From Branchiostoma floridae (lineage: Eukaryota; Chordata; Leptocardii; Amphioxiformes; Branchiostomatidae): 64,000 bases of DNA. The notes below the pieces were generated by a model, which did no database searches, had not been told where the DNA came from, and was given only the letters and a program-made list of their open reading frames with translations. Positions 1-64,000 of the stretch are shown here, piece by piece (the stretch's first letter is position 1; every line of letters begins with the position of its first letter). The position numbers and the translations under genes are program-made. The DNA is taken from the NCBI RefSeq assembly GCF_000003815.2, contig NC_049981.1:1666481-1730480 (forward strand), read 5' to 3'.

Positions 1-125
1 TGTTTCGCCTGGAGACATTTCACCCGATGGATCTTTCCCCCAAGAACATTTCGCCCGAATTGGATCTTTCGCCCGGAGACGATTCGCCCGATATTAAAAC
101 ACACACCGGTGTCGACGGCCAGGAT
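1..125. repeat. Degenerate short tandem repeat at the left edge
   Basis: The motif TTTCGCCCG (or TTCGCCCGA), usually followed by a variant of TGGATC, recurs five or six times with irregular spacing. No open reading frame is associated. It may be the end of a longer array cut by the window edge. Confidence 0.5.
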
Positions 126-734
126 TCGCCCGATGCAGATACAAATGTACTAGTATCGTAGATATGTATACCGATTTGATAGCCTCAATGTGTTTATCTT
201 TATTCACTGACACCTGCGGAAAGATACACGGATATAGTTGACCTAGCCGGTAAAATAACCCTGTAATACGTCATGCGCTACCATAATTTCTCACAGACTA
301 CCAGGTCCCGCAAACAGCCAATCATCGAACTAATTCCAGTTACAAGCTTTGCATTACATAAACTGATATTTTTACCTGAGACAGTAAATGTAATAGGGAC
401 TTTTATTCAAGTGGAAAAATACCAGTAATAAAAAAAACATATACCTGAGTCGCACGGTCGTGGGCATATCAACAACAAGCTTCGGACAAAGGCAAACCCG
501 CCTGCATATTGAAAAATGTTGAACTTCGTTTTACATTTTGAGTTGAAGGACGGTGATTATGGGAGAGATGAATTCTTTACCTTCTTACTTGCAACTTGTT
601 TCCACAAATTACGCCACAAGTTTCAAACTTTGGGCCGCCTTCCGAGCTGCACATCCGGATATCCAAACAAAGGAATCAAAATGCTTGGCGTCAGCCATTT
701 CGGTACATATAATCTCTTCATTTTCCAATAGGTC
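126..734. other. Unassigned non-coding stretch
   Basis: AT-rich DNA with short overlapping ORFs only. A chance HPD tripeptide near 651 is not in a J-domain context. I see no gene, RNA or clear repeat here. Confidence 0.4.
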
Positions 735-835
735 CAACATCCGGTCCACCGATTTTTTTCAGGTCCGGTTTTTCTAGACCGGTCCAATAAGAAAAACCGG
801 GCATGTAACGGTACACCGTCCTGGTATCCACCCCT
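735..835 (+). repeat. Dispersed repeat, copy 1 (inverted copy near 24600)
   Basis: The segment starting GGTCCAACATCCGGTCCACC and ending near CACCCCTGGTT is matched in reverse complement at about 24600-24720. Shared blocks include CCAACATC, a T-run followed by GGTC, and AATAAGAAAAAC. Class unknown; no coding potential. Confidence 0.5.
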
Positions 836-1689
836 GGTTACAAAAGTAGAATTTCCACAAAACTTAACGTGTATTCAGACTAACTTAAAAATAATTTTGT
901 TTTATTTGGTGGGGAGTAGGCCAAAATTCTATAATGTTAACACCAAATAAGTAACTGGTTTATCAATTTTTAAACCTAGCTACAGATGTAGAGAAACAGA
1001 TTATCGTACAACGTTGAAAAAGAAATCGTATATATGTTGGATGATAACGTTTGCTTTGAGTTTACTTTACAAGCAATTTAATCATCGCTGGTAGCCTGCC
1101 GCCGATAGAACACCAAACTTGCAGGCATTCGGACCCATTTTTCCCCTTTTTACAAGTATGATAGACTTAAACATTAATAGTTTGGCAAGCCACCCGCAAA
1201 AAGTAAAAATACTCCGCGTCGCAAAAAAACGAAGGAAATATCAAACTTTTTCATTTGTGACATTTGAAATTGTTCAATAAACCTATAAACATACTTGGTA
1301 CAAAACACATAATGGATCGAGTCAAATCTGGTTTATGGATCGTGTCCGTTCATTTGAGTCACTTCTTTTACAGTAAAAGTCTTTTAAGGTTATTGTATAA
1401 CGTATGTAACATATTATTCATCATCACAAGGGAAATTAATTCATTATAAATCTCATTTTAGGGCATTTTCATAATTTTACAGTGACTTTTTATAAATTGA
1501 CAACGTTGCGATTTCCAATAACATGTTCATGTAGTCTAGAAACGCAACAGGGACGCACGTCAGTGGAAGTGCAACAGACAATCGGCGAAAATAACACAAC
1601 AGTGACACAGTGAACGAACCCCGCAGCGACGCAAACGTGACGCGAGTGCAGTGGGAGCGCGCCTTTACACGTCAAAAGTAGGTAATTCA

Positions 1690-2235
1690 CTATAATACAC
1701 TATGGAATTTATGGCACTTTGTCTCCTACTTGCATGATCACCTATAGAATATTCATGGAAAAAGGTGAAACAAGTTTGGGCCCCGTAGCAACTAGGTTTG
1801 GAATTGCAGTGGCATTTTTCTTTGGATAACTCAAGAAAGGAATAACGAATTTTCATGATTTTCGGACTGTAGGTAGCTTCGACAAAAGTGTACCAAATCA
1901 AATAGAAATTACGCAAAATAGGAGATAGTTAATGAGAATATTGTATCATAGCAGTTTTTGATTTATCTCTTGTCTCGAATATAATATGGTCTTGGCATTT
2001 GGGTGGCAGATAGCTTTCGATGTCCGGACAGGACAGGTTTGAGTCCCCTAACATCTAATTTTGGAACTGCAAGGGCATTTTTAAAAACCATACCTAAGAG
2101 GATAACTGAAGAAAGGAACGACTCATTCATCATTTTAGGTATTAAGGTAGCTCAGGCAAAGATGCACACAATGATATACATGCAATTAGGGATTCAGATT
2201 GTTATGAAAATTGAGACTTGATTTGCATAATTTGA
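1690..2235 (+). repeat. Modules of a dispersed repeat family
   Basis: Blocks such as 'TTTGGGCCCC...AACTGCA', 'AGAAAGGAA', 'TCATGATTTT' and 'TGGCAGATAGCTT' recur here and at about 2840-3120, 4190-5840, 13740-14450, 17700-18260 and, reversed, 21110-22430. They look like diverged copies of one non-autonomous element or satellite-like family. Confidence 0.55.
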
Positions 2236-2237
2236 TT

Positions 2238-2430
2238 ATATGGATGACATCCAAGCCCGCATCAATTTTCGGCCGTTTGCAAAAAAAGTTTTCGACCATA
2301 CTGTAAATCGTGCAAAATGAGTAATGCTGTAAAATGAGCGCAAATATGTTGTAGATTGTATCGGACAAGTATCGGAAAACAGATAACTAATGTCATAGGA
2401 TGCCAAAGTAAATATAAAGTCAAAGAATAA
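2238..2430 (+). repeat. Partial diverged copy related to the 33-bp TIR element at 6268
   Basis: It shares TATGGATGACATCC followed by a GC-rich 'GC..GCATYAAT' block, then 'GACCRT', 'AAATGAG' and 'TTGTTGTAG'-like blocks, in the same order as 6290-6420. The right terminal repeat is not recognisable, so this copy appears truncated or diverged. Confidence 0.45.
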
Positions 2431-2656
2431 GATGTGATAGAGCAAAACTGAAAAAATGTATTTTCGGTATGAACCATGCACAGATTATGTAAATGTGTCA
2501 GTCATTTCCATAACATATACAAAAGCTCTGAATATTTGGATCGAACTCTAGTTATCTGTACGTTTGATTGTAAATGGATAAGGGTCCTTACTGGCAACAG
2601 TTGGCTTTGCTAATACTGTCGATTATTATATTCATGAAAAATGGAAATAGTTTTTT

Positions 2657-2659
<3 letters not shown>

Positions 2660-2691
<32 letters not shown>
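2660..2691 (+). repeat. (GT)n microsatellite
   Basis: An uninterrupted GT dinucleotide run of about 30 bases, followed by a module of the dispersed repeat family. The reverse-orientation copy near 22365-22395 has a matching CA run, so the microsatellite seems to belong to the repeat. Confidence 0.85.
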
Positions 2692-2839
2692 TCCGTATAT
2701 TTATGTTCAGCATTGCTTTAGAACCTCTGGATGGATTACGATGATATTTGGTAAGTGAATATAGAATGGTAAGAAGAAGGTAAAGGTCGATATTTGGCTC
2801 CCTGGTATGTGACCTTGGTATTGCAGGAAAAAATTCAGC

Positions 2840-3120
2840 TTTTGTATCTTTTGACCATCACATGCTATTGTCTTGATATTTTGGTGGCAGATAGCTTGTG
2901 ATGTCAGGAAGCAGTTGTGTAGGTTTGGGCCGCCTATAGCAGCTTGCTCTGGGACTGCAAGGGCTCTTTTGTCAAAATCTTCCGAAAAGAATGCCTAAAG
3001 AAAAGAACGACTGAATTCCATAATATTTAGTATGGCGCAGGTGTAGGCAGAGGTGTGCATAGTGATGCAAATTAGGATTCAATTTTCAAACTTCGCATGA
3101 TTAATGCTATAGGGATATAA
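2840..3120 (+). repeat. Dispersed repeat family module
   Basis: It has the same block order as 1690-2235: TGGCAGATAGCTT, TGATGTCAGG, TTTGGGCC, CTGCAAGGGC, AAAGAACGAC and so on. Non-coding. Confidence 0.5.
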
Positions 3121-3374
3121 TTGTTTTCACTTGTAAATGATTGGACCGTCAATATTTTTACCTGTGTAGGTTAATTAGTTATAGATGTACATGTACATGT
3201 ATATAGCCAAGCATAGATTATGTAGATTGTAGGCATTGGCATAATCATAATATCTTATGAATTTGACACAGCTTAAGCACTACAGGATTTATGACAAAGA
3301 ATACGTATATACAAAGTGCAACAATATCTTAGTTTACAATTTTGCCTAAGACTCCACTGTCTGTGTTCTTATAG

Positions 3375-3480
3375 GGAAACAAAAGGCCGACATATCCCAT
3401 GGCAGTCAGTCCACAACGTCAGCACTTCAGAAGGAGAAAGGGCAGCAATTGGACGATCTTGATCGCAGCAAGGATCACAG
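3375..3480 (+). CDS. Isolated candidate exon, unknown protein
   Basis: A 106-base segment sits between an AG (CTTATAG) and a donor (CACAG|GTACAA). The frame starting at 3377 is open and would give a hydrophilic peptide beginning KQKADISHGSQS. I recognise no domain, and no neighbouring exon joins it convincingly. It could be a chance splice-like match. Confidence 0.2.
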
Positions 3481-4186
3481 GTACAAAATTCGATTGACTA
3501 TAGCTACTATATTATAATGGCTGTCGTCTTACTTTTGGTGGCCGTAAGATATAACATGAGCCTATCTAGAAGATTTGAGTGTCAAAAAGCTTCTCTAGTC
3601 ATTTTAAGGTTGGTGGGAAAGTTGGTCATAAAAATACGGCATATAAGAAAAGGGTCACGATTTTTCCCCATCAACCTCTGCTTGGAGAGTATCTAAAACC
3701 TGCTCCCGTTCAGGACTTTGTAGTAGAGTTTTTTGACCACCAGTCAGCGACAGTTAAACTGGATCCACAAAGTGAAGCAAAAATGGCTACAAAGTCGTGG
3801 AAACTCAGCGACCTGATATCATATATTGCTCATACAGAATCTTTCACAAGAAAATTAAATACGTCTGCAACATGCAGTTCTCTAGACAAGGGCATTAGCT
3901 ACTTCAGATGATGGCTTTTTCTGGGTTTTTGTCAAGCGAGCCAGTAGAGACCCCTACCCCATCATCTGAGCACGGGTGGAGAAAAAACTCATACGACACA
4001 GTTCTCGTGGAAACCCAGGCCAGAAGTGGTCAGGAACAGCATGTCCCCAGAAGAACTAAAAGCTTCAACAGGCTCCCGACGGTGTTCTGCAAACCGAGAC
4101 TCTTAAATCACTAACTAAAATGACTACTCTTAAATGATTAACTCTTTGTTGGTTATATATATATATATAATGGGTAGACAAAAAGT

Positions 4187-4870
4187 GTTGTGACCCTATA
4201 TGTAGGTCAACTCGAGCTGCTTTGGATGGAATTTCATGATATTTGGTATTTGAGTAGCGGTTACAGAGACCAAGGTTTTGTTCGAAAACGGTTCACCTGG
4301 CACTTTTCGTCGGGACGGCAGCGGGGCGAGTGTGTGCGTGTGTGCGGTTGCGGACAAGATAACACGAGACACTGTGGATCGTTTTGCATGATATTTCGTA
4401 GTTATGTAGGGGTTTGGAAACCGACGGTCAAGTTCAATAATGGGCGTCCTGGCAACAAGTTGAGGTACTACAGCGGAGCGTCAAAGTTGGCATTAAAATT
4501 ATCCTCTTGCCGGCAGGTTAATGCTTTTTTAGTAGTGGATACGTCTTTGGGCAGGGAGTAAGACGTGTAAGTTTGGGCCATCTGGCGGCTTGTTTTGAAC
4601 TACAGGGGCCCATTTTGCTTTAGACTCTGAAAGGGAATAACTCATGAAACGGTGGACGGATTGTCATGATAGTTGGTGTGGTGATAATTTATGTATTTAT
4701 CTGGAAATCTCCTAAATCACATGATAAGACCTGATCTTTTTGGGGGGGGGGGCAGTTGTGGTTGGTAAGTAGGTCAGGAAAACAAACACTTGTCATGCAG
4801 TGTGATGTTTATTTTTCAAAGAAATAAAGAAGCCCCGGGGTCATGGAAAAGTTAAAGGTGGTGGTTTTTC
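4187..4870 (+). repeat. Recent dispersed repeat copy A (near-identical to 13733-14453)
   Basis: From about 4210 to 4860 the sequence is almost identical to 13756-14453, same orientation, with a few substitutions and small indels. Shared landmarks include GTTTGTTCGAAAACGGTTCA, a GTGTGTGCGTG run and GGTCATGGAAAAGTTAAAGG. An ORF inside both copies reflects repeat identity and does not look like a conserved protein. Confidence 0.8.
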
Positions 4871-4960
4871 AGAGGTAGATGGCCCTTGGGCAGGGAGTAA
4901 GTGCTGTAAGTTTGGACCCCCTAGTTTGGAACTGCAGCCGCCGATTTCCTTTCAAACCTT

Positions 4961-5840
4961 GGACGAGAATAATTCGAGAATGTGTTGATGGATCGTCATG
5001 ATTTTTGGTATGTAGATAGCCCAAGTAACAATGTACATATTGAGATACTAATTATGCAAATCAATAGCTAATTTGCATCATTCATGAGGAAAGTTTATAA
5101 ATCTACTGCATTTCATGATAGGACTTTCAAACTTGTCACATATATACTAGTAGATAAGAAAGAGAGAAATATCAATGCATATTGATTATGCAAATGCCGG
5201 CCTCATTTTCATAAATAATGAGAAAATTTGAGCGTGTTGATGGATCGTCATGATTTTTGGTATGTAGATAACCAAATGGAAGTCTTACATGATAGAATTC
5301 TAATTATGCAACTCGACAACTAATTTGCATAATGAATGAGGAAAGTTTGTAAATCGACTGCATTCTACTATAGGACCTTCAAACTTGTCACATTTGAAGC
5401 TCAGGAAGAAATATGTAGATAGCCTAAGTGAAAACTTGCATAATGAGATACTAATTATGCAAATTAACAGCTAATTTGCATAATTAATGTGGGAAGTTGA
5501 TAAATCTACTGCATTCCGTGATAGGACTTTCAAACTTGCCACATACTACCATGTAACTGAGAAAGATGGCAGAGATTAAGAGGTGTATGTTTGGGTCCCC
5601 TAACATCTTTTCTTGAACTGCAGGAACCGGTTTAGTTTCAGATCTTGAAAGAGAATAAGTCAAGAAGGGATGAAATGATCATCATGATTTTTGCTATGCT
5701 GATAGCTTAAGTGATGATTCATACAATTTGATATTAATAATGTAGACAAGGATCTAATTTGTATAATCAATGGCAAAATTTTATGGACCAACTCCAGGCA
5801 TATAAAATAAAATGTAACAAGCGTTCGCAGAACTCAACCT
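4961..5840 (+). repeat. Tandem-like repeat modules with octamer-like ATGCAAAT motifs
   Basis: At least three diverged modules, each with TGGATCGTCATGATTTTTGG, then ATTATGCAAATYAAYAGCTA and TTTGCATAAT, then 'AAATCTACTGCATTYC', 'AGGACTTTCAAACTTG' and 'AGAAAGA'. The reverse complement of the same modules fills 21230-22080. Confidence 0.65.
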
Positions 5841-6267
5841 TCGTGAAATGGGTGAGGGTGTGGTGGTTTGAGGGTTTTTTTTATAGACATCTCATGGGCT
5901 AGGCTAACAGTATATGATACGTCCGATTGGCAAAATTATCCGGAATTCTACAGGATTTTTCCCGCGCCTATGTAGTTGCATCATCCCGTTGGAGTGGAAT
6001 AATTTGGGTTCACAGATTGTCATGGTATTTGGAATGCAGATAGTTTTTGTCATGAACTGTGAGCGAGCGAATGAATGAGATAGCTCTGGAGATGCCTTAC
6101 ATAATCAAATTTTATTATATAAATCAGGGGCTAATTTGCATAGATAATGAAGACAGTTTGAAAGCCTTCTTCATTTCATAATAGCAGATACTCAAATATA
6201 AGACACATGTAACTAACAAAGAGAGACATATTAGCCTAACTGAGTAGTGTACTAGTATGTTCGATTG

Positions 6268-6783
6268 GGCCACAGCAAGTAAATTTTATGGATGACATCC
6301 GCGCGCGCATTAATGTTCGCAAGATTTCGGGGAAAAAAACAAGAATTTTTTCTTCTGCAGGGACCGTCAACATGACGTAAAGTACCAAATGAGCAAATAT
6401 ATTTTGTTGTAGCCTAATGATTGTACTTGTACAAGTGACACTTGCGAGGTACCCAGGACTGTAGCTGTAGAAATAAAACTTATTGGATATATGGAAGCTA
6501 TGAGTGTGCTTACCAACTTTGTTGATGATGCCAGTCTACCACACTAGTGTCACTTTTACCACACCAGTACCTGTCTTAGAAACAGGAATGAATGCCTTGT
6601 TGGCTCTGATGCCATGTTTTGTGCCTTTAATTCTTTATACAACAGTGGTCACAACTTTATGGTGCCTATTTTTGAAAATGTAGCCATCTTGTTTGTTTTT
6701 ACCTGTCTTGTTTTTTTTTGTCCCATCACACTTTTTTTGCAGTCTGCAGAGGATGTCATCCATAAAATTTACTTGCTGTGGCC
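6268..6783. mobile_element. Non-autonomous DNA transposon with perfect 33-bp terminal inverted repeats
   Basis: Bases 6268-6300 (starting GGCCACAGCAAG, ending GATGACATCC) are an exact reverse complement of 6751-6783. The 516-bp interior has no transposase-like ORF. A diverged relative lies at about 2238-2430. I could not define a target-site duplication, so the superfamily is open. Confidence 0.75.
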
Positions 6784-6849
6784 TTGGTAAAAATTCCCGG
6801 AATTTACAACAAGTCTTACGCACGTGCGTAATTGCATCATCCCTTTGGA

Positions 6850-7010
6850 GGGTAATAACACGGGAAGGGTTGACGGATCGTCATGCTTTTTGATCTCTAG
6901 ATAACTTTGGGGATGCCTTCTATAATCAAGTATTTTATGCAAACCAGGGGCTAGTTTGCACAATTAATCAATCCGCAGCATTTCATAACAGGACAGTCAA
7001 ACGTACATAT
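6850..7010 (+). repeat. Dispersed repeat family module
   Basis: It carries GGATCGTCATG, 'TTTATGCAAACCAGGGGCTA', 'TTTGCACAATTAAT' and 'CATTTCATAACAGGACAGTCAAAC', matching 6105-6190 and the other modules of this family. Confidence 0.5.
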
Positions 7011-7019
7011 ATTACATTT

Positions 7020-8537
7020 GTAACTGAAAAAAAGAGATATTTATAGATATATATATATATTAAATATGCAAATTGCTACCTAGCTCCGCAAAGTAGTACG
7101 TTATATACTTCCAATGTGTATAATGACTATCGAGATAAAACATGTCAATATTGACGACTTAATACATTGCATGGACGTTTGCACAAAGTAATATAGTTTT
7201 CTTGTACAACCCCTTTAAGTATAATATACAACTGCTGCAATACAGATAATTATTTTTGACTTGTTGCTTGCAACAATGATGATGTAACATTCTTTGTTTC
7301 ACAATGCAGTCCACTACACTGTGTATCCCATATTTCTAATGTACAATTCCTATAAACAATCTCATCAATGACTACAAGTTACTGTGAAAAACAAACCCTG
7401 CTTTTTTTCAACAATGTATTGTACCGATAGTAACTGTTACATGTACAACCCTTTTAAAAGTTATGATATATGCCCCTGTATACAATATCATCATTGCTCT
7501 TATTCTTGGTGTACAGATTATCAAATCTTATGGGAAACATGTACACCCCACCATGTATAATGTACTGTCCCTATAGTATCATGTGCAGCGTGGTAGCAGC
7601 ATGACGTAATACCACCTAAATATAGCACGATTGCGTAATACCCACTCAGGGCCACTGTAAAACCCATTTTTCACGTACAAACATCCCCTGCAAAACCGTC
7701 AGAAGCAACTAGACGAAAAAACGCCTCGTACGTTTCTTCTCCTTCTCAAGAACTACCTACATACGAAATATCAGATCAATCTGTCATGGTCTTACGATGC
7801 TGGACTGTTCACAGACATGCCGTATATAATGTTCCTACACATTCCTATTGTATCATGAAAATTACCACCTAATTCGCATAACAAGCATACAATTATGTAC
7901 ATCATTACGTAAGCTGTCTGCATACCTACAGTCATTAACATCCATCAACCCCTTCTTGCATTATTCCTTCTCAAAACCTAAAACAAGAATTACTTTCACC
8001 GCCCCTGCGAAACCCCTAGGTGGCCAAAACTTACACACCTTACTATGCTTTTACACAGCTACCTACCACTTAAAAATCATCACCCAAACAAGTCCCAAAC
8101 AAAAAATAGCAAAACCGGAAGTTCCGCTGCCATACCATAACACGCCGCTAGAGCGCCCTGCCGTAACGCAATTCCTGCCATTCCTTCGTCATGTCTAATC
8201 CTACCCACATACCAAATATCAAAACCATCCATTCACGCGTTCCCTAGTTATCAGGCTGACAAACGACCCCCTGACATCAAAACAGCACTGACTACAAATT
8301 AAACACTTCGTTTCACGAAGTGAACGAGTAACACATTTATGTCTACAGACATCATTCTACATAACAAACCTGGCTAATTTGGCAAAGGTTCGTGGAACTT
8401 TACTTTTTGATGCATTTGCCAAATTGTTACCATCTAATGCATACACTGTTAATTGAATTGAAAGTTTTAAGTACTGTTTAGAACAATGAATGTTGTCATA
8501 TAATGTGTGTTAAAGTGTTTTCTTTCGATTACAAAAG
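7020..8537. other. Non-coding AT-rich stretch upstream of the DnaJ exons
   Basis: Only short ORFs, none recognisable. In particular there is no exon encoding a J-domain (no HPD within a helical YRKLALKYHPD-type context). Around 8300-8320 a short hairpin reads CACTTCGTTTCACGAAGTG. The stretch 8340-8400 is a repeat end that recurs reversed at 21107-21185. Confidence 0.5.
8340..8400 (+). repeat. Repeat terminus, reversed at 21107-21185
   Basis: CTACAGACATCATTCTACAT, AACAAACCTGG and TTTGGCAAAGGTTCGTGGAA are matched in reverse complement near 21125-21180. A partial match (TTTGGCGAAGGTATG...CGTGGAACTCTAG) also occurs near 14650-14690. This looks like the end of a recurrent mobile element. Confidence 0.55.
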
Positions 8538-8674
8538 GCGTACTTCGACTCGCGAACGGCGCGGGAAAAACGTGGTGCGCCAGCTGTCGGTATCATTGGA
8601 GGAGCTGTATAACGGTGCCACCAGGAAATTCGCGATCGCTCTACGGAAAAACGTTATCTGTGAGAAGTGTGAAA
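8538..8674 (+). CDS. DNAJA1: DNAJA exon: start of the cysteine-rich/client domain
   Basis: A pyrimidine-rich acceptor (TTTTCTTTCGATTACAAAAG) precedes it and the donor is GTATGT. It encodes [20 protein letters not shown] and then the first zinc-finger half-site CEKC. It ends in phase 1, which the next exon completes as Ser. Confidence 0.85.
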
Positions 8675-11600
8675 GTATGTATAACGTAACATCAGATGGC
8701 CTGCCGTATAAATTTACAAAAATCTTCCTAGTGTCATTGTTCATTGTTACAAGGCAATTTTACAAATTCTCAAAGAGGGCATTTTTTGTCATACAACATT
8801 TGAATGTTTAAAAGCTTAGAACTGTGGAACACAAGTTACCTGTTGCTTCATGTGACATGTCTCACACATAAACTTTAAAAAGTTTCCCAGCATTCATTGT
8901 ATTCAAAACTCAGACATATGCAAATCTGTTGTGTGTAATTCATGTACTAGTGCTTGATGCAGGGATACTGGTACACTATGATGCTTGTTTATCCGTAGTA
9001 AGATTTTGAACATGATGTTTTTAACCATAATCTAATAAGTTTCTGTGCACCGCTGCTGTTTTTTGTTGCTGTTGAGATTTTCAAGCATAAACAGTATTCA
9101 ACAACACATAGGTCGCGGAGGAAAGAAAGGCGCGGTGGAGAGCTGTCCGAGCTGTCGCGGCACCGGTATGCAGTTTCGTATCCTGCGGCATGGTCCAGGC
9201 ATAGGCCAGCAGATCCAGTCCATGTGTATCCCGTGTCAGGGTCAGGGGCAACGCATCAACCGCTGTAAGACCTGTAACGGCAGAAAGATCGTACAACTTC
9301 AAGAACGCAAGGTCTTGGAGGTGCACATTGACAAAGGTAAGTCCAGCCTTTCCAAACGAAGGTTATTCTTTCTTTGGTGTGCATTATTGATTCTTGGAAG
9401 AAAGGAACATTTTTTGCCGTTTTCTGTCTTAGAAATTGACTTATGAAATTTCTGGACATAGCTACAAAAAGCGTGGCAATGAAAATCCATTGCCATGGCG
9501 ACGAGTTATGGTTTATATATTATCTTGAATTATACATTTGCTGTTGTTGGTGTGTTTTAGTATTCGCCTCTCCTCTGGCTCTGTTTATAGCCTGTCAAGT
9601 GCTAAAAGGTCCTAACTAGCTACTTGATGGACGGGCTGTCGACCTCTGCCCTGCCATGCAGCAACTCTGTCCTCGTCCGATGCCTGGGACAAAAACAACA
9701 GGACTCTGTCCTACCTCTCAGCCTCTCTCCACCAAACACGTCATTTCTTTTTAACATTGTGGGTCGCATCTTTCTTCTGTACACAATTTCTCAATTTTAC
9801 ACGACGATCAGTCAAAAATTGCTGCGAGGACTTAAGCCAACATGAAAATGCATTGCCAAGGCGACGGAGTTATGGTTTATATGTATTTAATTATACATTT
9901 GCTGCTGTTGGTGTGTTTTAGTATTCGCCTTTTATCCTATGGCCTGGCTGTATTTATAAAGGATGTTTAACACGATGAATGTTTGTAGGGCACTGCTGTC
10001 AAGGAAAAAAAACGGTCCCTTTTGTGTGGCGAGTGTCCTTGATATCACATTCAACAACAAACAAAACTTGCTAACTTTTTTAATTTTTCATCATACAATG
10101 TTAAGTTAGTGCAAGGGGGTTGAAAAGGGGGTACAAACTGCTAAAAGTTTGGCTTACTCTGTTACCTCTAACCTCTGGTTGCTAACGAGACAAATCCAGA
10201 TGTTCTCCACTAATCTTCCACTGGCTGAAGTATCATTTTCACTCTCCTAGACACTCGGGTGCTTGGGAATTCCCTTTTGGGAACGGAAGAATACAGACTA
10301 GCATGATGAAACTACGCACGCGCGGACTCTAAATTCCTCACATGCCTGTCCAATTCTGGGAATTCCTGACAAACGGTCGCACACTATACTATTAGGCGTC
10401 GCCACTGAGGCGTCGGCAAATATTGGAAAACCACACTTCATCATAATTCATAATAACATATTATTTGCGATCAGTTTCGTAAGAATAATGAAGGAGGAAG
10501 ATTTCAAAGAAAAATGTGCAGAAAAAAATTCATACAAAGAATGAGAAATATAAGACCACATTATTAATAACCTGGTTGATAGAACTTTCATTATGTTCTT
10601 ATATTGTGCAGTATATTTGCAAGTCACTAGGAGTCTCTCATAACCCAGTGTTTCCTCAGGAATGAAAGATAATCAACCGATCACGTTCCATGGTGAAGGT
10701 GAGCAGGAACCAGGCTTGGAACCAGGCAACATCATCATCATTCTTGATGAGCAGGAACATCCTGTGTACCGCCGTAACAATGACGACCTGCTCATGAAGC
10801 TGGAGATTGAGCTAGTGGAGGCGCTGTGCGGATTCCAGCGACCAATCAAAACACTGGATAACAGGACGCTACTGATCACATCGCGTCCTGGTAAATTTGA
10901 CTTAAATCTGTATTTAATTAGTATTTTTCTAGAAAAAAAGACTACATGTTTTGCATTATCTTTTATCAGTAGATGTAACAATGGAAGATGGAACACCTTT
11001 TTGTGTGTGATTAGTTTGCAGTAAGACATCACAGCAAAAACTGTAAACTTTGAAAAAAAGTGTGAAAATTTCTAAGTTTACAGAATATACTTCATATTCC
11101 CACAGGAGAGGTCATCAAGCACAAAGACGTGAAGTGTATCATGAACGAAGGAATGCCGATGTACCGCAACCCGTTTGACAAGGGCCGTCTCATCATCCAG
11201 TTTGTGGTCAACTTCCCCCCAGATGGCTTCTTGCCAAAGAAAAAACTCCCCGAGTTAGAAGCACTTATGCCAGGTAAAAAGGACAATCTGTCATTCATTC
11301 TTTCTTTCTTTCTGTCTTGTCATGTACCCATATATGTTTATCTATGTAGTTTTTAAAATTGGTTCGCTTTTTCTTTGTTGATTTTTTAGTTAGCCGGTTG
11401 TCATGAACATTCATTTATGTTGGGTGGGCAAAAGAATAAAACTTAGTTAAGTTTCTTCAAGTCATGTCATAAAAGCAGACCAAAATTTAAGCCACTTTCC
11501 TTATGCTTATATCTACCTACAAGTTCTTAAAAGCCATCCTTTCATTTGTCCCATGAACTAATATTGTAATTATGTAATCGAGATTATTTACTCAGTGTGA

Positions 11601-11747
11601 ACGTGAAATTTGTAGTCCATGACAAGATGTGCAATAGAGCCTCTTCAAACTAATGTTTCTCTTGTTCTCCCTGCAGAGCGGGAAGAAGTCTTGGAAAAAC
11701 ATGACGCAAAGGTGGTAGCCTTAGTCCGAATCGACCCCTACAATTAG
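8538..11747 (+). CDS. DNAJA1: DnaJ subfamily A co-chaperone (type I Hsp40), partial, five exons
   Basis: Spliced exons 8538-8674, 9112-9336, 10660-10890, 11106-11273 and 11677-11747 join in frame. They give the central and C-terminal parts of a type I Hsp40, which binds unfolded clients and activates Hsp70 ATPase. The cysteine-rich zinc-finger repeats are visible: [24 protein letters not shown] and CKTCNGRK. They are followed by the client-binding beta domains ([41 protein letters not shown]-like [19 protein letters not shown]). The N-terminal J-domain is not seen in the 8.5 kb upstream. The frame ends at TAG (11745) after IDPYN. Vertebrate DNAJA1 continues with an acidic tail and a C-terminal farnesylation box. 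The first zinc repeat has Ser for Gly, and there is a small insertion near [11 protein letters not shown]. Assignment to DNAJA1 rather than A2 or A4 rests on the tail remnant. Confidence 0.85.
9112..9336 (+). CDS. DNAJA1: DNAJA exon: zinc-finger region
   Basis: It starts [18 protein letters not shown] and carries three of the four CxxC repeats. It ends at VLEVHIDK plus one base before a GTAAGT donor. The region between the third and fourth repeats (QRINRCKTC) is about three residues shorter than in vertebrate DNAJA1. Confidence 0.9.
9477..9957 (+). repeat. Direct intronic duplication in the DNAJA gene
   Basis: About 115 bases at 9477-9590 (CCATTGCCATGGCGACGAGT, TTATGGTTTATAT, TTGGTGTGTTTTAGTATTCG) are repeated with substitutions at 9841-9957. 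The two copies are separated by about 250 bases with no recognisable content. Confidence 0.65.
10660..10890 (+). CDS. DNAJA1: DNAJA exon: client-binding domain I
   Basis: Acceptor TTTCCTCAG, donor GTAAAT, in and out at phase 1. It encodes [20 protein letters not shown], then [16 protein letters not shown], ending LLITSRPG. This is very close to the vertebrate DNAJA family consensus. Confidence 0.92.
11106..11273 (+). CDS. DNAJA1: DNAJA exon: client-binding domain II
   Basis: Acceptor CCCACAG, donor GTAAAA. It encodes [20 protein letters not shown], then [17 protein letters not shown] and LPELEALMP. These correspond to the second beta domain and the start of the dimerisation tail of type I Hsp40s. 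Confidence 0.92.
11677..11747 (+). CDS. DNAJA1: DNAJA last exon, truncated tail
   Basis: Acceptor CTCCCTGCAG. It encodes [20 protein letters not shown], then PYN and a TAG stop at 11745-11747. Immediately after the stop, in the same frame, comes DDEHPHRQ and a second stop. GGVQGATQ follows in another frame. Both pieces resemble the DNAJA1 C-terminus, so the stop looks secondary. Confidence 0.8.
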
Positions 11748-12351
11748 GACGATGAACACCCCCACAGACAATGAGAGGCGGGGTACAGGGTGCCACACAG
11801 TAAACAGTCCTTCGAAAACAAAACAGCTACATCAAAATGAATTTGACCCTCTTAAAACTATTTCTTTGCCAATTGTACCTCATTATAAGATTACACAAAC
11901 AACCAGTTTTTGTAGAACTACCGACTTCGTGTGTTATACAACAAAAAAATGAGGAAGTACTGGTTTCCAATTTTCTAAAGCAGGCAGTGTTTATAGGATA
12001 AACAGCATCTTGTAGTAGGGGAAACAAGAAACCATGGTGCTTCCCATTCCTCATTGATAGACAGATTTGTCTTGTAAAATTGTCCCTGTAACTGCAGATT
12101 TAGAAATACACGCTTTGAGAGCTTACAGGATTTACTGTGAATCTTAGTCAGTAGATACTGTGTCAAGCTTACCCAGCTTTTAGAGGCAATGACTACGTAT
12201 ACATGCTTGTTACAAGAAGGGACATGCTTGTAGCAAAGATTTGAGGGTATAAAGATATGCTAAGTATCTTAACTTTAAACTGCTAAATGTGTGTGTCTAT
12301 GTAAAGGGACCCAAAATGTTTCAACTTGTCAAGTAGCAGTGAGGAAATAAA
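11748..12351 (+). other. 3' region of the DNAJA gene with poly(A) signal
   Basis: This holds the decayed coding tail (11748-11815) followed by non-coding DNA. An AATAAA hexamer lies at 12346-12351 and is the nearest candidate polyadenylation signal. Transcript evidence would be needed to place the real 3' end. Confidence 0.45.
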
Positions 12352-13732
12352 TGCTAATACTGGATCCACTGTGTATTACTTTTAAATCACTGTGCAGGAG
12401 TGAAGTATTGTTTTTGGCTGAGTGTTTGTGTGTGAGTCTGTGTTTTTGTGATTCCCAATATAACGGGAGGTGCCCCAACACGGTACGCTTTTTCTTGCGC
12501 TCAAACTCATGGCGCTCCATCGCTAGTTGCCTGAGAGTGGTCAAATTTTGATGACTGAATTTTTTACACATAAATTTGAACAACATACTTGAATAAGAAA
12601 TGCATTCATGTGGTTCATGAACCTTTCGCGCTGCATGTTACAAGCGGCAAACACTGTGAGACAATTTCGTGTATGTAACCTTCCAATTTTGTGCTACGCT
12701 GGACAGTGTGCCTAACTCGGTACGCTTTTTTTACATTTTGCTTTCTTCAAAAGTAAGTGGTAAATTTAAGTACACTGAAAAAAATTAATAATATGATATT
12801 TTAGCTTTCTTTTGACAGTAAAATCGTGACTGTATGTACTTCTTGTCTCACATGAGGAAGGCTGTACCTAAAACAATCCAGTTCATGTTTTTACGGGCAA
12901 TGGGCTGAATGCACTGATTGTGAATGCCCGACTAAAAAACATAACGAAAAAAATACACCGCTAACATCAACAAAACTCGGTCTGATTATATGAAAATATC
13001 ATCTACATCTCTCTATCAAGTCTTATTTTCCTAGACAGCACGAATCATTTGTTACAGTCAAATAAATCTTTGGAGCGTACTCTAGCCTGTCACCTTCACG
13101 GCCACACTCCCTTGGGAGTACAATGCTGGCAATGTTTATGTCGCTTGCTTTTGGTTGCTTTTCTACTCAACAGACATTTGAAGACCCATATTCATAGTGT
13201 TTTATGGAGCTTTATTTATGTGTATCATGGCAGTTGTGTGACTGCTTGAAAGAGTTCGTATAGTTAGCGACACGAGCCGCCAATACGCAGAGGCCGGTGA
13301 CCTCAGTGATTCAGCACTGTCAACATTACTGTTAGAATTCTGTTTGTTTTTTTAAACATGAAGTAAATATGTTAAAGTATACTTGTAATGCAAATTAAAG
13401 CTGTGTGCATGGACTTGGTTTATTTACCTTTGTAATCAGCATAGTCAGTGGCAACAAACACGGTGTACTTATGGATAATAAGATTAGCAAAAAATCCGTT
13501 CCGTCTTACGACGGGGACCGTCTTAGGGCGGCCCCCGTTACACAAAGCATTATTGCCATACATGCTCAGTGCTGTGATTCTTGGTCAGTGACAGTGGGAC
13601 TGGAATGGATTCAAACCTATATGGGTCAGTGGGTGAAGTCTGCCATCTCTGATTGGCATGTTTTGGCGCGATTTGAAATATAACTCCCCAAAGCTATCGC
13701 GGTTTTATATTTTGAGTAGAAAAATAGTATTG
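12352..13732. other. Intergenic stretch, no gene seen
   Basis: Short ORFs only. The phrase CGGTACGCTTTTT occurs near 12481 and again near 12719 in otherwise unrelated context, possibly two ends of a decayed element. A poly-T/GTTTG run sits near 13345. Confidence 0.4.
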
Positions 13733-14453
13733 TGACCTTATATTTGATTGATATAACTCTAGCTGCTGTGGATGGAATTTCATGATATTTGGTATTTGAG
13801 TAGCGGTTACAGAGACCAAGGTTTTGTTCGAAAACGGTTCACCTGGCACTTTTTTGTCGGGACTGCAGCGGGGCGAGTGTGTGCGTGTGTGCGGTTGCGA
13901 ACAAGATAACACGAGACACTGTGGATCGTTTTGCATGATATTTCGTAGTTATGTAGGGGTTTGGAAACCGAAGGTCAAGTTCGATAATGGGCATCCTGGC
14001 GACAAGTTGAGGTACTACAGCGGAGCGTCAACGTTGGCATTAAAATTATCCTCTTGCCGGCAGGTTAATGATTTTTTAGTAGTGGATACGTCTTTGGGCA
14101 GGAAGTAAGTCGTGTAAGTTTGGGCCATCTGGAGGGTTGTTTTTAACTACAGGGGCCCATTTTGCTTTAGACTCTGAAAGGGAATAACTCAAGGAAGGGT
14201 TATCATGATAGTGAGTTGATAGTTTGAGGGATAATTTATGTACTCAAGTTACAATTATGCTTATCCGGAGCTAATTTACATAATTAATGAAGGAAGTTTA
14301 GAAATCTCCTAAATCACATGATAAGACCTGATTTGGGGGGCAGTTGTGGTTGGTAAGTAGGTCAGGAAAACAAACACTTGTCATGTAGTGTGATGTTTAT
14401 TTTTCAAAGAAATAAAGACGCCCCGGGGTCATGGAAAAGTTAAAGGTGGTGGT
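13733..14453 (+). repeat. Recent dispersed repeat copy B (near-identical to 4187-4870)
   Basis: Same orientation and landmarks as copy A. It additionally contains a CTTATCCGGAGCTAATTTAC segment near 14255-14290 that is shortened in copy A. Confidence 0.8.
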
Positions 14454-14818
14454 TCTGTGGCCTTGTTTCGAATAAGCTTTAATGACTTTGATGCATGCTG
14501 GAAGTCAGTTGGGATGGAATAAGGGAATTTTCAACCGCTATATACGCACTTTCATGCAGCCGTTTACTGACCAGTTGATACTCTGGTAATAAATGAACGA
14601 GACCTTAAGATCTTTGATAAAGGCACTCTCCATAATAAGCCTTGATTATTTGGCGAAGGTATGTGTTTCGTGGAACTCTAGTTGCTGATGTTATCTATAA
14701 GCTGCCTGACCTTGGTCCTTGGGCATGTACATGTAGCTAACCCAATAGTACAAAAAGGGTAATGTATTTTTCGAAGACAGTGGAAGACGAAAGAGCCCAC
14801 CTTTTCTATTAGAGGGTT

Positions 14819-15080
14819 TTATGATGTTGGAAAGTGGATTGTTTTCTTATTGTCAGTGAATGTAAAGAAGTTTGGGTGGAATTCGGTGGCCTCTTGAAAC
14901 AGCTCTTTTCTTTCGTGATCGTAGAAAGAGCAGTTTGACATAAAATGTGTTTCGTCTTCCACCATGTTTGACGTGCATTGTTTGCACATTCTTTCACACA
15001 CGGGTAGCTTCTTGTACCGCCCTCCCTCAATTTCAAGAGAGTGGGCACTAATTCTAATTTTGCTGATTGCCGAGTATCAT
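14819..15080 (-). mobile_element. Non-LTR retrotransposon remnant, C-terminal zinc-knuckle region
   Basis: On the minus strand an open frame reads KIRISAHSLEIEGGRYKKLP, then VCERMCKQCT and VEDETHFMSNC. This gives the C-x2-C...H-x4-C pattern plus the 'GRY...R/K...VEDExHF...C' context typical of the C-terminal end of LINE ORF2 proteins. It is cut by a stop upstream and ends at 14819. Only the 3' end of the ORF survives. Confidence 0.65.
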
Positions 15081-15130
15081 TTCAAGAATCGGAAAGCGAA
15101 ACAGATGGACGACACCCCATAGATGAAGAG

Positions 15131-15432
15131 AAGGAGCCTCTTTCCCTGAACCTCCTTCTGCAGCTGAGCCAAGGCCGCTACATCAGGACCACCGGAACCA
15201 ACTCAACACAAAACAAGGAAATCAAACAACAGCTGAGAAAGTGCTTCACGAGAATAAGATGTCAATCCAAGAGATGACACCAAGTGACCCAGAGGTGGAA
15301 GTGTATGCACAACTACTCAAAGAAAATGAGATCGACGGAACAGCTCTTCTTAAACTGGACGTAAAGTTGCTGAAAGAAGACTTTGGAATCACAGCTTTCG
15401 GAGCTAGAATGAAGATAAAGACATCACATTGA
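15131..15432 (+). CDS. SAM-domain-like ORF (C-terminal half of a SAM domain)
   Basis: The frame is open from just after a TGA at about 15128 to TGA at 15430-15432. A Pro/His/Gln-rich stretch (PEPPSAAEPRPLHQDHRNQ) is followed by AQLLKENEIDGTALLKL and LLKEDFGITAFGARMKI. The spacing 'F/L..NEIDG.ALL.L....L...FGI...G.R.KI' is that of helices 2-5 of a SAM domain, which mediates protein oligomerisation. The first SAM helix (V..WL..IGL..Y) is missing, so this is a partial exon or a decayed copy. It lies about 550 bases upstream of the kinase SH3 exon on the same strand. Because it ends in a stop without an obvious donor, I treat it as separate. Confidence 0.5.
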
Positions 15433-15461
15433 TGTTGACAGCATTTTTTCCCTTTCCACAG

Positions 15462-15554
15462 ATAAACACACGTACACAGTGTTCTACTGATTCAGAATTG
15501 ATAGGATGCTTCAAAATCAGGAAGGACCAACACCTAACAATTCTCGACTACAGG
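15462..15554 (+). CDS. Weak candidate exon between the SAM ORF and the SH3 exon
   Basis: Between a good acceptor (TTTCCCTTTCCACAG) and a donor-like CTACAG|GTATAT the first frame is open for 31 codons (INTRTQCSTDSELIGCFKIR...). No domain is recognisable, and it does not resemble the ALYDY half of an SH3 domain. It may be a chance match. Confidence 0.2.
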
Positions 15555-15976
15555 TATATATGTTTAATGTAGTTTCACATTCCACGTAACTTTTAATCAC
15601 AGATATTTTCTTCTATAGTTAAAAGATAACGGTCAGATGTTTCTGATGTTCATTGTGCACGGTGATTACATTTGCGTCCGTTGATAACAATTTGGTGTTC
15701 TCCAACAGGAAAAATAGTCAATTGTGAACGTAAATCCCAGGAAAGCCTAAAGTTTCAATATTTAGGGGTTCCCTGGTTAGCAAAGCCCCAATTTGGAAGT
15801 CTGGTTCACAAGGGGTCGAGATCGCTGTGACATCGGACTTGAACACCCCTATTGAGCGTTATCCCGGTCCAGGTATGATATAAAACTATGAAAACCCCAA
15901 AGAATGCTGCATGCTGCCCTTGCCTATGATTTACAGTAAATACTCGTATGCCATTGTTCATTTTCAAAATCTACAG

Positions 15977-20554
<4,578 letters not shown>

Positions 20555-20599
20555 TAATATAAAAATATAAAGATTCAAATATTTGACAGATATTAAGTT

Positions 20600-21106
20600 T
20601 GTTTGTTTGTTTTATTAGGATCTCCATTAGCGATACCACCGAAGTGGTACCGCTATTCTTCCTGGAGTCTGACACTTATAGATATATACAATAAAAACGA
20701 ACATAGTCAACAAAACTTATACAATTGGTAAACAGAAAGGTAACAAAATTAACTCAGGTAACGTAAAGTGAACGTGAGAGGTCAGAGGTCAAATTAAAAC
20801 GTCAGAAATATCGTCTGGGATTTGTAAGTAGAAAATAAATGTGAGTAATGATTAACAAACCATAATCGACTTGAATAAACTAAATAAGCAGCTGGAAGTA
20901 AGTACAGAATATAGCAGTCGTGATGGTAAGGAATAATCTAACGTAATAAACTGACCATAACTGAAAATCATATCAATAATAACAAAATGAACCGTGACTA
21001 ATGTATTTACAAAAGGAACAGAATAAATACTACTGAATGAAATACATGTAATAGAAAAGCGCCAGGTTGACTTTATCTTGTACCATAAACATAATTAACT
21101 AGAGTT
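20600..21106. other. Non-coding stretch after the last kinase exon seen
   Basis: It begins with a (GTTT)n run and 'TTTTATTAGGATCTCCATTA', then AT-rich DNA. No kinase C-lobe coding sequence (KWTAPE-like, SDVWSFG-like) is seen on either strand. Confidence 0.5.
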
Positions 21107-22436
21107 CCACGAACACATACCTTTGCCAAATAAACCAGGTTTGTTATGTAGAATGATGTCTGTAGACAAATGCGTTACTCATTTCATTTTCTTTATAATT
21201 ATATGCTTGGTGTTGGTTTATAAAATTTCGGCATTGATTATGCAAATTAGATTCCAAGGTACAATTAATTGATATCAAATTGTATCAAGCATTACTTAAG
21301 CTATCAGCATACCAAAAATCATGATGATCCTTTGATCCATTCTTGACTTATTCTCTTTTAAAGTCTTTAAATGCACCTCTTACTCTCTTCCCTCTTTCTC
21401 AGTTAATGTTACATATGTGACAACTTTAATGAAAGTACTATAATGGAATGTAGTGGATTTATGAACTTTCCCTTATCAATTATGCAAATTAGCTGTTAAT
21501 TTGCATAATAAGTATCACATTATACAAATGTATAAGTCTTCACTTAGGCTATCTACATGCCAAAAATCAAGATGATCCATCAACACGTTCATATTTTCTC
21601 ATTAATTATGCAAATGAGATCATCATTTGCATGATGAATATGTATTGACATTTCTCTCTTTCTCAGCTACATATGTGAGAAGTTTTAAAGTCCTATCATG
21701 GAATGTAGTGAATTTAAAATATCCTCATTAATTATGCAAATTAGCTATTGATTTGCATAATTTGTATATCATTATGTAGGTCTTCACTTACGCTACCTAC
21801 ATACCAAAAAACATGATGATACGTCAACATGTTCATATTTTCTCATTAATTATGCAAATGAGGTCATCATTTGCATAATTGATATCTATCGACATTTCTC
21901 TTCTGCCCAGCGACATATGTGACAAGTTTGAAAGTCCTATCATGGAATGCAGTGGATTTATAAATTTTCCTCATTAATTATGCAAATTAGCTGTTGATTT
22001 GCATAATTAGTATACCATTATGTAAGTCATCACTCATTCTATCTACATACCAAAAATGATGACGATCCGTCGACACGTTACAGAGTTATTCTCGTCCAAA
22101 GTTTGAAAGGAAACCGGCGCCTGCAGTTCCGCTAGCGGGCTTAAACTCACAGCAATTACTCTCTGCCTCGAGGGCTATCTACCACTAAAAAATCATGACC
22201 ATAGCATGTCCAGAACACGAGATATAAAAAATTGAGTTTCCGCTGCAGTACCTTAGCAAGCCGCTAGGGGGCCCATTATCGAACTTAACCTTCGTTTTCC
22301 CGACCCCTACCCACCTACCAAATATCATCAGGATCCATCAAAGGCTTCTTGAGTTATGCTGTTCACACACACACACAGAGACACACACACAAACACGCCC
22401 AAAACATAACCTTAGCCATTCTGGCAAAGGTAACAA
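21107..22436 (-). repeat. Long reverse-oriented copy of the dispersed repeat family
   Basis: It starts AACTAGAGTTCCACGAACAC with ACCTTTGCCA and ends TGGCAAAGGT, giving short inverted termini. Inside are at least three modules with ATTATGCAAATTAGCTGTTA, TTTGCATAAT, CATGATGATCC and a (CA)n run at about 22365-22395. The modules are the reverse complement of those at 4961-5840. No ORF of note, so it is non-autonomous. Confidence 0.65.
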
Positions 22437-22439
22437 CAT

Positions 22440-24315
22440 AGACTGTCTTTTCACCATGCTACCACCACGTGCTCAGTGGTGCTGTTTTGTTTTGTATACC
22501 CCAATTTTTTATCCTGTTCTTGAAATCTGCATAGTTTGTAGATGTGATGTGCCTTGGTAATGTGTTATATGTCTTTGAGCATCTGTAAAGGAATGTCCTA
22601 GTGAGTGCTTTTGTTCTGGGTTTAGGTAGAGTGAACCCCCCCTTTGTGTGAAAGTCTAGTGTTGTGGTTATGAGAGATGATGGTAGTTCTGACCCTGTCA
22701 TATATTCCTTGCGGTTCCTTAACTGTTAGCATTTTATGAAAGGCACAGGTAGTACTGGTGAATAATCTCTCTTTGACTGTTTGCCATCCTAGCCTGGAAA
22801 GTAGGTCGTCAGAACTTGTGAAAAGTGTTGAGTTGGTAGCAAGTCTGGCTGCACGGTTTTGCATGGTTTGCAGTTTATCTAATTGTGTCTGTGTTGTCGA
22901 AGAGACGATAGGAGCACAATAATCTAGATGTGACAAAACAAGCGACTGTATCACAGCTTTTAATATGTCACTATATAGGAAAGAAGTTTTTGTATTTTCT
23001 TAACGATGCTACAGTGCCAGCCATTTTAGTCCTGGTTTTGTGTACATGTAGGGCCCAGGAGAGATGCTGGTCAACTGTGAAGCCAAGCAGGTCTGTTTGT
23101 CTTACTTGTGTGATGTTCCTTCCTCCCACACTTAGCCTTAATTCAGGGTTGTGCTTTTAAATTAGTTTGTAGTGACTTCCTATAAGTATAGATTTGGTTT
23201 TCCCCACATTAAGAATCAGTCTGTCAATTTCCACCCATCTCCAAATACGTGTGAGTACAGGTTGAATGATATTTTCTACTTCAGCAACAGTAGGCGCTGC
23301 AGCAGCAAATGGAGTGGTGTCGTCAGCATATGAAACCATATCAGTATTAGTATTCGTTGTTATGGTAGGGAGGTCGTTGGTGTAAAGGCAAAACAGTAAG
23401 GGCCCAAGACAGCTCCCTTGTGGCACTCCACACCTGTCCTCTCTGTATGGTGAGAAGTCCCTATTTATAAAGACAGCCTGTTCCTCTGAGGTAACTCTCT
23501 ACCCAGCTGACTGCTAGCTCATTGAAACCATAACATTTCAATTTGGCTAACAGGATATCGTGATTGACTATATCGAAGGCTGCACTAAAGTCAAGCAGTA
23601 CAGCTGCTACCATGTTTCCTTTATCAATTTCAGTCAGCCACTGGTCAGTCATTTGTATTAGTTCACTTGAGGTGGAATGATGCTTCTTATAAGCATGTTG
23701 GCATTCTGAAATGATGTCGTTTTGGAGGAGATAGTTTTGAAACTGCTTCTGAACTATCTTCTCCACTAGCTTACTGATTGCTGGGAGTAGACTTATGGGT
23801 CGACTGTTTGGCCCATTTAATGGAGCTGACTTGTCTTTTAGCAAAGGAATGATTTTAGCCATTTTCCACTGTGAGGGAAATAGTCCCTGTGTTAAGGAAC
23901 AGTTTATTATATGGCATAGAGGACTGGCTATGTGGTCTGCACAGAGTTTGAGTAGCGTGTTGTCTATATTGTCATAACCTGTGGTTTTGGTTTGTGGAAG
24001 GGACTTAAGTAACTCCTTTACCTGCTCTTCAGTGACAGATTGAAAAGAGAAGGAGAAATTCTTTGAGGCCATTATGTTCCTCTTAATTGGTGTTAGTGCT
24101 TCTTCCATGTCTAGTTGTCCTTCATGTGTGAGGTGGTTTACCTTGTTAATGAAGTAATCATTAAAATATGTTGCAATGTCAATTGGTTTGGTCCATATCT
24201 GTCCATCTGATTCTATGAAGTTGGGTGTTTTACAAGTCTTCCTACCCAGCATACTGTTTATCACATTCCATAGTTGCTTGGTGTTGTTATTACTGCCGTT
24301 TGCCTCTAACTGCAC
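22440..24315 (-). mobile_element. CR1/L2-type LINE, reverse transcriptase part, decayed
   Basis: The minus-strand reading covers an RT domain in three frames. 23461-24315 encodes LKSLPQTKTTGYDNIDNTLL, PNSRPISLLPAISKLVEKIV and AVLLDFSAAFDIVNHDILL. 23157-23426 encodes PQGSCLGPLLFCLYTNDLP and the catalytic SYADD. 22459-22954 encodes LSHLDYCAPIVSS and the C-terminal end. Single-base shifts separate them near 23490 and at a C/G homopolymer near 22640, so the element is inactive. The AFD..NHD and YADD motifs fit the CR1/L2 group of non-LTR retrotransposons. Confidence 0.9.
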
Positions 24316-24480
24316 TCACACACGATCTATCACAGTTGGGTGCACAGACCACAATCTAGTACACACCACAAGGAATACAAAACTACCTAAGATACAAGCC
24401 TCCATCACATTAAAACGGTTTGTCCATCACAAAAAAAGCCAAAACTTGTATCATTTGAAGACTTCATCAGGCTCAATTTT
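24310..24480 (+). mobile_element. Inverted LINE endonuclease fragment abutting the RT fragment
   Basis: On the plus strand, THTRSITVGCTDHNLVHTTR followed by NTKLPKIQASITLKRF matches the end of a LINE apurinic endonuclease (SDHxLVYxxRKxKxPK). It starts where the oppositely oriented RT piece ends. In an intact element the endonuclease lies just upstream of RT in the same orientation. The right end is unclear, somewhere before an A-run at 24488. Confidence 0.7.
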
Positions 24481-24599
24481 GCAAATTCAAAAAAAAAAAA
24501 TTAGACTTGCCCAATTCAATATTCCAGCATGGACTACACAATAGATCTTACGTTACACTGTATATCGGACCATGTAAAGTTACATACTTGTGTTCAGGA

Positions 24600-24720
24600 A
24601 GAAGTCACAAATAGGAATGGGTACCGGTACATCATGATACCAGTTTTTCTTATCGGACAGGTCCGAAAAAAACTGACCCGAAAAAAATCCTTGGACGGGA
24701 TGTTGGATCTAATCTAATGG
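24600..24720 (-). repeat. Dispersed repeat, copy 2 (inverted relative to 735-835)
   Basis: Its reverse complement contains CCAACATCCCGTCCA, GATTTTTTTCGGGTC, CCGATAAGAAAAACTGG and a GTACCGGTAC block, matching the blocks at 735-835 in order. Non-coding. Confidence 0.5.
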
Positions 24721-25203
24721 AATATGAACAGGTCAGGCATTCACACGTTTTAGAGCTCACTGGTCGAAGAAAATAACAAGAGCGAAGTACAGAAAAGTTT
24801 ATAGTCATTTCTACCAAGTTGTCTGGCCTTTCACCCTTAATAGAGTTTCCAAGTCAGCAGAAACTTGATGTATAAGAAAGTAACAAGACAATCTTTAAGA
24901 AGCCGTATGCTTTATTAGAGTCATTTACATAGCATAGTAGAAAACCCTCGCCTGGCAGTCAGCGGACTTACTCCTAATAAGGTAATCATTTAAGAGCGCC
25001 TCCTAGAGTGCATCTGTTGAACTGCAGTCTATAACATTATGTGACATGATCTATGTAGTGGTGGAAAATGCTTCTAAACTTCACCGCAAACATAATCACA
25101 AACAACCAAATGTCGGTTAGAATTATAGCTTATGATATCAATAACAACTATGATACATTGGGTCCTTAATGTATGGCAACTATTAATATCCGACATTGAT
25201 AGA

Positions 25204-25907
25204 TATAGAGTCCATTCCAAGACACCATGCGGATGTTTGTTGCCATTGTTTAGAATTGATTTTAAAGTTTTGTAATTATATGTCTAGGACATTTGATACT
25301 TCAGAAATATTTTTAACACTGTTTCAACTTTATAAATATTTCCCTGGTCCTGTAAAACTTTGGAAATATTCATGGTGTGAAATTGGATACTTCTAATGGT
25401 TTCTAAATAATGATAACAGCATTCTACCATTATTTACCATTTTCTACCATTTTTTGTAAATGGTTCGGTGGGCTGGGAAGATAGCAATTCACACATCCTT
25501 GCAAAGTATGGTTGGGTGCCATGCAACAATGGCCCACCACAAAGGATCCACCAGTGCCCAGCAGTGAAGTCTAAAAATATACAGATGCAACAATAGGGCT
25601 TACTTTTATGGGGGCAATAAACTAATTCTACCATTTGGCCAGGTTTACCATTTTTTGTAAATATTTGTAAATGTGAAATAATCACAGAGAGGTTTCACAA
25701 TTATTCTAAATAAAGATATTTTTGTACAGTTACTTTCAAAATGTTTCTAAAATATTCAAAGAAATTCAAATAAATGAGTATTTTCTTAGTCAATTTTTTG
25801 AACATAATTTAATTATTGTGGCTCAGATATTCTTTTATTCAAAATAATTTAGACTAATTATAAATATCGCCTAAAAACCCTCATGGTGTCTTGGAATGGA
25901 CTCTATA
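25204..25907. mobile_element. Non-autonomous DNA transposon with 26-bp perfect inverted ends
   Basis: TATAGAGTCCATTCCAAGAC (continuing ACCATG) at 25204-25229 is an exact reverse complement of 25882-25907. The end sequence is compatible with a TA target site plus a 24-bp TIR, as in Tc1/mariner-like elements. The interior has only an unrecognised 83-codon ORF on the minus strand (25434-25685) and repeated TACCATTTT motifs. Confidence 0.75.
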
Positions 25908-26231
25908 GTATTTCTGAAAAAATGGTTACGTTTCAAAAGAGGAATATATCTGACAGAAAAATGAATTGCAGTTGTACATATTTGGTCATGAAGGAACATA
26001 TGTTATAAATGGTAGAAAGTTATGGCTCTTGCTGCTAGCAATAAGCAGTTGTCATGGATACGTGGCAAATTTCTCACTAAAAATTAGAGAAAATGTAACA
26101 GGTTATTTCTGACGGAATAACTAGCTATTCCTTACATTCGCCGTATCTGTATGAAAAAAAATGCATCTTGGCTTGAAGAGATGTAAACATGGCACATTAT
26201 TCAGTTGCTGATTCAATAAGATTGATAGGCT

Positions 26232-26505
26232 GGCTGACCAATTGGCATCCATCATTTTTGTAACCTGATACATCTAAGCAGTCACTGTCCAATCAGCACA
26301 CAGAACTGGTGTAGCCTGATAGTCTATGCAGCAACTGCCCAATCAGCATACATTAATTGTGCAACCTAATACATCTGTGTAGGCACTGACCAATCAGCAT
26401 ACAGTACTGGTGTAATCTAATACATCTGTACAGTCACTGACCAATCAGCCTACAGTACTAGGGTAATCTGATACATTTGTGCAGTAAGGCTTAACCAATC
26501 ACCTT
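26232..26505 (+). repeat. Tandem repeat, about 51-bp unit, five copies
   Basis: Each unit carries CACTG(A/T)CCAATCAGC, then ACAGTACTGGTGTAATCT and GATACATCTG. The AATCA core falls at about 26291, 26341, 26392, 26443 and 26496. Every unit contains a CCAAT pentamer. It lies in the gap between the kinase and talin genes. Confidence 0.75.
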
Positions 26506-27964
26506 TTTTTCTAACAGAAATTCAAGTTTCACCCTTTCCATGCAAACTGCAATACAAAATTGGTGCTTGAATCCACCCTTAGCTTGGGAAGGGTTAACAC
26601 ATAGCAACAGTATCACCTTTTAAAAGCTGCTTGTTTTACATTCATTGAAGAATTCATATCATGGTTATGGTGGTAAATATATCAGTATGGAAGGCATATC
26701 AGCTGATAATATAACTCTAGTTGACAATATCACAGGTTGGTATAGACGATATCAGACCATATTACAGGCGATACAGACCTGTATCTGTAAGGGATAAATT
26801 GATATCTTTACGATACCAGCATGTTTTATATATCTGCTCCATATCAGCATGATAAATCATCCCTGTCTTATATGATATCACTTTTATCAACCCCATGTGA
26901 TATTGTCTGTTATCACCCTACTATGACACCAGTGACATTGGCACACCGTCCCCCCACCCCAGATCTAGTGGTATCAAATCCACAACCTTACCAACCCCCT
27001 ACCAAAATGATATGTATCTATTATAAGAGAACACATATTGCCTTGTCCGTATCTTTCTCGCCGTATCAAATCATATTTTTTTCTAATTTTCTTCTTCTAA
27101 CCACTAAGGAAACAAAAAAACTTACTGCTAAGTTGTTAAGTAGTTTTAAGCTAGAGCCCTTTTCACTTTTGCTTTCTGCCATGATTTGCTGAAGGGCTGA
27201 ACTTTCACTGCCCAGCTTGCTTCTGAATATGTCATTGCTGTGCAATAATGTCTTCTTGTCTATAGTTAAACTACGTTCAAACACAACACAGAAAAAAAAA
27301 ATACAAATGATAGTCTCCAAAGTAGTTGTGAAATCGCATCTTCTAGGTCACATGACCATAGTTACAGGCCAGTCCAACTTGACAAAGGCTGTAGAAACAC
27401 ATCTGTTAGGTCACATGACCTATGTTACCGGTCATTCAAAACCGACAAAGGCTGAATACTTGTTTTTTTCCTTCTTGTGTTGGAACACAATTTACATGTA
27501 ACTTTAACTGCAACCACCAATACATAGTGTTTCCATGTATAGTAAATGGGTGAATATCTATTCCAGTTTTATACCTTAAACTTAATGTTCTGTAATTTCT
27601 CCCAGAAGGCCTGATACATGTACTACATGTAAGTATACTACACAGCATAGTTCTTAGGTAAGTACCAGTAGACAGCAGCACGTGAAAGGCATTATTATGG
27701 CATCAGGCCTACATGTAGTCGTATACAGGGTTCCAGTGAACGTTATATATGGTTCATACTTAACAAGTTAACGGCTGACTAGTATTTATATCTAGGCATA
27801 TACATGGAGAGGGAAAAAACTCCTTTGCGTACATAGTTGTAAGAGCACTTAATATGAAATCTAAAAAGTTTGCATCCTTCCCTATAGATATCGAGTGGAA
27901 CAGTCCAACCTATACAAACAATCCAAGCAGTGGACTGGCTCACTCCCCAGGGAGGGGTGTGAGC

Positions 27965-28078
27965 TTAGTCGTCAGAGTCCTGGTCTTGTTGAGGCCTGTT
28001 CTTGTACTTCGCTTGCCGTATTTTGTACAGGTTCTTCCTGGCTTCTTCTAACTCTCGCTCTTTTCTTAAAATCTCCTC
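27965..28078 (-). CDS. TLN: Talin last coding exon, distal version
   Basis: It reads EEILRKERELEEARKNLYKI, then RQAKYKNRPQQDQDSDD and a TAA stop (27965-27967). This is the C-terminal dimerisation helix and tail. The acceptor is TTCTTCCAG. It starts in phase 0, exactly like the proximal version at 30667-30777, so either can follow exon 31527-31667. Confidence 0.92.
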   Translation of the reverse strand, partial: EEILRKERELEEARKNLYKIRQAKYKNRPQQDQDSDD

Positions 28079-31000
28079 CTGGAAGAAATAAGAAAAAAAA
28101 AGTCAGGAGAGCTGTTGCCATGGTTATAACAAAATCTGCATGTTCAAATCTACAACAACATTCCTTCTTCTACATTTGCAGGTATATGCTTCTATCTGCA
28201 CATGCAGGTACACATTAGTTGATAGTTATCACAGACAGAGGAATACATGAGAGACTAATACTAATGACATGAACTACAGACCACAAGGCCAAGGGATCTA
28301 AACTCTTTGAATCACATCTTCTGGATACCTAAAATTTTAAAGAATAATCTGATTTGTGTTCATAATTTCAGATTTATAATAATAATGCCAATATTTTTTT
28401 TTACATCATACATTTACTTCAGGTCCATGTTTGGTACCACAATGTTGCCATACAAAGAAAATGGCCAAAATCTTTTTACACAAGATGTGATCCATAAGAT
28501 CAAGATAGAGTGGCCCGTTGACAGTAGAGGGTAGGTGGGGGAGGGGGGCAAGCTGGAAAAAAGTGAACCCTACAGGGGAGTGTTCATTAATGGTGGTGAG
28601 AGCTGATGAAGCTGGGGGGAGGTGAAAGCATGTCAATCAGAAATGGGGGGGGAAGGTACATGATTATGAGGATTCTAAGTAAGGCCTCACAAAATTAGTT
28701 CATTGGTTCTCAAACAGTAAGTAAAAATGAAGCAAGTGATCAAGATGAAAAAAAAACTTTTTTTTCATGTTAATTTTCCAGCTTGGCATCTTAACCATAA
28801 ATGTGAGAACCAACATAATAACTTGGGGTGGCCTTACAGAGGTGAATCACTACCTATGTAGGAAGATTAGTGCACAGTAACAAAAGACAACAGTGGTGTA
28901 ACAAAAGCATCTATGTTGAGACTGTGAAGTGCAGTGGGCAATGGGGTCACTGTAGCTGTGTGGGTACTATGTCACTGTGAACACTATACGATACAAACGT
29001 GTATACACTGTATCACTATGTAAAAAATGGGCAAGTTACATTGTAAAATGGCACCACTTTAGTGGTGTTGCCAAAAATAGTTTGATTACTAAGGACATAC
29101 ATGTAAAGGCATTCATAGGTCAACTAGGCATTCATGATTTCATGTCAAAAGTGCAACAACACATTCTCCTTGAATTCGACAGTATCTATTTCAAACAAAA
29201 GGGAAAAAATGTCCACACGCAAGTTGCATGCACCATTGTTTTAAATTAAGAATTAAGCATCCATTTCAATTTGCAGGAATTCTGTGGGACAAGTTAACTG
29301 ATTATTTAAACTATGTCAAAATGCATCCACTACGTACAATGTACTGTACAGGGACAAATGTACACGGTCACTAGAGATTTTTTTCAATGCAAGACATAGA
29401 GCAAACCAGGGAAACAATCATTCAACTCAGCATGAAACACATGGCATCCATCAATTAATGTATTCAAACAAATGTTACTTGACTGTATTCAAACAAAACT
29501 GTCAGACTGTTGCCCCACTGCTGTGCATGTTGAAGGTAAGAAGGAACTATATTTTCTAACACCACACAGTATGTCATGGGGACAGGCATGATTATTTTGT
29601 AAGTGTGTGTGTGTGTGTGTGAGAGAGAAAGAGTGAGTGAGGAGAAGACAGGGATAAGAAGAAGAGAGGAAATGGGTGTGGCTGGAGGTTGTCATGGGAT
29701 AGAGTGAATAAAAGAAAAGTCAGGGAGAGGAAATTGATAAACACTGGTGACATGAAACCAGAGAGGAGTGCGATGGTAGAAGGAAGGATTGAGGGAAGTC
29801 CATGTAAAGGAGATAGAAGAATAAGGGAGGGAGGGAAAGAAAGAAAAGCAGTCAAGAGACTGGAATGAAAGCAATGGGATAGCAAGGAGAGAGTTAGAGG
29901 GAAATACAAGAATGGATGGAGGGAAGAGTTGAGAGAATGTATGAAAGAGTAATACTATAAGAGAGTTGATACATGTAGATGATGATGATGATGATGATAA
30001 CAGGGAAGAAGTGAGATGTACATTAGAGGGAAATACAACAGATAAGATCGATGGATGAGTGGAGGGAGTGTGAGAATGACTAACAGAGGGATGGAATGAA
30101 TTTCTTCTAGATGAAAGAGTAACAGAGAAAGGGAATGAATGAATGTCTGGCAGATGAATGCATGACTGTACAGCTGCATGCTGCTGCAGGGGAGACTGGA
30201 GCTAAGGAGATAAAAAGTGAAAGTGGAATTCATTAAAACTTTCACCTTACGTCATTCCTCAAGCACAACACCTTAAACCCAGGTGTGGTTCTCTACTGTG
30301 ATTGGCTGATGAAATGTTGTTGCCTTTCATAAAGTTTGAACTCTTTTTATCTTTCTTCATGATGCATTTTGCAGGTCAAATCCATGTACTTTTCTCTAAA
30401 AAATCATCTGTTTCTTTTTATTCCTTTTCATCTTTGGCAAAGATGTCAAAGGGGCAATGAGAAGAAAATTCACATCAAGATAAAAAAATTACCCCTTGTC
30501 CATATTTGGGAATGAGCCAATCACAGCACAAAATCACCCCCCATAAAAACAACACCTTGTCCTTATAATTAAATGAGACCATGCTGCAGGCTGTAAGAGA
30601 CAGATGCTTAGAGGGAATGAAGACAGACAACGTTGGTGAGAGACCTGCACAACACTGGCGGGAGACCTAGTCAGAATCGTCCTGGTGGTGTGGCCGGTTC
30701 TTGTACTTCGCCGTTCTGATGGCGAACAGCATCTTACGAGCCTCCTCAAGCTCCTTCTCCTTTCTTAAGATTTCCTCCTGTAAGAGGGTCATACGGGGTC
30801 ACACATGGCAAGGTGCTACAGGTGTGCACACCTGGCAGGTGAGGTCACTTTCACTTTTTTTACAGCTGTACGTGCACCCAGCAGGTGAAAGCACTTTCAC
30901 TTTTTTGACAGGTGCACACACCTAGCAGGTGAGGTCACTTTCACTTTTTTACAGCTGTATGTGCACCCAGCAGGTGAAAGCACTTTCACTTTTTTTACAG

Positions 31001-34000
31001 GTGCACACACCTGGCAGGTGAGGTCACTTTCACTTTTTTTACAGCTGTACCTGCACCCAGCAGGTGAAAGTACTTTCACTTTTTTGACAGGTGCACACAC
31101 CTGGCAGGTGAGGTCACTTTCACTTTTTTACAGCTGTATGTGCACCCAGCAGGTGAAAGCACTTTCACTTTTTTTACAGGTGCACACACCTGGCAGGTTA
31201 GGTCACTATCCCTTTCACATTTTACAGGTGTGTGTGCACCTGGCAGGAGAAATCACTATTACTCTCACTTTTTTTAAAACCTGGCAGGCGAGCTCATTAC
31301 CACTTTCCCTTTCTTTACAGGTGCACACACCACGCAGGTGAGGTACATGTGTTTTTACAGGTGGGCACCTGGCAGGCACTTTAAGTGACATGTTGTCACC
31401 ACACTTTAGATATAACAGACACAACGTTTATTTCTTAAAACCAACGTCTTTCTTTTAATTGCTGGGATGAGAAAGAGATTCAACGATTAGGAAATGTCAC
31501 ACGATCACACGTATCCCAGAACCCACCTGTGCCTGGATCTCCATGGCGATGGTGGGGACCCGCCTCTTGCTCAGCTCGATGTTGCGCTCCTCCTCCTCGA
31601 TGGCAGCAGCCTGCTGGGCAGCCTTCACCAGCTCTTCTGACGCGTGCTTAACACGGTTTCCTGCTTGCTGTATTTGAAAATAAAGATTTCAAAGATTTAC
31701 ATTTGTTTGAAGATGTAAGGTAAAGTGTTGGGGATTTGGATGTTTCTTTTAACATAAGCCACTTTGATGTACTAGATAAAATAAGAAACCTACATAGACT
31801 TGAAGAGACTGATGACTCAGTTTGAAGTCTCAGGTTTTGCACTTAGTTCTTTTCTTTGTTCAGATCCATAAAGTGCCTATCTAGTGGCACATATAAGGCA
31901 GCAAGTTTCCTTAATGTTTCTGTAGTTTTTGAGTACATATTTACTGGGAAAGGTTGTCCTTCTCATCAAGTCAAAATGGACTATGTAAAATTTGAATGAA
32001 ATGTTTTCTTACTAAGTGCCTTGTATAAAACACAATGTATCAAATGTAAAACCTTAGACCAGTTACTGTACTTAAACAGTGCCAGACTTACACATAGACA
32101 TATTAAGACTATTGGTAATTAGGGAACAATTGACATATTATGACAGAAAACAATTATTATCAATTTAAATGTTAAAGTTAAGTTTAGTATGTGAAAGGTT
32201 AAATCCATGAGGTCATGGGCAGAATCAGGTCGTGACCTTTGACCCACCTGAACGTATTCCTTATAAGGACAGGCAGTAAAGAGGGGAGGGGGGCAGACAG
32301 GAGTAAGGTCAGAGGTGAGAAAGTCAGGATGAGATTTTAGTGGACAAAGTTTGGCTTAAAACAATGAATTTCTTCACAGAAAAATAGCAACAATTTCATG
32401 TATCAGAACAAGGTTTCAAAGTCATTATTTTTGGACAAGAGTTTCTACAAATGTTACCAAACAAAAATGTATTTTGCAAACCACCCAACACAACTTAAAA
32501 CAAGAAAAGTCTGGGCTCTGTAAAATTATAATTTCATCAGGTTGGTAGATCAATTGAACAAACTCTTCTTCGTTACACAACCTTCGTCGAAATTTTTACA
32601 GAAGAATTAAAGAAGGTTGTGTGACGAAGAAGACTTCGTTACAAAAAAAGAGAATTTTTTCCATCATTTACATGTTAATGCAAGTTTTGATACTCCACAG
32701 AAAGTGACACATGGAATAAGAAGACTTTAAAGTTCTGATTTAAGAACAGACGATGAAAAGACAATGTGACACATTTCAGTATTGAGAGATGAGTACACAC
32801 AAAGATGATGATGATGATAGTTGTGAGTAGAGAAAGGCAGGAGGAACATGCAGGATGTGTTGTTATGGTAACAGTTGCTATGGTTACGTGTTGTTATGGT
32901 TACTGATGTTAGCAGAATTGTGAGAGAAATGTCACACATACACATGTATGTAGATGTAGATTTGCAATGGTGAAGTCTTGAATTCATAACTTGGTAGTTC
33001 ACCATTATCCACAGGGTAACCTAAATCCATTGCTTTTAAAACAGGGTTCTCGGGGATATCAAGTCTACGGATGGTGGTTTTAAACTTCAATACTTTGAAA
33101 ATATTTTGAAAACATTGCAATTCCTTGTCCATTGACTAGATATGCCTAAAAACACTTTATTTTAATACAGTGAAACCTGTCCAAGCAACCACCTGGCGCA
33201 GGCAACCACCTGCCATCAGAGGACACATTGAAACAGTCCCGTCCATTTTTACATAGTTAAGACCCCTCCCAAGCGACCACCTGTCTTCCCCAACCAGCAA
33301 CCACTTTTTTTACAGTCCTAAAGGGGCATTCAACATGTAAAATGTACTAGTACTGTAAATAGGTTACCTCATGGATAAAGGTGATCTAGCATTACATTGT
33401 AACTTCTTTCAATACTGACACCTGATGACTAAGTACGTCACCTGTACACATCTCTGGTGACTGAAACACCTGCACAGGTATGAAACATGACTAAAACACC
33501 TGTAGAGATGGTAAGAAAACACCTGTAGTCTCACCTGTAGTCTCCTCATGGCCTCGCTGTCAGGGTCAGCCTTGACCTTACAGGCCACGAGCAGCTGTGC
33601 GGTGGAGGCTGCCACCTGTTTGGCGGAGGAGATGAGCTTCTCCTCGCTCGCCAGCCCCTGCACCATCTCATTGGCTGCCTCGCACAGGCTCCCGGTCGCC
33701 GCGGCAACCATACGCGCCTGGAGGATCGCAGAAATATCAGAATAAGAAAAATTGTCATCTACTGCAAATTATGCATCATTCTACTAACTTTTACAACTAC
33801 AATAACAGTATCATCTTCAAATAGAGATACATATAGTTTTGTAACTTGTATTTCTAATTGAACAAATACTAATTTCAAGCATTAAGGGAATAACACTGAA
33901 ACAAAAAAAAAGAGTTTTCGGTTTGATTTTCAAAATTACAACTGAATAAGAAAATGCAATCAGAAATATCTGACAGCTTATTCATCAATGTGTATCCTTT

Positions 34001-37000
34001 GAATATGTCGATCAGAAGATTAGATATCAATTCACAGCTAGGAAGTAAAAACCCTCTCCAACAAGATTTCTCCAAGTTTGTCACTGACGAAAAACAACGG
34101 ATGCTGTTTGAAACGTCTGACCGTTTCTAAAATCATATCCAGTTGAGTACCTGATTCTTGCCGTGTATCCGGTGAAGTAATAGACAAATTTTGTTTTGTC
34201 ATATTTCATGTAATAAAGTATCATCATAAGGAAACATTCTTCCAACTCACCGCGGAGATGAGTCCCTGTGACCACTGCCCGTCATCGTACGCCATAGCGC
34301 GGGAGGCTCCCACCTTCCCCTGCGCCACCAGCTCCCGCTGGGCCGTGGACGCAGCCTTCACCAGCGCGCTGGTTGCTGCGGCGATGGACTTGGCGGCCTC
34401 CAGGATCTGTTCCTCGAAGTTCAAGGTCTCGTCAACCTCCTGGATGATTGACAGGGAAATCAGACAAGACAATCAACACAAGATACTTCCATATATGGTA
34501 ACACAAAGATATTTTCATATCTACACCATGCCTGCAGGTCAATGCTATTTGATATCATAAAAAAAATATTGCATCAGAATCCATGAGATTTGTACAATGT
34601 TAACACTAACATTTCCTATATAATCTTATAAATGTATGCTAGAATAAAGATAATTATCTTAAAAAGATAACTGTGATAACGAACAGTATTTTGAATGGAT
34701 AAAAAAAATATCACACTGAAGTCTTCTGAAAACTGATTGTCAATGTTGCATAGAAAAGATTTTCCTACTAGTACTATCATATCAAGAACTTGCACTTTTG
34801 GACTAAAATCTTACAGCTGGCAATAGAAAAAGTTCCTTGTTTACTTTATGTTTCATGCAGAAATCTTGCAGAGATTGATAATAAAGACACTTTGCAATTA
34901 ACTATTTTAGGTACATATCTAATGAATGTAAGTAAAGTTTTTTTTTTCCTTCTTCAGTAGAATCTGAAAGTTTACTTGAACAATATGATCTAAGGCACAA
35001 AGTCATGTATATTACTAACATGTACCATATACAACTCAGCTACATTGTGCACAGACAAAGTGCATATGGGGTCTTGGTGCAACAGGCAGGGTTGGCTGTG
35101 TGTATGGGGCCTTGGATCATATGTTTGATATATTGGTTGGATAGAAGTTAACAACCAAATATCAAACATATCACCCAGAACACCACAGTGCTTCCACGTC
35201 ACTAGGCAACTGGTCGCTAGGCAACGACGCTCCACAAGGCAAGTACAGGGCACAAAGTGTTGTTACTATGGTTACCAGACATGCCAGTATTTCTAGGTGT
35301 GCTATTTTCATACTTCACCAACAAGAACACAACCCTAAGCATTTACAGTTTTATGTGGACTATCCCATTTCAGAGATAGGGTGCATTATAAGAATCCTAA
35401 AATAAAGCTTGGACTGTGCACATTGCACAATATATAATACTAACTCTTTCTATCATTACTCTAAACAAAACAAATCTTCAACCTTCTTTCTGTGCTTTAC
35501 AAACACATGTAATACACACCACATATATATATTATACTAGCATTATATCTTACCCTTCCAAACCTCTGTGCAGGCATTAGGGAAGACAGGGCAGAAACAT
35601 TAGCATAGCATAGAGAACATCCAACTTTTAACACTTACATGTATTTTACACCCAGTAAACATTGTTTATTATAACTATACACCACATGTATTTGCCATGC
35701 TAGCAATGCTGAAAAACTACATTGCAAAGCGACTTTCTCCTCAGTTTTATAAATAGATGATACCATGATTGTAAAAGTAACTTGACAATTGGTGGGGATT
35801 TGCTAGGATGCTTAATTCATTTGTAAGACATTTAAACTCTTGAGACAGTACAACTCTGTATGGTGGGCCCCCTTGGAAACCAACTCTCTTAAGTTGAAGG
35901 GGCCACGTATACTCATCCGTCTTAAGATTAAATAAATAGATAAATAAATAAAACAACTGTGACGTCTAACTATGGCAAGATCTACCAATTGAAAGATATT
36001 CACACTTCCTTAAAGTACAATCTAAGCTTACTGATTTTAATCTAAGCCCCTACCTTGGCCTTGGGTCGAGGTTTCAGCTCCGATAGTTTCTTGGCGGCCG
36101 CCTCGATGGCGGAGGCCGCTCCCAGCAGCTCGTTCTCAGCCACAACCGTGGGGTCCTCCGGATCAACCCATTCAGATCCTGCGTAGGGGGTTGCATTTTT
36201 TTTAAAACTTACATGTCATCATGATGATACTTCCAACTTTATGACAAAATCTTTAAAAACAGGTTATACAAAAATGAGACTGACTTTGACTTTATCTGGA
36301 TCCAAAATAAGCTTGACATTTCCGGCACAGCTAGCTTTTCTTCATATTTGTAAAAAGTACAAAGAAAATTAAATTTTGAACAATTCAAGATTGTCCTTTA
36401 TGCCATATAATTGCCCCAATGGAGACTGATAATTTTGCTTTAAATTTGATGATTGGAATCAAAACTTCTATCGAAAAACAACGCATCAAAATTTTGTTTG
36501 GTTGTGAAATGCATTTTCTACTTTGTATGAACTTTACTGCACCTAAACAAACAAATAAACAAACAAACAAACAGACCTTTGATGGCCTCCGCTGTCTGTA
36601 CCAGTTCTGCCACAGCCGTCGCCACCCTTTTGGAGAAATGTGCCAGCTTCTGTTTCCCTTCATGTGTGGGCTTCTGGAGGATCTGTGGATCAAACAGTCA
36701 ATCAATCAATCAATGTATTGACCAATCAATGAATCTATCTGTTATTAGATTTTGAAAACAAACTGAAAAGATAATACTGATGAACTGGAGGTATGTGACA
36801 TGAAAACCAAGTCTGTATATCGAAAGTCTGTACCTCAATACACACATTTTAATGGAAAGTCTGCATCTTTATACAAACATTTTAAGGGAAAGTCTGTACC
36901 TCAATACACACATTTTAAGGGAAAGTCTGTATCTCAATACACACATTTGAAGGGAAAGTCTGTATCTCAATACACACATTTGAAGGGAAAGTCTGTATCT

Positions 37001-40000
37001 CAATACACACATTTGAAGGGAAAGTCTGTATCTCAATACACACATTTGAAGGGAAAGTCTGTATCTCAATACACACATTTGAAGGGAAAGTCTGTACCTC
37101 AATACACACATTTTAAGGGAAAGTCTGTATCTCAATACACACATTTGAAGGGAAAGTCTGTACCTCAATACACACATTTTAAGGGAAAGTCTGTATCTCA
37201 ATACACACATTTGAAGGGAAAGTCTGTACCTCAATACACACATTTTAAGGGAAAGTCTGTATCTCAATACACACATTTGAAGGGAAAGTCTGTCTCAAGC
37301 AGGTTTTCAGCCCTCTGTTCCCATCTTTTATCATCGTCTTTACATCCAGCTAAATCTTTGTGTCATAATGTGAGACACCCAAGGCAATAATGAATAAGTG
37401 ATTGAGGAATAGCAGACGTACCGAGAGGACATGCATCAGCAGCTCCACGTACATGGACACCGTGTTCCTGCCCACTTCCATCGCTCTCTCCGTCGTCTCT
37501 CGCGACTCCGCGCCAAACGCTGAGGCCTGTGGCAAGAGGAAACTTGTTCTGTTTACCCGCTATTTAAGTAGACAAGCAAAAGACTAGCTTCATCGAAGGA
37601 CTACCAACTTTTGACACTATCTCAGAGATATTATTGTGCAAACTACTACAAGACTATCACAAAACTGCAACACTTTTTATCACATAATAAGATCAATTTT
37701 CTCCCACGAGATTAGCATCCACACATTCAAACTTTAACAATTGTCTGGCTGGACTCATCCATTTGACAAGGGGTGAACCAGAGGAGCTAAAATGACACAA
37801 TCAGGTGGACTTATCCATTTGACAAAAGGGGAGGGCAGGGTACCTTGCATGTAACAATGAGGTCTCCAACAGACTTCCTGGACATGTTGGCCACTGCGAT
37901 GATGTCGTCCTGGCGACAGCTGGTTCCCGCGGCAACGGCCTTGGCAGTGAGGAGGGTGACGGGCTTGGTGCTCCTGATCAGGTCCTCAGGAGGGAGCCTC
38001 TTCTCAGGGGGGTCCATAGAGCTCAGGATCTGGAGGGGGGTGGTGACAGTAAAAAGAGTTAAATAAAGAATTTAAACATGAACTTTTTCTAGATATGAAG
38101 TTTGATTGACGCAATGTCAACATCCTGGGTTTCTGGGACCTTGCTCTATTTAATGGGGACCAGAAAGTGTAAGATTTCTAGGAAAATGTATCAGGTAATT
38201 ATTACAAAAACGTATACAGAAATCTTTGCATCTCCAATGCCAAATACAATATTCCATATTCTTTTCTTCAAAAACCAGATTGTACATTTCGATGAAGGTT
38301 AGACATCCAGGTAACAAGATACCCCACACTATGTGTCACTGACGAAAGACGTCGGATGGCTGTCTGAAACGTCTGACCATTTCCAAAATCATACCCAGTT
38401 GCTTGAGTAACTGCTTTTGGCAGATTGTATATTACAATTTTGCAAGAAGATAGCATTTAAGACTGAATAACTGGATTCTAAATATGCGATCTTATCTTAC
38501 TGTAGAGCAAGGCAACAAGAAAGGAAGGAATAAATGAGGCATGGATAGAAGAAAAACGGATTGTTGCCTCACCCTCATCTCCTGCTTGATGGCCTCGATG
38601 GTGGCCTCCAGAGCTCGTGTTCCCCGCGCCGCCTCGTCCTCTACCGTCTTCACGGTCTTCAGCAGGGAAGTCACGTTGGTCACCATCACCTAAAGGGCAA
38701 AGGTCAAAGGTCAAATCAAGGGCAAGTTATCACCTCATTAATACACCAAAGATCACTCATGTCAACATTCACATTATGAGTTCTTCATTCAGTTGGGGCA
38801 TATCAAGGATCATTGCAGTGCATCATATCACTGGTTAACCAGTACAACAGTCAAAAAAGCTGGAGTAACCAATTGCAGACTACTAGTGCAAAATTACTAT
38901 GCCATACAGCTGTAAAATATTGTTAATTATCATTCAATAGCCTTTTTTTCACATCACTTTTAAATCATCAATTTCAAAATCTGCTGCAAAAGTCTATTAA
39001 AGCATACATGTACGCATGGCAAACATCCTTCTTCAAGCAACTCAAAATCAAAGAACTGGCAACTTTTTTTTCACATTAACCATACAAGGCAATACAATCC
39101 AGAAATCACAACAGCATTTCACTTCAGTCCCTTCTAAGCTAACACTGACCTGATTAAAGCAAATCAAAGTTAGTAAAGGTCGATGACCCCAGCATACACC
39201 AATCACAAGTCACAGTGAATGAACGTAGTACAATGTCATGTACCTTATGAAAGATGACAGGTGGCTGTGCTGCTTTGTTCATTTAAATCTCCAAATCATA
39301 TAATACTTTTCCCATATGTCTAGTTTGTTTTTCCTTGGTGACGTCATGCAATGTATAATGTGTACAATGTACGTGTGTCTACATGTATGTGGCAGAGGCT
39401 TTAAGTTATTTGGTAACGGTGACTAAAAAATAGTTCTTAGGTTTCTAAGGAATAAAATGGCATAACATGGAAGGAGGCATGCTTTTCGAAATGATAGAAA
39501 TGTTGCCATATTTTCAATAGAAAATGTCCTCAAAATTTGAAGAAAAAAAAGACTTTCCCCATGCTTTTAGTTTTACTGAAAATACAATTTCTACATGCAA
39601 GAAGGCATATATAAAAGTAATAATAGAATACTCTCACTCAAATAAGGGCACAAAACAACAACTTTCTTCAGTTATATTTTTCTTCAAAAGTTACAAATAG
39701 TCTACAATTTCATTGTATAAACATCAAATATCTTCCTACATATTAAGCACTTCATAATGTAGAATACATGCACGGATGAATATGATAGCAAAGGTATTGA
39801 ACAAAACATCTGACGCAACATAGTGGAAGACTGGCAGTCTAGCGGATGAAATTTTCACAATGATTACAATAGGTAACATACAATATGTAGTCTTGTCTAT
39901 GAAGACAAAATGTTTTTGTGACCGTTATAAAGGTCATGTAGTCATACAACACTTAAAAGAGAAGATATTAGTTTCAAAGAGTAAGATACTACAAAGTCTT

Positions 40001-43000
40001 TCTTGAGTTGTAACAGTTAGTTAAATAAGAATCACTCCAGAAGTGATACTCTATGCCTCAACGACTTCTTTTCAAGGTTCAAATTTTAAAGCTTCTAGCT
40101 TTTTTCCTACATAGCATTGCAGACATTTGCTAATTGCTCCTGGATTCAGAAAACTGCGGCAAATTTGAAAGCTGTCTTCTTTAAAAGCGGATTCCTTCAG
40201 ACATACTGCTGCTATATTACAAGCATCACCTTCTCTAAGGACCAGTATTAGTATTGTTTCTTTCTTGCAAAACCGTTAAAGCTATCATTTCAAGTATCAG
40301 TCCTGCTGCCACGTAACTGCTGAATACCTACTGCTTTAGGTATCATATTCAAAACTGCAGTGGAATTAAGATCAGTCTTCACCAGCAGTCTTGTTGGGGA
40401 CTGAGCTGCAGTAGAATTTCCCAGCATACATGTGCGTTTCCCCATATGAACAGCTGTAGCTATAAGAACAAGTCTTCTTCAATCTCTTGCAGAAATGCTA
40501 AATAAACAGTACTGCTGCTTCTACAAACCATTCTTCTTTCTGCAGATGACCAGAAACTGCTTTGAGCATCTCTCCTACTGGCACAACATTGCTGTCATAT
40601 ACAGTTTATTCAAATGTATCATATTTGCTGCAGTAGCTTTTTGCAGCATGATTTTCAGCTGCAGTTATGGCTCATTCTTCTTTCTGCGGATGACCAGAAT
40701 CTGCTTTGAGCATCTTCTCCTACAACCATGACATTGCTGGCATATATATTCGAATGCATCACGTTTGCTGCAGTAGATTGCTGCAGCTTGAATAATTCCA
40801 CTGCAGTTACGGCTCATTTTTCTTTCTGCGGATGAGCACAAGCTGCTTGGGCCTGTCTCCCCTCCCTAGGCCTGTGGGAGGCCTCCCGGTGAAGAGCTGC
40901 TGGAGCTGGAGGAGTGGCTCCTCCTCCCTTCTCCTCGGAACTGGAGAAGACGGAGCAGGAGAAGATGGTACCGGGGACGAAGGAACAGATCCTCCGATCT
41001 TCTTCTTCTTCTCCTCCAGCTCCTTGGATAAGAAACTCTCCATGGACTCTGATCGGAACATCTTCACCAACTCCGGAGTTGATGAGCCCTTCTCCGACAT
41101 CTTCTCCTGACGTTTGCGGAGAATCTTCTCCAGGTGGGAGCGGAAGTCGGACTCCACCCGGACCTTCCGCTTGCGCATCTTCCGCCCCTCCTTGGAATAT
41201 TTCTCAAGGAACTCCAAGTCTTCGCTGGCGGATTCTTGAAGAAGCTCGGCTAAGTCGCTAGCGCTGGCAGTGCGACTTGAGCTGGCGATAGAGCTTGTGT
41301 CTGTGGCCATGAGATCACTTGTTGAGCGCTGCTTGTGCATGATTCTGGGACTGTCTGCTCCACCGTACAACTCACAACTCGCCAATCTGATCATCCTCGC
41401 CAACTCGTCTTCCTTTGATTCTTCTCCTTCCCTCCTTCTTCCTTCGCCTCTTCTATCCTCTCCTCTCTGTCCATCAAATGCAGGGAACTCTCTGGAAGCT
41501 CCAGCTGTTTCCCTGGCTGCACCATATGTGTCACTATCATAGTATCTGTGACAATCCTCCATCGCTCCTTCCTCTGAGAAATCAAAGAACGGAGGCGGGG
41601 GAAGTTCCTCCTCCCCTCCCCATGGAATATCTGTGCCTTCAGTGAGCGGCACCTGTGATTGGTCATTTCTTTGTTGATTGTACTGCTCTTGGTGATCTTT
41701 GTTGGTAGCATCTTCAGCCCCCCATCCTCCTCCATCTTGCCCCAACAGACTCATGTCTGGGGGTGATGGAAAGCCATCATACTGCTCCCTTGCTGCCCTG
41801 TCTGGTACTGCAGCCGTGTGTTTCTGTGATGAAGCAGAAGGCCCTGCAGCCTCGCTGGACGTGTCTTGTGACGCTTCCGTCTCCGAAGCCTCGGTGTCCC
41901 ACTCTGCCTCCAGGAGGTAGTAGTCTTGCATCAGGTCTGCTATGATTGACTCCATGTTCCAGCTCCCAACCTTCTCCAGCTCCTCCTCACTTGCCTCCTC
42001 AGGAGCAGGTTCTTTGGTCATCGATGTTTCTTGAGGAGAGAGTTTGCGTGCGATCTCCAACTGCTCGATCCCTGGCCCTGTTGCTAGCTGCTTGCTCCAT
42101 TCAGAATCACTACCAGTGTCCACATCCATCACTCTTCCCTCCAGCTGCTCCACGCCCGATCTTTCTGCAGTCTTTCCAGTATCCTCCTCTTCCTGTTCCT
42201 CCTCCTCATCATCATCATCACCAAAGAGAGCCTGTGTGTTGCTCCGTGTGACTCTCTGCAACCTCCTCTTGGCTCCTCGGTTCTCGGAAACCTTCACAGC
42301 GAGGGAGTACAGAGCAGCCTGCTGATGGAACTGCTCTTTCTCCTGAGCAAGGTTCTCCTTGTGGTGAAGAAGCTCCTCCATCCTCTTCATGTTGTCTTGG
42401 ATCAGCTCCTCGAAGATGTCTTGGTCGTTGTCTTGGTCAGTCTCCATCTCGCTGGAGACTTCTTCCCCGAGGTTGTCTTCGCTGGCGCTGAGTTCGCTTT
42501 CGGCACTCAACATGGCAGCATCCTGCTCAGGTTCACCTGTGGGCTCCCTGCTGTCCTCATCAGCATCTTCCTCATCTTTCCTCTCATCTGGACCATCATC
42601 ATCATCCTTCTCTTGATCCGCTCCTCCTGCATCCTCCTCTGCTGGTCCCCCAGCCTCTCCTCCGGAGTCATGGTCATCAGAATCCTTCGCATCGCTGGCC
42701 GAACTCTCATCCTCATCAGAGCTATTGGTTTCTGATGACAACTGTTCGCTCATCGTCTGCTCAATCTCTCTCGTCTGGATTATCTCCACCACGGGACTGA
42801 ACCTGACCTTCGGAGGAGACTTAGACAGCATCTCTACGGTTGAGACTTTGTCATGTTCCCCCTTGTCGCCGAAATTCGTCGCCTCATACAGTTTCCCTTC
42901 CTCCAGACCCTTCTCGAGTCCCGGCATCATTGCCATCTCCGACCTCTTCCACAGTTTTGCCACCTCAAAGTCTGTCTCAGACTCAAAGGAGCTGTGGCTA

Positions 43001-46000
43001 GCCTCTTGGGACAGGTTAGGTTCTTGAGAGAGATTCTGTTCCTCCTCAGCAGGGGATGCCTCTTGCTCCTCCTCTCGCACCATCTCTTCATCGGACATCT
43101 CCATCACAACAGTCATGTCTTCAAACTGGACCTTAGGAGGAGATCGGGAGAACTCTGTCTCAAATGTGGCTTTTCTCTGTACATCTATCTCGAAAGAAGG
43201 TGACTGCTTTTTCTGAGGTTTTGGCAGTAATGTTGTCATCTCTGAGGGAGCTTTGTATTCCTCTTTCCTGGTCTGTGTCCCTACTTTATCCATGATTCCT
43301 AGCTTCACAACCTCTGCATAGGTTTTCTTCAAACCTGTGAATGATGGCAAAGCTGCAACTTCTGCCGCAGTCACCCTTCCTTTCTTCTCAACAGCAGTTT
43401 CATCTGGTTTTGTTTTAGTTATTCTAGGCTCCTGGACTGGTTTATCTTCAACCACATCCTTCGTAGGTTCAGAATCTGGCTGAACCACCTCCTTTTCAAC
43501 AACAGGAGCCTCAGAAGATGTTGTCAACTTCTTGACATCTTCTTGAGGAGGTGGAGATGGTGTTTTCTTCTTTGGCATCATCTCTGGTTCTTCCTTTAAG
43601 ATTTCTGCAGGTTTCTCAGGTAAGAACACATCATCTTCCTCTTCCAGCAGAGAAGGAATCTCCACCAACTCTACAGGCTGTTGCCTGGATACATCCTCCA
43701 CTAGTACATCATCTCCTCTTGTCTCCTCATCTTTGGATACCTCCAAGTCCCTCTCAGCTGCTTCAGTTGTAGAGTGCTCCATCATAAGTCTCCTTTCATC
43801 TTCCTGACGGAATCTTTCATCCCATTTCCTCTCCCTAACAAGAGGAATACCCCTAAACACTTTTGCTTCCTCTCTATGTCTTTCTTCTTCCGCGATTCTT
43901 TCTTCCTCGGCTTTCTTAAAAGCTATCGCCCTTTCTTCCTCGGCTTTCTTAAAAGCTATTGCTCTTTCTTCCTCCTCTGCAAGCTCCTTGATAATTCTCT
44001 CTTCTTCTTCTTGTCTGAATTTTTCATCCCACTTTCTCTCCCTGACGATAGGAAGACCTCTGTACAAGCCTTCCTCCTTCCCTGCCTCGGTTGACATACT
44101 ATCTGTCTCAAGTTTCCTTTCTTCCTCTATTTCTTCTTCTTTCACTTCAACAATCTTTTCCACTTGCTTCTTCTTCTGTACTAGAACTTTCCTGGCAAAC
44201 GCCGGCTTCAGTCCTGTTGCGGCAAACCATCTCCCGCTTTCCTCGTCAAACTGTACGTTCTCCAGAGCGTGCTCAAACTCCATGCTGTGTGGGTCCTCCT
44301 GTTCGTCTGACAGCTCATAGATGGTTTCCAGTCCACCTGGGGTTATGTCATAACACATCTCAATATCTGTGTCTGACTCGGACTCCTCCAGCTCACTTTC
44401 CTGTATCTTGTCGGCCGCTATCTTTGCTAGAGACTCGGGGGACACGCCTTTCTGTCCTCCCTCTGCTACTTCTGCCATTTCTTCAGGGACAGGACTGTCG
44501 AAGCCAATATAGCTGCTTCTCTCTGCTGTTTCAGTGTCATCTTTTCCTTCCTCTATTGTGACTGTCTCTGATGCTGTAGCAGTTTCTTCTGTCTCGATCT
44601 GTTTCTGTTGTGTTGAGGTAGTGATGCTGATGCTGGAAGTTTCCTCCTCCTTCCTTTCTTTAATTTCGATCACATCAGGAGGAGGAACCAGATCTGTTGA
44701 CATCTCAACTGTTTCCGGAGCTTCGACTTCTTCAGTGACCTGAGCGACTTCTGTGACTAGATCGGGCGGTTTGAGAGCTTCTGATGGTGGTTCGGATAAA
44801 GGTGGAGGAATGACAGGCAGTTCAGAGACGGTTGCTAGGTGATCAGGAGAATGAATGACAGGTGGTTCAGGCAAAGGTGGAGTATGAATGGCAGGTGGTT
44901 CTAAGGCGGTTGCTAGGTGATCATATGGATGAATGACAGGTGGTTCAGGCAAAGGTTGCTCAGAAACACTTGCTAAGTGATCAGCTGGATGAATGGCAGG
45001 TGGTTCGGGCAGAGGTGGTGGAGGCTGCATGGACACTGTTGCTAGGTAACCCCTTGGCAACTGAGATGGTTCAGAGACGGTTGGTACATCATCAGGCAGT
45101 GGATGGACTACAGGTGATGCAGTGGAGCAAGGTGGGATGGAGGAAGACTCTTCCTGGACCACCTCACATACAGGTGCCTTCTCCTCCATACTTACTTTGT
45201 GCGCCTCTCTGCTTCTCACCATAGACTGGCTCCCGTACACCTCTGGTTCCACATCAGGAGCTGTAACTTCCACTCTGTCTTCCAGAAGTTCCACCAAACC
45301 GCCTTCTCCTCCTCTTCCTGACCCCATCTCAGACGGCTGTTCTCCCACGATCACACTATCAGCAATCTCTCTCCTCTTCTTCAGTTTATTCTCCAGCTCC
45401 CTATCTGTCGACTCCCTCACAACAACTTTCGTGAACTGCACTTTCTTCTCCATCCTACCGTCTGCATCGCTGCCCTTCCAACTGGGGGACAAGGGTCGGA
45501 GGTCAAGGGTCCTGGTGTGGGGTTCAGGGGTCAGAGGTCGCTCTGTGGAGGAGTGGACTACATTGAGGTAGGGAGACCTGGGCCGATCTCCGGGTGACAG
45601 CCTTCCCGGAATTGGGGACTTCTTTCCTGGTACTGGGGACTGAGTTCCTAATAAGGGCGACCTCTTTCCTGGAACTGGGGACTGACTTCTTAACAAGGGT
45701 GACTTCCTTCCTGGAATTGGGGACTTTCTTCCAGGAAACAGGGCTGGCTGTGATTCTGGAGTGGGAGACTTCGGCCTCAGCGCCTTGGTCGGCCCATTGT
45801 CCACATCAGGAGACTTGTCTGCAGTGGGCGAGATGACACGCTCTACCACGTACGTGATTGGTGACTGGACTTCTGTAGTACGAGTGACAGACTTTGCGTG
45901 TCTGTTTATAAGCGGTGACTCTGGACGGGGACTTGGCGAAAGACGTCGCATCAGGGGACTGTCTCTCCCCTCCTCGATGTACAGCCTCTGCATTTCCGGC

Positions 46001-49000
46001 GTCTCAAACCGCTTCACGATGTCAAACACGTTCTCTGACGGCTCCTCGGCCAGTTCGTGAACCGGCGTTTCCGTCCTCTCGGTGTCCGACATGTCGCTAT
46101 ACCCAGGAGACGGCTGCCTAAGCATTTTCCTGGGAGGGGGTAGCGACACGTGGTTTCTCTCCGCTTTCTTCTCGTCTTGCGCGATCTCTTTCCTCTCTAC
46201 AGTCCGACCTACCATGTACCCCTGTGTCTGGGTTTTGGTGGTGACTACTTGGCTGGTTGACGTCTTGGTGACATAAGTACGACTTGTGGAGGATTTCTTG
46301 GTCTGCTCTGTAGTAAGACTGTTGATATAGTTTTCCCAGCGTGGCTGGTTTGGTTTGGTGACCTGGTACTGATTCTGGATGTCTAGTAGAAGTTGCTGTT
46401 AGAGGAGAAAAGGGGAAGGAAAAATGTTACTTTTCTTGTTCTACAAGACTAAGTCTTGAGGCCACACCAATAAAATTTATTGGTTTTTGGATTAAAAACA
46501 TTATTTTGAACTGGAAGAAAACAGCATCTCAGAGAAATGTAACAGTTTAAGGGTGTGAATATAGTTAATATACTCAGATTAAAGTTTTCATCCAGAAACC
46601 AATGAGATAAGTTGCTGTGGCCTGAACATTTGGGAAATATGAACCAAAAGAAGCAAAACGACAAGGTAAGCTAGGAAATTGAATAAACTTTTACTCCACT
46701 ATAGAATGACTTCTAAATCCACCCCCAAAAATACATCAGCATGCAGATCATTATGTTACATATGCAGAGAAATCAAAGATATACACGTAAGCAGAATCAT
46801 ATTTATTCATAATTGCATAGACCACATCAAACAGAAGCTTGTATATATCCTACAAATCCTAGCTTAGCTGGAGAAAACAGCAGTAATCTAAGAAAGCATC
46901 AGTTTTTTCCATGAAAAAAAAATAGAAGGAAAATTTTGAAGAAGGACAAGTATTCATATTTGAAGGAATAGGTCTTAAAAATCAGTTTAAAACGGAAAGA
47001 AAAGACAACAGGAAGGGAGAATCGAAACAGGTGAAGAATGAAGGAGGTGTGAAGTAAGGAAGGAGGGAGTGAGAGAAGCAACAGCTGACAGGGTGCTAGT
47101 ATGACAGGCATACAGCGAGATTGAGAGAAGGTTGGAGCATTCAGTGGAGAAATACGAGCATTCCGGAGAGGAACAGAGAGGTTGGAAACACTGAAGCCAT
47201 GCGGAGACAGTCGCTGCCATACTAGCCACATGCCAGCTGTCACATTCGGAATGGAGCGAAGAATGGGTGGTCCACGTTACCTTGTGCTGCACGCACGCAC
47301 GAGCGCGTATCCTCTCTCTCCGAGACGGCGGGCAAAAAAAATCGGCTGGTAACGTCTCACAAGATGTGCATGGAGTTAAGAATGGCAGTCAATATTGAGA
47401 TGCCATGCCTCAATAATTTACATACCGTTTCTAGTGGTAGTGACTACATTAGTTGTTTCCTTGTCGTCATGCCAACAAGAACATTGGTATCGCACGCTGT
47501 TGGCGGAAGTCACAGTTAGCGTCACACGTACGTACATGTATGGGGTGTTTGGGTGGGGGTGAGGGAAAAACACATGCCACTGCTTTGGGTACGTGGGAAC
47601 ATTTATAATGTGGTGAAAGTGTGGTGTATTGTATGTATACATGGCAATGCAAATGCATAACACCAGCATAGGACTGTGTCTTTTCAAGATCTTAAAACTA
47701 CCGGACTCGTTGCAAAATGGTGCCTTACTAATCACTGTTTGTGTCTTCAAAATATCTCTCTCTAACGCAAAACTGAACAAGACAGCCTTTGATGAACATG
47801 TGCAGGATTTATCAAAATTTTGTCCCTTTTTTCCGGAAGACTCGAAACCACAGCAGCCACCGTCAACTCGACATTCTCNNNNNNNNNNNNNNNNNNNNNN
47901 NNNNNNNNNNNNNNNNNNNNNNNNNNNNNNNNNNNNNNNNNNNNNNNNNNNNNNNNNNNNNNNNNNNNNNNNNNNNNNCTCGACATTTCTTCCCGTTTTG
48001 CATCACACCAAACTGACCAATCACAAGCGGCCACATCATCTACACTGCAGTACCATTCATGCCAGACAGAGGGCGTACCTTGGCAGAGTTCTTCAGCTGC
48101 ACCATGGATGGGTCCTGGACAGGCTTGCCCGAAGCGTTCTTGGTCGCCTCGATCAGTTCTCCAAGAGCCACAGCCACGTCTTTCACAGCGTTTATCAACA
48201 AGACCTAAGAAACAACACATTCAAGGCCAAACTTACAAAAAACAACTGTTTGCAATAGTTCAAAATCTGCCAGAAGTTTTGATCATGACTACATTGATAA
48301 TGATGTATCATTGTACGATAATACTAAAATACTTGCAAATGAGCTCTAAAAATCACCACTTGCTGCTTTACATGTTGGTGTAAAATTTGAGCTAATCTTC
48401 ATCAAATTTATGATGATAAGCAATTCCAAAAGATGCAGCCACTCAAGTGTTTTTGTTTTTTAAGTCTAACCTATGGTACATTGTAAGTAAAATTTTTTAC
48501 TTTCTCTTAATTTTAACTTACTGGACAATATCAGGCAACTAGGGAAAGAAATCAAATCCTGAACTGAGCCAGTCTGAGCTTTCATGAATAGACAAATGCA
48601 TCAACAAACAAACAAACTAACAACAAACAAACGAACAAACAATCAACCCTGACCTGTGCCTCTGCATCCTGTGGTCCCAGACTGGCAGCACCTGACTTGA
48701 CGGCATCGGCCAGTTTGGTGATGGTGTCCACAGCCGACTGCGCAGCTGCAGCCAGGTGCTCCTGACTCGACGCAGCACCTGACACAAGCGTCTTCGTGTC
48801 CTCCACAAGGGCCTTCGCTGTCTTCAAAATGTTCTCTCTGGAGCAAGACATTTGGAATTATTAGTAAGGGTGTCAGATTATATTATATGCCACTGGTTTA
48901 TACGACTGGTTAAGCCAGGCAATCAGAGATGGCAGCCTTCACCCCTTTCACACGTTCTGCCCAAGTCCCAAGAGATAGGTGACGCTTTTATAGCTGCCAC

Positions 49001-52000
49001 ACTTACAAATATGTCTCTGAGTACGAGTATGCTTTACAAAAGACAAAAATACATCCGTGAATTGTTTCATCAGGTTGGTATGTCACTGAATAAAGAGACT
49101 CCAATCAGAATTGCCCTGAGGAAGGAGACAGACAGTCACTAAAACATCTTCAGTGGAAATAAAGCTGTGGTTGTCAAAAAAGAGTCTCTTTATTCAAAGA
49201 AAAATACAGTTAGCAATGCTAAGAATGAATAGCATGTCTGCGTTGAATACATTGGGTATCACAGAAACACAGACAGACAGACAAGCCGATCAATGCGGAT
49301 CGGTGAAGTAACAAATAACTGGAAACTACTCTTCTAACCTGTGATCGGCGAAAGCCTCATCCTCCATCTCTGGACTGAGCGTGCCCGCAGACGCAAACAT
49401 GATGGTGGTGTCCAGGTCTCCGATGATGCCGCTGACCGTGCTAGCCGCGTTGATGCAGGCCTGCGTGCCGCGGGAACCCGCCTGGAGCGACGCCAGCACG
49501 AACGATACCTGGAACAAGTTTTAGCGTTAACATCACAAAGCATTTTGCATTCATATGTTTTTGAACAGTCTAGAATATGAAAGTGTTTTTTGAATAAGCA
49601 TTGTAAAAGCTAGTATTCAATTTTTCAGAACCAAGACTACAATTCTGGAAAAAAATACTTGTGTTAGTGTTCATATAATGTCATGTATATCTAATATAAG
49701 ATGACTCAAGTTCAAATTGTTGGTTCAAATTCTTGGGTTTAAAAACATGCTGAACTGGAAGAACATGAAAGCTGTCTGAGGGGAAGTGTGTACATGTACC
49801 TTGGTATAAACTGTTTCAGGGAATGGATATAGTCAGATTCGAGTTTACTTTCCATCCCTCTGTTTTCATCTTTGCCTCTAGATAAAAGAAGTCTAACAAC
49901 CAAGAAAATGAATTGAAAAATGGCTCAATTCATTCTTCAAAATTCCACTTGTACCTTTTCGGAGACAGCTCTTGAGTTTTCGATGAGGTCCTTCTTAGCA
50001 TATGTGTCGGAGGGGTTGCTCTGGATGGCGCCGGCGTTGTTCACCACGTCCACACACGAGTTCCCCAGGTCCTGTACCGAGTTACGGATTCTGTCCGAAA
50101 GCTGCAACACACACGTAGCGATTAGTAAGGTAAAGACACATGTCGCAATTGTCAAGAAAATTATACATATACCAATAGTACATTTGACAAAGCAATAATC
50201 AAAGAATAATTATTGGAAAATATGAAAGTGGCTGCCTACTAAACGTACCTCAGGGCTGTTGATGGTTGCCATGGCACCCTTGCTCTGCGCAGCGAGCTCG
50301 GAGAAGTCATGTGACAGGGCGTTGGCCTGTGGGCCCAGCTCGTCCGGTGACGACGACGCTTTACCAACCTGTGGGGAGAGTTAGCATCATTAACTTTTAT
50401 TGAGTTAATAACTTAAGTTAATAACTACTTGTAGTAACGTAAAATTGTTCTTACCTTGCAAACATATCAGCACAGTGACTTCTGCAATTCTGGAAGTTTT
50501 CCTCTACACTCGTGTGTTGGTAAGATAACTAAAAATGTTTCGAATTTTTGCGTTTTCACAATGTAGTTTCTAGCATTGACAAGCATATAAGGCTGATGTT
50601 CGGCAATGCTACGCCATGAAGGGAGACAAGGAAGCAGGGACAAAGCAATGTCAAAGCAATGGGTAACAGACGTTACTGTTGATATCTATTCTATACTTGA
50701 TTTGAGTAACTGGTTGCTGCCACACCTATATTGAATATTACGTGTATGAGCATAACAGGTGCCTGAGTATCTGTTCTACTATTATGCCAGTATTCCTATA
50801 TTTCATCTGCCACACTTTTTATCTTTTCTACGAGTAACAAGAGAAAAATCAACGAACCATATCGTGTGATGTCCTTGCGAGCTGTTTGGCAATCTTCACC
50901 ATCTTGGTCTGATAGTCCACAAACGATCCCGCAGGCTTGTCCTCCAGTCTACCGTCTACCATCTGGCAACAATAGGGGAACAAACTGGTTTACATCAACA
51001 ACAAAAAAATTGAAAATCTTTTGCATATCAAAACCCTCTCCAACAAGACTTCTCACTGATGAAAAACAATGGATGTTGTTTGCAACGTCTGACTGTTTCC
51101 AAAATCATAACCAGTTGCTTGAGTAACTGCTTTTTGGCAGATACCTGGACCTTCATCGACGAAACTTGAAAATTCTGTTATAGCCTTAAGCTAAAGAAGG
51201 ATGTTGGAATCAGGCAGACTTGGACAGTCTCATTGACTTAAAATTGAAACTCTTGAGCATCCACAAGGGCTTGACGATGAATACAGAAACCTTGGTGGCT
51301 GTTCTATACAAACAAAACATTTGTGTGCTTTGTGTTTGCAGCCATATGACTTCATTATATATTAGGTTGCTCCTTCCCTAGTTGATTCTTCCCATCAAAC
51401 AAATTCATTTCCATTCAAGTTCCTTCTCACCTTGGTGATCCCATCAAGCAAACAAACAAACAAGTTGTCAATCCACTCACATCACTCATGGCCTTAGTGA
51501 TTCCATCCACCATGCCAAAGACGGCGCCGGTTTCGCTCGCGGACTCGTCCAGGGTCTTAAGCAGATCGTCCACGGCTTCCTTCATCCCCTCCGCTGCCTC
51601 ATCGATAGCAGCGTGGGCATGGGTCGCCTGGCAACACAAAGCATCTTTAAAACTTGTGTTCAATTCTTATAGAATTAAGAAATTAACAATCCCCTCATTA
51701 GGTGTCTTGGAAAGTGATGCCGAAAATGTAAAATGCTTATAACAGTATGAATAACAATGTAAAATACGAAAAGATAACTTTAGAACTAACAAGAAAATAG
51801 AAACAGAGGTGACAATTTTCTGATGTTTGGAGGTAAGATCTGCCTTATGACAATCATGTTTTCTGTGTAGCTGTAACTGGTGCAGGGCTCAAAATACTTT
51901 TATCTGCATACCTGCACTGGTGCAGGTAATTGAAAATTACCTGCACCAGACAAATTCTACCTGCACCACTCAGAATTTAGGAAGTATGGATCATACTAAA

Positions 52001-55000
52001 ATTGTTCAGTAATCATTGCTATATTTTCTTTTATACTTTATAGGTTGTAACAGTCAAAGCAGCTAATAACAATCCATATACACCTACATCATAGGACATT
52101 TTTGTATTAAACCCAGTACTTGGACCAGTGCAGGTTAGGTGCAGGTAGACACCAGAAATACCTGCACAGCTACAATCTTACCTGCACTAACCTGCATATG
52201 CAGGTACTATTTCGAGCCCTGTGGTGTAAAAAGACCTTAAATTGATTCTTGACATTTTAAGTGCTCTTATACCACATCTTGTCTTAAATCAATTATAGAA
52301 ACAATGATGATGATTAGGCAGAGAAGATGTGACTAAATTCTGTCCCAAGACACTCAATACATCCCCTGTTGTTTTGCTGTAACAACAATTAAGTTGTGTC
52401 TTGACTCTTGATTGACACTTAGGTGTTCTTAAGCTGCTACCTTGGGGTTTCCGCCTCCCTCCTTGGAAGTGTAGACCAGCTGTAGCGCCGACTCAGCGAC
52501 AGTCTTGGTCTGCTCCAGGATGTTCTCCTGCTTCTGGGAGTTCATTGTCTTAGAGGCGAGGTTGATCGCGGCCGACGCAAGAGGGTCGAAATACGATGAC
52601 AGCTGCGTCACCTGGGGACAGAAATGGTACCTTATATTAGAAAATTAAAAATTACAACAAAAAAACAATATTTTTTTTTGTTTTGTTTGTTCATTTATGC
52701 AACCAGGGGAAAAATATTACCTTCTGGGCCTTTTCATGACAATAAAAACTGCCCATGGCCAGCTACAAGCATAGAATTGATGAAGTTTTATGTTCAACCT
52801 GAACAAGATTATCTATATTGGAAGCGCAGTTGCTCAATTAAAAAAAACACAGAGGGCTCGTTCTCATTTTAATGTCGAAATGCTGTCGCCTGACTTAACG
52901 CATTGATATGGAGCAAATTGTAGACAACATCACTGGTTCCTTCATTTTTCCACAACCCCTGTAATGTTTTGCAAAAAGATGCACAACAACATTCATATTG
53001 GTTCATGGCTTTGAAGGTTATTATAGCCTCGGGTGGGATTCAACCCCTAAAAAATGGCTGTCGCCTGAGAAGAAACGAAGGATTCAAATAGTAGCCAAAA
53101 ATGTAACAATTCAGTTCACAGAATGATTGTTCGGTAGGTGAAACCAGCTACCCAGGCCCTCCGACCGATCGCGTCAGATCGCTTACTGTCACTGATCTTG
53201 GAGGCTGTGTGAGGTGGTTTATGCCTGTCGCCAGATTCTGTAACAAACGTTACCACCATGAATACGATGGTTGCCACGGTTATATTATTCACGTATAAGA
53301 CTAGAAATGACCGTTTTTGTGACGCTGTACAGTTTTTCTGGCTTTATAAAGAAACAAGAAAGGGTTGTTGACTGTCATTTGTATCCCACCTTGCTTAACA
53401 AAATGTTGTACAGAAATGACTGTAACAAACGTTACCAATGTTCGATGCTGCCTAAGCTTTCTATTTGACCTGGTGTAAAAAAGCTTCCCACTTTTAAAAT
53501 GTTCCTAGGGACGTCCACTTATACCTAAATGATGTAGTCAATAAGGTGAGTCCTTTCGAAGAAAACAGGGTAAAGTCTATTGTTGTAACAAACGTTACCG
53601 GTAACGTTTGTTACCTGCCCTGTAATGTATTACCAATGGGACTGAAAATAATAAGTTGCCATTTTTTGGCTATGATTAAGAGAGGAATTTTCCTAAACAA
53701 CCAGGTAGTTTTCACTGAAAATAAAGCCGATTTATTTTTCGACCAAAAAAATGCCATTTTCGACATTTCAATGAGAACGAGTGAGAGGTGTCAGATTTTG
53801 GACTTTGTTAGCAATAAACAAAACATGCGATCAAGAAAGAACAATTCTAACACCTCAACAATTCTGTTTAAGTCAAAGACTCTAATTCTCATGGCTAATG
53901 CTTGAATGTATCGTAAATACAACTGTCTACATTCTCAAAAGTTTTAAAACCAAATGTGTAGAAGGTAAAATGGGCGTCTTATTAACATTTTGATGGTTTT
54001 AAAGAACTTATAGGGTAAATCCCTCCTAGATGTTCTAGAAGAAATGATGAAAAAGGTCGACGTAAGGACTTTTGTAACCATCCCCACCTGGTGTCCCAGC
54101 TTCTCTGCCTTCTCCTTAGCGGCGGACGCAACCCCGTCGACGTTCTTGCCGATCTCGTGGGCAGCGTTGTTCATCTGTTCCTGGAAAATCTGCAGTGACA
54201 CACAACTGCATTAAATCTGTCCCTTTTGAACAACAGATGTTTGTGAAAGACGTTTCCACACTCATTCTAACAACTTGAATCTCTTCCCCTGAACTGTAAA
54301 ATTACTTTCGCAGCAAAAGTTTCTAAACCGATGTTATTATCTTGATCAATAAGCATTTTGCCGTGTTTCAAAAACATATTGCCATTCTTTCCTACATTGC
54401 TCCTTTCACTTATGCAACCATCCTGTGTGAAACCATTGCTTTGCATTGCAGTGGTCAGAAACAAACCTGCTGAGCTACAAATTTGCTCAGTGTCAGTGCT
54501 GAAAGATAGTGGATCCTATATACCCAAAACACCAAAACTGTTTCAGTAACGATTGCATGCATGTATCTTATTACCTACAGTTGTACATGTAGATCCCTAA
54601 CCTTCATCAATGAAACAAACAAAAAAAATCTCCCTCACCTGTGTAGTTCCTTCGTTCCTGGGTTCCAGTTTCTGTGTGACGGCAGACAGCGAAGCCTGGT
54701 CCACATCACGGATACACTGGTTAATCACCTCGATACCCCGGTCACACTCGCGCTGGCCTGGCGCCTTGTCCCTGTTTGTGAAAATGGTAATGTCTTGGTC
54801 AGCAAATTAAAGTCTTGGTCAGCAATTCTCACAATCATTTTGACCTGTTTATTTTTGTGAGCTTATCAATCAAAGCACCTATCAAAACCCTTCTGAAATT
54901 TGAATTGGCCACTGGCAACCACAGCCCTCACTTTATGGAAGAGATATTTCTTCAGTGCTCTGTAAAGCTTTTGATGAAACTCCAGACCAATCAAAACCAA

Positions 55001-58000
55001 ACTAGATTTTAACTGACCAATCACATTTCCCAAGTTATTTGAACTGACCAATTACATTCCTCAAGTTGCATGAATTAGCTAACTATACAGCCTTCGCTTG
55101 ATGGAAGCAATGATGGAGTTGGAGACAGTTTTGGAATGCCCAGATAGACTGATGAAATTCCTAACCAAACAAAACTCTACCAGATTTGAATTGACCAATC
55201 ACAGCCCTCAAGTCATTTGAACTGACCAACCACAGCCCTCACCTGATGGAGGCAATGAGCCTCTTGATGGAGTCAGAGACAGTTTTGGAGTGCCCGGCGA
55301 GGAGCTGCCAGGTCGGAGGGTCCTTCGGGTTCACGGCCAGCAGCTTGGCTGTGGTGATCAGGGAGCTGGTGCTGTCGATGATGGTTCTACCAGCGATGAC
55401 GATTGGTTCCTGCGCCTTCCGTGCCTGGATGGTGAGAGAAATAGGCTAATTAGCATACAGGTTGTCAACCCAAAAGAGTGAGCAATTTTTCCTAAGCGAA
55501 TCTAGAAAGAAATATCAAAGTAAACTTGAACATTAACAAAACAAACAAATACAAAGTGTTCACCTACACATGGTCAAGCCTAATATGAACTACTACCTGC
55601 CCTGTTTATTCTTACTCTGAGTCAGTAACATTCCTATGCATATGTATATAATATGGCATTAAGCTCCTCAAGCTCTGTCCTTCAATTTGCTACATACTGT
55701 AACGGTAATGTAATCAAAGACTAAGTAACCATGTTGACAACTGTCCGGTCTAGGTCACTTGTAGAATTATATCATTAGCCTTACTTGAGGAAAAGAATTG
55801 GTACTACTATGTCCCATTCCTGGCCAGCATTCTTCGCTTCTGGTGCTTCTCTGTAGTTTTTAGAGTTCTTATCCGTCTTGTTTATGAGGTCTGTCCTTAG
55901 GGCATAACAACCTTTGCTAAGTCTATACTTTCTGGACTCTAGTTATGACACAAGATAATCAGTCCATCCTCACCTCTATGCTGATCTGTGCAGGCACGCT
56001 GGCGAACTCTGGGTTTGAAGCGAACGTTGTCAGGTTCTCCACTGCCTCCATCAGCGGCCTGCTCGCCTCCGCTACCTGCTGACGGTTCTGCTCGGTGAAG
56101 TTTCCATCTAGCGCCTACGGGAGAAAGAATCCTCATTAACATCACAAGAAGAACTACAGAAAAGGCTAAAAGTTCTTTACACACTGCCAAAGTTTTTTCC
56201 TGCAGACACCTATAGCTGCAGTGCGATGTAAAGCCAGTCATTATTGCCATGAGAAAGGAAACAGACAGTCATCTACAGGTTGACAAGTAGTTGTGTCCAA
56301 AGAACTTTAGGTTGTTATCCAGTACCAACGTACCAACCATCATTTACACCACAATAAGAACTATGGAAAAGCCAAAGTTTTCCACACGCTACCAAAGTTT
56401 TTTCTTGAAGACACCTAGCTGCAGTGCGATGTACAGTAAGTGATTCTTGCCCTAAAGGAAGGTGTCACAGACAATCACCGATATGTTGACAGGTGGTTGT
56501 GTCCAAAGAACTTTAGGTTTGTTATCCAGTGACGTAACAACCTGATGAAACTATTCATACTACAGAACTCAGTGACACCTCAGCAAATCTACACCTCCTT
56601 GCCTTTATGTCAGGTTAAAATTTCTATTGAAAGTCCTGTTACTTTGATATATTTGAATAAAATCCATCCCATAACTTTTAGACAACTGCATTTATTAAGT
56701 AGATGACTACAACACTGTTAAAGTAGGTGAAGTTGGAAGAAACAATTCTTAACCATTAATATCATCCAAACTTTTGAATTCTGCACCATTCAGTCATTTT
56801 GAAGAAATCCCATTCTGAATATCACCTCCATACCTTTATACTCTTGACCAGGTTGGCTGTGCTGTTGGCCACCTCCTTTGCTGATTGGACGAAGTGTCGC
56901 TTAGCAACAGGGTTGGAAGTCTTGGTGGAGGCGACGCGGCACATGTTGCAGAGCGAGGACGTGTGCTTGGCGATCACCGTGGCAGCAGACAGAACCTACA
57001 GAACACACACCCATAGCAACCGTTACCATACAGAACTACAGCTGAATAGTGGTAGTGTGTTAATACATGTAGTTATTGATGGCCATATCAATTCAATTTG
57101 TAGGTTCTTGACATTTTTATTTAAAACTTAAGAAACAGAGGGATGGGAGGAGAACCCGATGGTCTCTCCCTGAAACTGTGTGTAACATTAGGTACAGACT
57201 TTCCCCTCAGACTGTTTTCACATTCAGTCTTCCAATCTGGGATTATTTTTAAGGATTCAGAACCAAGAAATCAAATTGACATGGCATATGGAAACTGACT
57301 TCATTTGATCTTGACAGTTGATCCTAGATACTAACAAATCTGTCTACATTTTTCTGATAATCGTTCATGCAAAGAACAAAAGTTTAGGAAGAAGCAAGGA
57401 TGGTGCAAGTGGAATGGTTCATGCTCTGTTGATGGGAGTAAAGTGAGGTTAGTTGCTGGAGGTGTAGGTGGGAGGGGGGCAACCTGGAACTTGTGAAGAT
57501 TACTGACACTGGCTAAAAATATGTTGAAAACGACTGGAAACATCAGAGGCAATGTAGGTTAGGGCCATACAGCGTAAAGCTTTGAAGCTGTCAAGTGCAA
57601 AGTGCAGAGGCCAGTGCAGGGGGAACTCAGCTTGTGAAGGGTTAAAAGTCAGCTTGTGATGATTCTTTATGTACTCGGAGTAGGGACCATGCGGTGGGCA
57701 TGTGTGAAGCAACAATTCAATTTGTTTGCAAAGCGAAAGAAAAATCGTAATGTTGGGCTTTAAATGACCGTGGAGAATGCTAAAGCAGGGTTACCGTAAG
57801 CATTACAGTGTGAAGTACATGTATTGGGCCATGCAATGTACTGCTGGGCTTGTTGACAACTTACATATATAAGTCTTGAAGCTTTAAAGTGTTTTACGCC
57901 CACATACACATGTATGCATGCAGTGTTAAGCATAAGAACCGTGGTAAGCAAATCATCAAAGCTGTTTACAGGGAAATTTAATATTGGACCAGTACAGTAA

Positions 58001-61000
58001 AAAGTGTCGGGCCTGTTGAATGTCAAGCATTAGTGCCAAGTATTTGGCCCCAGCAGTGGACAATGCAGCAGGGCCCTTAAAAGTAAAACACCTAGGCTCT
58101 TAAGTGCAAAGCCTTAGGCCCATGCAGTGGAAAGAGAAGCATTGAGATCTTGAGGTGAAGATTTTTGCTGTGCCAGTGCAGTGGGAATTTTTTAGGGTCC
58201 GATCGAGGAGGGAGAAGCGTTGAGGGGTGCCTAACCTACCTTGATGGGCACAGTGCGGTCGCGCTAGTTTGAGAGAGAGTGAGAGCGGAGGTGAGATGAG
58301 AGTTAGGTCACACACAAACAAACACACACAAACAAACACTGTGAGACTGAGATGGAGAAGCGTGAGAAATGGAGCCACATGCACAACAGTGTAGTTAACA
58401 CAGACTCTTCATCTTAAAGTACAAACCTGTTAATTGATTCACGTATTTTACACACAAACCTAACTTATAAGCTAATTTCCTAAATTTGTAGTACACTATT
58501 CTAAGGATTTAGATGATGTAATGTTCTTTGCCTTTGTCATTGTCTGAAGCTTCACATTATGACATTTCTTATGACATATGACTTATAAAGATAAAAACGT
58601 ACAGTAATATTTACAGTATTTAGTCGTAGTTACAATAGCAATGCGATAAGGAATAGCAGACACTTAATACAAAGACAATACAGCGAAGCAAGCCTGAGTT
58701 CCATTTCTTTGCTACAGTGGCATAGATGTACAATCATGTAGATCAAAGCTGCAAGCTAGCTGAGCCACTGAATACTGTATTGTCACAGTACTGGTGTACT
58801 GTTCAAGTATTAAATAAAATACTGATAAAGCTTAACTACTGTCTTATAATGGTGAGAAGCAAGCCTAGCTATAGGTTCTTCTCCTATATGCTACAAGCGT
58901 ACATGTACATATACATCTTTCCTCTGCTACAGTGACGAAAGCTGCAAGCTGTTGGCTAGTGTAAAACCTACATTAAAGGCAACCTAAGCAATGTTAATAT
59001 ACTATAATCTATAGCCTTAAACGTGGAAAAGTGCCCCAAATCTCGACTCAATAATTAAAGTTCTACAACCCTGACTCGAGCTAATATTGCTTAGGTTGCC
59101 TCTAAATGGATCCTACTGTTATGGTACTAGTCTATTGTTACAGTAGTAATACTGTATTCTAATGTTGTATCACTAAGAGGGCGTGAAGCAAGCCTGTGTT
59201 CCTCTCCTGTTTGCTGCGGTGGCGTGGACGAAAGCTGCGAGCTGTTGGCCATTCCTGCAGCGTAAAACCCAACATTAATTGAAACCTACTGTTACAGTAC
59301 TGGACTTCCCGGCCCGTACCTGAGCCTGAGACGTTGTCGGGTCCAGTAGCTGCTGACACGCCATCTGGATGGCCTGGTTGGCCCGCGCAAACTGAGACTG
59401 GTCCACCAGCCCCTGCCGCCCGGCCTGGCTTGACGGGTCCGCAATGCCCACAAGGTACGCGGTCTGCAGGAAAAATAGGTCAGAGGTCAATATAAGATAT
59501 GTACAGTGGCGCCTTCACAGCAAATCACGGAAGGTGTCCTGCAGGATTTTCGTGATCTCCTGAGGGTTTTGCGTGACATACACAAAAATGGAACACCATT
59601 ATGGCTGCAAATTTCATCATCTTAGGTTTCCTATTTGTTCTTTTTCAACAGCATAACACGTGCAACATGCAACATCTTTGTTAAATGTTTTGTGGCAGAA
59701 TATTTTTGACTCACAAAGGAACGTGAACCCTTTTTGGACATTACAAAGTAAATACTAAGCAACAGAAGGTGAAAACGAAGCTTCAAACAGATTCAATATT
59801 CAGTGAGAAACTGCACGTACAGTGTTAGGTGAATACCCTTTCCTCACAATATGTTTTCATGCTCATCCTCTAGTTTAGCAACCGACAACATCTGGTGTAA
59901 TAAGGAAAAATTGCTGTATGTGAAAAGAAACGAACTGTACCTGAGCAGCCGCCTCTGTGAGCCCGCAGACTGCCGTGGATGCTCTTGTGACGGCTGAGCC
60001 GAACTCTTCGTGCTCACTGTTCTTGGCATGCTGGGTAATAGAGCTCATCGACTCTCCCAGCGTCTGAGAAACAAATAAAAATATTTTTCAGTAATTCATT
60101 TTAACTCAAATCAGATTCTCCTTTACATACAGGTTAACGTCTTCTGACTCATTCTCCTTAACTTATGAAAGATAGTGGATGCTACATGTACCTGAAACAT
60201 CTAACCCTTTAGAGAATTTATCCCACTGTTTGCTTTGTGTTGCATTCTACCTTGATGTTAAAAATTCACTGCCGAAATAAAACCTATTCATGTCATTACC
60301 CATACAATAACAATACTTAATTAAAATTTACCTAGCATAAATACCAAACTTAAGTTCTCAAACATGTCTTAAGAGAAAGTTCCCTACCTTAGACTTGTCC
60401 ATGACTGTCTCCAGGCAGTCAAAGTATGTCAGATCATTGACAGGCTCCATGGGGTTGTCCAGCATGCTGCGCATCACCTAAAACACAAAGATACACTATC
60501 AAAACAAGTCTCCACACCCCTGGAGCTGCAATGGGAGCACCCAGATTGCAAGGACAACATTCATATTGGACACTTTCATTCACTTGTTGTGGGTAGAGCA
60601 GGCCCTTTAAAAAAAAAATTCAATCATAGAACAATTGTGAAACATTCCAAGTCAACAATACATTGACATTTTTTGTATGTCATTATCCATGTACATTGAT
60701 GGTGAAGTGGAGAAAAAGCCTTGGAAACCATCCTACAAGCATTACATACATGTACGTTCAATCCAAACTTGACAAGAATGCTGACAGTCATGGTTTGACA
60801 CACATATCAAAATATCACAAGTATACTCTGTAGGTTTGAGGAGTTTTTGAAAAGAAAAAAATTGTGATGGGTCAAGGCAAGCTCCCATCATCGAAATACA
60901 GTGGAAACCAGTTAATTGCACAAAGGATAATCGCACACTTCTGTTAATTGCATGAAAATCCCAAAATTCCGTGATGGTGCAGTCCAGCTTCATAACTTCG

Positions 61001-63852
61001 CTTTGTTGCACCATTCGGATAATTGCACGAAATGCACTGGCAAATGCCGTGTGCTGTGCTTCCACTGTACCAGAGAAAAATGACGTAAAAATTACAAAGA
61101 AGAATGATAGAGTTCAAGGAGAGTGACAGTAAAAATCATGAGAATAAAGGAGTAAAAGATAATTGAAGCAGTGGGTAGTGACAGTAACCCTTGTCTGGCT
61201 GTTGAAGTGTGAGATGTAGACTTCGACACTCTTAGTGATGATGTCAGGGTGGGGCAGGACGATGTGCATCTCCATGTCCTTCTTCAGCTCAGACACTTTC
61301 CTCGTCTCCGTCGTCTCAACCGAGGACGAGGAGGTATGGACCTCCGTGATTTCTGTCACCGTCTACGGGCCAGCGAGAGATGGAGAGAGAGAGAGATGGA
61401 GAGAAGAAAGAGAGAAGAAAAGAAAGTCTAAAAACCAGCACAGAAGAAAGTAGAAGCAAAAGAAGAGCTTATACTAAAAAGAAGTTATTGTGAGAGTTAG
61501 AAGAGAAAAACAAGCCATCAAGTGATGACTACTTGTGAAGAAACATAAGGGTTAGTAAGATTTGAGTAAAAGAGAGATTTCAAGGTATACTAAAAAATAC
61601 TTGGCATGAAAGCGATGGAGTAAAAAATGATGAAAAAAGGAAGTCATCGAGTGATGACTCCATCGGTAAAAACTTTAAGAATGTCAATAAGACAAGTACA
61701 ACAGATTCCGTGTTTTCTTCCTTAGTCTCTGCTTTCTCCGTCTTGGCATTTACTGTAGAAGTCTAGGAGTGAGTGAGAGGAAAAGAGGGACAAGAGAGAA
61801 AAGAAGCCAACAGAAATAAGCAAACCAAAAAAGAAAACCAAGCAAGACTTTAAACAGCAAAAGAGTTAAAGCTGTGTTAAAACATAAAGATATATCTAAG
61901 GGTGAGAATGTTAAGTACTGCAAGACAACAGAAGAAGGTTAAAAAAAAAACAGTAGTCAGAAGGAAAAAAGGTACTTTCCCAGGTACCTCTCCTCAATGT
62001 TAAGAACTTTCAAGGTACTTTAACTTTCTATAAGACGTTGCCACCCTTACCTCAATGTTCCTCAAGGCATTGTCACACTCCTTCTGTCCTGGTGCAGTCT
62101 GCATGCAGATGTTGATCAGCTGGTTGATGCTGTCAGTCACCGACCTGGGAAACAAACAAACAAGTAAATATGTGAAGATAAGGGCGAAATAAGCATTTTG
62201 GCTTTATGATGTTTCCCTCTTTTTGCAAAGAGCTACTAGTACTTAAAATAAGTTTTAAAAGTACTATACATGTACATGTATGTCTTGAAGAAAAAGTACA
62301 TTTAGAAGTTACATGTACATGTATTTCTTTGTAGCCATTGGTGGACAAATCTTTGATTAATGCAGGTGTAGGACAGTAGGTAGAAAGTTAAGTTGTTAAA
62401 CATAAAGCTTCTTAAGTTTGCTTGTTTTAATCTTTATACACATACATCATATGCACAACCTAAAAACATCTTATCTTTTCTTATACTAATAACATGATAC
62501 AACTTTAAGACATCTTTCCTTCTTCTTTTCTAAGACAGTTTGACTTTCAAGTGTTTGGCTGACCTTGCAGCTGAAGCCAGCTGGTTCTTAGCGTTGGGAG
62601 CGTTGGGGTCGGCTGAGAGAGACTTGGCCGCCAACAGGAGTTTACTGGACGACATGGAGATGCTCTTCAGGTTACTGACCATCAACGACTGCTGCTCCTC
62701 ATCCTGGGATGGAAAGAAGGAATGAAAAGTTTAAAAGATGAATAATCTTCAAATCTGTACACCAATTATTCTTTGCTTACACTTCAAGAATATGTCAGTC
62801 ATTATATAATATAGAAAATGAAATTATAATGTCCCCTACAGGGTACTTTTGCAACTTAAAAATTGCCTTTCCAGATTCATACTGACCAAAGCTGATGATG
62901 AATAATTTCACAGGTTTAACATAATGCCAATGGTAGACCATACATTGAAGGAAGCAAAACTTAAATTCTTATAAACACAGCTAGTATGACATTTCGTACA
63001 TGTGGGATGTAGCTAAAACACTGCACCAACATTTTAAGACACACGTACAGGAGACGTTCTTCATAATAAGAGTTTGTCTGAACTACCATGTCCACTACCA
63101 TTTTCCCACTACAACAAAATTAACTACCTGCGAATCTAATAAGTGCATTTACAGTACATAGAGACCACATAGCATGCATAACAAGATAACTTTGAAGTTC
63201 TTTCGAGATAGAGTAGTGAACATGGTCAACAAAGGTCTTTACACACAACCAGTACCAGGACTCGAAATACCACCTGCATATGTAAGTTAGTGCAGGTAAA
63301 ATTGGACCTGTGCAGGTATTTCTGGTGTCTACCTGCACCTAACCTGCACTGGTCCATGTACTGGGTTTTACACATATTAAATGTCCTATGATTAAGGTGT
63401 ATTGTTATTATGGATTGTTATTAGCTGCATTGACCGTTACCACCTATATGGTATAAAAGAATAAATGGCAATGGTTTCTAAACAATTTTAATATGATCCA
63501 TGCTTCCTAAATTCAGAGTGGTGCAGGAGAAATTTGTCTGGTGCAGGTAATTTTCAAAGTTACCTGCAGGTATGCAGAAAAAAGTATTTCGAGCCTTGAG
63601 TACAAAACCAGTACTGTACATGTAACAAGAGTTTTTATAAGATTCTCCACGTACCGATGTCTGTGCTGCCATCTGCATCCCTGCCTCCAGCAGCAGACTG
63701 AAATCCTTGCTGAACTTGCCCGAGGCCTGGGCCAGCTGCTCGTGGGTTCCCTTCGAGGCCACCACCAGCTCGCTGGACGCCATGTTGAGCTCCTGCGCCG
63801 CCGTGCTGAGCATCGTCTGCACCTCCTGGAAACTGACATCGCCCTTCTGGAG
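27965..63852 (-). CDS. TLN: Talin, 3' half of the gene (rod domain to I/LWEQ C-terminus)
   Basis: Talin is the cytoplasmic adaptor that activates integrins through its head and ties them to actin through a long helical rod that recruits vinculin. Here 28 core minus-strand exons, from 63846 (or 63852) down to 27965 or 30667, splice in consistent phase into about 1,300 residues. They align exon by exon with the vertebrate rod as I remember it, through to the actin-binding I/LWEQ module and dimerisation helix. Hallmarks include FVQSAKEVANSTANLVKSIK, RGTQACINAASTVSGIIGDL, NFEEQILEAAKSIAAATSAL, DDGQWSQGLISA and LISSAKQVAASTAQLLVACK. The FERM head and early rod exons lie beyond the right edge. Extra or alternative exons (27965-28078 versus 30667-30777, 40807-46395, 58240-58263, 61189-61362, 61700-61762) are listed separately. 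All splice sites are read from sequence only. Confidence 0.95.
28079..30666 (-). other. Stretch between the two alternative talin last exons
   Basis: Non-coding. It includes GA-rich sequence (29590-30130), a (GT)n run near 29605 and a (GAT)n run near 29976-30000. It would be 3' UTR for the proximal isoform and intron for the distal one. Confidence 0.5.
30417..30422 (-). terminator. Candidate poly(A) signal for the proximal talin last exon
   Basis: AATAAA on the minus strand, about 245 bases past the stop of the 30667-30777 exon. It supports use of that exon as a true 3' end, though the hexamer alone is weak evidence. Confidence 0.4.
30667..30777 (-). CDS. TLN: Talin last coding exon, proximal version (tandem duplicate)
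   Basis: It reads EEILRKEKELEEARKMLFAI, then RTAKYKNRPHHQDDSD and a TAG stop (30667-30669). It matches the distal exon at most positions of the helix but has a distinct tail. The acceptor is CCTCTTACAG and it starts in phase 0. An intact frame, intact splice site and its own AATAAA suggest a functional alternative exon. Confidence 0.88.
   Translation of the reverse strand, partial: EEILRKEKELEEARKMLFAIRTAKYKNRPHHQDDSD
30806..31375. repeat. Minisatellite, 89-bp period, about six copies
   Basis: The unit joins GGTGCACACACCTGGCAGGT, GAGGTCACTTTCACTTTTTT, ACAGCTGTATGTGCACCCAG and CAGGTGAAAGCACTTTCACT. The phrase CACCTGGCAGGT recurs near 30829, 30918 (as CACCTAGCAGGT), 31007, 31096 and 31185. 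It lies in the intron between exon 31527-31667 and the proximal last exon. Confidence 0.85.
31527..31667 (-). CDS. TLN: Talin exon, I/LWEQ module
   Basis: It encodes QAGNRVKHASEELVKAAQQA, AAIEEEERN and RVPTIAMEIQAQ. Phase 0 in and out; donor GTGGGT. It corresponds to the vertebrate segment just before the final dimerisation helix. Confidence 0.93.
32564..32633. repeat. Inverted repeat able to form a 22-bp hairpin
   Basis: TCTTCTTCGTTACACAACCT (plus TC) at 32564-32585 pairs with 32612-32633 with one mismatch and a 26-base loop. It is probably a small palindromic element or its remnant. Confidence 0.65.
33168..33360. mobile_element. Possible Tigger/pogo-like MITE remnant
   Basis: It opens with TACAGTGAAACCTGTCCAAG followed by repeated CAACCACCTG motifs, and TACTGTA lies about 190 bases downstream. 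The CAGTG...CACTG/CTGTA layout and TA flanks resemble pogo/Tigger-type ends. The right end is uncertain. Confidence 0.35.
33535..33717 (-). CDS. TLN: Talin exon, I/LWEQ core
   Basis: It encodes ARMVAAATGSLCEAANEMVQ, LISSAKQVAASTAQLLVACK and ADPDSEAMRRLQ, 61 codons, phase 0. It is nearly identical to vertebrate talin in the actin-binding helices. Donor GTGAGA. Confidence 0.95.
34079..34150 (-). repeat. Intronic dispersed repeat, copy 1 of 3
   Basis: It shares 'TCACTGACGAAAAACAACGGATG', 'GAAACGTCTGACCGTTTC' and 'AAAATCATATCCAGTTG' (each given as interrupted blocks) with 38333-38430 and 51030-51145. Class unknown. Confidence 0.55.
34251..34439 (-). CDS. TLN: Talin exon, start of I/LWEQ module
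   Basis: It encodes EVDETLNFEEQILEAAKSIA, AATSALVKAASTAQRELVAQ and YDDGQWSQGLISA, 63 codons, phase 0. Acceptor ATCATCCAG; donor GTGAGT. Confidence 0.95.
34440..36053 (-). other. TLN: Talin intron
   Basis: AT-rich with no exon seen. A short inverted repeat (ATATGTTTGATAT...ATATCAAACATAT) lies at about 35119-35171. Confidence 0.5.
36054..36178 (-). CDS. TLN: Talin exon, linker into the I/LWEQ module
   Basis: It encodes SEWVDPEDPTVVAENELLGA and ASAIEAAAKKLSELKPRPKA. It starts in phase 1 (shared Gly codon with the exon at 36577) and ends in phase 0. Acceptor CTACGCAG; donor GTAGGG. Confidence 0.93.
36577..36682 (-). CDS. TLN: Talin rod exon (R12-like)
   Basis: It encodes ILQKPTHEGKQKLAHFSKRV and ATAVAELVQTAEAIK plus one base. 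Acceptor GATCCACAG; donor GTCTGT. Confidence 0.92.
36817..37292. repeat. 33-bp minisatellite, about 14 copies, in a talin intron
   Basis: Unit AAGGGAAAGTCTGTATCTCA plus ATACACACATTTG. Copies alternate between a TATCTC/TTTG and a TACCTC/TTTT variant, the latter pair repeating as a 66-bp higher-order unit toward the right end. Because 33 is a multiple of three, frames stay open on both strands (KGKSVSQYTHL on plus). I regard that as a by-product of unit length. Confidence 0.92.
37422..37526 (-). CDS. TLN: Talin rod exon (R12-like)
   Basis: It encodes ASAFGAESRETTERAMEVGR and NTVSMYVELLMHVLS, 35 codons, phase 0. Acceptor CTTGCCACAG; donor GTACGT. Confidence 0.92.
37844..38029 (-). CDS. TLN: Talin rod exon (R12-like)
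   Basis: It encodes ILSSMDPPEKRLPPEDLIRS, LLTAKAVAAGTSCRQDDIIA and NMSRKSVGDLIVTCK, 62 codons, phase 0. It matches vertebrate TAKAVAAGNSCRQEDVIATA closely. Donor GTACCC. Confidence 0.94.
38333..38430 (-). repeat. Intronic dispersed repeat, copy 2 of 3
   Basis: It shares ACGTCTGACCATTTCCAAAA and CAGTTGCTTGAGTAACTGCT with the copies at 34079 and 51030. Confidence 0.55.
38573..38689 (-). CDS. TLN: Talin rod exon following the giant alternative exon
   Basis: It encodes VMVTNVTSLLKTVKTVEDEA and ARGTRALEATIEAIKQEMR, 39 codons, phase 0. In the canonical transcript it must follow exon 48079-48204 directly (NSAK then VMVTNV, as in vertebrates), skipping 40807-46395. Acceptor TTGCCCTTTAG; donor GTGAGG. 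Confidence 0.95.
38690..40520 (-). other. TLN: Right part of the long talin intron, and 3' flank of the giant exon
   Basis: No exon recognised. A CTGC-rich stretch runs from about 40080 to 40460. Confidence 0.45.
40528..40850 (-). repeat. 143-bp tandem triplication at the 3' end of the giant exon
   Basis: The last coding segment (KQLVLIRRKKNEP and stop, ending 40807) is followed on the minus strand by two further copies. One encodes KQILVIRRKKNEP and a stop near 40660-40700; the other encodes KQFLVICRKKNGL and a stop near 40520-40560. The copies are about 143 bases apart and also share TAACTGCAG and GATGCTCAAAGCAG blocks. Only the first is in the reading frame of the giant exon. Confidence 0.8.
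40605..40610 (-). terminator. Candidate poly(A) signal after the giant exon
   Basis: AATAAA on the minus strand, about 200 bases past the TAA at 40807, inside the tandem 3' repeats. It fits the idea that the giant exon is a terminal exon. Confidence 0.4.
40807..46395 (-). CDS. TLN: Giant alternative terminal exon in the talin gene, 1862-residue novel tail
   Basis: A single exon, open for 1862 codons, ending TAA at 40807-40809. It starts after a strong acceptor (long CT tract, TCTCCTCTAACAG) with QLLLDIQNQYQV in phase 0. This fits the donor of talin exon 48079-48204 (NSAK, phase 0). No domain is recognised. In order: a Ser/Thr-rich start (1-60); an SP-rich zone at about 215-270 (SPVPGKRSPL, SPIPGRKSPL repeats); Pro/His repeats at about 450-530 (LPEPPVIH...DHLATVSE); RERKWDEKFRQE near 785 and RERKWDERFRQE near 850 flanking E-rich coiled-coil repeats (ERAIAFKKAEEE twice); a long acidic zone (about 1225-1410); and a basic coiled-coil C-terminus ending RRKKNEP. 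Three [KR]VxF motifs are present. If spliced to talin it replaces the last rod bundles and I/LWEQ. It could instead be a nested gene with its own promoter. Confidence 0.85.
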   Translation of the reverse strand, partial: QLLLDIQNQYQVTKPNQPRWENYINSLTTEQTKKSSTSRTYVTKTSTSQVVTTKTQTQGYMVGRTVERKEIAQDEKKAERNHVSLPPPRKMLRQPSPGYSDMSDTERTETPVHELAEEPSENVFDIVKRFETPEMQRLYIEEGRDSPLMRRLSPSPRPESPLINRHAKSVTRTTEVQSPITYVVERVISPTADKSPDVDNGPTKALRPKSPTPESQPALFPGRKSPIPGRKSPLLRSQSPVPGKRSPLLGTQSPVPGKKSPIPGRLSPGDRPRSPYLNVVHSSTERPLTPEPHTRTLDLRPLSPSWKGSDADGRMEKKVQFTKVVVRESTDRELENKLKKRREIADSVIVGEQPSEMGSGRGGEGGLVELLEDRVEVTAPDVEPEVYGSQSMVRSREAHKVSMEEKAPVCEVVQEESSSIPPCSTASPVVHPLPDDVPTVSEPSQLPRGYLATVSMQPPPPLPEPPAIHPADHLASVSEQPLPEPPVIHPYDHLATALEPPAIHTPPLPEPPVIHSPDHLATVSELPVIPPPLSEPPSEALKPPDLVTEVAQVTEEVEAPETVEMSTDLVPPPDVIEIKERKEEETSSISITTSTQQKQIETEETATASETVTIEEGKDDTETAERSSYIGFDSPVPEEMAEVAEGGQKGVSPESLAKIAADKIQESELEESESDTDIEMCYDITPGGLETIYELSDEQEDPHSMEFEHALENVQFDEESGRWFAATGLKPAFARKVLVQKKKQVEKIVEVKEEEIEEERKLETDSMSTEAGKEEGLYRGLPIVRERKWDEKFRQEEEERIIKELAEEEERAIAFKKAEEERAIAFKKAEEERIAEEERHREEAKVFRGIPLVRERKWDERFRQEDERRLMMEHSTTEAAERDLEVSKDEETRGDDVLVEDVSRQQPVELVEIPSLLEEEDDVFLPEKPAEILKEEPEMMPKKKTPSPPPQEDVKKLTTSSEAPVVEKEVVQPDSEPTKDVVEDKPVQEPRITKTKPDETAVEKKGRVTAAEVAALPSFTGLKKTYAEVVKLGIMDKVGTQTRKEEYKAPSEMTTLLPKPQKKQSPSFEIDVQRKATFETEFSRSPPKVQFEDMTVVMEMSDEEMVREEEQEASPAEEEQNLSQEPNLSQEASHSSFESETDFEVAKLWKRSEMAMMPGLEKGLEEGKLYEATNFGDKGEHDKVSTVEMLSKSPPKVRFSPVVEIIQTREIEQTMSEQLSSETNSSDEDESSASDAKDSDDHDSGGEAGGPAEEDAGGADQEKDDDDGPDERKDEEDADEDSREPTGEPEQDAAMLSAESELSASEDNLGEEVSSEMETDQDNDQDIFEELIQDNMKRMEELLHHKENLAQEKEQFHQQAALYSLAVKVSENRGAKRRLQRVTRSNTQALFGDDDDEEEEQEEEDTGKTAERSGVEQLEGRVMDVDTGSDSEWSKQLATGPGIEQLEIARKLSPQETSMTKEPAPEEASEEELEKVGSWNMESIIADLMQDYYLLEAEWDTEASETEASQDTSSEAAGPSASSQKHTAAVPDRAAREQYDGFPSPPDMSLLGQDGGGWGAEDATNKDHQEQYNQQRNDQSQVPLTEGTDIPWGGEEELPPPPFFDFSEEGAMEDCHRYYDSDTYGAARETAGASREFPAFDGQRGEDRRGEGRRREGEESKEDELARMIRLASCELYGGADSPRIMHKQRSTSDLMATDTSSIASSSRTASASDLAELLQESASEDLEFLEKYSKEGRKMRKRKVRVESDFRSHLEKILRKRQEKMSEKGSSTPELVKMFRSESMESFLSKELEEKKKKIGGSVPSSPVPSSPAPSSPVPRRREEEPLLQLQQLFTGRPPTGLGRGDRPKQLVLIRRKKNEP
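46396..47878 (-). other. TLN: Intron between the giant exon and talin exon 48079-48204
   Basis: No exon recognised. GA-rich stretch near 46990-47070. Confidence 0.45.
47879..47978. other. Assembly gap, 100 N
   Basis: Exactly 100 unknown bases. The flanks are alike: CTCGACATTCTC before and CTCGACATTTCTT after. This suggests either an overlap that was not merged or a repeat at the join. The gap length is probably a placeholder. Confidence 0.98.
48079..48204 (-). CDS. TLN: Talin rod exon before the branch point
   Basis: It encodes VLLINAVKDVAVALGELIEA and TKNASGKPVQDPSMVQLKNS plus AK, 42 codons, phase 0. Its donor (GTACGC) can serve either exon 38573-38689 (canonical) or the giant exon. Confidence 0.95.
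48654..48837 (-). CDS. TLN: Talin rod exon (R11-like)
   Basis: It encodes ENILKTAKALVEDTKTLVSG, AASSQEHLAAAAQSAVDTIT and KLADAVKSGAASLGPQDAEA. It shares an Arg codon with the upstream exon (phase 2) and ends in phase 0. Confidence 0.95.
49086..49197. repeat. Short inverted-repeat element in a talin intron
   Basis: CTGAATAAAGAGACTC at the left and GAGTCTCTTTATTCAA at the right form 15-bp arms around about 80 bases. Those contain GAGGAAGGAGACAGACAGTC, a phrase also seen near 56260 and 56460. It may be a small SINE or MITE. Confidence 0.5.
49339..49508 (-). CDS. TLN: Talin rod exon (R11-like)
   Basis: It encodes VSFVLASLQAGSRGTQACIN, AASTVSGIIGDLDTTIMFAS and AGTLSPEMEDEAFADH plus two bases. 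This is one of the most conserved talin rod segments. Acceptor CTTGTTCCAG; donor GTTAGA. Confidence 0.95.
49955..50101 (-). CDS. TLN: Talin rod exon
   Basis: It encodes LSDRIRNSVQDLGNSCVDVV, NNAGAIQSNPSDTYAKKDLI and ENSRAVSEK, 49 codons, phase 0. Donor GTACAA. Confidence 0.94.
50249..50368 (-). CDS. TLN: Talin rod exon
   Basis: It encodes VGKASSSPDELGPQANALSH and DFSELAAQSKGAMATINSPE, 40 codons, phase 0. Acceptor TCCCCACAG; donor GTACGT. Confidence 0.94.
50858..50962 (-). CDS. TLN: Talin rod exon
   Basis: It encodes MVDGRLEDKPAGSFVDYQTK and MVKIAKQLARTSHDM, 35 codons, phase 0. It contains the conserved GSFVDYQT motif. Donor GTTCGT. Confidence 0.93.
51030..51145 (-). repeat. Intronic dispersed repeat, copy 3 of 3
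   Basis: It shares CCCTCTCCAACAAGA, CTGATGAAAAACAATGGATG, ACGTCTGACTGTTTCCAAAA and CAGTTGCTTGAGTAACTGCT with the copies at 34079 and 38333. Confidence 0.6.
51481..51627 (-). CDS. TLN: Talin rod exon
   Basis: It encodes ATHAHAAIDEAAEGMKEAVD, DLLKTLDESASETGAVFGMV and DGITKAMSD, 49 codons, phase 0. Acceptor TTGCCAG; donor GTGAGT. Confidence 0.94.
51883..52221. mobile_element. MITE with CAGGGCTCAAAATA ends and 5-bp target duplication, copy 1
   Basis: The 339-bp element begins CAGGGCTCAAAATACTTTT and ends ACTATTTCGAGCCCTG, inverted repeats of each other. It is flanked by TGGTG on both sides (51878-51882 and 52222-52226). The interior repeats ACCTGCAC/GTGCAGGT. The end sequence recalls hAT elements, and the 5-bp duplication would fit the hAT5 group. 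Confidence 0.8.
52441..52611 (-). CDS. TLN: Talin rod exon
   Basis: It encodes VTQLSSYFDPLASAAINLAS, KTMNSQKQENILEQTKTVAE and SALQLVYTSKEGGGNPK, 57 codons, phase 0. Acceptor TGTCCCCAG; donor GTAGCA. Confidence 0.95.
52857..53781. mobile_element. Candidate 0.9-kb element with imperfect inverted ends and internal palindromes
   Basis: CTCGTTCTCATTTTAATGTC (plus GAAATG) at the left matches the reverse complement of CATTTTCGACATTTCAATGA (plus GAACGAG) at 53755-53781 with few mismatches. Inside, the 15-mer GTAACAAACGTTACC occurs at 53240, 53422 and 53585, the last immediately followed by its reverse complement. No transposase-like ORF. It lies in a talin intron. Confidence 0.55.
53585..53614. repeat. 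Perfect 30-bp palindrome
   Basis: GTAACAAACGTTACC followed directly by its exact reverse complement. Single copies of the same 15-mer lie at 53240-53254 and 53422-53436. Confidence 0.9.
54088..54189 (-). CDS. TLN: Talin rod exon
   Basis: It encodes IFQEQMNNAAHEIGKNVDGV and ASAAKEKAEKLGHQ, 34 codons, phase 0. Acceptor CACTGCAG; donor GTGGGG. Confidence 0.92.
54639..54771 (-). CDS. TLN: Talin rod exon
   Basis: It encodes DKAPGQRECDRGIEVINQCI, RDVDQASLSAVTQKLEPRNE and GTTQ. The first base completes an Arg codon from the exon at 55243. It matches vertebrate RDKAPGQLECETAI. Donor GTGAGG. Confidence 0.93.
55091..55143 (-). pseudogene. Partial decayed duplicate of the neighbouring talin exon end
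   Basis: On the minus strand GGCATTCCAAAACTGTCTCC then AACTCCATCATTGCTTCCAT resembles the 3' end of exon 55243-55424 (GHSKTVSDSIKRLIASI), with a 9-base deletion. A still weaker copy lies near 54925-54975. The flanking intron (GACCAATCACAGCCCTCA-type phrases) is repeated with it. Confidence 0.6.
55243..55424 (-). CDS. TLN: Talin rod exon
   Basis: It encodes ARKAQEPIVIAGRTIIDSTS, LAVNPKDPPTWQLLAGHSKT and VSDSIKRLIASI plus two bases. The DPPTWQLLAGHS stretch is a conserved talin signature. Acceptor CCATCCAG; donor GTGAGG. Confidence 0.95.
55974..56114 (-). CDS. TLN: Talin rod exon
   Basis: It encodes ALDGNFTEQNRQQVAEASRP, LMEAVENLTTFASNPEFASV and PAQISIE, 47 codons, phase 0. Acceptor TCCCGTAG; donor GTGAGG. 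Confidence 0.94.
56138..56531. repeat. Tandem duplication of about 208 bp in a talin intron
   Basis: Two copies (56138-56323 and about 56345-56531) share GCCAAAGTTTT, CCTAGCTGCAGTGCGATGTA-type phrases and TTGTGTCCAAAGAACTTTAG, each with substitutions and small indels. Confidence 0.7.
56834..56995 (-). CDS. TLN: Talin rod exon with vinculin-binding helix
   Basis: It encodes VLSAATVIAKHTSSLCNMCR, VASTKTSNPVAKRHFVQSAK and EVANSTANLVKSIK, 54 codons, phase 0. The FVQSAKEVANSTANLVK helix corresponds to a vinculin-binding site described in vertebrate talin (R8 region, from memory). Donor GTATGG. Confidence 0.95.
56996..58239 (-). other. TLN: Talin intron
   Basis: No exon recognised before the microexon candidate at 58240. 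Confidence 0.45.
58240..58263 (-). CDS. TLN: Candidate 24-base talin microexon
   Basis: On the minus strand a pyrimidine tract (CTCTCACTCTCTCTCAAACT) ends in AG, followed by 24 bases and a GTAGGT donor. They read RDRTVPIK in phase 0. It sits between exons that end and begin in phase 0 (TSQAQ and VLSAAT), which are directly joined in vertebrates. It would extend the loop between two rod helices by eight residues. Confidence 0.5.
58264..59319 (-). other. TLN: Talin intron
   Basis: No exon seen. Near 58680-58930 and 59160-59240 a phrase (GAAGCAAGCCT...TTCCTCTCCT, GAAAGCTGCAAGCTGTTGGC) repeats loosely, suggesting local duplication. Confidence 0.4.
59320..59463 (-). CDS. TLN: Talin rod exon
   Basis: It encodes TAYLVGIADPSSQAGRQGLV, DQSQFARANQAIQMACQQLL and DPTTSQAQ, 48 codons, phase 0. 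Near identical to vertebrate QFARANQAIQMACQ. Acceptor CCTGCAG; donor GTACGG. Confidence 0.95.
59941..60063 (-). CDS. TLN: Talin rod exon
   Basis: It encodes TLGESMSSITQHAKNSEHEE and FGSAVTRASTAVCGLTEAAA plus Q, 41 codons, phase 0. Acceptor GTTTCTCAG; donor GTACAG. Confidence 0.94.
60388..60477 (-). CDS. TLN: Talin rod exon
   Basis: It encodes VMRSMLDNPMEPVNDLTYFD and CLETVMDKSK, 30 codons, phase 0. It matches vertebrate LLENPVQPINDMSYFGCLDS. Acceptor GTTTTAG; donor GTAGGG. Confidence 0.93.
60899..61067. mobile_element. Tigger/pogo-like MITE with TA flanks
   Basis: The 169-bp element starts CAGTGGAAACCAGTTAATTG and ends GCTTCCACTG, flanked by TA at both ends. Internal phrases GTTAATTGCAC and GATAATTGCACGA are mirrored. 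This is the layout of short pogo/Tigger derivatives of the Tc1/mariner group. Confidence 0.75.
61189..61362 (-). CDS. TLN: Extra talin exon, phase-0 cassette candidate, 58 residues
   Basis: It encodes TVTEITEVHTSSSSVETTET, RKVSELKKDMEMHIVLPHPD and IITKSVEVYISHFNSQTR. Acceptor CCCGTAG is good; the donor GTTACT is weak. It is not part of the vertebrate rod I remember, where ALRELE is followed directly by the segment equivalent to VMRSMLDN. Phase 0 on both sides allows skipping. The composition is polar and Ser/Thr-rich at the start. Confidence 0.65.
61700..61762 (-). CDS. TLN: Second extra talin exon candidate, 21 residues
   Basis: It encodes TSTVNAKTEKAETKEENTES plus V. Acceptor tract CTCTCACTCACTCCTAG is strong; donor GTACTT is acceptable. 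Phase 0 on both sides, lying in the same canonical intron as the 61189-61362 exon. Highly charged with no recognised domain. It could be a chance match, but tract, frame and phase all fit. Confidence 0.5.
62051..62144 (-). CDS. TLN: Talin rod exon
   Basis: It encodes SVTDSINQLINICMQTAPGQ and KECDNALRNIE. The first base completes an Arg codon from the exon at 62564. It matches vertebrate VTDSINQLITMCTQQAPGQK. Acceptor TTTCCCAG; donor GTAAGG. Confidence 0.95.
62564..62703 (-). CDS. TLN: Talin rod exon
   Basis: It encodes DEEQQSLMVSNLKSISMSSS, KLLLAAKSLSADPNAPNAKN and QLASAA plus two bases. Phase 0 in, phase 2 out. Acceptor CATCCCAG; donor GTCAGC. Confidence 0.95.
63256..63598. mobile_element. 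MITE with CAGGACTCGAAATA ends and 5-bp target duplication, copy 2
   Basis: A 343-bp element in the opposite orientation to 51883-52221 and similar throughout. It starts CAGGACTCGAAATACC and ends AGTATTTCGAGCCTTG, flanked by AGTAC at 63251-63255 and 63599-63603. Confidence 0.8.
63655..63852 (-). CDS. TLN: Talin rod exon, first one in the window
   Basis: It encodes KGDVSFQEVQTMLSTAAQEL, NMASSELVVASKGTHEQLAQ and ASGKFSKDFSLLLEAGMQMA plus AQTS. It matches the vertebrate QASRGTPQDLARASGRFGQD region. Two acceptors six bases apart are possible (start at 63852, adding LQ, or at 63846), both phase 0. Donor GTACGT. Confidence 0.94.
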
Positions 63853-64000
63853 CTGCAGATGAGCAGGAGGAGAGAGAGGTGATTGGTTGGTGGGGTTGCT
63901 TAGCAACAGATGAGGTCGTGTGAGGAGGGTTATAGGAACTGTGGGAGATGCCAGTCTTACTAAAGAGGAAAGATGTCTTTAAGACATTATACAGTCTTAA

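Follow-up and report, generated by a model that had tools for sequence, protein, structure and literature searches.

A giant exon within the lancelet talin gene, probably an alternative terminal exon encoding a 1862-residue tail

Talin, the textbook integrin-to-actin clutch, is encoded at a single locus in the genome of the lancelet Branchiostoma floridae (at E 0.001). Within this gene, on the same strand as the flanking rod exons and phase-compatible with them, lies a very long open frame, and the question it raises is whether it is read as part of talin, as a gene of its own or not at all. The window analysed here, a stretch of 64,000 nucleotides, contains the following features around the frame:

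48079..48204, minus strand: talin exon before the branch point (VLLINAVKD..QLKNSAK), with a phase-0 donor at 48079; aligned to talin-1
46396..46420, minus strand: acceptor of the giant exon, a pyrimidine tract and AG with a weight-matrix score of 11.5
46395..40807, minus strand: putative giant alternative terminal exon, one open frame of 1862 codons followed by TAA
40605..40610, minus strand: poly(A) signal AATAAA of the giant exon, starting at 40610, the 197th base after the stop
38573..38689, minus strand: canonical next talin exon (VMVTNV..KQEMR), coding for the end of R11 and the start of R12; aligned to talin-1

The frame spans 5589 nt with no internal stop, and the computed chance of 1862 open codons is about 10^-40 to 10^-43. 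A preliminary description of this DNA had reported an uninterrupted frame with its own stop and an AATAAA about 200 bases on; coordinates, length, stop and signal were all reproduced. An in-frame TAA (46401-46399) is found one codon (CAG) 5' of the exon and thus the open frame starts at the acceptor. This acceptor, described earlier as strong, scores 11.5 against a median of 7.8 for 28 other talin acceptors, three of which are equally high (the scores come from a rough weight matrix, and the comparison acceptors were assigned partly by the same score); on the same strand across the whole window, 13 of 4039 other AGs reach it. Phase 0 is shared by the NSAK donor at 48079, the QLLL acceptor at 46395 and the VMVTNV acceptor at 38689, as had been proposed for the first two, but it is frequent in talin here, so that the match on its own carries little weight. 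The intron, 48078-46396, includes a run of 100 Ns (47879-47978).

Is the frame translated? A model trained on talin gave coding scores of at least 0 in 23 of the 31 sixty-codon windows across the giant exon. Codons 1-60 scored 0.1 bits, less than 22 of the 30 other windows of the exon, against an intron mean of -58 (sd 18.7), a value reached by 11 of 1612 intron windows; the 180 nt directly before the acceptor scored -54. When only stop-free intron windows were considered, 15 of 857 matched codons 1-60, all of them close to 61.3 kb, the possible site of an unassigned exon; with this place left out, none of 788 did. Using a model trained on the exon, shifted frame 1 tied with the true frame over codons 1-60 (3 bits). 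RSCU codon preference was discarded as a frame test, as it did not separate the frames (true frame -0.178, frame +1 -0.062, one antisense frame -0.006). Comparison of the copies of the duplicated segment D5 (dS 1.05, dN 0.19; 11 of 19 changes nonsynonymous, P 0.011) shows purifying selection, of which the D2 repeats give no sign (pN/pS 1.01 and 0.62). The sequence AIAFKKAEEE is present twice in the tail, the copies differing by one synonymous change only. No haplotype copy usable for dN/dS was found in the lancelet's own genome. The presence of repeats would suit an untranslated or spurious frame, arising from retained-intron RNA, an antisense artefact or an assembly error, but the length of the frame, the coding-like scores along most of the exon, the synonymous excess in D5 and the near-identity of the AIAFKKAEEE copies make this barely credible. 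The giant exon very likely does encode protein.

The coding-like character of codons 1-60 favours the joining of the frame to an upstream coding exon. Of the four intron donors scoring at least 5, one is associated with an open ATG frame, 41 codons long. Only talin offers a clear phase-0 coding exon upstream to which 46395 could be joined. We consider it probable that the single talin gene uses the giant exon as an alternative terminal exon, with the donor at 48079 splicing to 46395 and the transcript ending near 40.6 kb. The intron itself offers a different, rather unlikely, starting point:

46990..47610, minus strand: CpG-rich intron patch, a candidate internal promoter or 5' exon, with donors at 47426 and 47281

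From here, an independent nested gene could be transcribed. A noncoding 5' exon would be joined to 46395, and with M61 or M91 as start codon the product would be a free acidic scaffold with no residues in common with talin. Positions 47201-47600 have a CpG observed/expected ratio of 0.94 and a GC content of 0.51, ranking 7th among 371 windows (median 0.42), and the DNA of the patch has one match in the genome, in a search skipping very common words. A TATA-like site lies at 47607, the two donors score 7.7 (47426) and 7.3 (47281), M91 has an A at -3 and the run of Ns could conceal more. However, M61 has a T at -3, no strong coding first exon is visible in the intron, and codons 1-60, open and coding-like as they are, would in this case not be translated. 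The six windows outranking the patch include some in the giant exon and some elsewhere in the gene.

Another arrangement would place part of the frame within a full-length talin. The only donors within the giant exon that score at least as high as 48079 (46213, 45220 and 45196) are all in phase 0, and could join an in-frame cassette of 61, 392 or 400 codons to 38689. The protein would then be a complete talin whose R11 carries a disordered loop, and the remainder of the exon would be read only when the donors are skipped. The phase of these donors is unremarkable, since GTA-AGx is a natural codon pair. The open frame runs for 1462 codons beyond the last of them, coding-like in most windows, before the stop and the AATAAA, and we regard the cassette as improbable.

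If the giant exon is the terminal exon of a talin transcript, the C-terminal part of the protein would be replaced. Aligned to talin-1, the exon boundary maps to the final helix of rod bundle R11 (near residue 2119), and NSAK and VMVTNV are adjacent in mammalian talin-1; both the truncation near the end of R11 and the direct joining of the flanking exons in vertebrate talin had been anticipated. Splicing to the giant exon would remove 420 residues, comprising the rest of R11, R12, R13 with the actin-binding site ABS3, and the dimerisation helix. The product would keep the integrin-binding head, presumably encoded by exons beyond the window, since the exons found upstream of the giant exon match Talin_middle only. 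It would also keep the rod as far as midway through the last R11 helix, including ABS2 (R4-R8) and the upstream vinculin sites. The stop of the giant exon precedes the I/LWEQ exons and no I_LWEQ match was found in the tail by Pfam (whole tail and ten pieces); the product, though derived from the talin gene, would thus not be a canonical talin and would lack the I/LWEQ module. The idea that the exon start supplies a helix completing the bundle was rejected: its resemblance to the replaced R11 helix is weak (BLOSUM rank 29 of 1849 at length 14, with the other five lengths worse), and its hydrophobic pattern was unremarkable at all four lengths tried.

The composition of the tail agrees with the Pro/Ser-rich, acidic character noted earlier, and the tail includes an ER/K-type helix. 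Encoded by a single exon of more than 5 kb and Ser-rich over a long stretch, it has the length and composition of a giant-exon scaffold. Three elements stand out:

45601..45737, minus strand: array of 21-nt units that encodes basic SP repeats; SxIP motifs at tail residues 225 and 260
44092..44283, minus strand: predicted helix, beta-hairpin, helix element (tail residues 705-768; single-sequence prediction)
43776..44066, minus strand: duplicated motif [YF]RG[LI]P[IL]VRERKWDE[KR]FRQE around an ER/K-rich block, predicted to be helical

Residues 710-759 have a pLDDT of 84-89 in five 10-residue blocks, with 76 and 66 in the adjoining blocks and a pTM of 0.44. Its composition suggests that the tail is mostly disordered, as does low pLDDT, the latter only in parts of residues 640-940. 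That the tail has no recognisable homolog, as stated earlier, was borne out in Pfam, among PDB sequences, in one scan of viral contigs and in the lancelet's own genome, where the single match is the tail itself. In Pfam, neither the whole tail nor ten pieces spanning it came near a curated cut-off; the best entry, DUF489 (E 0.13; 12.8 bits against a cut-off of 26), was rejected as a family for the tail. No credible match was found among PDB sequences, those to Skp1 (E 0.44) and a designed helical barrel (E 1.5) being discounted, and a fold search of the PDB with residues 690-800 returned 98 matches, none at E 0.001 or better (best E 2.2). A viral or transposon origin is disfavoured by the single genome match and by the lack of a confirmed relative in the one viral-contig scan.

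Several short motifs are more frequent in the tail than in shuffled sequences: strict SxIP (4 against 0.81 expected), KVxF (3 against 0.29) and SP/TP (42 against 24.3), although the motif list was picked after reading the sequence, 15 patterns were tried and p values are uncorrected. The SxIP motifs at residues 225 and 260 lie in a basic SP-rich context (net charge +5 and +6 per 60 residues) and match the pattern [ST]x[IL]P in a basic, Ser/Pro-rich, presumably disordered stretch; they share one tandem array and are therefore not independent. The other two (residues 418 and 1588) are in acidic stretches. PxxP and the one LPPPP exceed global but not local shuffles (p 0.67 and 0.15), and LD, NPxY, 14-3-3, SH3, GSK3, LIR and CK2 motifs were not above shuffles. 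The alternative talin would gain a 1862-residue, mostly disordered and phosphorylatable scaffold tail that may act as a client-recruiting arm, for EB-type microtubule end proteins via SxIP, PP1 via KVxF and Ena/VASP via LPPPP. Such a talin would be monomeric and an adaptor for signalling or microtubules rather than an actin clutch. In its fullest form, this proposal describes a direct integrin-to-microtubule linker made by last-exon choice: a talin with its head, the C-terminal actin/dimer module of which is swapped for a giant phospho-regulated tail capturing microtubule plus ends through SxIP and recruiting PP1 and Ena/VASP. We put this forward as a speculation that is more likely wrong than right by a wide measure.

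Spectraplakins are adhesion-site adaptors with SxIP motifs for EB1. Kank, also an adhesion-site adaptor, is described as having an SxIP motif for EB1 (PMC4159139); in contrast to Kank, which is a separate protein, the candidate motifs here would be in talin itself. Ankyrin-G, a membrane-cytoskeleton adaptor, is described as having a giant exon that in some splice forms adds a very long, Ser-rich region regulated by phosphorylation (PMC12202978). The likeness to the talin exon is that a giant exon would give an adaptor a very long Ser-rich region. The giant exon of ankyrin is an internal cassette and the downstream domains are kept, whereas that of talin would be terminal and ends with its own stop. 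In the talin2 isoforms named in one report, the FERM domain is absent and the C-terminal part present (PMC6032930); the giant-exon talin, likewise without major modules, would be the reverse arrangement. The C-terminal actin site of talin is thought to bear the first force (PMC6032930). If the proposed splicing occurs, an isoform without this site and the dimerisation helix would naturally uncouple integrin activation from the actin clutch. Among the literature matches listed (titles and abstract openings, with subscription papers mostly absent), none described talin isoforms in lancelets or a giant tail on the protein.

Vertebrate talin-1 and talin-2 arose by gene duplication; a chordate with a single talin could, if the giant exon is used as proposed, diversify the protein without it. 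Alternative talin C-termini are also known in the fly. In Ciona intestinalis, as described by Singiser and McCann (2006; PMC1702346), a single talin gene produces talin-a and talin-b by alternative last exons; both retain the I/LWEQ module and their last 78 residues differ, being 42% identical. The lancelet resembles this case, as described, in having a single talin gene in a non-vertebrate chordate with a C-terminus that would be changed by last-exon choice, but the giant exon drops the whole I/LWEQ module and adds 1862 unrelated residues. A candidate counterpart lies further downstream:

30670..30777, minus strand: putative alternative last exon a, dimerisation helix, EEILRKEKELEEARKMLFAIRTAKYKNRPHHQDDSD; AATAAA at 30422
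27968..28078, minus strand: putative alternative last exon b, dimerisation helix, EEILRKERELEEARKNLYKIRQAKYKNRPQQDQDSDD

No AATAAA or ATTAAA was found for exon b between 27967 and 26500. The two exons have a pN/pS of 0.17 over 29 codons. Two homologous last exons for the I/LWEQ end are what 30777-30670 and 28078-27968 provide, and the giant exon does not; the pair looks like the kind of last-exon choice described for Ciona.

Talin lies on the minus strand, with rod exons running from the upper end of the window down to 27968. In the genome searched (513 Mb, 431 contigs; the window being C3:1666481-1730480), the sole matches to Talin_middle at E 0.001 are exons on talin's own strand and contig, 29-33 kb past the window; the I/LWEQ family, the C-terminal actin-binding module, has four matches, one in this talin and three exons on C11 that presumably belong to a HIP1-type gene. 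A single talin is reported for Branchiostoma floridae in the available part of the source (PMC6032930). Within the gene is a candidate alternative terminal exon, hereafter the giant exon:

46395 to 40807, minus strand: giant exon, 1862 open codons followed by TAA

One codon upstream lies an in-frame TAA (46401-46399), so that the open frame begins at the acceptor TTTTTCCTTCCCCTTTTCTCCTCTAACAG; the probability of a frame of this length by chance is below 10^-40. The acceptor scores 11.5 by a rough weight matrix of our own, a value reached by 3/28 other talin acceptors (as we assigned them) and by only 13 of 4039 background AGs. Like the talin donor at 48079 (NSAK), this acceptor is phase 0, as is the canonical acceptor at 38689 (VMVTNV); an AATAAA begins at the 197th base past the stop. 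Thus, the 1862-codon frame with its own stop, the strong acceptor, the shared phase with the NSAK donor and the AATAAA about 200 bases past the stop, all named in the preliminary description, were recovered. At 40510-40848, a 142-nt unit occurs in about 2.2 copies and takes in the last giant-exon codons, the stop and the adjoining UTR; a downstream copy reads ILVIRRKKNEP and then a stop.

The giant exon is very likely a real coding exon. With codon tables trained on the talin exons and windows of 60 codons, codons 1-60 score 0.1 bits, against an intron-window mean of -58.4 (sd 18.7); 11/1612 intron windows reach this score, and the score falls to -39 and -44 in the shifted frames and to -54.3 in the 180 nt upstream of the acceptor. 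In the fairer comparison with stop-free intron windows, the score is matched by 15/857, each with its start near 61.3 kb, and by 0/788 once those starting at 61.0-61.6 kb are removed, these windows overlapping so that the counts are not independent. When the tables were trained on the rest of the giant exon, the score of codons 1-60 was reached by 9/1612 intron windows and by 16/857 stop-free ones (all at 61.3 kb; 0/788 without those), and shifted frame 1 tied with the true frame, at 3 bits. The talin-trained score is at least 0 in 23 of the 31 giant-exon windows, and 22 of the other 30 outscore the first. Codon use in the giant exon resembles that of talin more closely than a composition-based draw of synonymous codons does (RSCU, -0.178 vs -0.388, sd 0.027); as a test of frame, the simpler RSCU measure did not pick out the true one. 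A duplicated 81-nt stretch coding for [YF]RG[LI]P[IL]VRERKWDE[KR]FRQE has a dS of 1.05 and a dN of 0.19, with 11/19 changes nonsynonymous vs 82% expected (P 0.011); no comparable constraint is seen in the proline-rich D2 repeats (pN/pS 1.01 and 0.62). The sole intron place tested with stop-free windows scoring like coding is an open stretch at 61362-61117 (minus strand; TVTEITEVHTSSSSVETTETRK..), between the talin exon that ends at 62051 and the one that starts at 60477; it may be an additional or alternative exon of talin.

When spliced canonically, the C-terminus has 620 residues, and its alignment to talin-1 runs over residues 3-615 (E 1e-240). In 3dyj, NSAK corresponds to chain position 158, or about talin-1 residue 2119 by match offsets; with rod bundle R11 taken to span residues 1974-2140, the cut would lie in its last helix, in agreement with the truncation near the R11 end proposed earlier. 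The 420 residues past the junction in the canonical form comprise the rest of R11, R12, R13 (with the actin site ABS3) and the dimerisation helix; ABS3 is assigned to R13-DD, ABS2 to R4-R8 and IBS2 to R11-R12 (PMC6032930, available part). The giant-exon start fits the replaced R11 helix weakly (best BLOSUM rank 29/1849 among six lengths), and its hydrophobic pattern against that helix is unremarkable.

On balance, the giant exon probably encodes a talin tail. It would serve as an alternative terminal exon through a 48079-46395 splice, with poly(A) added near 40.6 kb. The resulting protein would engage integrin via its presumed head, retain mid-rod sites and carry a long recruiting arm where ABS3 and the dimer helix would otherwise sit, a function that we only infer. 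The main rival is that a noncoding exon from a CpG-rich patch in the upstream intron could splice to the giant-exon acceptor. The patch (46990-47610; o/e 0.94, 7th of 371 windows, median 0.42) is a possible internal promoter and had no second copy in a genome search that skipped very common words; the intron also holds a TATA-like site and two fair donors, and sequence may be missing from it at a run of 100 N (47879-47978). However, codons 1-60 look coding, M61, a possible start for such a nested gene, has T at -3, and no good coding first exon was found in that intron. Parts of the giant exon could also be shorter in-frame inserts into R11, since its three strongest donors (46213, 45220 and 45196, minus strand) are all phase 0.

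Read as a talin tail, the 1862 residues are 15.3% Glu, 9.5% Ser and 8.5% Pro, bearing out the Pro/Ser-rich, acidic character first noted, with very acidic stretches (to -23 per 60). Residues 181-300 form a basic Ser/Pro region (net +5 and +6 per 60) with an array of 21-nt repeats; SPIP occurs there twice, at residues 225 and 260. SxIP binding to EB is established in other proteins (PMC12695022, PMC4159139, available parts), and these short motifs suggest that the tail may bind EB. KVxF occurs at 318, 1088 and 1196 (3 vs 0.29 in shuffles), LPPPP at 1598, and SP/TP 42 times (vs 24.3 in shuffles). AlphaFold2, run without an alignment on residues 640-940 and 690-800, predicts long helices over an ER/K-rich block at 787-849, where the pLDDT of most blocks is about 90, and, with fair confidence, a small helix, beta-hairpin, helix element at 705-768 (44283-44092, minus strand; pLDDT 84-89 over 710-759, pTM 0.44), for which a PDB fold search gave no match at E 0.001 or better. 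Searches of Pfam, of PDB sequences, of the rest of its own genome and, in one scan, of viral contigs gave no credible match to the tail, for which the preliminary description likewise recognised no homolog.

C-terminal variation by splicing is described for Ciona and fly talins, and the Ciona variants retain the I/LWEQ module (PMC1702346), whereas the giant exon would remove it; the portions of the literature searched hold no report of a giant exon that does so. The gene also has a putative alternative pair of last exons:

30777-30670, minus strand: dimerisation-helix last exon
28078-27968, minus strand: dimerisation-helix last exon

Over 29 aligned codons, the pair has a pN of 0.16 and a pS of 0.92 (pN/pS 0.17), and it resembles the Ciona talin-a/b choice, here within the gene carrying the giant exon. 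A talin intron also contains a 33-nt minisatellite (36822-37293; 14.3 copies, 94% match), which sits in a 207-codon plus-strand open frame that is probably not a gene.
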